NCBI GenBank assembly: GCA_003220005.1
Contig: QHRD01000021.1
Span: 1 to 33,818 of the forward strand
Length of the DNA stretch: 33,818 bases
Source of the DNA: Verrucomicrobiota bacterium
Lineage (GTDB): Bacteria; Verrucomicrobiota; Verrucomicrobiia; Chthoniobacterales; UBA10450
Reading direction: 5' to 3'
Shown here in pieces: positions 1-33,818 of this stretch (its first letter is position 1; each line of letters begins with the position of its first letter). The notes below the pieces were generated by a model. It did not search any database and had not been told where the DNA came from. It saw only the letters and a list, made by a program, of their open reading frames with translations. The translations under genes and the position numbers were made by a program.

Positions 1-663
1 TTCCTCGCGCAATAATGATCGATAGCGCTTCCGGAACCGATGAAAGGCCTGCGTGACCGCATTTTCCGTCATCCCAAACCGCGCGGCAATATCGGCACGC
101 GACGGCGCTCCCGGTTCGTCCGGAAGCAATTGCGTGAGCGAATCAAATAATGCGGCATTACGTGTGCCCGCGTATTCGTCCTGTAATCGGTTGAGCGCGT
201 GCGCCAGAACCGTGGAGGCCCACCTCCGTTCGTAAATCACTTCGGCGGTCACTGGATCTGCCGGTTCCATCTCGGTCCGCTCGTTACCAGAGAGTTCTTC
301 CAATGGAATGAGCCGCTCTCCTTTCCCGCGCTTGATCGCCATCGCGCGGCGCCGTTCGTCGGCCACAAAATGTTTGACCGAAGCAAGCAGATAAGAACGA
401 AGTCGCCCCTTTTCTTTGCGGACGGTGCTCAAATCTCTGCGCTCCAGCATCAGCGCAAAAAAACCCTGGGTCAGATCCTCGGCCTCTTCTTGCCCAACGC
501 CCTGTCGCCGCAGAAAGCTATAAATGGGTCGCCAGTACGTGCGACAAAGTTTTTCGAGCGCTTCCTGTGCCGCCGGCGATTCACCTTGCGCCTCCAGCAC
601 TACGCTCCAATGCGTGGTAGCGAATACGACGGCTTCGCTTTGCGCAGGCACACTGTGATTCAA
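1..663 (-). CDS. ECF-like RNA polymerase sigma factor (3' end cut by window edge)
   Basis: Reading the minus strand from 663 to the left edge gives 221 open codons. They encode a sigma-70 family protein of the type common in Verrucomicrobia and Planctomycetes. It opens with a TTHWSVVL-like segment (residues ~15-22). Region 2 follows, with EAEDLTQGFFALML (core binding / -10 recognition) and LRSYLLASVKHFVADERRR. A region 4 helix-turn-helix comes near the edge: SRADIAARFGMTENAVTQAF. The frame is open upstream to a TGA without any ATG. The start is therefore TTG at 663 or GTG at 653, with no clear ribosome site. The gene is divergent from glpX, and its stop lies beyond position 1. Relatives are often followed by Ser/Thr kinase genes, but that region is not visible here. 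Family confidence is high; the start is uncertain. Confidence 0.85.
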   Translation of the reverse strand, partial: MNHSVPAQSEAVVFATTHWSVVLEAQGESPAAQEALEKLCRTYWRPIYSFLRRQGVGQEEAEDLTQGFFALMLERRDLSTVRKEKGRLRSYLLASVKHFVADERRRAMAIKRGKGERLIPLEELSGNERTEMEPADPVTAEVIYERRWASTVLAHALNRLQDEYAGTRNAALFDSLTQLLPDEPGAPSRADIAARFGMTENAVTQAFHRFRKRYRSLLREE

Positions 664-704
664 GTAAATACTCGCGCGAAAATCAAGCCTGCACTGTCAC
701 TGAG

Positions 705-761
705 GTAGCGTGAGCCTCCGGCTTGCGCGGGCGAAGCTCACAAGCGAGACGCATGTGCTAC
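705..761. repeat. imperfect inverted repeat in divergent sigma factor/glpX spacer
   Basis: The spacer holds nested inverted arms: GTAGC at 705-709 pairs with GCTAC at 757-761, and GTGAGC at 710-715 pairs with GCTCAC at 736-741. It lies between two divergent genes and may be a member of the palindromic elements seen elsewhere in the window. No function can be assigned. No convincing -35/-10 pair was seen. Confidence 0.4.
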
Positions 762-809
762 TCTTGATCCCTTGTCATCATGGGCGAGATGCGTGAAAAT
801 TGACGCTCC

Positions 810-1806
810 GTGGCCCTGCGACTGCCAAAACAGAATTATCAGGACATCGAGCGCGTCATCGAGTTCGATTTTGTGCGCGCGACGGAAGCGGCCGCGCTGA
901 ACTCGTTGCGCTGGCTCGGACGAGGCGACAAGGAAGCGGCCGACGCAGCCGCGTGCGACGCCATGCGCGGCATGTTCGATCTCATGAACATCTGCGGCGA
1001 GGTCGTCATCGGTGAAGGGATCAAGGACGACGCGCCGGGAATTTTCAAAGGCGAGCAGCTCGGCACCTGGTATCCTGGTTCGCCGGAATTTCACATCGCG
1101 ATCGATCCGATCGACGGGACGACGAATATTTCCAAGGGCGCGCCGAATTCCATCAGTTGCATCGCGGCGGCGAGTCCGGAGACAGGCGTGAAAGTGGCGC
1201 TGCGTGATGTTCCGTCGTTTTACATGTCGAAGCTGGCTTACGGGCCCCGCGTGATCGAATATATGAAAAAACGCGGCGACTCGCTTCACCTCGAGATGCC
1301 GATCGCGGAGGTGCTGGCAATCGTGGCGCGCGCGGTGGACAAACGCGTGCAGGATGTGGCGGTGATGATGCTGGATCGACCACGACACAAGGACATCGTG
1401 GGACAAATTCGCACGGCCGGCGCGTCGCTGCGCATGATCGGTGATGGGGATATCGCTGCGGCCATTGCGCCGTCGTTGCCCGACTCGGACGTGGATCTTT
1501 ACATGGGCATCGGCGCGCGATGAGAAGGAACGGAAGAAATTGATCGCCGACGGTTACGAAAAAGATCTCGAGTGCGTCTATTCGGCAGACGATCTGGCTA
1601 ACGGCCAGAACATCCTTTTTTGCGCAACCGGAATCAGCGACAGCGCTCTGCTACGCGGTATCCGCGCGCACGGTGGGGTGACAGCGGTTACCTATTCAAT
1701 CCTGATGCGGGCCAAGAGCAAGACGGTTCGTTTCATTCGAGCGCGACACAATTTGCAGACAAAAACCATCCGACTCCGCTCGGACAATCGCGAACACATC
1801 ATTTAG
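810..1806 (+). pseudogene. glpX: class II fructose-1,6-bisphosphatase GlpX, broken by internal frame-changing deletion
   Basis: GlpX hydrolyses fructose-1,6-bisphosphate to fructose-6-phosphate in gluconeogenesis. The first frame (GTG at 810 to TGA at 1523) carries GEGIKDDAP (residues 68-76) and the metal-binding DPIDGTT (99-105). It runs to DLYMGIG and then stops. The rest of the family pattern resumes in another frame from about 1513, with RDEKERKKLIADGY, ILFCATGISDSALLRG and ILMRAKSKTVRFIRA, ending at 1806. Family members have a segment of roughly 25-30 residues here containing GG-x-PEG, whose Glu is an active-site metal ligand. That segment is absent, so both the frame and a catalytic residue are lost. 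Either the gene is inactivated or the assembly is wrong at ~1505-1520. GTG start chosen because conserved sequence begins right after it. Confidence 0.8.
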
Positions 1807-1854
1807 GTCTTGCTCCGATGATTTACACCCATGTGCTCGAACCGGGGCCCCCTT

Positions 1855-1887
1855 GTGCGCAGGCCGCTTGATTCTCAAGGGCCGCAC
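1855..1887. other. strong hairpin downstream of glpX
   Basis: Nested arms GTGC (1855-1858)/GCAC (1884-1887), GGCC (1862-1865)/GGCC (1880-1883) and CTTGA (1867-1871)/TCAAG (1875-1879) fold around a TTC loop, giving about 13 base pairs with small bulges. No T-run follows, so this is not a typical Rho-independent terminator. It lies between the broken glpX and the reductase gene. Confidence 0.45.
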
Positions 1888-1906
1888 CTGGCAGCCCAGA
1901 ACCGCC

Positions 1907-1935
1907 GAGTTAGACGAAACTTTGTCGTCTAATTC
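1907..1935. other. hairpin directly upstream of the SDR reductase start
   Basis: Arm TTAGACGA (1910-1917) pairs perfectly with TCGTCTAA (1925-1932), extended by G-T, A-T and G-C outside, around loop AACTTTG. It ends 11 bases before the ATG at 1947 and could affect initiation or mark the end of the upstream transcript. No T-run follows. Confidence 0.45.
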
Positions 1936-1946
1936 TCGTTAGGCAA

Positions 1947-2726
1947 ATGAGTCCGGATATTGAGATGAGCGGCCAGCCTTCAAGGCAGGACTTTGGCGGG
2001 CGGGTGGTCATTGTCACCGGCGCCCGGCGCGGGCTCGGGCGGGCCGCGGCGGAGCGCTTTCATGAACGCGGTGCCGCGGTTGCAGTGAATGTGCGTGATC
2101 GCGCGCGGGCCGAGAATCTCGCCGCGTCGATCGGCGGACGCACGCTCGCCGTGCCGGGTGACATCGCCGCAGCCGGTGTTGCGGAAGAGATCGTGCGAAT
2201 GACACTGGAGCGCTTTGGCCGCATCGACATTTTGGTCAACAATGCCGCGCTGGCGCTTTCCACACGGTTTCCTGATCTGACAGCGGAGGAATTCCGCTCC
2301 GCGCTGGAGGTCAATCTCACCGCGCCATTTCTGCTGATAAAGGCGGTACTCCCTGCGATGCAGGCGCAACGCTACGGCCGGATCATAAACATCTCCTCGT
2401 CCGCGGGCCGAATGGTCAGCACGCTGGGCGGCGCACATTACACCGCATCCAAAGCAGGCCTGCTCGGCCTGACCCGCGCCGCGGCGAAGGAACTCGGCAA
2501 ATTCGGTATCACCGTCAACGCCGTTTGTCCCGGGATGATTGACACGGAACTGACACGGGAGAACGCCAATGAGGAATTGCTGCAACGCCTCGCAGCGACT
2601 TACCCGGTCCAGCGCATTGGTACCGCGCGCGAGGTCGCCGACTTGATTTGCTTTGCCGCATCGGAGGCGGCCGGATATATCACTGGCGCATCGCTCGATA
2701 TCAATGGGGGTGACTTGATGATGTAA
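1947..2726 (+). CDS. SDR family oxidoreductase (FabG-like 3-oxoacyl-ACP reductase)
   Basis: This 259-residue classical short-chain dehydrogenase reduces or oxidises a carbonyl/alcohol with NAD(P). The Rossmann glycine motif TGARRGLG is at residues 24-31, NNA at 98-100, the conserved Asn at 123 (EVN), Ser at 150-152, and the catalytic YTASK at 165-169. A PG motif follows near 194, and the C-terminus reads ITGASLDINGG, typical of FabG. Arg residues after the first Gly of the nucleotide motif suggest NADP preference. Whether it is the housekeeping fatty-acid enzyme is doubtful, because no fab or acp neighbours are present. Its TAA shares one base with the ATG of the next transporter gene, so the two are probably co-translated. 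A second ATG exists at 1965, but AGG just upstream favours 1947. Confidence 0.85.
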   Translation: MSPDIEMSGQPSRQDFGGRVVIVTGARRGLGRAAAERFHERGAAVAVNVRDRARAENLAASIGGRTLAVPGDIAAAGVAEEIVRMTLERFGRIDILVNNAALALSTRFPDLTAEEFRSALEVNLTAPFLLIKAVLPAMQAQRYGRIINISSSAGRMVSTLGGAHYTASKAGLLGLTRAAAKELGKFGITVNAVCPGMIDTELTRENANEELLQRLAATYPVQRIGTAREVADLICFAASEAAGYITGASLDINGGDLMM

Positions 2727-4033
2727 TGAAAGAAAGCGCGCGCGTCCTTCTCGCTCTCGTTGCCGCGATTCTTCTCGGGGTTGTCATCGCAGCAGCGCAG
2801 AACGCCTCACTGATCCGCACCGCCGACGCGATCGCGCCGATCGGTACGCTCTGGGTCAACAGCATTCGCATGACGGTGATCCCACTCGTCGTCTCGCTGC
2901 TGATCACCGGAGTCGCATCGGTGTCGGACATCAAGTCAATCGGCCGTCTTGGGGGACGAACCGTCCTCACTTTTGTGCTGCTTCTCATTGGAGTTGCGGT
3001 CGTCATCATTCCGGCCGCGATGGCCGTTTTCGCGCTCCTTCCTCCTCACGGCGAATTGCAAATTCCACCCGGGGCGGTGGAAGCGGCGAATGAAATCTCT
3101 GCGGGAGGACAGGCGCAGACATTTTCGGCGTGGCTGGTTTCGCTTCTCCCTTCAAATCCGATCGCGGCCGCAGCGAACGGGGCGATGATGCCGCTGATCC
3201 TTTTCACGCTGCTGCTGGCGCTGGCAATTGCGCGCGCTCCCGAGGCATCACGTGTGACGCTGACAGGCTTCTTTCGCGCACTGAGTGACGCCATGCTCGT
3301 CCTTGTCCGCTGGATTATTCTCGCTGCGCCACTGGGTGTATTCGCGCTTGTCCTTCCACTGGCCGTCCATGCCGGCGCAACGCTGGCGGGCGCGATTGGC
3401 TTCTATGTCGTTGTCTATTCAATCGCGAGCGTCGCAGTTACGCTTTTGCTCTATCCTGTGGTGACAATCGTCGGTCGCATCCCGCTGCGGCGCTTCGCGC
3501 TTGCCGCGTTGCCGCCGCAGCTCATTGCATTCAGCTCGAGCTCCTCGATCGCGTCGCTGCCCGCGCTCGTCGAGGCAGCGGAGAAGGACCTGCAATTACC
3601 CGAGCGAGTCAGCGGATTTGTTCTGCCTCTTGCCGTTTCCAGCTTCAAGATCGCCGCACCAGTGTCGTGGACGATCGGCGCGCTGTTTGTGGGCTGGTTC
3701 TATGGCGTGCCGGTCAACGTCAACAGCGTTGCGACGATCGCCTTCGCGGCAGTGTTCCTTGCCTTCGCTGTGCCGGGCATTCCGCGCGGCGCGTTCATCA
3801 TGCTGACTCCACTCTTTGTGGCCATCGGTCTGCCAGCGCAGGGAATCGGGATCCTGATCGCAGTCGATGCAATCCCTGATGTCTTCGCTACGGTGCTAAA
3901 CACAACCGGTCATCTCACCGCGACAGCGCTGGTCGCGCGAAACTGTAGTGACCCTGTGGACAACGCATCGCTTGATCGAACCGAAGCAGGCGAACCTGAA
4001 CCGAGTGAGATTATTGCGCGTGAGCGTTTCTAA
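2726..4033 (+). CDS. dicarboxylate/amino acid:cation symporter family (DAACS/SDF) transporter, divergent
   Basis: This 435-residue integral membrane protein has the glutamate-transporter (SDF) fold pattern. The hydrophobic N-terminal scaffold helices contain IRMTVIPLVVSLLITGV (residues 47-63), HP1 has a serine-rich FSSSSSIASLP (269-279), and TM8 reads DAIPDVFATVLNTTG (381-395). The ion and substrate residues of the family are altered. The NMDGT motif of TM7 is FKIAA (307-311), the TM8 arginine that binds the acidic side chain (GltPh R397) is Ala388, and the sodium ligand equivalent to GltPh D405 is His396. Asp381, Asp385 and Asn392 are kept. It therefore probably moves something other than glutamate/aspartate, or with different ion coupling. 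It starts within the stop of the SDR gene, suggesting a linked substrate. Confidence 0.85.
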   Translation: MKESARVLLALVAAILLGVVIAAAQNASLIRTADAIAPIGTLWVNSIRMTVIPLVVSLLITGVASVSDIKSIGRLGGRTVLTFVLLLIGVAVVIIPAAMAVFALLPPHGELQIPPGAVEAANEISAGGQAQTFSAWLVSLLPSNPIAAAANGAMMPLILFTLLLALAIARAPEASRVTLTGFFRALSDAMLVLVRWIILAAPLGVFALVLPLAVHAGATLAGAIGFYVVVYSIASVAVTLLLYPVVTIVGRIPLRRFALAALPPQLIAFSSSSSIASLPALVEAAEKDLQLPERVSGFVLPLAVSSFKIAAPVSWTIGALFVGWFYGVPVNVNSVATIAFAAVFLAFAVPGIPRGAFIMLTPLFVAIGLPAQGIGILIAVDAIPDVFATVLNTTGHLTATALVARNCSDPVDNASLDRTEAGEPEPSEIIARERF

Positions 4034-4241
4034 GCGATTTGGACTGGAAGCTCATTCCCGTGCAATTCAATGGCTCTGCCGCACTGACTCTCTATCTCAT
4101 CGTCGAAAAAGGCACCGGCGAAGGCGTTCACGACTGATCGGGTTCGGTCAAAGGCCTATGATATATTTTATGAGCGGTTGCCATTCACTCGTTCACTGCA
4201 TCGATCGCTTTACAGGTCTCGCCGTCGCTGACCTTGTCTCG
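4034..4241. other. convergent intergenic spacer, no gene seen
   Basis: This 208-base spacer lies between the transporter and maf stops. It contains a 34-codon plus-strand stretch after 4033 (ending TGA near 4137) with no recognisable start and no family match. No clear terminator hairpin with a T-run was found. Confidence 0.4.
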
Positions 4242-4823
4242 TTAGGCCGCACTTGGCCGGATACCGAATTTCGCTAGGGCTGCAATTGTTTTTTCCATTG
4301 GTAGGCCGACGACGTTCGTGAATGAGCCTTCGATTTTTGCGATAATTTCCGCGCCGCTTCCTTGCGCGGCGTAGGCACCAGCCTTATCGAGCGGGTCCAC
4401 TTTCGCAATGTACTGTTTGATCGTTGTGCAGCGCAGGCGGTGAAAGCGAACACGCGAAACATCATGAAAAACGGCCGATCGTCCCGATGTCTGGTGGTAA
4501 ATTAGAACCGCCGAACAAACTTCATGGGTGCGTCCGCTCAAACGTTGAAGCATCTGCGTAGCCTCGTTTAAATCCACCGGCTTACCGATAATCTCATTCC
4601 CCAGCGCGACGAGCGTATCGGCTGCAAGCACCACGGCATCGGGCCGTGTTTGCGCGACGGACATTCCTTTGCGAATCGCGTTCCAGAGCGTGAGCTCGCG
4701 TAACTTAACAGGCAGATCAGATTTTTCGGCAATCCGCGGCGGCGCGGTTTCGAATTCAAATCCACGTTCGGATAGCAAGGCAGCGCGCCTTGGCGAACTT
4801 GATGCCAGCACAAGCGAAGGCAT
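4242..4823 (-). CDS. maf: Maf family nucleotide pyrophosphatase
   Basis: Maf proteins hydrolyse non-canonical and some canonical nucleoside triphosphates (dTTP/UTP type or m7GTP type) to the monophosphate in the cytoplasm. The 193-residue product begins MPSLVLASSSPRR, matching the Maf N-terminal SSSPRR substrate loop (8-13). The catalytic Asp is in AADT (69), and DKAGAYAAQG (146-155) is the conserved downstream motif. An in-frame ATG exists at 4871, but it would add 16 residues encoded by a hairpin repeat (4834-4857), so 4823 is preferred. No strong ribosome site is seen. It is convergent with the transporter gene and is the first of three minus-strand genes encountered from the left (4242-6565). 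Confidence 0.92.
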   Translation of the reverse strand: MPSLVLASSSPRRAALLSERGFEFETAPPRIAEKSDLPVKLRELTLWNAIRKGMSVAQTRPDAVVLAADTLVALGNEIIGKPVDLNEATQMLQRLSGRTHEVCSAVLIYHQTSGRSAVFHDVSRVRFHRLRCTTIKQYIAKVDPLDKAGAYAAQGSGAEIIAKIEGSFTNVVGLPMEKTIAALAKFGIRPSAA

Positions 4824-4833
4824 GGCTAAGAAT

Positions 4834-4903
4834 TGTAGTGGCAGGCGTGTCGCCTGCAAAATCTCGAACATGCAGCCGGTGTAGCCACGGCGCCGTGTCG
4901 CCG
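4834..4903. repeat. two TGTAG-type hairpin repeats upstream of maf
   Basis: The first unit has TGTAG at 4834-4838, then stem GCAGGCG (4841-4847), loop TGT, and stem CGCCTGC (4851-4857). The second has TGTAG at 4880-4884, then stem CGGCG (4888-4892) and CGCCG (4899-4903), with loop CCGTGT. The shared layout (TGTAG, short stem, loop with TGT, stem) recurs on the minus strand at 30581-30604, indicating a dispersed REP-like family. Both lie in the 5' leader of maf. Confidence 0.5.
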
Positions 4904-4973
4904 GGATGCAAGCGCGAGCAAAGCATTGGAGCGCTTCGGCACAGCGAGGCGGCCACAGATTTATGAGATAGCG

Positions 4974-5756
4974 CTAGGGATTGGGCGATACAGCTGGAGC
5001 CGCGTTTTTGTTAAAGATATCAGGCAGCTTTGTTTCTTTAAAATCAGCAGGGACTGTAAACTCGCTGTCTGGAATCGAGTCCACGCTTACAGCTGAGACG
5101 GTGCTGGTAATTTCCGTGGGGTGGCCCGAAGCGCTGGCACCGTGCGCGTTTGGCGCGTTTTGTTTGCCAACAATTATGCGCATCTGGACCGGCAGCCCGG
5201 GAAAATCACGAAAGTCGGGCATTTTCGTATTCGCGGCGTCCCAAAATTCGGATTTGATCGATTGAAGTTGCGCGAGGACGGCAGCGCCGTTGGGGTAATT
5301 CGGCGCGATCCAATAGGTCGCCTTAAAATCAGGTCCGTCATAGGTATATTGGTCGGTGTCGTAACCATTGATGGTTTCCTTCTGTCCGGTGGGTGTGAGT
5401 CTAGGCTTTTGAGCGCCTGGTTTGTTGTTGCTGAACTTGTTTAACATGTCTGCGATCGCTCTCATTTTCTCCGGTGAAATACGGACCACAGTCTTTTGGT
5501 CGTTCAACAGATTGATTACCTCGCCGGTTGTTCCATCGAAAATTGCACTCATATGAGGTGGCGCATCAATGCGCGCTTTGCCGCCTTTAACTTTGATCGT
5601 CATGTTCTCACCGGCGGCAACCGTATCAGGAGTCGCGCCCGGTTTTTGAGCCTGTCTCGCCGGTTCGACGGCCGTTGAATACACTATGGTGAGATCGGCG
5701 CGGAGCGGAAGGATGCTAAAAGTGCATACAACGAGCGAATACAATGCAGTCTTCAT
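4974..5756 (-). CDS. secreted DUF4412-like protein of unknown function
   Basis: The 260-residue product begins MKTALYSLVVCTFSILPLRA, a clear signal peptide, so the mature protein should be periplasmic or outer-membrane associated. The body has short beta-rich segments (ENMTIKVKGGKARIDAP; FDGTTGEVINLLNDQKTVV; GQKETINGYDTDQYTYDGP; YWIAPNYP) that resemble DUF4412/LolA-like proteins of Verrucomicrobia. This assignment comes from remembered sequence pattern only. The open frame extends upstream to 5960, but the signal peptide fixes the start at 5756, with AGGT immediately before the ATG. It lies between maf and the UvrB/UvrC-motif gene on the same strand, 54 bases after the latter. Function unknown. 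Confidence 0.75.
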   Translation of the reverse strand: MKTALYSLVVCTFSILPLRADLTIVYSTAVEPARQAQKPGATPDTVAAGENMTIKVKGGKARIDAPPHMSAIFDGTTGEVINLLNDQKTVVRISPEKMRAIADMLNKFSNNKPGAQKPRLTPTGQKETINGYDTDQYTYDGPDFKATYWIAPNYPNGAAVLAQLQSIKSEFWDAANTKMPDFRDFPGLPVQMRIIVGKQNAPNAHGASASGHPTEITSTVSAVSVDSIPDSEFTVPADFKETKLPDIFNKNAAPAVSPNP

Positions 5757-5809
5757 ACCTGCAGATACTTCGCGGCCATCGATCAGTATGGCCGTTTGCA
5801 GCCGCTGGA

Positions 5810-6565
5810 TTACGCCCGTTTCTGCGTCTTCAGAAGCTTGATCGCGTCGCGTAATTCGGCAGCGCGCTCGTAGAGTTCCTTTGCAATGGCCGTTTGCATC
5901 TCGCGCTGCATGACCTCCAGCTTCGAAAGGGGACGTTTCGCTTTCACTTCCTCGAGCCATTCGTCGAGAAACGCGATCTCGGAGCTTTTCGATGTCAACT
6001 CCGGAAAATTGGACTGTTGCAAGAAATCTACGATTACTTCGCGACCGCGCTCAATCTCGGCAATGGCCTCGGGAAATTTTCCCTGGCCAAGAAGAATGGA
6101 CGCCTTGCCGCGCGTATTCATCATGAGCACATAAGGTCGGAACTGCTGAAGGCTCCAGGAAAACTCCTCGCGATCGCTGTGCTGGGTGACAAAAGTAAAA
6201 AGGTCCAAATTGCGTTGCGTGTCGCGCACCACGCCCTCGAAATCGTTGATCTGAAACAGGCTCAGGTAACGATGATAATATTGGATACCTTCCTGTTGGA
6301 GCTCCGCGCATTGCTCAGGCGTGAGCTCATAGGCCTCGCCTTTTCCCTCGGCGCGGGCTGCGCGTTTCTGATGATATTCCAAAAGCGATTCGCAATTGTG
6401 CGGACGCCGGCCATCGGGCCGCCCGGCCAATTCCATCTGCAAAACGCCGAGATCGACTCGCAGTTGCAATTTCTCGCGGCCATCGAGTCCGGCGATCTTG
6501 CGCACCTTGATGCTGCCGTTCTCGTGCGGCCAATCTCTCAGGATGCTATTGAGATCCAAACTCAT
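5810..6565 (-). CDS. UvrB/UvrC-motif protein
   Basis: About 251 residues. The N-terminal half is typical of a Verrucomicrobia family starting SLDLNSILRDWPHENGSIKVRKI (first half shown here as SLDLNSILRDWPHE plus GSIKVRKI). The middle is alpha-helical and may hold TPR-like repeats (YHRYLSLFQINDFEGVVRDT; GQGKFPEAIAEIERG). The C-terminal ~35 residues (LEVMQREMQTAIAKELYERA, then ELRDAIKLLK) match the UvrB/UvrC interaction helix-pair motif. That motif mediates protein-protein contact in UvrB, UvrC and ClpC-type regulators. No nuclease or helicase domain is present, so a direct repair role is not implied. An alternative in-frame ATG at 6577 adds four residues. Divergent from xerD. Confidence 0.8.
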   Translation of the reverse strand: MSLDLNSILRDWPHENGSIKVRKIAGLDGREKLQLRVDLGVLQMELAGRPDGRRPHNCESLLEYHQKRAARAEGKGEAYELTPEQCAELQQEGIQYYHRYLSLFQINDFEGVVRDTQRNLDLFTFVTQHSDREEFSWSLQQFRPYVLMMNTRGKASILLGQGKFPEAIAEIERGREVIVDFLQQSNFPELTSKSSEIAFLDEWLEEVKAKRPLSKLEVMQREMQTAIAKELYERAAELRDAIKLLKTQKRA

Positions 6566-6631
6566 GTAGCGAAACATCGAGCATTTAACCTTCGCTTGTC
6601 AATAACGTCGCGGTCGCAACGTTCGGAGTTT

Positions 6632-6682
6632 GGCAGACGACACGCCCCTTCGACTTTGCTGAGGGCAAGCTCTGCCGCTACA
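6632..6682. repeat. palindromic element in xerD/UvrB-motif divergent spacer
   Basis: GGCAGA (6632-6637) pairs with TCTGCC (6671-6676). On the minus strand the element begins GTGTAGCGGCAGA, close to the TGTAG-type hairpins upstream of maf and ctaA, but with a longer loop that contains its own partial complement. It occupies the region where promoters of both divergent genes should lie. Confidence 0.4.
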
Positions 6683-6692
6683 CTATCCGCTC

Positions 6693-7583
6693 GTGGAAGA
6701 CTCGATCGATTCATTTATCCGTTTCCTCGCAGTCGAGCGCGGTCTTTCTGAAAATTATCAGCTTTCTACGCAACGATCGCTGAGCGAATTCGCGCAATGG
6801 TGCGCCGCCAAGAAGAAAATCAATAAACCGCGCGCGGTGACTCTACCGGTGATCAGCGAATATCTTGCCGATCGCAAACGCGCGGGCCTTTCTGCCTCGT
6901 CGATCAAGCTGATCGTGGTTGCATTGAAGATTTTTTTCCGCTTCCTGGGAGGTAAGGGGATCATTGAGCGCGATCCGGCTGAGGCCGTGGCGCTCCCGCG
7001 CATTGAGCGTTATCTTCCGGAGACGCTCAACGAATTGCAAGTGGAGCAATTTCTGGAGAAGATCGACACGAAAGCTGTTCACGGCTTGCGCGATCGTGCG
7101 ATGATCGAACTGCTTTACGCAAGCGGCTTGCGCATTTCCGAGGTGGCAAATGCGCGCCTGGAGAATTTCAATTTCGATGAGCGCGTTGTCCGGGTGACTG
7201 GGAAAGGAAGCAAGACCCGCCTGGTGCCGGTGGGTCGAAAAGCGTGCGAAGCGCTGGCAGCCTATCTCTCCACAGAGCGGCCGAAACTTTTGAAGCGGCG
7301 TAGCGGTAGCGAAATTTTTCTCTCGGCGCGAGGCACTAAATTAACCACAGCGCGCCTCTGGCAGATCGTAAAAAAACACGCGGCCGGCGCCGGACTGGAG
7401 AAGAACGTTTACCCACACCTTCTTCGACACAGTTTCGCGACGCATCTGCTCGGGAACGGCGCCGATCTGCGGATCATTCAGGAGATGCTGGGCCACGCCG
7501 ATATTTCCACAACGCAAGTCTACACGCACGTCGATCAACAGCGGCTTAAGGCTGTGCATCGCCAATTTCATCCGCGGGCATGA
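6693..7583 (+). CDS. xerD: tyrosine recombinase XerD (site-specific chromosome dimer resolution)
   Basis: The 296-residue XerC/XerD family recombinase resolves chromosome dimers at dif together with its partner. The N-terminal SAM-like core-binding domain covers residues ~1-90. The catalytic domain has Arg147 (SGLRISEV), Lys171 (GKGSKTR), His242-x-x-Arg245 (HLLRHSFATHLL), His268 (LGHAD) and the nucleophile Tyr277 (VYTHV). All six positions are intact. The start is GTG at 6693, placed because the conserved N-terminus begins here; upstream sequence is a palindromic element. Length and the IERYLPETL segment fit XerD better than an integron or phage integrase. No att-like repeats or cargo genes flank it, so a housekeeping role is likely. 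Confidence 0.92.
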   Translation: MEDSIDSFIRFLAVERGLSENYQLSTQRSLSEFAQWCAAKKKINKPRAVTLPVISEYLADRKRAGLSASSIKLIVVALKIFFRFLGGKGIIERDPAEAVALPRIERYLPETLNELQVEQFLEKIDTKAVHGLRDRAMIELLYASGLRISEVANARLENFNFDERVVRVTGKGSKTRLVPVGRKACEALAAYLSTERPKLLKRRSGSEIFLSARGTKLTTARLWQIVKKHAAGAGLEKNVYPHLLRHSFATHLLGNGADLRIIQEMLGHADISTTQVYTHVDQQRLKAVHRQFHPRA

Positions 7584-7647
7584 TAGCGGCGGCAATTTGG
7601 GTTTTTGCGGACTCGCCCCATGCGGCGTGACATCGGGCAATGAAAAA

Positions 7648-7667
7648 GCGATGCGAGGACGCATCGC
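7648..7667. other. perfect hairpin in xerD downstream spacer
   Basis: GCGATGCG (7648-7655) and CGCATCGC (7660-7667) form an 8-bp stem around AGGA. Read on the minus strand the stem is followed by CTTTTTC, which looks like a Rho-independent terminator, but no minus-strand gene feeds it. On the plus strand no T-run follows. It lies 65 bases past the xerD stop. Confidence 0.4.
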
Positions 7668-7855
7668 ACTCCAACAGCACTTCGTGCAAAATCCTCAGAG
7701 GTTCCTATTTCATTTCGCGCAAGCTTTGGGGAGTGCGCACGTGTCTTCGCATGTCTCAGCAGTATGGGGTGCCCGCAGGCATGTAATCAGTTTCCCATTG
7801 AACCCGTCTCCGGCATCGAGTATCCAGCATCCGCGCTTTTAACTCGGCCGTGTTT

Positions 7856-9643
7856 ATGAGGCGAATTCTGTTGCTAATCATCGCGCTTGCTGTCGCCGCG
7901 TTTGCTGGTTGGTATTACTGGAAAGTTTCCCTGCAAATTTCGAGTGCTCCGGTGAGCGCGCTTCTGCCTGGACAAACAATTTTTCTGGCGCATCTGCCTG
8001 ACTTTAATCGAACACGCGATGACTGGCATCATTGCGATATCTATCAGCTGTACCGCGAACCGGCGGTGCAGGATTTTGTGCGCCCCGGAATTGCGGGACT
8101 GAGCAAGCTTTCAACCCCGAAAGCTTTCGGAGCCCAAACGCTGCAGGAGATCGAGCAGCTCGATCCGAAGCACGCCTTCTTCGCGTTGACCTCCATGGAT
8201 GACAACAATCCAAAGTTTGCTGGCGGCTTCCGTTTTCATGGCAGTCAGGAAGAAGCGGAGCGGATCATCAGCAGATGGCGTTCGACATTTTTGGGACAAA
8301 CTCCAAGCGCGAGACGCGAAAAGCTGCAATATCAGGGCCATGAAATCGAGCTGATCACGGCGGCTCCGTTTACTCTCGCAACCGCGTATGATGGTCCATG
8401 GTTTTTTGCGGCGACGGACCTGACGGAATTACAGGCGGTGCTCGATCGTGCGGATCATCGCACGAAAAATCCAGAGGACACACTCGACAAAGACGCAGCA
8501 TATCGCGCAGCCATAGCGCACCGGCCGTCCAGCTATGCGGCATTCTTTTATTTGCAGCCAAAAATATTTTCCGACCGGCTTGCAGCGCTACGCGCTGCTG
8601 TTCGCTCACGCCCGGCCCCCGGCGAGTCCACACTGCTCGAGAAAATGCGCTGCATCGCCGGTTCCACGCGATTTGAGAACGGGAAAGTACGCGACGTGCT
8701 CTTTCTCGGAATGCCAAAGCTGGAGCACGAGGCGACGCTTACGCGGTCTTCGCTTTCGCTCGGGACAACAGAAACTTTTTTTTATCTGTCGATGCTCCTC
8801 AACCTGGGGGAGAAAATCGACATCTTGAATCAGGCGGCGGCCCTGGTGGGCGCCAGGATTTTTCGGGCCCTTGCCGACAGCGGGATTACCGCTGATGATT
8901 GGAAAGCTGCGTTTGGCCTTGAGTTGAGCTCGTTGGCGGATTGGCCGTCGAGCGCGCATTGGCCATCGTTGCTCCTGACAGTGCCCGTAATGGACGCGGC
9001 CAAAGCAGGAAAGATCGTGGAAGCCCTCATAGGTGCCGATGAAAACGCAACTTGGACGCAGACAGAGAAGGACGGCGTCCGCTATTTTTCGAAGCAGTCG
9101 GCGGTCAGTCTCGTGGCAATCACCCCAACCATCGCTTTGTCCGATCGGATTCTTATCGCTGGCTTTAGCCCAGCCTCGATAGAGGAGACAATGAAACGCA
9201 GCGGGGTAGGGTCATCCGAACTTTCGACTTCTCAAACTTACAAGGCGGCTGCTCGATTGCTGCCGGCACCGACGAACTTCTTTGCCTACGTCGATACGGG
9301 CATGCTGTATTCCCGACTCGACGCTTCGCTACGTCCAATGTTATTAATGGCTGCGGCCTTCGTGCCGGCGGTGGCTAGCTCCGTCGATGCTACAAAGCTT
9401 CCATCGCCGGAGGTCATTACGAGGCACTTGAGCCCTATTGTCTCCTCCCAAAGATACGATCTCGACGGATACGTGGCTGAGTCAATCGGACCAATCACGC
9501 TGGACCAGTCGGCAATCGGGCTTGCTATTCTTAGTAGCTTTGGCGCAGGCGCACGACAAAAGGCCGGAGCTGCCGTGACCGGCTGGGGCGGTTCTTCGAC
9601 GGCTACGCCGCAGCCGACAGCCAGTCCATCGCCGACGCCATAA
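7856..9643 (+). CDS. large membrane-anchored DUF3352-like protein of unknown function
   Basis: A ~595-residue protein with one N-terminal membrane segment (residues ~4-22, RRILLLIIALAVAAFAGWYY). The long extracytoplasmic part has repeated blocks of the kind LLPGQTIFLAHLPDF, YAAFFYLQP and FFAYVDTGMLYSRLD. These resemble DUF3352-type proteins that start with a statement of 'P..t.lf..l'. The C-terminus is a low-complexity Ser/Thr/Pro tail (ATPQPTASPSPTP). No catalytic motif was recognised. An upstream GTG at 7850 is in frame; ATG at 7856 puts the charged residues RR immediately before the membrane helix and is preferred. No obvious operon partner: the gene stands alone, with 272 bases upstream and 188 downstream. 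Confidence 0.7.
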   Translation: MRRILLLIIALAVAAFAGWYYWKVSLQISSAPVSALLPGQTIFLAHLPDFNRTRDDWHHCDIYQLYREPAVQDFVRPGIAGLSKLSTPKAFGAQTLQEIEQLDPKHAFFALTSMDDNNPKFAGGFRFHGSQEEAERIISRWRSTFLGQTPSARREKLQYQGHEIELITAAPFTLATAYDGPWFFAATDLTELQAVLDRADHRTKNPEDTLDKDAAYRAAIAHRPSSYAAFFYLQPKIFSDRLAALRAAVRSRPAPGESTLLEKMRCIAGSTRFENGKVRDVLFLGMPKLEHEATLTRSSLSLGTTETFFYLSMLLNLGEKIDILNQAAALVGARIFRALADSGITADDWKAAFGLELSSLADWPSSAHWPSLLLTVPVMDAAKAGKIVEALIGADENATWTQTEKDGVRYFSKQSAVSLVAITPTIALSDRILIAGFSPASIEETMKRSGVGSSELSTSQTYKAAARLLPAPTNFFAYVDTGMLYSRLDASLRPMLLMAAAFVPAVASSVDATKLPSPEVITRHLSPIVSSQRYDLDGYVAESIGPITLDQSAIGLAILSSFGAGARQKAGAAVTGWGGSSTATPQPTASPSPTP

Positions 9644-9804
9644 GTGACCATTGAAAAACCGATGGGAGCTTGGTTCGGAGTCTCGACTTGAGCCGATTTC
9701 TGCGGCTAGCTACCTAAACGCTGAACTCCAACTGGCTCCTGCTGTGCCATTTCGGCGCTTTTTGCCTTTCCAGCCCTTAAACGAAGAAAACTGCTGCAGT
9801 TCAT

Positions 9805-9825
9805 GAAAAACATGCTATGTTTTTC
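9805..9825. promoter_or_regulatory. perfect 9+9 palindrome just upstream of small protein gene
   Basis: GAAAAACAT (9805-9813) and ATGTTTTTC (9817-9825) are exact inverted copies separated by GCT. The site ends six bases before the ATG at 9832 and contains the alternative ATG at 9817. It could be an operator or an mRNA hairpin over the ribosome site. Function inferred only from position and symmetry. Confidence 0.45.
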
Positions 9826-9831
9826 GCCCTT

Positions 9832-10143
9832 ATGGCTATTCTAAAGAAAAATGCATTCTCCCGTCGTGTTCCTGACTTGGTAACTGAGGAGCTGGTTGCT
9901 GTCCTCTCAAGGCGTTCTTCGTTTGAGTTCAAACAGTTGTTCGACATCGTGCACGAGAACCTGCGGGCCCGGAACGCTGCAAGCGGCGGGGAAGAAATGC
10001 TGCGGCTGCGAGCTTATGAGAAATTGCAGAATCTTGTAGCTCGGGGTGCGGTCAAGAAGAATGGCAAGAAGTACAAGGGCTTGCCGTCGGCTTTGGCCAA
10101 TGCGATTGCCCAGCAGAATGGTCATCTCGTTGGCGTAAGGTAA
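9832..10143 (+). CDS. small basic hypothetical protein (possible winged-helix-like)
   Basis: A 103-residue, Lys/Arg-rich protein with predicted helices (VPDLVTEELVAVLSRRSSFE; FKQLFDIVHENLRARN; EMLRLRAYEKLQNLVARGAV) followed by a basic hairpin-like KKNGKKYKGL. The helix-helix-basic wing order suggests a small DNA- or RNA-binding fold, but no named family was recognised. The ATG at 9817 is inside the perfect palindrome; 9832 is preferred. It precedes nuoA by 40 bases on the same strand, so the two may be co-transcribed. The palindrome could be its own binding site. Confidence 0.65.
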   Translation: MAILKKNAFSRRVPDLVTEELVAVLSRRSSFEFKQLFDIVHENLRARNAASGGEEMLRLRAYEKLQNLVARGAVKKNGKKYKGLPSALANAIAQQNGHLVGVR

Positions 10144-10183
10144 GCCGGCCTTTCACCGAATTGGCCTTAGGCCAGATTCCCGG

Positions 10184-10555
10184 ATGCTGCGCGAATATTT
10201 GCCGGTTCTCCTGCAAATCCTCGTCGCGATGCTGTTTGCGGTTTCCGCTTTGCTCGTCAGCGTATTGGTAGGCAAGAGTGGCAAACGGACCCGAGCCAAA
10301 GATTTACCCTACGAGTGTGGAATGATTCCGCAGGGGGAACGGTTGCCGCGTTTCAGCGTGAAGTTCTACCTTGTGGCGATGCTTTTTATCCTGTTCGACA
10401 TCGAGATCGTGTTCATGTATCCGTGGGCGGTTGTTTACCGCGACGCAATCAAACAGAGCAGCGTCATTTTTTGGAGTATGCTCAGTTTCATCACGATCCT
10501 GATGGTCGGCTACGCTTACGCGCTGAAGAAGGGCGCCCTCGATTTCAGAAAATAA
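10184..10555 (+). CDS. nuoA: NADH-quinone oxidoreductase subunit A
   Basis: NuoA is a small membrane subunit of respiratory complex I. The 123-residue product has three membrane helices (~8-30, ~61-83, ~94-114). It carries the conserved cytoplasmic-loop YECG (Cys45) and the FDIEIVFMYPWA motif (71-82), which contains the acidic residues of TM2. Length and motifs are normal. It is not followed by nuoB, nuoC or any other complex I gene: the next genes are GT-C-like membrane proteins. The remaining subunits must be elsewhere, or this is a second, orphan copy. Confidence 0.95.
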   Translation: MLREYLPVLLQILVAMLFAVSALLVSVLVGKSGKRTRAKDLPYECGMIPQGERLPRFSVKFYLVAMLFILFDIEIVFMYPWAVVYRDAIKQSSVIFWSMLSFITILMVGYAYALKKGALDFRK

Positions 10556-10604
10556 TCACTTCAATCTGAGTTCTTCCGCGGCTCCTCGGCTTCTGCCGCT
10601 CACT

Positions 10605-11945
10605 TTGCTGTTGAGCGGCCTTCTTTGGCTATTCACCACGACGGGAGGACGGCAGATCTTCGTTAAGGAGGTGCTCGGTGGCGCCTACGATTCGCAGGCG
10701 GAACATTTTCTGCGCGGGAATGTGGACGTCGATGTGGAGGCGATCGGGCATGAAGCGATGATCGTGAACGGTAAGGTACGAATGTACTTTGGACCGTTTC
10801 CGGCGCTCCTCCGTATCCCTCTAAATTCCGTTTGCCAAGCGGGACACGGGAAATGGTCGCGGATTTCAGGATTTTGCGCGGGCGTCATCGCGCTGTTTGC
10901 TTTCGCCGGTCTGATGCACCTGGCGTTGCAATCATCCCCGCTTTCATCGCGCGCTCGCAATTGGCTTGGCAACGCGTGCCTGATCGGGTTCGCGTTCGGT
11001 TCACCGTTGCTTTTGCTGCTCGGGAATCTTTCCATCTATGATGAAGCGATTATCTGGGGGCTGGCCTTATCACTGGGCGCAATCTTTTTCGCGTTCCGCT
11101 CGCGGCAGACCGAGGGCGGCGTACTGACGCACGCATTGCTGGGATTCTCGCTCTGTGCCGGGGGCGCTCTGCTCTCCCGTGCCACGTTCGGCGCGCCGTT
11201 CGTCCTGATCGCGCCGTTACTCGCTCTGGGACTGCCGCGGGCGAATCGATTAACCAATCTCACCGCGCTGGTTCTCCCGCTCGGCGCCGCACTCATCTTT
11301 TACATTTGGCTAAACTACGCAAGATTCGGCAGCCTCACTGGAGTGAACTACTACGACTACTACATCAACGAGGTTCATAGGGAGTTTGCCCATAAATTTG
11401 GGGTGTTCAGCCCGCGCCGGATATTCCACAGTTTTGCTGACTACTTCGGTGTGCGTTTCCCAAGCTTCGAACGCGAACCGCCTTTCCTAGCGACAGATCG
11501 CCATTTCTATGACTATCCCTCGCTCTATTCAAACGATTTGAGCGAGGTATATCTCCCTCTCACGTGGTGTTCTGGCTGGCTTGTCTTCGGCGCCGTCATG
11601 GGAATTACCTGTCTGGTTCGACGCGATGGCGTAGGCGCATTCGAGCGCGGCGCGGCTGCGGCTCTCTTTGCCCAATTTCTTTGCATCTTATCGTTTTTTG
11701 CGCTCGCCCAGCGTTACGCTGCTGATCTCTATCCTTTCCTAATCTTCAGCTTCATTATCTTTCTCCGATCGGGCGGCACGGCCTTAGTCCGGTCACGCCA
11801 TGTGATCATTGGACTCGTCTGTATCTCGATTGCTGTGAATTCGCTTGCGACGGTTTCCTGGTTGATCGGTCCAGATCAAAACGTCCCGTCGGAGACCAGA
11901 ACTGCCTGGGAAAAACTCCTGGGACGGCATTCGTTTGAAAAGTGA
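10605..11945 (+). CDS. multi-spanning membrane protein, GT-C-like, unknown specificity
   Basis: About 446 residues with roughly ten hydrophobic segments. The first helix (LLSGLLWLFTTTGG) is followed by a large extracytoplasmic loop with YDSQAEHFLRGNVDVD and GKVRMYFGPFPALLRIPLN. This layout (helix, acidic loop, 'GPFPAL..P') resembles GT-C lipid-linked sugar transferases and related membrane proteins. No ATG precedes the first helix. The start is TTG at 10605 or a non-ATG codon up to CTG at 10566, since the frame is open back into nuoA. The stop TGA (11943-11945) overlaps the next gene's GTG, so the two are coupled. Function not proven. Confidence 0.65.
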   Translation: MLLSGLLWLFTTTGGRQIFVKEVLGGAYDSQAEHFLRGNVDVDVEAIGHEAMIVNGKVRMYFGPFPALLRIPLNSVCQAGHGKWSRISGFCAGVIALFAFAGLMHLALQSSPLSSRARNWLGNACLIGFAFGSPLLLLLGNLSIYDEAIIWGLALSLGAIFFAFRSRQTEGGVLTHALLGFSLCAGGALLSRATFGAPFVLIAPLLALGLPRANRLTNLTALVLPLGAALIFYIWLNYARFGSLTGVNYYDYYINEVHREFAHKFGVFSPRRIFHSFADYFGVRFPSFEREPPFLATDRHFYDYPSLYSNDLSEVYLPLTWCSGWLVFGAVMGITCLVRRDGVGAFERGAAAALFAQFLCILSFFALAQRYAADLYPFLIFSFIIFLRSGGTALVRSRHVIIGLVCISIAVNSLATVSWLIGPDQNVPSETRTAWEKLLGRHSFEK

Positions 11946-13222
11946 AGATGACAATCATGATAGCTCTTGCGAGGCGTGACGCTGTCCGACAATTTTGGAT
12001 CGCAGCTGGCCTTTCACTGTTCGCCACGCTTGCCTTCTATTTTTCGACGAATGCCACGCTGCGCGATCTGGATTACACCAGCGAGATCGCTTCGGCCCTT
12101 CTACGTGGCGACTTGGGTCTTCGCGAAAAACCGCCCGAGTGGCTCAACGAAATGATTCCGCACGGAGACAGATATTATTCAGCCTTTCCGTTAGGAGCGG
12201 TCCTCAGCATGGTTCCGATTGCTCTCCTGCAGAAAGCAGGGTTGATCCATGACTTTCCCGGACGTGTCCTGGCAGCGGTCATTGCTGGTTTGTGCGTTTA
12301 CTTCTTTTTTCAGCTGACAAAGGCGTTCGGAGCGGATTACGTCAACCACAAGAGCACAGCGTTAGCTCGCCGGATTTTGATGGCGCTGGTTCCAATTTTT
12401 GGAACGTGGACATGGTGCAATCTCGGATTTGGCGGCGCATGGCAAATAGCTCTCGGCCTGGCTCTGCTGGGCCAAACCGCGGCGCTTTATTTTTCCCTGG
12501 TGCGGCCATCTCCCTTCGCCGCCGGAGCGTTTTTTACTCTGGCTTTTGGCAATCGAACCGAGCTGCTGATCAGTCTGCCTCTTTACCTTTATTTTCTCTG
12601 GCGTCAGCCGAGTGGGAACGGGTTCAGTTGGTTTCGCATTCGCGAGATCAAACGGGCGTTTTTGGAAAATGTGCCGATGCTTACCCGCTTCCTAAGCGTA
12701 CCGGTAATGCTAGCCTTTTTGACCGCCGCTTATAATTTCGCGCGGTTTCATTCCATTTTCGATTTTGGCTACATTCACATCCCGGAGGTTCATGAGGAAC
12801 CCTGGTACACACACGGGCTGTTCTCGATCCAGGCGATTCCGTGGAACATCTACACGATGCTGTTTCAAGGGTTCGAGAGTATTGACTACTTCCCATATAT
12901 CCAACCAAACGGGTTTGGCTGCTCAATCTTCCTTGCCAGCCCTTTTCTTTGCCTCCTTTTTCGCCAGGGCGGCAGATACAAGATGACTGCATGGATGGCG
13001 ATCGCCGTCTTGACGCTCGTCCTCTGGTGTCATGGTAACCCCGGAAGCTGGCAGTTTTCATATCGCTACGCGATGATTCTCATTCCCTGGATGTTTCTCC
13101 TGCTCACAGGCAACGGCCCGGCAAAAATAACGGTCAGCGAGATTTTCCTTTTCGCCGTCTCAGTGTTGATCAATGCAACCGCCATGTGGCAGTTCCTTTG
13201 GACCGACCAAATCCAGCCCTAG
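11942..13222 (+). CDS. multi-spanning membrane protein, GT-C-like, unknown specificity
   Basis: About 426 residues with some ten hydrophobic segments. The first periplasmic loop has LRDLDYTSEIASALLRGDLG, then GDRYYSAFPLGAVLSMVP, a pattern seen in GT39/GT83-type GT-C glycosyltransferases (acidic residues in loop 1, then 'Y..fP.G'). Later loops include FGYIHIPEVHEEPWYTHG and FEYFPYIQ-like aromatic stretches (here FESIDYFPYIQPNGFG). GTG at 11942 overlaps the previous stop (GTGA); ATG at 11948 is an alternative. The downstream spacer is 213 bases, so this gene may close the first transcription unit. It is probably a paralogue of the preceding gene by topology. Confidence 0.65.
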   Translation: MKMTIMIALARRDAVRQFWIAAGLSLFATLAFYFSTNATLRDLDYTSEIASALLRGDLGLREKPPEWLNEMIPHGDRYYSAFPLGAVLSMVPIALLQKAGLIHDFPGRVLAAVIAGLCVYFFFQLTKAFGADYVNHKSTALARRILMALVPIFGTWTWCNLGFGGAWQIALGLALLGQTAALYFSLVRPSPFAAGAFFTLAFGNRTELLISLPLYLYFLWRQPSGNGFSWFRIREIKRAFLENVPMLTRFLSVPVMLAFLTAAYNFARFHSIFDFGYIHIPEVHEEPWYTHGLFSIQAIPWNIYTMLFQGFESIDYFPYIQPNGFGCSIFLASPFLCLLFRQGGRYKMTAWMAIAVLTLVLWCHGNPGSWQFSYRYAMILIPWMFLLLTGNGPAKITVSEIFLFAVSVLINATAMWQFLWTDQIQP

Positions 13223-13291
13223 CGAGGTTCGCTGTTTGCCGGAAATTTCATAAGCCAATCACATCGCGGCACGACCGGAGAATTGCAAAAC

Positions 13292-13303
13292 GCAAAATTT
13301 TGC
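13292..13303. promoter_or_regulatory. 12-bp AT-rich palindrome in spacer before the GT-C/NHL genes
   Basis: GCAAAATTTTGC is a perfect palindrome within the AT-rich part of the 13223-13435 spacer. The surrounding TTGCAA...GAATAT-like bases could form a weak promoter for the downstream genes. No firm -35/-10 assignment is possible by eye. Confidence 0.3.
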
Positions 13304-13435
13304 ATCGCGAATATTTTTGCAGCAGTCTGTCCTTCTCTCTGCAGTTAAAAAAAGGTTTTGGACATGTTTGACGGAAGAAACCACCCGTTTAGGGTTTGCG
13401 CCTGTGTCGTCCGCTGAAGTAGAAAGAATTTGGGT

Positions 13436-14239
13436 ATGCCTGCTCTGATTTATTTGGGATTGGCTATTTGTGTTGGCGATTTTTTCTGCCGGCGCTTTTA
13501 CCGGTTCGAATCTGTCGCACACCGTTGTGCAGCGGCCATACTCTCAGGGTTGTTAATCAGCACGTGGTTTACGTATTTGGCGGGACTACTCTTTACGCGC
13601 GCCAGACAGCCGCTCATATGGGGTAATCTCTTGTTCGGCGTCGCAGCGATTGCTGTCTTGTCGTGGAGCAAGTGGAAACACAAAGTCATAAAGCGGGCGC
13701 AGGGCGAAAGTCACACCACTTTTGTCGCCAGCACATACCTGCAACGGCCTAAGGGTTCAGGCATAGCTGACTGGTTACTCATAGGCGGATATGTGGTGCT
13801 CGTATCCTGGATGATGTTTGCCTCCTTCAATACCAGCGGCACCAGGCTGCAGATTTCCAATGCCGAGTACAGTGATTTCGGGCCTAACACTGCGATCATG
13901 CAGAGCTTCGCCGTGGGGCATAACTTTCCCACAGAATATCCACATTTCTCAGGGGACCGCATCCGTTACCACTTCCTCTTCTACTTTCAGGCGGGAAATC
14001 TTGAATTCCTCAGGCTCAATCCGGTGTGGAGTCTTAACCTTCTGAGCATCGTCACGTTGGTGGCAATGCTCGTATTGGCGATGACCCTCGAGGAGGTCGT
14101 TTTCAATTCCCGCGCGGTTGGGCGACTGGTCAGTCCGTGCTGCGATTCAAGCCATCAGACAACGCGGCGATTTTCTTCCGAGCATCTTCCCGTATCGTGG
14201 CGACCAGTGGGGGACCTGGTCGCAGGTGACTTATCTTAA
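13436..14239 (+). pseudogene. N-terminal membrane fragment of frameshifted GT-C/NHL fusion gene
   Basis: This frame encodes the first several membrane helices of a GT-C-like protein. Loop 1 reads ISNAEYSDFGPNTAIMQSFA, with PHFSGDRIRYHFLFYFQAG after it; the acidic YSDF is where GT-C enzymes keep their catalytic Asp. The pattern also recalls DUF2298-type membrane proteins. Meaningful sequence ends near FNSRAVGRL (about 14124). The remaining codons to 14239 are out of frame with the continuing protein, which resumes at 14118 in another frame. An in-frame TTG exists at 13430; ATG at 13436 is preferred. Together with the next entry it should form one protein of about a thousand residues. Confidence 0.7.
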
Positions 14240-16475
14240 TCAGCGCCATTTCGCCAGCACGATAGGAATACTGCTGCTCGTTTTGATTTTTCTGGTCATC
14301 CGCTATCGCATGCGACCACCGAAACGAGCTAAGCTTGCGCTTTCTCCTGAGCCCGTTCCAGTGCAGCCAAACCCGTCCTCCGAAATCGTGGGAATTACGG
14401 GTTCCGAAGCTGCTACTCGGTCCGAAAACGTTTTAGAACCGACAGGCGACGTCGCTTCGGCGGAACTGATCGCGGCGCAGCCGAATCCGTCTTCCGAAAT
14501 TGCAGGGGTTACGGGTTCCGACGCTGCAACTCGGCCGCAAGATCTTCTAGAACCGAGAGGGGACTTCACATCGACTTCGATCGCGACAGAACCAAAAGAA
14601 GAAGTAGTCGTTCCCGCCGAGCGCTTTCGCGACACGTTGCCGGGTTTCATCTTTTCTGGAGTGCTGCTTGGTCTCCTGCCGATGTGGAACAGTGCAGTGT
14701 ATATCGGCGCAGCCGCTGTTTTGGGAGCGTTGTTCGTCCTGTTCTCGCTGCGGCTTCAGATGCTGGCGCTCGCGATCCCCGCAGGCCTGATCGCGCTTCC
14801 GCAGATGCTGTATCTGACTGGCGGAAGCGGAAGGATCCCCATGCCGCGCCTTATTCATTGGGGCTACACAATTGACCAGCCCACGGCAGCGAACGTATTG
14901 AAGTATCTTGGGTTTACCTTTGGCTTTAAGTGGTTGTTAATCGCCCTGGCGCTGGTTTTCGCGAATAACCTGCAAAGGCGCCTATTCCTGGCAGTTTCAA
15001 GTCTCCTTGCAGTTGCCTTTTGTTTCCAGTTCACGATTGAGGTACTCGCCAACCAGAAGTTTATACACACTTGGGTAATTGTTGCGAACCTGTTCGTCGC
15101 CTTCGGTCTCTGGCGTCTCTGGCGTCTCTCATTGGTCGGGACTACGGTACCTGGAAAACTCGTTGCGAGTGCCCTGTTCTTGCTAATCATTCCGGGCGGC
15201 GTCATCGATTTCTTTCCCATTCACAACACTGGCTGGAGCGAAGTAACGTATCGGAACGACCCGTTGATCGACTGGCTGAAAAAAAATACGACTCCGCGTG
15301 ACATCTTTCTAACGGATCGATTTGTTAATCATCCTATCCTGATGGCTGGCCGACGGGTCTTCTACGGCTGGCCTTACTATTCGTGGGGGGCCGGTTACGA
15401 CGCTGCTAAGCGCGATAAGGTTTATACAGAACTGTTTGAGAGCAAGGACCCATGGAAAGTGTATCATCTCTTGAAAGAGAACGGCATTGCCTACGTGGCA
15501 TACGATAACGCTGTTCGCCAGGCTCAGTTTATCAGGCGACCGAATCAAGAGTTATATGCGACTTATTTTCCGAAGGTATACGATGCCACTCAGTACAACG
15601 GGATGATTATTTACAAGGTGCCTGACACACCGCCGCCTAAACTCAGTTCCCTGCCTGAGAGTGTCAGTAACATGTTTGAAGGCGGTAAGGGGACAGGGAA
15701 AGGAGAATTTGATTTGCCGGCTGGCATTGCTGTTGATGGCAATGGGAATGTTCTGGTCGCTGACACAAACAATAGGCGCATCGAAAAGTTCTCGCCTACG
15801 GGTTCGTTTCTAACCATCATAGGGCAGGGAGAACTAGCAGCACCTAACGGCATCGCTGTTGACCGCAACGGCAATTTGTATGTAGCGGATGCTGGCAATC
15901 ACCACGTGCAAAAGTTGGCCCCTGACGGGACATTTATCGCTGAGTGGAAGGGACCCGACGCCGGATTCTATGGGCCGCGTCGCGTCGCGATTGGATCGGA
16001 TAACTCCATCTACGTCGTCGATCAGGGCCATACACGAATTGTTAAGTTCAACCCTGATGGACAGGTGCTGACGATGTGGGGCAGTAAAGGGAATGGCGAC
16101 GGGCAGTTCGACGATCCTGCCTCGGTCGCGGTTGATCCCGCTACCAATAAAGTTTACGTCGCCGATCCACGTAACGGTCGGATTCAGGTCTTTGACTCGG
16201 ACGGGAAGTTTCTAACCAAGTGGCTAATCCCTGAATGGAAAGGAAAGCCATATGGCTTCGAAGACTTGGCCATAGATTCGAAGGCGGGTCGATTATACGC
16301 GTCAAGCACCAATATAAATGCAGTATTCATTTTTGACTTGAATGGCAACAGGATTGGGAGTCTGACGCCGAAGCCACCGGATCAACTCGAAGGACCATCA
16401 GCTCTAGCGTTGACAGATCGGAAACTCTACGTCTTGAACATGTTCGGCAATCACGTGAGCGTCATCGATCTGTAA
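14118..16475 (+). CDS. C-terminal part of GT-C-like membrane protein fused to NHL beta-propeller
   Basis: This 785-residue frame continues the preceding membrane protein (RQRGDFLPSIFPYRGDQWGT, LNQRHFASTIGILLLVLIFL). It adds about eight more hydrophobic segments, a tandem-repeated loop (14364-14591) and a soluble region with NTTPRDIFLTDRFVNHPILM, as in GT-C C-terminal domains. From residue ~524 (15687) it is an NHL six-bladed propeller: GIAVDGNGNVLVADTNNRRI, GIAVDRNGNLYVADAGNHHV, VAIGSDNSIYVVDQGHTRIV, VAVDPATNKVYVADPRNGRI and so on. The propeller is about three quarters identical to that of the next gene. The first ATG here (14118) may or may not be used; the true gene probably starts at 13436. 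Expected location: membrane, with propeller outside the cytoplasm. Confidence 0.75.
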   Translation: MGDWSVRAAIQAIRQRGDFLPSIFPYRGDQWGTWSQVTYLNQRHFASTIGILLLVLIFLVIRYRMRPPKRAKLALSPEPVPVQPNPSSEIVGITGSEAATRSENVLEPTGDVASAELIAAQPNPSSEIAGVTGSDAATRPQDLLEPRGDFTSTSIATEPKEEVVVPAERFRDTLPGFIFSGVLLGLLPMWNSAVYIGAAAVLGALFVLFSLRLQMLALAIPAGLIALPQMLYLTGGSGRIPMPRLIHWGYTIDQPTAANVLKYLGFTFGFKWLLIALALVFANNLQRRLFLAVSSLLAVAFCFQFTIEVLANQKFIHTWVIVANLFVAFGLWRLWRLSLVGTTVPGKLVASALFLLIIPGGVIDFFPIHNTGWSEVTYRNDPLIDWLKKNTTPRDIFLTDRFVNHPILMAGRRVFYGWPYYSWGAGYDAAKRDKVYTELFESKDPWKVYHLLKENGIAYVAYDNAVRQAQFIRRPNQELYATYFPKVYDATQYNGMIIYKVPDTPPPKLSSLPESVSNMFEGGKGTGKGEFDLPAGIAVDGNGNVLVADTNNRRIEKFSPTGSFLTIIGQGELAAPNGIAVDRNGNLYVADAGNHHVQKLAPDGTFIAEWKGPDAGFYGPRRVAIGSDNSIYVVDQGHTRIVKFNPDGQVLTMWGSKGNGDGQFDDPASVAVDPATNKVYVADPRNGRIQVFDSDGKFLTKWLIPEWKGKPYGFEDLAIDSKAGRLYASSTNINAVFIFDLNGNRIGSLTPKPPDQLEGPSALALTDRKLYVLNMFGNHVSVIDL
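14364..14591 (+). repeat. 114-base tandem repeat (two copies) in hydrophilic loop
   Basis: Copies 14364-14477 and 14478-14591 encode two 38-residue units, each starting QPNPSSEI, then GITGSEAATR or GVTGSDAATR, then LEPTGD or LEPRGD. It lies in a hydrophilic, probably disordered loop between membrane helices of the GT-C/NHL protein. Confidence 0.8.
15687..16475 (+). repeat. NHL propeller module, copy 1 of a duplicated pair
   Basis: This segment, from KGTGKGEFD to VSVIDL and the stop, is paralogous to 18623-19423. By eye about 77% of aligned residues agree. Many identical DNA runs remain, while blade 2 is six residues shorter here (GQGELAAPNG against GNKGTGRGQLGEPNG). Confidence 0.85.
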
Positions 16476-16630
16476 CCGGCGGAACTCATCTCACAAATGG
16501 CGCTGTGATGTTGAGCCTTTGGATTTCACTCAGGACGGGCTCCGCGAAACATTTCTGATCTGGTTCCGGTGGGCGATCGTTCCAAAATTGATCTGAGATC
16601 CTTCCCTTCGCTCAGAAGGACATTAAGGCT

Positions 16631-19423
16631 ATGAAGTTAGTTCTGGGAAAATCGCAGGTTCTTACACCGAGGATTGTTCTATTCGGATTGTCAGTCATTA
16701 GTCTGGCGATTTGCGCCTGGGCTGGCGCGGCGCACTATCGGAAAGCCGCTTGGGCAGATCCGTGGCAACCGATCGGCTGGCTGCTTAGCATGCTCTTTTT
16801 GCTGGCAGCCTTTTTCCCCAGCCGGGAACGGCTCGCAACCGGTTTCAAATCTCTAATAAAGCCGAAGCCAGCGTTCTTTCTGTTCTGGATTCTCTTCTTC
16901 GTAGTGTCGCACCTGTGGAATTTTCGCACCGCGCCTTGGAATGGAGACGCTCTTTTTGACGAGTCCGGTTGGGATCTCTGGTTCTTGAAGAGCCATGTTA
17001 TCGGTCATCCATATCAAGCGGCCTGGTTTCACCCTCCTGTCCTCGCGCGTGAGACGCTGTTTCATTACTATGTGTGGAGTTTTCTCAGGTTATTCGGCTT
17101 TAACATCCTGGTATATCAAGCAGCGCTATTTTGCATCTGGCTAACGACATTTGTATTCACCATTCTGTTAGTTGACCTGTTTTTTGAGTCTTACATCGTC
17201 ACTTCTGTCACGGGGGTGGTTTTTAACTTTCTGCCGTTTGCGTTCATTTACACCTTTGCCGGGTATCGCTATCCGATGGCAGTGGCTTTCGCCGTTGTCT
17301 CTCTCTACTTTCTGCATGTAGGGTTCAGAAATGGTTCGCTATTTTGCCTGTCGCTAGGCGGCCTCGCCGCAGGCCTGTGCCTGGCCAGCTCCATATCCGG
17401 CAAACAGTATCTTGTGGGACTTGCGGTGGTAGCACCGCTGTACGCTCTGTTTTATGGGAGGAGCCTAGGACGAAAGGAGACATGGAGTTCGCTCGCCGTA
17501 TCCGTTTATGGATTTCTTGCGGCTGCCACTCCGATCTTTCTGTACATCGTCTTCAATCGAAATGACTATACGCTGTACGAGGCGGCCTTTCTCCGGGACT
17601 TCTGGCACGCGATGCAGTCAGCTCCGTTTCCCAATGGAATAAGGCCATTTACCAAGCAGCTTTACGACTGTTTTTTTGGTGTACCCGGTCCTCGGTTCTT
17701 TATTCCAGATACTTTGCCTATTCCATTGCCATACTATTGGCTGTTAGTCCCTGGGTTCGTGCTCGCGCTCTGGCAGAAGCGGTTTGAAATCGCACTGCTG
17801 GCCATAGTTCCTGTCGGGGGTGCTTTTATTGCAAGAGCCATAGAGAACCGCCTCCTTCTGCCAATCCCATTTTGGGTAATCCTGATAGGCTTCACGTTTG
17901 CCGGGATATTGAAGCTGCGGCGGTGGCCAAGCGTTCAAATTGTTCTTGGCGCTGTAGCAGCATTGATACTGCTAAACGGCCTGGTTCCATCCGTTCGCTA
18001 CATTTACAGCAAAACCAAAAATCGATTCGGGATCCGCTACTACGCGCAAGAGGAGGTGGCTGTGTCACGGTTTTTGAAACACGTTGTTGCGGGTGAACAA
18101 CATCCCGCTTCTCCCCACTTGGAACGCAACGAGTTCAACCGGATCAAAGGCGTTCCCGATCCTAGCTACGACACGTTCATCTGCCAGGCCGCCGCCTATT
18201 CAATTATTCACCTGTTTTTGCATGATTACGATGACGATAAAATCCTGTCTTTTTGTGCCGAGTATCCCTTCGAGGTTGTCCAGAGCGAGCAAGATGTATG
18301 GGATGCGAATAAAAGGGCCATTGCCAGTTACGTTCCGAGTAACAAAGATTTGAAGGTGATCTGGGAACGCCATCCAAAGACCGAGAGAATAATCAACAAA
18401 TTCCGGTCGCTCCGTGATCTTGGGACAGAAGATTCGCTTTCATATTCCTTTGTGGGAAGAGTAAGGACGTTTTACGTACTGAACATTCCTAGCAAAAACA
18501 TTCGACTGTTTCAGCAAGGTGTGGCTGCGTTCCCTGCAACTCCGGAGCTTGGTGTGGGCGCGTCCCCTGCAACCCCTGAGGGTACCTTACCCGAAAGGAT
18601 AACTGACACGTCCAAAGGTAGGAAGGGAACCGGCACGGGGCAATTTGATTCACCGACTGGAATTGCTGTTGATGCTAATGGAAATGTTCTGGTCGCCGAC
18701 ACAAATAAGGGTCGCATCGAAAAGCTCTCGCCGACGGGTACGTTGCTCAGCAGCATGGGAAATAAGGGCACTGGGCGGGGACAATTAGGAGAACCGAACG
18801 GCATCGCTGTTGATCGTGCCGGCGATATCTATGTCGCGGATGCTTCGAATCATCGTGTGCAGAAGCTGGCTCCCGACGGCACGTTCATCGCCGAGTGGAA
18901 AGGACCGGAACCTGGATTTTATGGACCGCGCCGTGTCGCAATTGGCCCCGATGGCTCTGTTTATGTCGTCGATCAGGGTCACAGTCGCATTGCTAAGCTT
19001 ACCCCCGACGGACGGGCGCTTTCGACTTGGGGCAACAAAGGAAATGGCGACGGCAAGTTTGACGATCCAACTTCGGTCGCCGTCGATTCCACGACCAATA
19101 AAGTTTATGTCGCTGATCCGCGGAACAAACGGATACAGATTTTCGACCAGAATGGGAAGTTTCTCAGTAAATGGTCGGTGCCCGAATGGGGAGAAGCGGT
19201 GGGCTTTGAAGATTTGGCTATCGACTCGCAAACAGGCCGGCTATACGCGTCCAGCGCACATTTGACCGCCGTTTTTATTTTTGATTTGAACGGAACCAGG
19301 ATTGGCAGCTTAACGCCAAAGGCACCGGATAAACTCGAAGGACCATCAGCTCTGGCTTTGTTTGATCGGAAGCTTTATGTGCTGAACATGACTGGCAATC
19401 GTGTAAGCGTGATCGATCTGTAA
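16631..19423 (+). CDS. GT39-like (PMT/ArnT type) membrane glycosyltransferase fused to NHL beta-propeller
   Basis: A 930-residue fusion. Residues 1-~470 have about twelve hydrophobic segments. The first large loop carries WNGDALFDESGWDLWFLKSH, with Asp110-Glu111 at the catalytic DE position of GT39/GT83 enzymes, followed by GHPYQAAWFHPPVLARETLF. A soluble region (~480-640) then leads through an 11-residue tandem repeat (18518-18583) into an NHL propeller (665-930). The blade motifs are GIAVDANGNVLVADTNKGRI, GIAVDRAGDIYVADASNHRV, VAIGPDGSVYVVDQGHSRIA and VAVDSTTNKVYVADPRNKRI. GT39 enzymes transfer sugars from polyprenyl phosphate at the periplasmic face, so the propeller should be periplasmic. 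Start ATG at 16631 has AGAAGGA upstream. It is followed 12 bases later by another GT-C-like gene. Confidence 0.8.
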   Translation: MKLVLGKSQVLTPRIVLFGLSVISLAICAWAGAAHYRKAAWADPWQPIGWLLSMLFLLAAFFPSRERLATGFKSLIKPKPAFFLFWILFFVVSHLWNFRTAPWNGDALFDESGWDLWFLKSHVIGHPYQAAWFHPPVLARETLFHYYVWSFLRLFGFNILVYQAALFCIWLTTFVFTILLVDLFFESYIVTSVTGVVFNFLPFAFIYTFAGYRYPMAVAFAVVSLYFLHVGFRNGSLFCLSLGGLAAGLCLASSISGKQYLVGLAVVAPLYALFYGRSLGRKETWSSLAVSVYGFLAAATPIFLYIVFNRNDYTLYEAAFLRDFWHAMQSAPFPNGIRPFTKQLYDCFFGVPGPRFFIPDTLPIPLPYYWLLVPGFVLALWQKRFEIALLAIVPVGGAFIARAIENRLLLPIPFWVILIGFTFAGILKLRRWPSVQIVLGAVAALILLNGLVPSVRYIYSKTKNRFGIRYYAQEEVAVSRFLKHVVAGEQHPASPHLERNEFNRIKGVPDPSYDTFICQAAAYSIIHLFLHDYDDDKILSFCAEYPFEVVQSEQDVWDANKRAIASYVPSNKDLKVIWERHPKTERIINKFRSLRDLGTEDSLSYSFVGRVRTFYVLNIPSKNIRLFQQGVAAFPATPELGVGASPATPEGTLPERITDTSKGRKGTGTGQFDSPTGIAVDANGNVLVADTNKGRIEKLSPTGTLLSSMGNKGTGRGQLGEPNGIAVDRAGDIYVADASNHRVQKLAPDGTFIAEWKGPEPGFYGPRRVAIGPDGSVYVVDQGHSRIAKLTPDGRALSTWGNKGNGDGKFDDPTSVAVDSTTNKVYVADPRNKRIQIFDQNGKFLSKWSVPEWGEAVGFEDLAIDSQTGRLYASSAHLTAVFIFDLNGTRIGSLTPKAPDKLEGPSALALFDRKLYVLNMTGNRVSVIDL
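18518..18583 (+). repeat. 33-base tandem repeat in linker before propeller
   Basis: Two 33-base units (18518-18550, 18551-18583) encode GVAAFPATPEL and GVGASPATPEG. They form a short Pro/Ala linker between the soluble membrane-proximal domain and the NHL propeller. Confidence 0.75.
18623..19423 (+). repeat. NHL propeller module, copy 2 of a duplicated pair
   Basis: Paralogous to 15687-16475 on the same strand, 2.9 kb apart. Similarity begins at KGTGTGQFD and ends at the stop codon. The membrane parts of the two host genes are not recognisably similar, so the module itself was copied or homogenised. Confidence 0.85.
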
Positions 19424-19435
19424 CTAGCCGATCAC

Positions 19436-21154
19436 ATGAACATTTCTCTTAAACTGTTTCGTTTGCCGATCAGGCTAACGGCCCGTTTGTTTTCCGCGGC
19501 AAAACCGTTGCCACATTGGATGATGCTGGGCCTGGTTGTTATCCTGTGCCTTCTCGAAACTGCAGCTTATCGTACCCACGGCGCGTTTCCTGTTATTGCC
19601 AGCCGCGCATGGGCATTGATGGGCGTGGCTTATTTCGGGGCTACAGGGATGTTAATCGCAGGCTCCCTGTTAAGTGACTTGCGGAGGCGGAGTTGTGTTT
19701 TTGCAATACTGGTTGTCGCCTTGGGCATAATGGTGTTTTACAGGCTGGGTGACATCTATCACTTACAAATTAATTATGAATCAGCTACACAACTTGCGAG
19801 TTTCCTGAAATTTAATATTCATAAGCCCGATTGGGGATACACTGGCAATGCGTTTGTGGGATATCCGGCCCGGCAGTTTATTATTGTAGCTATTCCAAGC
19901 CTTCTTTTCGGAAATGAGGTGCTTTGGCTCCAGTTCGGCTATGCCATTCTTTTTTACTCGGGTGGTCTGTGTTTCTTTCTCGGGGTACGCCATTATTTTG
20001 CGACCAAACAACATGGCGAACTATGGGCGCTTTTTACGGTACTTTCCTGTTTCACTTTTCCTTATGTGATCCGATACCTGTACAATATGGAGCAGATCAT
20101 TCTGCCTATAGCCTTGGTTATGCATGCCATGGGCTGGTTTTTGCTCAGTCTGGAAAAGTTGACCGCGCCTAGGGTTCTCATTCTAGCTTGGATTTGCGGC
20201 TTGCTCGGCACATCTTACACCCCGGGTCTAGCCGCCTGGGCATTGTTTCAAATTTTCTTTTTTTTGGTCATTGTGCAGGCAGCGCGTCAAGAGCGTCGGG
20301 GACAAATCGTTTTATGGGTTTCGGCTTGGGCCTATACATTGACAGTCGGACTTTGCTCCTTTGTTACTCGCATAGATGTCCGTTTGGTACCAAAACCCGC
20401 ACATTCTGCAGGGTCTCTGCTGACAGCCCTGAAAGTGTTCTTTCTGGGGCAGCCGACAGAGTATATGCCTCCTGTGCTTGCTATTTTCGTGGCAATGTTT
20501 TTCCTGCTAGCTTTAACAGGACGCATTGGATTCATCAAATGGATTACTGCGGTGTGGTTCCTGGCTGTAATTTATTTTTCAGCGGCTTCGGCGGGATATA
20601 CGCAGTATGATCCTGTGTACACGCTGTACCGATCGATATTGCTGATTCCCGTTATGATGCTTGCCTGTTGGGACAGTTACCTCGACATCTTCAAGAAATT
20701 CAAACAATGGAAACACGCTGGGCCAATTCTTGCCGTTATCTTATGCCTGGCTGCCGCTGCCGCTGCTACTCACGTGTATTTCGAGCGGCAAAAGAGTTAT
20801 GGACCATCAAGTAAGGAGTTTTTTATTTCATTTTTGTTGAATCGAGCGGAATCCGCTGGTATTCGCCGCAAGCCGGCTATTTTGATTTCCCAGACCAACC
20901 AAGTCACCTATCACCCTATTCAGGGTTATGGCGAGTATTTTTTTCCTTTATGGCAAATGTGCATTCTTCCGGTCGATAGCCCGAAGTTCGCCCATCCAAC
21001 GCAATCACAACCGCTGGTCATCATTACAGATAGCGAGATCGCCCATAAAAACTTTTTACCTGCCGGATGGACCGGAACGGATGAGATAACGTACCTGGAT
21101 GTGTACCGACGAAGATTTCCGGTGCGCTATGGTCTCTATCGATACTCCCCCTAA
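19436..21154 (+). CDS. multi-spanning membrane protein, GT-C-like, unknown specificity
   Basis: A 572-residue protein with about twelve hydrophobic segments and a soluble C-terminal ~120 residues. Loop 1 carries LGDIYHLQINYESATQLASF and, after it, GYTGNAFVGYPARQFIIVAI, a placement consistent with GT-C proteins, though no DE or DD motif is evident. The C-terminal part (RKPAILISQTNQVTYHPIQG; LVIITDSEIAHKNFLPAGW) resembles the soluble domains of the neighbours, but it lacks a propeller. Its ATG is 12 bases after the previous stop, so it is probably co-transcribed with the NHL fusion gene. Its base composition looks more AT-rich than the genes near the window ends. Function unknown; partner role in glycan transfer is inferred from position. 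Confidence 0.65.
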   Translation: MNISLKLFRLPIRLTARLFSAAKPLPHWMMLGLVVILCLLETAAYRTHGAFPVIASRAWALMGVAYFGATGMLIAGSLLSDLRRRSCVFAILVVALGIMVFYRLGDIYHLQINYESATQLASFLKFNIHKPDWGYTGNAFVGYPARQFIIVAIPSLLFGNEVLWLQFGYAILFYSGGLCFFLGVRHYFATKQHGELWALFTVLSCFTFPYVIRYLYNMEQIILPIALVMHAMGWFLLSLEKLTAPRVLILAWICGLLGTSYTPGLAAWALFQIFFFLVIVQAARQERRGQIVLWVSAWAYTLTVGLCSFVTRIDVRLVPKPAHSAGSLLTALKVFFLGQPTEYMPPVLAIFVAMFFLLALTGRIGFIKWITAVWFLAVIYFSAASAGYTQYDPVYTLYRSILLIPVMMLACWDSYLDIFKKFKQWKHAGPILAVILCLAAAAAATHVYFERQKSYGPSSKEFFISFLLNRAESAGIRRKPAILISQTNQVTYHPIQGYGEYFFPLWQMCILPVDSPKFAHPTQSQPLVIITDSEIAHKNFLPAGWTGTDEITYLDVYRRRFPVRYGLYRYSP

Positions 21155-21473
21155 GTTGATTGATAGTAGTGCCTCCACACCAATTGCCGTAACCCGTAAA
21201 CTGCATCCCTCGGCTGAAAGCACTGGCGAGTAATTCGCGTGGAACGATCCTTTGTCGGGCGAGTTTGTTCGTGTTTCCCATGCGCGAATCCTGCATCAGC
21301 CGCAATCGTCGTAAGTTCAAACTGAGATTGCCAGAACTGCGATGTTATCAAGAAGAATCTACATATGAGCTTTACAAGACCAAGTAGAGAGACCTATGAC
21401 GATGGCTTCGGTCGGCAACTCGATTCGGTGTGTGTTGCATCAAATGACTGGTTCGTGCGATTGACCATTTCGG
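21155..21473. other. convergent spacer of ~320 bases, no convincing gene
   Basis: This lies between the plus-strand GT-C operon and the minus-strand methyltransferase. The only structural element noticed is a weak hairpin, TGACC (21462-21466)/GGTCA (21472-21476), followed on the plus strand by GCCCTTTTT. This could be a poor terminator and it overlaps the methyltransferase stop. Small open frames here have no recognisable content. Confidence 0.4.
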
Positions 21474-22226
21474 TCAGCCCTTTTTCGCTAGGCAAAACAG
21501 AAGATTTTGCAGGAGTATCCGGCTAAGCGAAAACTCGATTTTCTCAATTCCAAGTGCGAGGCGGCGCGAAATTGGAGCGATAAACGGCGCTAGTCCATTG
21601 AAGCTTCCAATGTGATCCACTCTCCATCCGGCGCGTTCGCACATCGAGCGCAGCATTAGTCTATTGAAGTGCGTTACATGCTGTACCTCATCCAATTCCG
21701 CAACCAAACCGAACCTGTCCAAAAGCCATTCGATAAGGGGCCAGGCGCTCCGATAATTAGGTGTGGTAACAAAAAGCTGGCCGCCTGGATTCGTCAGCTC
21801 ATGGAACAGTGAGAGGACATCTGCCACTTGATGTTCGTAAAGGTGCTCGACGACTTCAATTGAATAGATTTTGTCGAATGGCTTCTCCCCCGCCAGATCC
21901 TCAAATTGACCGAGTCGAAACTGTAGATTCGGCGCTTTGTAGGCGCCACTCGCGTACTCTATGGCCGACGGATTGCTATCAATGCCTACCACCTCGCCGG
22001 CGTGAAGAGACAAGAAATGGCTGATTGTTCCCGAGCCGCACCCGGCATCGAGCACGCGGTCATCTTTCCCGGGCATTGCGATCCGTTCCATCAGCCTGAA
22101 TTTTGCTTCGTGCCAGAAACGTTGGGCCGCGCGGTCCGACTTCAAAGCTCGGGCCTGGTAGTCTCCACTAATGTGGATAGCGTCGCCTTCTCGCCGTTTT
22201 AGCGGATGTTCTTTGGGTAGCTCCAT
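21474..22226 (-). CDS. class I SAM-dependent methyltransferase (UbiG/methyltransf_11-like)
   Basis: About 250 residues with the standard SAM-binding order. Motif I is RVLDAGCGSGTISHF (DAGCGSG at ~60-66), the acidic end of beta-2 is VVGIDSNPSAIEYA, and motif post-II is FDKIYSIEVVEHLYEH. The later block is LTNPGGQLFVTTPNYRSAWP. The sequence around VQHVTHFNRLMLRSMCERAG matches methyltransferases found in glycan clusters. The substrate cannot be told. An upstream ATG at 22238 adds four residues; 22226 (MELPKEHPL) is preferred. It follows the GT2 gene by 52 bases on the same strand and is likely co-transcribed, suggesting modification of a lipid-linked or transferred sugar. Confidence 0.82.
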   Translation of the reverse strand: MELPKEHPLKRREGDAIHISGDYQARALKSDRAAQRFWHEAKFRLMERIAMPGKDDRVLDAGCGSGTISHFLSLHAGEVVGIDSNPSAIEYASGAYKAPNLQFRLGQFEDLAGEKPFDKIYSIEVVEHLYEHQVADVLSLFHELTNPGGQLFVTTPNYRSAWPLIEWLLDRFGLVAELDEVQHVTHFNRLMLRSMCERAGWRVDHIGSFNGLAPFIAPISRRLALGIEKIEFSLSRILLQNLLFCLAKKG

Positions 22227-22277
22227 CTCACTCAGCAAGGCGTTACCACGTGCGCTGAGCAGCTCTCAAACTGACGA

Positions 22278-23354
22278 TTAGCTGGCCAAGGTGGAAGTCG
22301 TCTCTGTTCGCATGTTTTCCGAAGCGCGCAAGAGTTTCTCATCCCTGTGGCTGCTGAGAGTTTCTGCAACGACGTAGCGCGGGCGATATTTAACTTCCTG
22401 GTATATTTGAGCGATATAAGTGCCAATGATGCCCAGGCTAATCATTAAAACGCCACCTATCAGCAACTCGAGTATGATGACGGTGGTAAACCCAGGAAAC
22501 GCTAGGCCGATAAAATACATCACCAGCACGTAAATCGAGAATGTGATCGCGCCGAGAAGGAAGAGTCCGCCGAGAATCGTGACTGCTTGCAGTGGCAACG
22601 ACGAAAAGGCTGTGATGGCGATGACAGCTAACCGGAAAAGGCCCAGAAAAGACCAGCGTGACTGCGTCAACCGTCGCCTTGGTACCGAAAAGGTTACCTG
22701 CTTTCGACGATATCCAAGCCAGCTAATCATGCCTCGAAAGAAAGTGTTGCGCTCACGCATATGCAGCCATGCATCAATGACTTTGCGGTCCAGAAGCTTG
22801 AAGTCTGAGTACCCGTACAGGTTGTAACCTGAAAGACCGCTCAAGGTGCGATAAAAGAAACGGGCACCGACTCGATTGATTAGCGGCTCCGAGCCTCGCG
22901 TTTTCTTTATCCCTTCCACGATGTCCCAATGCTCTTGCCTCCAGAGCCGAACCATTTCAGGAATTACCTCGGGAGGGTGCTGCAGATCGGAGTCTATTAC
23001 GATGCATGCTTGGCCGGATGAGTACGCCAGTCCTGCACAGATTGCTGCTTCCTTTCCAAAATTCCGGCTAAACCGGAGCGCCTTTAGTTCCGGCATCTGC
23101 TCAGCTACCTTTTCCAGGGCTTGCCAAGTGCTATCCGCCGAGCCGTCATCAATGGCGATCATCTCCATGGGCAATCCTGTCTTCGATGCTTCCGCGTGTA
23201 TGAGAGACAGATTCTGAGCTATTTGGTCGGTCTCATTGTGTACGGGGATTACAACCGAAAAAATTACGTCGCTCTCCTGGCGCTGAGGAGATTCTGTTGC
23301 AAGAGGCTGGCCGCAGAGCCTGCAATGCCAGTCGTGTTGGCCCAACGCATGCAT
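22278..23354 (-). CDS. polyprenyl-phosphate glycosyltransferase (GT2, GtrB/ArnC/DPM1-like)
   Basis: A 358-residue GT2 enzyme expected to load a sugar from a nucleotide donor onto polyprenyl phosphate at the inner membrane face. Visible motifs are VVIPVHNE (34-41), DDGSADSTW (69-77), and the metal-binding DSDLQHPPEVIPEM (121-134). Also visible are FSRNFGKEAAICAGLAY, TQSRWSFLGLFRLA (the QxxRW-type acceptor motif), and two C-terminal membrane helices in the final ~100 residues. The first 20 residues contain a single Cys-x-x-Cys (HCRLCGQPL, Cys11/Cys14), like half of a zinc ribbon; this is unusual for the family. Its presence opposite the GT-C genes fits the donor-synthase plus transferase pairing of Gtr/Arn systems. 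Confidence 0.88.
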   Translation of the reverse strand: MHALGQHDWHCRLCGQPLATESPQRQESDVIFSVVIPVHNETDQIAQNLSLIHAEASKTGLPMEMIAIDDGSADSTWQALEKVAEQMPELKALRFSRNFGKEAAICAGLAYSSGQACIVIDSDLQHPPEVIPEMVRLWRQEHWDIVEGIKKTRGSEPLINRVGARFFYRTLSGLSGYNLYGYSDFKLLDRKVIDAWLHMRERNTFFRGMISWLGYRRKQVTFSVPRRRLTQSRWSFLGLFRLAVIAITAFSSLPLQAVTILGGLFLLGAITFSIYVLVMYFIGLAFPGFTTVIILELLIGGVLMISLGIIGTYIAQIYQEVKYRPRYVVAETLSSHRDEKLLRASENMRTETTSTLAS

Positions 23355-23482
23355 GATAGCCTTAATTAAGCATATACCGGGACAAACCGATATGGAGTGA
23401 TTGAGATGTTGTCAATCCGCTTCGCCCGATTGTGGATTCGGGCTTGCACGGCACCTTGGAACCGCCTATTAGCTTTACCCTC

Positions 23483-23800
23483 ATGGTTCATCATATCGTT
23501 CTCTACAAACTCAACTCTGAGGTCACGCCAGCCGGCGTGGAAGCGATGATGATGAACGCGCGGATGCAGCTCTTGAAAATTCCGGAGGTGCTCAGCATCA
23601 AATGCGGGAAACGGATCGACCCGGAATTGCCTTGGCCGTTCTTCATCGCCATCGATTTTGAGTCGATGGACAAGTACGCCATTTTTCGTGAGGACTCGAT
23701 TTATGTGAAGTTTGTGGAGGAAGTGATCAAGCCGAACACGGAGGATTCCCTGGTGCTGGACTTCGAGATGGATCCCGGTAAGGACGTGCGGTTTTCGTAG
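23483..23800 (+). CDS. Dabb (stress-responsive A/B barrel) domain protein
   Basis: A 105-residue protein starting MVHHIVLYKL, the typical beginning of the dimeric alpha-beta barrel (Dabb) family. A helix VTPAGVEAMMMNARMQLLKI follows, then a central IDPELPWPFFIAIDFESMDK and YVKFVEEVIKP. Dabb proteins are small and often of unknown or enzymatic (cyclase-like) function; no activity can be assigned. The frame is open upstream to 23432, but conserved sequence begins at the ATG at 23483. It is divergent from the GT2 gene and 64 bases before the GT4 gene. Confidence 0.82.
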   Translation: MVHHIVLYKLNSEVTPAGVEAMMMNARMQLLKIPEVLSIKCGKRIDPELPWPFFIAIDFESMDKYAIFREDSIYVKFVEEVIKPNTEDSLVLDFEMDPGKDVRFS

Positions 23801-23864
23801 CCAAAAACGGCGTCATCCGGCGCGCCCTACCATTGCTATTTTTGCGCGCCGCGCGTAATCATTG

Positions 23865-25742
23865 ATGCCGATGCGCCTTGGCTATCTCTATTCCAGATAT
23901 CCGGTAATCTCGCAGACATTTTGCGACGCTGAGATGCTGGCATTGGAACGGCGCGGCGTAGAGTTGGAAATCGGCTCGATCAATCCGCCGTTCACGAGCC
24001 TTCGCCACGGACATTGCGCGAAGTTGCGCGCGGAAGTCCGCTATGGGCCACCGCCGAGAGTCGTGCGAACGGTGGCGAAGCTCGCGCGTCGCGATGGCAT
24101 TTGGCCTGCCGTTCTTGTCGCGAAGTATGAGGCGCGGTACGGGCCGGCCTTCAAGGCCGGACAACGCGCGCGCAACGCACTGTTTTTCGCCGAGCACTTC
24201 CTCCGCAGGGGCGTGGCGCATTTTCATGTGCATTTCGCCAGGCATGCGACTCACACCGCGCTGTTCGTCAAGGAGATCAGCAAAATCGGCTTCAGTTTCA
24301 CGGCACACGCGCAGGACTTTATGCTTGATGTGGGGAGCGACGAGCTGCTGCGTGAAATGTGCCGCGAAGCTGCGTTCGTCGTGGCAGTGAGCGATTACAG
24401 TCGCGAGTTGCTGATTCAAAAATGTCCCGACGCGGCCGGAAAAATTCATCGCATCTACAACGGTGTTGATCTGCGAAAATTCCAAGCTGGCCCGCCACGG
24501 TCGCCTGCACTGCGCCCGCGCGTCTTGAGTATCGGCCGCTTAATTGAGTTTAAAGGCTTTCGCGATCTGATCGCTGCGTGTGCCGAACTAAAGAAACGCG
24601 GCATCCAATTTGAATGTGAAATCATTGGTGACGGGCCGTTGCTGAGGGCGCTTCAAGACGCGATCACTGCCGCGGGACTCGACGGCATTGTTCAATTGCC
24701 GGGGGCACTGTCGCAGGAAGAAATCGTGTGCCGCCTGGCGGACTGCGATGTGTTTGCTCTGGCTTCAATCGTCGATAGCAAAGGCGCGAGCGACATTTTA
24801 CCAACCGTTATCCTCGAAGCGATGGCTACCGGCCTGCCTGTGGTCTCGACGCGACTTTCCGCTATTCCGGAAATGGTCCGCAATGGCGAGAGCGGGCTAC
24901 TTGTTAATCCAGGAGATGTCGAGGGCCTTGCCAATGCGATCGAGTCGCTGTTACGCGACGAGCAACTGCGAGCGCGACTTGGTGCCGCAGGCAGGGGCAA
25001 GATCGAGGAAAAATTCGATGTCGATAAGACCGCCGCGCAACTCCTCGGGCTCGTCGAAGCTGTCGCGGTGCCACGATCTCCGCTTAATCACGCGGATCGG
25101 CGCTTGAAGCGCTGCGCCCATCTGGTCTGGGAGTGGCCGAATCCCAAATTGCCGGGGCTTGATCGCGAGCTCGCGGCCATCGCGGGTGCACCGGTGTACG
25201 TCTGGCGCTCAGGTTCGATTGCGCCCGCCAAGCGGTCTGAGCGCCTCGTGCAGGCGCTGGAATTCTTGCCGGATGCGATCGTGATCAAAGCCGAATGGGA
25301 CGCGGATCGCGCGGGCGCGCATGAAATCGAGAGCTGGCAGCGCGAACTTCCGCCGGCATGCAACACAGCTGACTATCTTGAAGCTGCACGCGTCGCGCTG
25401 TACCTCGGGCCGAAGCTCGCACGCAGCGGAATCCATCATCTCCACGCGACAGACTCTCGCGCCTTGCTGTGCGCCTGGATTTTGCAACGTTTCGCGAAAA
25501 TTACGATCAGCGCGACCATTGAGTCGCCGCCGGCATTTGCATCAGACGTAATGGAACGGTTGCTCGCGAGCTGCAGCGGTGGTCGTGTTTCGGACGCGAA
25601 GATTCGAGCCGGCTTTGACGGTCGTTTCCTGCTGGAACCGAAGCCACCGCGCTGGCGCCGACTATTTCGCCCAGGCGGGGCATATATCAGCGAGCAATTT
25701 CTTCAGCAATGGCGTAATCAGCTGGAGACGTGGAGCCGATGA
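23865..25742 (+). CDS. GT4 glycosyltransferase with extra C-terminal GT-like domain
   Basis: About 625 residues. The first ~400 form a GT4 enzyme that retains sugar configuration using a nucleotide-sugar donor. They include YSRYPVISQTF at the N-terminus, HFHVHFARHATHTALFV and FTAHAQDFM in the acceptor domain. The donor domain has VLSIGRLIEFKGFRDLI, EIIGDGPLL, and the EX7E-containing DILPTVILEAMATGLPVVST. The remaining ~200 residues are an addition. They contain HHLHATDSRALLCAWILQRF and ITISATIESPP, which echo the N-terminal HFHVHFARHATHT...FTAHA segment, suggesting a degenerate second GT N-domain. Starts at TTG 23862, ATG 23865 or ATG 23871 are possible. Its TGA overlaps the next ATG (ATGA). 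Confidence 0.85.
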   Translation: MPMRLGYLYSRYPVISQTFCDAEMLALERRGVELEIGSINPPFTSLRHGHCAKLRAEVRYGPPPRVVRTVAKLARRDGIWPAVLVAKYEARYGPAFKAGQRARNALFFAEHFLRRGVAHFHVHFARHATHTALFVKEISKIGFSFTAHAQDFMLDVGSDELLREMCREAAFVVAVSDYSRELLIQKCPDAAGKIHRIYNGVDLRKFQAGPPRSPALRPRVLSIGRLIEFKGFRDLIAACAELKKRGIQFECEIIGDGPLLRALQDAITAAGLDGIVQLPGALSQEEIVCRLADCDVFALASIVDSKGASDILPTVILEAMATGLPVVSTRLSAIPEMVRNGESGLLVNPGDVEGLANAIESLLRDEQLRARLGAAGRGKIEEKFDVDKTAAQLLGLVEAVAVPRSPLNHADRRLKRCAHLVWEWPNPKLPGLDRELAAIAGAPVYVWRSGSIAPAKRSERLVQALEFLPDAIVIKAEWDADRAGAHEIESWQRELPPACNTADYLEAARVALYLGPKLARSGIHHLHATDSRALLCAWILQRFAKITISATIESPPAFASDVMERLLASCSGGRVSDAKIRAGFDGRFLLEPKPPRWRRLFRPGGAYISEQFLQQWRNQLETWSR

Positions 25743-26863
25743 AACAAGTTGCCGTCGTCATTCCACTTTACAATCACGCCGCATACATTGGTGACGCTGT
25801 CCGGTCGGTTCTCGGCCAGACACGGGCTGTCGATAAGATTGTGATCGTCGACGACGGCTCCACTGACGATTCAATGGAAATCGTGCGCGCGTTTGGGGAA
25901 CCGCGTATCGAACTCTACACACAGCCGAATGCAGGCGCGCACGCTGCGCTCAATCGAGGGATCGAGAAAGCTGTTGGGTGCGATTATGTCGCGATTCTCA
26001 ACTCCGACGACGTCTTTGCTCCCGAGCGCATTTCCAAATGCGCTGCCTTTTTGGACGAAACGCCCTCGATCGATGTTGTGGCGACGCGGCTCAGGCTCAT
26101 CGATAGCAACGGCAGCGAGATCGCATTCTCCGACCCGCGCGCCAAATGGTTCGCGTCCGCATGGTCGGTCCGCAGATCCCAACTGGAGCTCGTCGAGCAG
26201 CTCGGTATCGCCAATTTTATTAGCTCGACTAGCAATCTCACCGGCCGCAGAGCGTACTTTCTGGATCATCCGTTTCGTCATTATCGCTACGCTCACGACT
26301 ATTTTTTCGTGCTCGACTGCGCATTACACAACCGCCTGGCGGTGCTTGATGACGAGCTATTCTCGTATCGTGTGCATTCCAAGAACACGATCTCAGTCGA
26401 ACCGCAGAAACTCGTGCGCGAATTGCTGGAGCTGAATGTGGACCTGTTGGCTGTGCTCGCGCCCGAATTGACCGGTTCGCCTAACCTGCGGCGCGCGCTT
26501 GGTGCGTATCATCGTGCCGCCTGGGGCAATGTGTCGAGCTTTCGCGCCGATGTCTTTGTATCACTCATCGCTTACGCGCTTGGCGAATGCTCTCGCGACC
26601 AGATGCAAGTACATCTTGATGCGGTGATGGAGTTTCCCGAGGCGAGCGAGTTTCCAAATAAGGCGTTGATAAATCTTGAGCCCGGCGAAACGCAGCTCAG
26701 GACTCGGCTGGCGGAAAAGTATTCACGGCTCCAACGCGAGCTCACGCAGACAAAGGCAGAGCTATCGACACTGCGAAGAGCGTGGCGCGAATCAACGTGG
26801 TCGCGGCTCGGGCGAAAACTTGGAATTAAATCGGCGCGGAAGATTGGGAGGGCTCCGTCATGA
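25739..26863 (+). CDS. GT2 glycosyltransferase with C-terminal coiled coil
   Basis: A 374-residue GT-A enzyme. VAVVIPLYNHAAYIGDAVRS (4-23) and VDDGSTDDS (38-46) bind the nucleotide, and ILNSDDVFAPERI (86-98) supplies the metal-binding DD. The motif HDYFFVLDCALH and SYRVHSKNTIS follow in the acceptor half. The C-terminal ~55 residues (TQLRTRLAEKYSRLQRELTQ, then TKAELSTLRRAWRES) are a predicted coiled coil and basic tail, likely for membrane or partner association. Start ATG at 25739 lies in an ATGA overlap with the GT4 stop, and its own stop overlaps rmlA in the same way. It should add a sugar in surface polysaccharide assembly; acceptor unknown. Confidence 0.88.
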   Translation: MKQVAVVIPLYNHAAYIGDAVRSVLGQTRAVDKIVIVDDGSTDDSMEIVRAFGEPRIELYTQPNAGAHAALNRGIEKAVGCDYVAILNSDDVFAPERISKCAAFLDETPSIDVVATRLRLIDSNGSEIAFSDPRAKWFASAWSVRRSQLELVEQLGIANFISSTSNLTGRRAYFLDHPFRHYRYAHDYFFVLDCALHNRLAVLDDELFSYRVHSKNTISVEPQKLVRELLELNVDLLAVLAPELTGSPNLRRALGAYHRAAWGNVSSFRADVFVSLIAYALGECSRDQMQVHLDAVMEFPEASEFPNKALINLEPGETQLRTRLAEKYSRLQRELTQTKAELSTLRRAWRESTWSRLGRKLGIKSARKIGRAPS

Positions 26864-27756
26864 ACAAGAAAGCCATTCTTCTCGCAGGCGGCGCTGGGAC
26901 GCGTCTCTTTCCGCTCACCAAGATTGTGTGCAAACAGCTGCTGCCGATTTACGACAAGCCGATGATTTGCTATCCGCTCGCGACTCTTATGCTCGGCGGT
27001 CTCCGAGAGGTGCTCATCATTTCCACGCCGAAAGATTTGCCGATGCTCGAAGATTATTTGGGCGACGGCGCGCAACTCGGTATTCGCATTGAGTACGCCG
27101 CGCAGCCGAAGCCGGAAGGAATTGCGCAGGCATTTTTGATCGGCGCGAAATTTATCGGCGACTCCGGAGCATCACTTATTCTTGGCGACAACATTTTTTA
27201 TGGGAAACTCGATTTCTACCGGGACGCGCTGGCCATCGAACGCGGCGCGTGTATTTTTGGCTATCAAGTGCGCGACCCGGAACGTTATGGTGTTGTCGAA
27301 TTCGACGCCGGTGGCAAAGCCATCAGTCTCGAGGAAAAACCGGAGCGACCGAAGAGCCATTTCGCTGTGCCAGGGCTTTACGTTTACGACGATCAAGTTG
27401 TCGATCTTTGTCGCATTTTGCGCCCTTCGGCGCGCGGCGAGTTTGAGATCACCGATCTCAATTTGCTTTATCTCGAGCGCAACGAGCTGCACGTGAAACT
27501 GCTCAGCCGCGGTATGGCCTGGCTCGATACCGGCACCACAACCACCTTACTCGAGGCGAGCAATTATATCGCCACGATCGAGCATCGGCAGGGACTCAAA
27601 ATCGCGTGCCTGGAGGAGGTCGCGCTCCGCATGGGTTTCATCACCCAAAGCGATCTCGCCAAGGTCATCGATCGATTGCCGAAGAACGAATATCGCCACT
27701 ATCTGCAAATGGTCTGCGACGAGGGACCCAGCGCAGGGCTCGAGCCTGTAGGATAA
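26860..27756 (+). CDS. rmlA: glucose-1-phosphate thymidylyltransferase
   Basis: RmlA makes dTDP-glucose from dTTP and glucose-1-phosphate, the first step to dTDP-rhamnose and other deoxysugars. The 298-residue product has the signature LLAGGAGTRLFPLTKIVCKQ, then LLPIYDKPMICYPL. It also has STPKDLPMLEDYLGDG, LILGDNIFYG, the sugar-binding VVEFDAGGKAISLEEKPERP, and AWLDTGTTTTLLEASNYIA. The family length is normal. The ATG overlaps the previous stop (ATGA), placing it in the GT4-GT2-rmlA unit. rmlB, rmlC and rmlD are not in the window, so the pathway is completed elsewhere or a different dTDP-sugar is made. It converges on sco. Confidence 0.95.
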   Translation: MNKKAILLAGGAGTRLFPLTKIVCKQLLPIYDKPMICYPLATLMLGGLREVLIISTPKDLPMLEDYLGDGAQLGIRIEYAAQPKPEGIAQAFLIGAKFIGDSGASLILGDNIFYGKLDFYRDALAIERGACIFGYQVRDPERYGVVEFDAGGKAISLEEKPERPKSHFAVPGLYVYDDQVVDLCRILRPSARGEFEITDLNLLYLERNELHVKLLSRGMAWLDTGTTTTLLEASNYIATIEHRQGLKIACLEEVALRMGFITQSDLAKVIDRLPKNEYRHYLQMVCDEGPSAGLEPVG

Positions 27757-27770
27757 CAAATCACCAAGCA

Positions 27771-27868
27771 CCAAGCTCCAACCTCCAGAGAAGAGCCAAT
27801 AATCAAGCTTCAACGTCCCGACTGGTTGAATATTTGAGGTTGAATATTCTCTGGATGTTGGAGCTTGG
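27771..27868. repeat. long inverted repeat between convergent rmlA and sco
   Basis: Arms 27771-27792 (starting CCAAGCTCCAAC) and 27847-27868 (ending GTTGGAGCTTGG) are inverted copies with one mismatch over 22 bases, and 54 bases lie between them. A direct repeat GGTTGAATATT occurs twice in the loop. It sits exactly between two convergent genes and may act as a bidirectional terminator or be a mobile palindromic element. Confidence 0.75.
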
Positions 27869-27880
27869 AATTTGGAGCTT

Positions 27881-28534
27881 CTATTGCGGTTGCTCGCGCA
27901 AAAGATGGTTCGTGTCAGCGACCAATTTCGTTACTGCGTCGGCTTCCGTCGCATCGTAATAACCGCGGATTTGGCCATGTCGATCCACGAGCACCACCCG
28001 CGTGCTGTGCACGGGAATCCCCTGGGCATCTCTGCCATCAGATATTGCGAGTTTGAAGCCATCATGCGAAAGCTTGTAGATCACAGATTTTGGTCCCGTG
28101 AGAAAATCCCAACGGCCCGGCTCTGCTTGCAATCTCTCCGCGTAGTGGCGCAAAACCTCCGGAGTGTCTTTGTCCGGATCGACACTGAACGAAACCAGAT
28201 GCACGTCAGTTTTCTCCAACGGCTTTTGCAATTCGCCCATTCGGCTGCTGATCATCGGGCACGGCCCCGGACAGGTTGTGTAAACGAAATCGGCGATCCA
28301 GATCTTGCCAGTTAATTGCGGTGAACCAAATGGTTGTCCGTTCTGATTGGTGAGCTGAAAAGGCGGGACTGTGCCGTAAGAGGAAACAGTGCGCCGCCGG
28401 AGCGCGTTCATTTCCACGTTCCGCAGCCATAGCAACACTCCCAGCGTCACCAGCGGGATGAGAATCAGCGTCGCTTTCCAGATGATGCCGCTGTAGGACG
28501 GCGTCCGCTGCATCGTCGCAGAAGTCGTGCTCAT
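27881..28534 (-). CDS. sco: SCO1/SenC family copper chaperone for cytochrome oxidase
   Basis: SCO proteins deliver copper to the CuA site of oxidase subunit II or keep its cysteines reduced. The 217-residue product has one N-terminal membrane anchor (~18-37) and a thioredoxin-like domain. It keeps the copper ligands Cys88 and Cys92 (TTCPGPCPMISS) and His176 (GIPVHSTRVVLVDRHG). All three are present, so it should be active in the periplasm. ATG at 28534 overlaps the ctaB stop (ATGA). It is the last gene of the cox operon and faces the inverted repeat and rmlA. Confidence 0.93.
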   Translation of the reverse strand: MSTTSATMQRTPSYSGIIWKATLILIPLVTLGVLLWLRNVEMNALRRRTVSSYGTVPPFQLTNQNGQPFGSPQLTGKIWIADFVYTTCPGPCPMISSRMGELQKPLEKTDVHLVSFSVDPDKDTPEVLRHYAERLQAEPGRWDFLTGPKSVIYKLSHDGFKLAISDGRDAQGIPVHSTRVVLVDRHGQIRGYYDATEADAVTKLVADTNHLLREQPQ

Positions 28535-29430
28535 GATTTCGTCAAAACCAAAGCTCCCAGTAACAGTGGAAGATAAATGATCGACGCGAAGAACAGCAAA
28601 CGCGCTGCGCTTGCCGTCCGCATCCGCAGAAATCGCATTGCAACGGCAACGAATAAACCCCCGAGCAAAAGTTCGATTGCCAGATAAATAAAATTCGCGA
28701 TTCCAAGAAACGCCGGCAGGCCCGCGATTACCAGTAGCAGGATGCAGAAAAACACGCTCTGGCTGGCGCTGCGCTCGCCGCTGAGGTCATCGCTCGAAAT
28801 CATGCGAAATCCTGCGCGAGAATAGTCTTCCCGATACATCCATGCGATGGCGAAGAAGTGTGGCAGTTGCCACAGAAAAACGATCGCAAAGAGAGCCCAC
28901 GCTCCCGCGCCGATGTTTCCGCGCGCGGCCGCCCATCCGATCATCGGAGGAATCGCACCCGGGACTGCGCCTACCGCGGTGTTAGCGGTGCTGGCGCGTT
29001 TTAGGGGAGTGTAAGCAAGAATGTAAATCGCGATCGTTATTGCTGTCAGCGTTGCACTGAGGGCGTTGCAAACGAGTGCCAGATAACCGACTCCAAAAAT
29101 CGACAGCGCGGCGCCGAGGGTTAGCCCTTGCAACGGCGGCATTCGCCCCGCGGGTATCGGGCGCGCCTTCGTGCGGCGCATCAGCGCATCGGCTCTGCGT
29201 TCCCACCATTGGTTGAGCGCAGCTGCGCCCGCTGCGGCTGCCGCCGTCCCGAATACAACGTGAAAAAGTGCGACGTAATTGATCGGTGATTCCGATCCGA
29301 GATAGAAGCCGACAACGGTCGTAAGCAGCACTAGCAGCGTCAATCGCCCTTTGACGAGCTCCGCGAGATCCGCAACGACGCGATTCCGCGACGGCGCCGC
29401 GTTCGTGTTTTCCAGCGCAGCTGTTTTCAT
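28531..29430 (-). CDS. ctaB: protoheme IX farnesyltransferase (heme O synthase)
   Basis: CtaB/CyoE attaches a farnesyl group to heme B, giving heme O for the oxidase. The 299-residue UbiA-family protein has about nine membrane helices. The prenyl-diphosphate motif appears as NQWWERRADALMRRTKARPI, a variant of the more usual N-D-x-x-D-x-x-x-D form with Glu in place of the first Asp. The second conserved loop has AYTPLKRAS and GAVPGAIPPMIGW, then WMYREDYSRAGFRM. Start and stop overlap ctaA and sco by four bases each, so the three genes are translationally coupled. Confidence 0.93.
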   Translation of the reverse strand: MKTAALENTNAAPSRNRVVADLAELVKGRLTLLVLLTTVVGFYLGSESPINYVALFHVVFGTAAAAAGAAALNQWWERRADALMRRTKARPIPAGRMPPLQGLTLGAALSIFGVGYLALVCNALSATLTAITIAIYILAYTPLKRASTANTAVGAVPGAIPPMIGWAAARGNIGAGAWALFAIVFLWQLPHFFAIAWMYREDYSRAGFRMISSDDLSGERSASQSVFFCILLLVIAGLPAFLGIANFIYLAIELLLGGLFVAVAMRFLRMRTASAARLLFFASIIYLPLLLGALVLTKS

Positions 29431-30572
29431 GCAATTCGTCCCCGTTGGTAGGGACGGCGCGCCGCGTCGTCCGGACGCCGCAGCGCGACGTCTCTACCTA
29501 TCCGTGAAATGCGCCAGCAAATCGCCGAAATGCTCACACCAAAAGATAGCGTGACCGCGCCGAGCGCGACATGCGCGGTCGTGACATCGGCTGCTTTATT
29601 GCTCCAGATCGTCCAGGCACCCAGCGCAATCTGGCAGATGAACAGCGCAAGCCAAAGGATCGAAAGTTTCTTAAGCGCTGCAAAACGCGGCGAATCTCGC
29701 AAAACGCGAACGGCAAACGCGATTATAGCGATAGCGATGATCAACGCGAGAAAACGGTGCGCCATTTGCAACCAGATTTGGAATGCGGTCACATCCGATA
29801 AGCCGCGAGCGTCGCGCCACGCGTTGATTTTCGCGAGAGCGGCCGCGCCGGTGTCCGGGATCCACGCGCCGTTAGCTGTTGGAAAATCAAGGATCGACAG
29901 ATCGCGATGTTGGTGGCGCATCGTTGCGCCGAGAGCGAGCTGCACGTAGATCGCAATCGTGGTGGCGAAAACAAGCAACCTAAGCGGCGTAAGCCGCTGC
30001 GAAACTTGACTGCTTAAAGCAGTCGAGTTCGCTTGCTCTTGTCCACGCGATCGCGTCGTTGCCTCGACGACCGAGGCCGGAAGATGTCGCCAGAAATTTG
30101 TCGTCACCAGCGCAATCACTACGAGCAGCCCGAGAAATGCCTGCGCAACACAGGCGTGAAAGATGCCGATTTCAGCTTTCATCATTGTGACGCGAAGCCC
30201 GCCGAGAATTCCCTGTAGGATCACGCCGGCGAGCGCGATCACGCCCAGGATACGCGCCCATTGCCGATCTTCGCTGAGCCAAAGCCAGACAGCGAGAATG
30301 ATGGTCAAAAATCCAACCAGCGAGCCCATCAACCGATGGGTGTGCTCGAACAAAATTCCGCCTACCCATTTTGAGACCGGAAACAAAAACATGTTGTAGC
30401 CGAATGTGGTCGGCCAATCCGGCACGGCGAGCCCGACATTTTTGCTGGTGACCATCCCACCGCTGCAAATGAGTAAGAGCGTCGCGACGCATGTGAGCCA
30501 CGCGAAACGATTGAGCCATTTGCTGGAGCGGCGTTCTACGACCGCCGAGTTTTCTGACGTCGACTGTCGCAT
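29427..30572 (-). CDS. ctaA: heme A synthase (COX15/CtaA)
   Basis: CtaA oxidises heme O to heme A for the terminal oxidase. The ~381-residue product has eight predicted helices in two halves with the heme-ligand histidines in FEHTHRLMGS, IGIFHACVAQA, QMAHRFLAL and TTAHVALGAV. A GTG at 30590 is in frame, but it lies inside a hairpin repeat; ATG at 30572 is preferred. The loop between the halves (RGQEQANSTALSSQVSQRLT) is encoded by two adjacent palindromes (29983-30024). The last ~20 residues (RDVALRRPDDAARRPYQRGR) come from another palindrome (29447-29498). These parts look like captured repeat DNA and are not family sequence. Confidence 0.93.
   Translation of the reverse strand: MRQSTSENSAVVERRSSKWLNRFAWLTCVATLLLICSGGMVTSKNVGLAVPDWPTTFGYNMFLFPVSKWVGGILFEHTHRLMGSLVGFLTIILAVWLWLSEDRQWARILGVIALAGVILQGILGGLRVTMMKAEIGIFHACVAQAFLGLLVVIALVTTNFWRHLPASVVEATTRSRGQEQANSTALSSQVSQRLTPLRLLVFATTIAIYVQLALGATMRHQHRDLSILDFPTANGAWIPDTGAAALAKINAWRDARGLSDVTAFQIWLQMAHRFLALIIAIAIIAFAVRVLRDSPRFAALKKLSILWLALFICQIALGAWTIWSNKAADVTTAHVALGAVTLSFGVSISAICWRISRIGRDVALRRPDDAARRPYQRGRIA
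29447..29498. repeat. 52-base near-perfect palindrome over ctaA 3' end
   Basis: Left arm 29447-29472 and right arm 29473-29498 match in 22 of 26 positions as inverted copies, centred on TCCGGA. The outer ends are GGTAGGGACG and CGTCTCTACC. It is translated as the Arg-rich C-terminus of CtaA and ends about 16 bases from the ctaB start. Confidence 0.75.
29983..30024. repeat. two adjacent hairpins inside ctaA
   Basis: AGCGGC (29983-29988)/GCCGCT (29993-29998) with loop GTAA is followed by GACTGCT (30008-30014)/AGCAGTC (30018-30024) with loop TAA. The second is extended by CGAAaCT and AGTTCG outside. Both lie in the segment encoding the mid-protein loop. Confidence 0.65.
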
Positions 30573-30580
30573 TGACAATC

Positions 30581-30604
30581 CGGCGCTCACAGAGCGCCGC
30601 TACA
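30581..30604 (-). repeat. TGTAG-type hairpin between coxB and ctaA
   Basis: On the minus strand TGTAG is followed by stem CGGCGCTC, loop TGT and stem GAGCGCCG (plus coordinates 30581-30599 for the stem-loop). This is the same layout as the element at 4834-4857. It lies in the 41-base gap before the ctaA ATG. Confidence 0.55.
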
Positions 30605-30613
30605 GAAAGCCGA

Positions 30614-31477
30614 TTACCCGCCGGGGGATGGCGAGGCCGCTGGCGCAGGTTGTTTGCTTTGTTGTGGCTGCGGCTGCTGCGGCCCACCTGGCGCGGGCGA
30701 GGGGGCAGCGCCTTGCGCGCCACCAGAGAGTTCTGCGCGCTCTTTCAGCCATGCTTGATAATCCTGCGGCGTATCCACCACGAGCGTGCCCTTCATTCCG
30801 TAGTGACCCAGACCACAAAGCTGGGCGCAAATAACTTCGTAGGTCCCAGTCTTCAGTGGCGTGAACCAGATTGGAATCAGTGAGCCGGGTATCGCGTCGC
30901 CTGCGATGCGCATGGCTGGCACGAAGTAATCATGGATTACATCTTTTGAAGAAAGCTCGGCAATCACCGGGCGATTCACCGGCACGTGCAGTTCACCGGT
31001 CGTCACGATATCGTCTTTGCCAGCCGGATCATTCGGGTCGAGGCCAAGCGGATTCGAGTTGGTGACGAGAAGGGCGTCTCGCCGGCCAAACTGACCATCC
31101 GGTCCCGCGAGGTGATAGTTAAAACTGAACTGCTGCGCCACGACGTGAACGACCAGTGCCTCTTTGCCTGGCGGAAACTGATTCACGCGCTTTGCCCAAA
31201 GCGGAATAGCAAAACCGAGGAGAAGGACCGCTTCGATCATTACAACAGAAAATTCCAGGTGCGTTGATATCGGGCTGCGTACCCCGACATGGTCAGCAGC
31301 CGGTTGTCGCCGTTTCCGAAACCGAATCAGCACGAAAATAAAAAACGTGGACCAGCCAACAAACAATGCGCCCATGAACCAGTGACAAAACTCCAGGATA
31401 TGGTCGATCTGATATCCATGTGCGGAGGCGTTCGGCGGTTGTCCAAGGAATTCATTGATCAGCGCAAGGCTATTCAT
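30614..31477 (-). CDS. coxB: cytochrome c oxidase subunit II
   Basis: CoxB receives electrons from cytochrome c (or a cupredoxin-like donor) through its CuA centre. The 287-residue product has two N-terminal membrane helices (~30-52 and ~75-96). Its cupredoxin domain has the CuA ligands His182 (VIHDYFVPAMR), Cys217, Cys221, His225 and Met228 (CAQLCGLGHYGM). The Glu usually between the cysteines is Gln219, as in ba3-type enzymes. The aromatic electron-entry patch is QQFSFNYH. No heme-binding CxxCH is present, so it is not a caa3 fusion. The C-terminus is a Pro/Gln/Ala-rich tail. It overlaps the stop of the preceding small gene by eight bases. It lies downstream of subunits I, III and IV, an unusual order. 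Confidence 0.95.
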   Translation of the reverse strand: MNSLALINEFLGQPPNASAHGYQIDHILEFCHWFMGALFVGWSTFFIFVLIRFRKRRQPAADHVGVRSPISTHLEFSVVMIEAVLLLGFAIPLWAKRVNQFPPGKEALVVHVVAQQFSFNYHLAGPDGQFGRRDALLVTNSNPLGLDPNDPAGKDDIVTTGELHVPVNRPVIAELSSKDVIHDYFVPAMRIAGDAIPGSLIPIWFTPLKTGTYEVICAQLCGLGHYGMKGTLVVDTPQDYQAWLKERAELSGGAQGAAPSPAPGGPQQPQPQQSKQPAPAASPSPGG

Positions 31478-31724
31478 ATTTGCTCAGATCTTCCTCGGTG
31501 AGCTGCTGGTACGGCTCCTGCGGCATGCGTCCCTGCCGCCACAGGTGAAAACTGAACGCGCCGATTCCGCAAATGACCGAAAGAACCGCGCCAAAAAGGA
31601 ACCAGATCGCTACTGCCATGTGTTCGGTCGATTTTCCGTCCTTCGCGCCGTAGCAAAACGGGCATGCCAGCGCTTGCTGCGCGGCGAACAGGATCGTTAA
31701 CATCAGGATGGACAACGCTTTCAT
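31470..31724 (-). CDS. small membrane protein with exported CPFC motif in cox operon
   Basis: An 84-residue protein. MKALSILMLTILFAAQQALA is a signal-like helix, followed directly by CPFCYGAKDGKSTEH, a second helix (MAVAIWFLFGAVLSVICGIG) and a short acidic tail. The exported Cys-x-x-Cys resembles small proteins of the ACPVC-GA type encoded near respiratory genes in Verrucomicrobia and relatives. A redox or copper role in oxidase assembly is plausible but unproven. The ATG at 31724 overlaps the stop of the preceding small gene (ATGA), and the stop lies within the start of coxB. An upstream frame to 31862 exists but is not needed. Confidence 0.75.
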   Translation of the reverse strand: MKALSILMLTILFAAQQALACPFCYGAKDGKSTEHMAVAIWFLFGAVLSVICGIGAFSFHLWRQGRMPQEPYQQLTEEDLSKYE

Positions 31725-31930
31725 GTGATGATGCGGAGCCGTTTCATTTTCTTGTAAAACCAGATGCCGTAAATGATCAACGCAATCGCAGCGGCGATCG
31801 ATGCGATCGCCCCTGCAAGATAAATCGGCGCACCTTCCACGAGATCGACCCAGACGCACCAAGCGCCAGTCCCCAGCGCAAGCAGCGTCGAGAAAATGAT
31901 GAAAACGATATGGAAAGCTTTAAGGGACAT
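31721..31930 (-). CDS. small two-helix membrane protein in cox operon
   Basis: A 69-residue protein with two hydrophobic helices (residues ~6-28 and ~36-57), joined by a short loop DLVEGAPIY and ending in a basic tail KKMKRLRIIT. No family name was recognised. It starts immediately after the subunit IV stop (TAAATG) and overlaps the next gene by ATGA. Placement suggests a small accessory oxidase subunit or assembly factor. Confidence 0.7.
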   Translation of the reverse strand: MSLKAFHIVFIIFSTLLALGTGAWCVWVDLVEGAPIYLAGAIASIAAAIALIIYGIWFYKKMKRLRIIT

Positions 31931-32275
31931 TTAGCGAAACACCGGGTAGTCGTACCACGCCAATAAAATAAGCCAGAAGAGACCAAGCACAAAAAACCCG
32001 GTGAAAATCAGGATGCGATAAATGAGCCGTTTTTCCGCGGCCAGATGCATGAAAACTAAGGCAACAGCTCCCGCTTTCAACGTCGCTACGAGCATGGCGA
32101 TGCCGACGTTGGCTTTACGCGTCCCGAAATCGACATACGAAAGCGCAACCGTAATCGCGGTAAAAGTGAGCAGAAGCGCGCCCACCATCAGATAGGCTCT
32201 TACGTGCTTCTGTACGCCGTGCGCGTATTCCTCGTATTCCTTCGGATCCTGCGAAATATCGGGCGGATTATTCAT
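31931..32275 (-). CDS. cytochrome c oxidase subunit IV (caa3-type small subunit)
   Basis: A 114-residue protein with three membrane helices. The sequence KANVGIAMLVATLKAGAVAL then VFMHL is the conserved core of the prokaryotic cytochrome oxidase subunit IV family (COX4_pro). The N-terminal ~25 residues are soluble and acidic (DISQDPKEYEEYAHG). It probably stabilises the oxidase complex. It begins three bases after the coxC stop. Confidence 0.88.
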   Translation of the reverse strand: MNNPPDISQDPKEYEEYAHGVQKHVRAYLMVGALLLTFTAITVALSYVDFGTRKANVGIAMLVATLKAGAVALVFMHLAAEKRLIYRILIFTGFFVLGLFWLILLAWYDYPVFR

Positions 32276-32278
32276 GGC

Positions 32279-33136
32279 TTAGAGCAGATAAAAAAGTGGG
32301 AATACAAATATCCAAATCAGATCGACAAAGTGCCAGAAAAGGCCGCTCACTTCGACGCGATTCGCCAGGTGTTCCGGGTTGCGCTGGTAAAGCCTTTTGC
32401 TGACCGGCAGCCACATGTAAATGAACACGAGCACGCCGCCCAGCACGTGCATGCCGTGCAGACCGGTGATCGTGAAATAACTGGCGAAATACGCGCTGTG
32501 CGTCGGCAGAAACATTGTTGCCCGCTCTACGTCCTCCTTTTCAATCGTCGCGATTTTGTCGGTGACCGGTAGCGGGAAGAAATGCGGCCGATCCATCGAC
32601 GGATTGTCCGGCTCGGCATTCACTGGATCGAGTGCCACCTCGTATTCCTTGGCGTTCTGGCTGTGCAGATGGCCCGTGATCTCGATTCGAGGTTCCATTC
32701 CCTTTTCGGCGCGACGCTCGTTACCCAAATATTTTTCGTATTTGCCGAGGGCTTCCGGCTTAATGTAAGCACCGAAGTGCTCGAATTTCTGCGGCCATTC
32801 ATAAGCAAGTTTGACCGTTAAGAAAATCACACCGCACGAAATCGTGGCCAGCATGTACCACCAGTAGGCGCGATACCTTCTCATCTTCAGCGACGCCCAT
32901 GCGAGCACCACAGTGACCGACGACAGGATTAGGATGGCCGTGTTCATCGTCCCCACCGGAACGTTGAGTAATCCGTGCGGCCACATGCCCGGCGCGGCGT
33001 CGATGCGGAGAAAAATGTAAGCTGAGAAAAGCCCGCCGAAGAGCATCACTTCCGATGCCAGAAAAAGCCAGATCCCGATCTTCGCGTTCCAAAGACCTGT
33101 GTCAGGCCGAGTCGAAATTGTGTACGGAATTTCCAT
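32279..33136 (-). CDS. coxC: cytochrome c oxidase subunit III
   Basis: A 285-residue membrane protein of the heme-copper oxidase subunit III family. Motifs include IGIWLFLASEVMLFGGLFSA, then YIFLR, and FASYFTITGLHGMHVLGGVL and FWHFVDLIWIFVFPLFYLL. The membrane core is interrupted by a hydrophilic stretch (residues ~124-208) with ALGKYEKYLGNERRAEKGME and DRPHFFPLPVTDK. This lengthens a loop between helices; such insertions are known in Verrucomicrobia oxidases to my recollection. It is downstream of coxA by 25 bases and upstream of subunit IV by three. Confidence 0.94.
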   Translation of the reverse strand: MEIPYTISTRPDTGLWNAKIGIWLFLASEVMLFGGLFSAYIFLRIDAAPGMWPHGLLNVPVGTMNTAILILSSVTVVLAWASLKMRRYRAYWWYMLATISCGVIFLTVKLAYEWPQKFEHFGAYIKPEALGKYEKYLGNERRAEKGMEPRIEITGHLHSQNAKEYEVALDPVNAEPDNPSMDRPHFFPLPVTDKIATIEKEDVERATMFLPTHSAYFASYFTITGLHGMHVLGGVLVFIYMWLPVSKRLYQRNPEHLANRVEVSGLFWHFVDLIWIFVFPLFYLL

Positions 33137-33161
33137 GGCTCAGCAGATCGCGATCTACCAG

Positions 33162-33818
33162 CTAGGCGGGAATTAGTTCGGCGGGAGGCTTGCGCCGAGT
33201 CCGCTCGGCAGGTTGCACCGGTTCGTTCTGCATCGTGTAATCGCGTTCGCTACCTGGGAGACTGTATTCATAAGGCCCGCGGTAAGCGACAGGCGTATGA
33301 ATAAAATTTCCATGCGGCGGTGGCGAAGGCGCAGTCCACTCCAGCGTGGTCGCTTCCCACGGATTGTCGTTCACCTTCTCGCCATGTTTAATACTCCAGA
33401 AGAAATTAATGATGAACGGGATTTGTGCGAGACCCATGATCCATGCCGCCCATGAGATCGGCACGTTCCACTGGAATCCAGTCAATCCCCAAATCGTGTG
33501 TTCGTTCGAAACAGCCCATCCTTGGCCGCCATCGTACCAACGGCGATGCATCCCGGCCATTCCCTGCAAGAACATTGGAAGAAAAATCACGTTCATGCAG
33601 ATGAGCGTCGGCCAGAAATGCACTTTGCCCCAGAAATCGTTCATCTTTCGGCCGGTCGCTTTCGGGAACCAATAATAAATGCCGGCGAAAAGCCCGAAGA
33701 TTGTGCCAGGCGCAACGATGTAATGGAAATGCGCAATGATGTAGTAGGTGTCGTGCAGATAAAGGTCGGCTGAATTAAACGCCAGCGGGATGCCAGTCAG
33801 TCCGCCGATTCCAAACAT
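33162..33818 (-). CDS. coxA: cytochrome c oxidase subunit I (C-terminal part, cut by window edge)
   Basis: The C-terminal 218 residues of the catalytic oxidase subunit are visible; the gene continues past the right edge. The heme a3/heme a ligand region HDTYYIIAHFHYIVAPGTI is present, preceded by GGLTGIPLAFNSADLYL. The following helices contain FAGIYYWFPKATGRKMND, GKVHFWPTLICMNVIFLPMF and GMAGMHRRWYDGGQG. The C-terminal soluble tail (PWEATTLEWTAPSPPPHGNF; RGPYEYSLPGSERDY) is typical of aa3-type enzymes. The HAFHY-type histidines appear intact. This is the first visible gene of the minus-strand operon, so its promoter lies outside the window. Confidence 0.95.
   Translation of the reverse strand: MFGIGGLTGIPLAFNSADLYLHDTYYIIAHFHYIVAPGTIFGLFAGIYYWFPKATGRKMNDFWGKVHFWPTLICMNVIFLPMFLQGMAGMHRRWYDGGQGWAVSNEHTIWGLTGFQWNVPISWAAWIMGLAQIPFIINFFWSIKHGEKVNDNPWEATTLEWTAPSPPPHGNFIHTPVAYRGPYEYSLPGSERDYTMQNEPVQPAERTRRKPPAELIPA

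What the first reader, a model, noticed from the sequence alone, without database searches (positions are those of the whole stretch)
13436..19423. GT-C-like membrane proteins carrying near-duplicate NHL beta-propellers
Two neighbouring genes end in NHL propellers that agree at about 77% of aligned residues by eye, down to the stop codon, while their membrane domains are not obviously alike. One has a GT39-type DE motif in loop 1. This points to a propeller module copied (or kept alike by gene conversion) between different transferases. If the GT-C active site faces the periplasm, the propeller would too, where it could hold the acceptor protein or glycan. I do not know this fusion as a described system.
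Basis: partly seen in the sequence, partly recalled or inferred. Interest (0 to 1): 0.72.

Follow-up and report, generated by a model that had tools for sequence, protein, structure and literature searches.

The report
Sugar-transferase-like membrane proteins sharing swapped propellers
In a group of common but uncultured soil bacteria, neighbouring membrane proteins that look like unrelated sugar-transferring enzymes carry the same propeller-shaped outer domain, and that domain has repeatedly been copied from one gene to another, which suggests an interchangeable docking part on the outside of the inner membrane.

Summary
Gene B (16631-19423) and gene A (13436-16475) end in six-bladed NHL propellers 71% identical over 287 residues (75% in DNA), while their membrane parts show no BLAST similarity and only a weak profile match around external loop 1.

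In Candidatus Udaeobacter-like MAGs the order E-D-A-B is conserved, and at least four sequence-dissimilar membrane types carry the same propeller subfamily. Propellers do not follow the membrane part they are attached to. B propellers are rejected as one clade (p-AU 4e-8). Silent-site divergence jumps at the propeller boundary in several orthologue pairs and reverses in another. Two adjacent unlike genes in a sister genus share 92.6% identical DNA over the propeller only. This is repeated module exchange, probably gene conversion.

Charge distribution puts both propellers in the periplasm. A conserved neighbour resembles ArnC/PgfS undecaprenyl-phosphate sugar transferases, the expected donor maker for GT-C enzymes. 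The GT-C fold itself could not be shown: Pfam, PDB profiles and AlphaFold were uninformative on the membrane parts. Best reading: periplasmic GT-C-like transferases sharing an interchangeable docking propeller; its ligand is unknown.

The parts
10605..11945 (+). gene E: polytopic membrane protein, 446 aa, no propeller
   Evidence: ORF; no Pfam family over cut-off; orthologues upstream of A in several congeners; remote similarity to D by hhalign
11942..13222 (+). gene D: polytopic membrane protein, 426 aa, no propeller
   Evidence: ORF; directly upstream of A in most congener loci
13436..14128 (+). gene A, 5' part: membrane domain with external loop 1 motif EYSDFGPN; frame lost at the deletion
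   Evidence: topology
14128..14129 (+). site of a 62-bp deletion relative to orthologues; causes the frameshift and removes much of one TM segment
14129..15670 (+). gene A, 3' membrane part: TM segments, variable cytoplasmic linker and external soluble domain (weak Dpy19 similarity)
15680..16475 (+). gene A: six-bladed NHL propeller
   Evidence: PF01436 E 1e-30; orthologue model
16631..18560 (+). gene B membrane domain: 13 TM, LFDESGWD in external loop 1, external soluble domain about residues 456-640
   Evidence: AlphaFold uninformative here
18617..19423 (+). gene B: six-bladed NHL propeller
   Evidence: PF01436 E 6e-32; pLDDT mostly 80-92 and Foldseek matches to NHL domains
19436..21154 (+). 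gene C: polytopic membrane protein, 572 aa, no propeller; not found in the relatives' loci
22278..23354 (-). GT2 with C-terminal hydrophobic stretch, PgfS/ArnC-like polyprenyl-phosphate sugar transferase, candidate donor maker
   Evidence: NCBIfam PgfS E 1e-68, ArnC (PRK10714) E 1e-42, below equivalog cut-offs; homologues in 15 fetched loci at 45% identity or more over most of the length

Best explanation
A locus of Udaeobacter-type soil Verrucomicrobiota encodes a row of polytopic membrane proteins that most likely are GT-C-class glycosyltransferases: a neighbouring ArnC/PgfS-like GT2 loads a sugar on a polyprenyl phosphate, the carrier is flipped, and the membrane enzymes transfer the sugar in the periplasm. 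At least four sequence-dissimilar members carry, after their external soluble domain, a six-bladed NHL propeller of one subfamily in the periplasm. The propeller segment is repeatedly copied from gene to gene by homologous recombination (gene conversion) limited to the shared segment, so it evolves as a common pool while the membrane parts evolve separately. It most likely serves as an interchangeable docking module for a shared acceptor or partner. Shown: shared propeller, exchange, conserved neighbourhood. Supported by sequence rules: periplasmic location. Inferred: GT-C activity and docking role.
For: Shared propeller on unlike membrane parts. A and B propellers intermixed in the tree; B propellers as one clade rejected, lnL 106.8 lower, p-AU 4e-8. 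Silent-site differences, membrane/propeller: B G053-G056 .23/.71, B G050-G060 .19/.45, A G063-G067 .36/.63, reverse in B G051-G067 .44/.07, equal in controls B G068-G074 .24/.24 and A G000-G067 .29/.29 (approximate Fisher p about 1e-8 to 1e-31 for the discordant pairs, 1 for the two controls). Identity falls near the propeller start. Adjacent A and X79 genes in G023 share 92.6% of 833 bp, in the propeller only; G063 A-B 92.5% of 226 bp. K+R in loops: A 23.5 inside against 10.4 outside; B 16.5 against 12.5. ArnC/PgfS-like GT2 near the cluster in many loci. Papers: acidic motif in the first luminal loop and 13 TM in STT3/DPY19 (PMC6801728); three-component periplasmic glycosylation and GT-C enzymes with extra extracytoplasmic CBMs (PMC11127046).
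Against: No Pfam or NCBIfam glycosyltransferase model matches either membrane part over its cut-off. PDB profile searches find no GT-C. AlphaFold gives about 30 pLDDT in the membrane parts, so the fold is untested. TM segments were placed by hand. No flippase gene was identified. Propeller conservation is highest in the NHL core strands, not on one face, so no ligand site is indicated. Data are MAGs; chimeric assembly could mimic some exchanges, and some contigs end inside propellers.
Confidence: 0.6

Rival explanations
1. Neutral homogenisation: the propellers descend from an old fusion copied once to each membrane gene, and exchange is only a by-product of nearby repeats, with no shared ligand or selection for interchange.
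For: Near-identical segments a few kb apart recombine anyway; conservation is concentrated in fold-maintaining positions rather than a surface patch.
Against: Propellers stay under purifying selection (A G000-G067 pN .037 against pS .29); every near relative of this propeller examined in the family with a complete gene is fused to a multi-TM protein.
Confidence: 0.25
2. The membrane parts are not transferases but other polytopic proteins (for example transporters or signal sensors), with the propeller as a periplasmic sensor like that of PknD.
For: No curated GT model matches; the fold is unresolved. In other genera of the class NHL propellers are fused to proteins that read as ABC permeases. 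PknD extracellular NHL is among the Foldseek hits.
Against: Acidic motif in a conserved external loop, 13-14 TM with external C-terminal domain, conserved ArnC/PgfS-like neighbour, weak Dpy19 similarity in two A proteins.
Confidence: 0.15
3. Exchange occurs mainly between species (horizontal recombination at the locus) rather than between genes of one genome.
For: B G051 and B G067 propellers are far closer than their membrane parts.
Against: G023 A-X79 (92.6%) and G063 A-B (92.5%) are within-genome, between unlike genes.
Confidence: 0.2
4. The mosaics are assembly chimeras in MAGs.
For: Several contigs end inside propellers; the window's own A gene has an unexplained 62-bp gap.
Against: Mosaics involve segments only about 62-78% identical, which should not be joined by k-mer assembly; the pattern recurs in many MAGs and two genera.
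Confidence: 0.07

Closest known systems
GT-C glycosyltransferases with appended extracytoplasmic modules (EmbA/B/C and AftD CBMs; GT136 ORF12 with CBM)
   Same: polytopic membrane part, external acidic loop and an extra extracytoplasmic accessory domain (PMC11127046)
   Different: accessory domain is an NHL propeller, shared by several dissimilar membrane types and exchanged between neighbours
TMTC1-4 and prokaryotic relatives (GT-C + C-terminal TPR)
   Same: GT-C N-terminal part, repeat domain at the C-terminus on the non-cytoplasmic side (PMC7801869)
   Different: TPR instead of NHL; no module exchange reported in the passages read
Three-component periplasmic glycosylation systems (GtrA/GtrB/Gtr; PgfS with PgfM)
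   Same: GT2 polyprenyl-phosphate sugar synthase next to polytopic transferases
   Different: several GT-C-like genes in a row, no flippase found, propeller added
DPY19 / TIGR03662 Chlor_Arch_YYY membrane families
   Same: weak sub-threshold similarity in the A family
   Different: far below curated cut-offs
NHL domains of TRIM2/TRIM71/Brat, PAL, PknD
   Same: six-bladed NHL fold
   Different: here predicted periplasmic and fused to polytopic membrane proteins

Membership tests
NHL / six-bladed beta-propeller | NHL repeats over the Pfam cut-off and six four-stranded blades | tested here: met
   PF01436 104.7 and 108.6 bits; DSSP of models; Foldseek to TRIM2 NHL E 9e-22
GT39 / PMT_2 (PF02366, PF13231) | match to the curated Pfam model | tested here: not met
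   no PMT hit for A or B
GT39 / PMT_2 (PF02366, PF13231) | acidic pair in external loop 1 | tested here: met
   B: DE in LFDESGWD, invariant in the eight sequences aligned
GT-C superfamily | 7-13 or more TM segments, acidic first external loop, external soluble domain | tested here: met
   positive-inside count with hand-placed TM segments; S-D-[FY]-G-P in loop 1 of A; description in PMC11127046 and PMC6801728
GT-C superfamily | GT-C fold | tested here: inconclusive
   membrane pLDDT about 30
GT-C superfamily | transfer from a polyprenyl-phosphate sugar | not testable with these tools
   only a neighbouring donor-synthase-like GT2
TIGR03662 Chlor_Arch_YYY | score over 300.25 bits | tested here: not met
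   12.3 bits; none at E<0.1 in 16 A-family members
Dpy19 (PF10034) | score over 27.2 bits | tested here: not met
   13.0 and 15.8 bits
ScyF (NF035926) | score over 350 bits | tested here: not met
   158.5 bits for B, 138.7 for A; fused to a TM domain and ending at the last blade, without a PEP-CTERM-like tail by eye
Three-component glycosylation system | polyprenyl-phosphate GT2 beside a GT-C | tested here: inconclusive
   PgfS E 1e-68, ArnC E 1e-42 (below equivalog cut-offs) and conserved neighbour; met only if A/B are GT-C
Three-component glycosylation system | dedicated flippase | not tested
   no GtrA/MATE-type gene was specifically searched for

The most novel reading that the evidence does not exclude
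A periplasmic propeller acts as a standard plug shared by several unrelated GT-C enzymes of one glycan or protein modification machine, and gene conversion keeps the plugs compatible with one common acceptor or scaffold while catalytic parts diversify.
Probability: 0.35. Interest if true: 0.75.

Novelty: new variant of a known kind. Interest (0 to 1): 0.55.

Why it matters
Membrane glycosyltransferases with accessory outer domains are known, but how several enzymes of one pathway find the same acceptor is poorly understood. A module that is shared by dissimilar membrane proteins and kept in a common pool by recombination is a natural test case: swapping propellers is what the genomes already do. 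It also concerns a very abundant, uncultured soil lineage whose surface glycans are hardly studied (abundance and lack of study from general knowledge).

Tried and rejected
Simple tandem duplication of whole genes: rejected, membrane parts unlike. Recent copy in this genome: rejected, silent sites about 60% different. Faster synonymous change in propellers in general: rejected by pairs with equal or reversed divergence. Curated families for the membrane parts (Pfam, NCBIfam) and PDB profiles: nothing over cut-off. AlphaFold of the membrane parts: uninformative. L029 and L033, first taken as GT-C-NHL fusions elsewhere, read instead as ABC permease-like plus lipoprotein-like NHL. A conserved propeller face: not seen. 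B membrane family outside the genus: none in 213 genomes of the order. A membrane family outside the taxonomic family: none in a 388-genome phylum sample, a sample that also held few family members. Papers on NHL-GT-C fusions or Udaeobacter NHL proteins: none found in the open-access library. Promoter/terminator scan: no more than chance.

Full report
1. The observation. Gene B (16631-19423, 930 aa) and the gene upstream of it both end in NHL propellers. BLASTP gives 71% identity over 287 residues and BLASTN 75% over 813 bp up to the stop codons; the membrane parts give no significant match. Pfam finds only propeller families over cut-off in both. AlphaFold models show six blades, mostly at pLDDT 80-92 in B and about 70-90 in an A orthologue, and Foldseek places the B propeller with NHL domains of TRIM2, Thin, TRIM71, Brat and PknD.

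2. Gene A is broken here. It is split into ORFs 13430-14239 and 14118-16475. Against the closest relative (G067, locus L065) the window lacks 62 bp at about 14128, which shifts the frame and removes much of one TM segment. Most orthologues are single ORFs of 940-1160 aa. Whether this is a real mutation or an assembly fault cannot be decided from one MAG.

3. Distribution. The window is contig 121 of a 2.5-Mb MAG. The closest records in the genome collection are soil Verrucomicrobia MAGs, one of them named Candidatus Udaeobacter. Among 83 genomes of the family 44 have a match to B at E 1e-10, many only to the propeller. Gene order E-D-A-B recurs. B-type membrane parts occur only in this genus in a 213-genome search of the order. 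A-type parts also occur in sister genera. Two further membrane types (X66 in G067, X79 in G023) and a shortened A variant (A') carry the same propeller subfamily.

4. Exchange. In the propeller tree A and B rows are intermixed; propellers of A in G063 and of B in G051 and G082 fall with those of A'. Holding the B propellers together costs 106.8 log units, p-AU 4e-8. Codon comparison of orthologues shows that propeller and membrane part have different histories: B of G053 and G056 differ at 23% of silent sites in the membrane part and 71% in the propeller; B of G051 and G067 show the reverse, 44% and 7%; other pairs agree. Approximate Fisher tests on these give p from about 1e-8 to 1e-31 for discordant pairs and 1 for the two concordant ones. 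Sliding identity changes near the propeller start. Within one genome, G023 A and the adjacent X79 gene are 92.6% identical over 833 bp, confined to the propeller, and G063 A and B 92.5% over the 226 bp present. This is gene-to-gene copying between unlike proteins.

5. Topology and likely activity. With hand-placed TM segments, positive charges averaged over orthologues favour for A an external N-terminus, 14 TM segments, loop 1 (EYSDFGPN) and the C-terminal domain outside (23.5 against 10.4), and for B an internal N-terminus, 13 TM segments, loop 1 (LFDESGWD) and the C-terminal domain outside (16.5 against 12.5). GT-C enzymes have an acidic motif in the first luminal loop, and STT3/DPY19 have 13 TM segments (PMC6801728). 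The profile match of A and B lies around this loop. A GT2 at 22278-23354 resembles PgfS (E 1e-68) and ArnC (E 1e-42), taken here as undecaprenyl-phosphate sugar transferases (ArnC by its model name, PgfS from general knowledge), though below the equivalog cut-offs; homologues lie beside the cluster in many loci, including sister genera. This is the arrangement of three-component periplasmic glycosylation (PMC11127046). The fold itself is not shown: membrane pLDDT is about 30 and no curated transferase model matches.

6. Role of the propeller. GT-C enzymes with extra external modules exist (CBMs in Emb, AftD and GT136; TPR in TMTC). By analogy a periplasmic propeller could hold the acceptor or a scaffold. 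Conservation does not single out one face, so this step is inference. Neutral homogenisation is the main rival.

7. Verdict. Real, more general than reported, and to my knowledge undescribed; no paper was found in the open-access library. I file it as a new variant of GT-C-like enzymes with accessory domains, not as a member of GT39, DPY19 or TIGR03662, whose model thresholds were not met.

Noticed in passing
L097-L109, L112, L113, L116; also L029 and L033: ORFs of about 780-1150 aa that read as ABC-transporter permease (ThiP/FbpB-like by eye) followed by an NHL propeller recur in many other Verrucomicrobiia genera: a separate, apparently widespread permease-propeller fusion.
   Followed up: partly
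window 10605-21154: Five consecutive polytopic membrane genes (E, D, A, B, C) on one strand without recognised membrane families; D and E are weakly related to each other.
   Followed up: partly
L061:8264-10405, L077:1752-3959, L060:1736-3763: A' variant keeps the propeller and the loop 1 SDFGP motif but has lost about 300 residues of membrane and soluble domain, and its RYHF motif is changed: possibly a degenerate enzyme.
   Followed up: partly
window 16476-16630: The 155-bp A-B gap has no match in the terminator consensus scan, so A and B may be co-transcribed.
   Followed up: no
window 6693-7583: Tyrosine recombinase/integrase gene a few kb upstream of the cluster.
   Followed up: no
window 28531-33136: Genes for UbiA-type prenyltransferase, CtaA, COX2 and COX3 (cytochrome oxidase and its assembly) border the glycan locus.
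   Followed up: no
L080:9044-11155: CHASE2-guanylate cyclase gene near the cluster in a sister genus.
   Followed up: no
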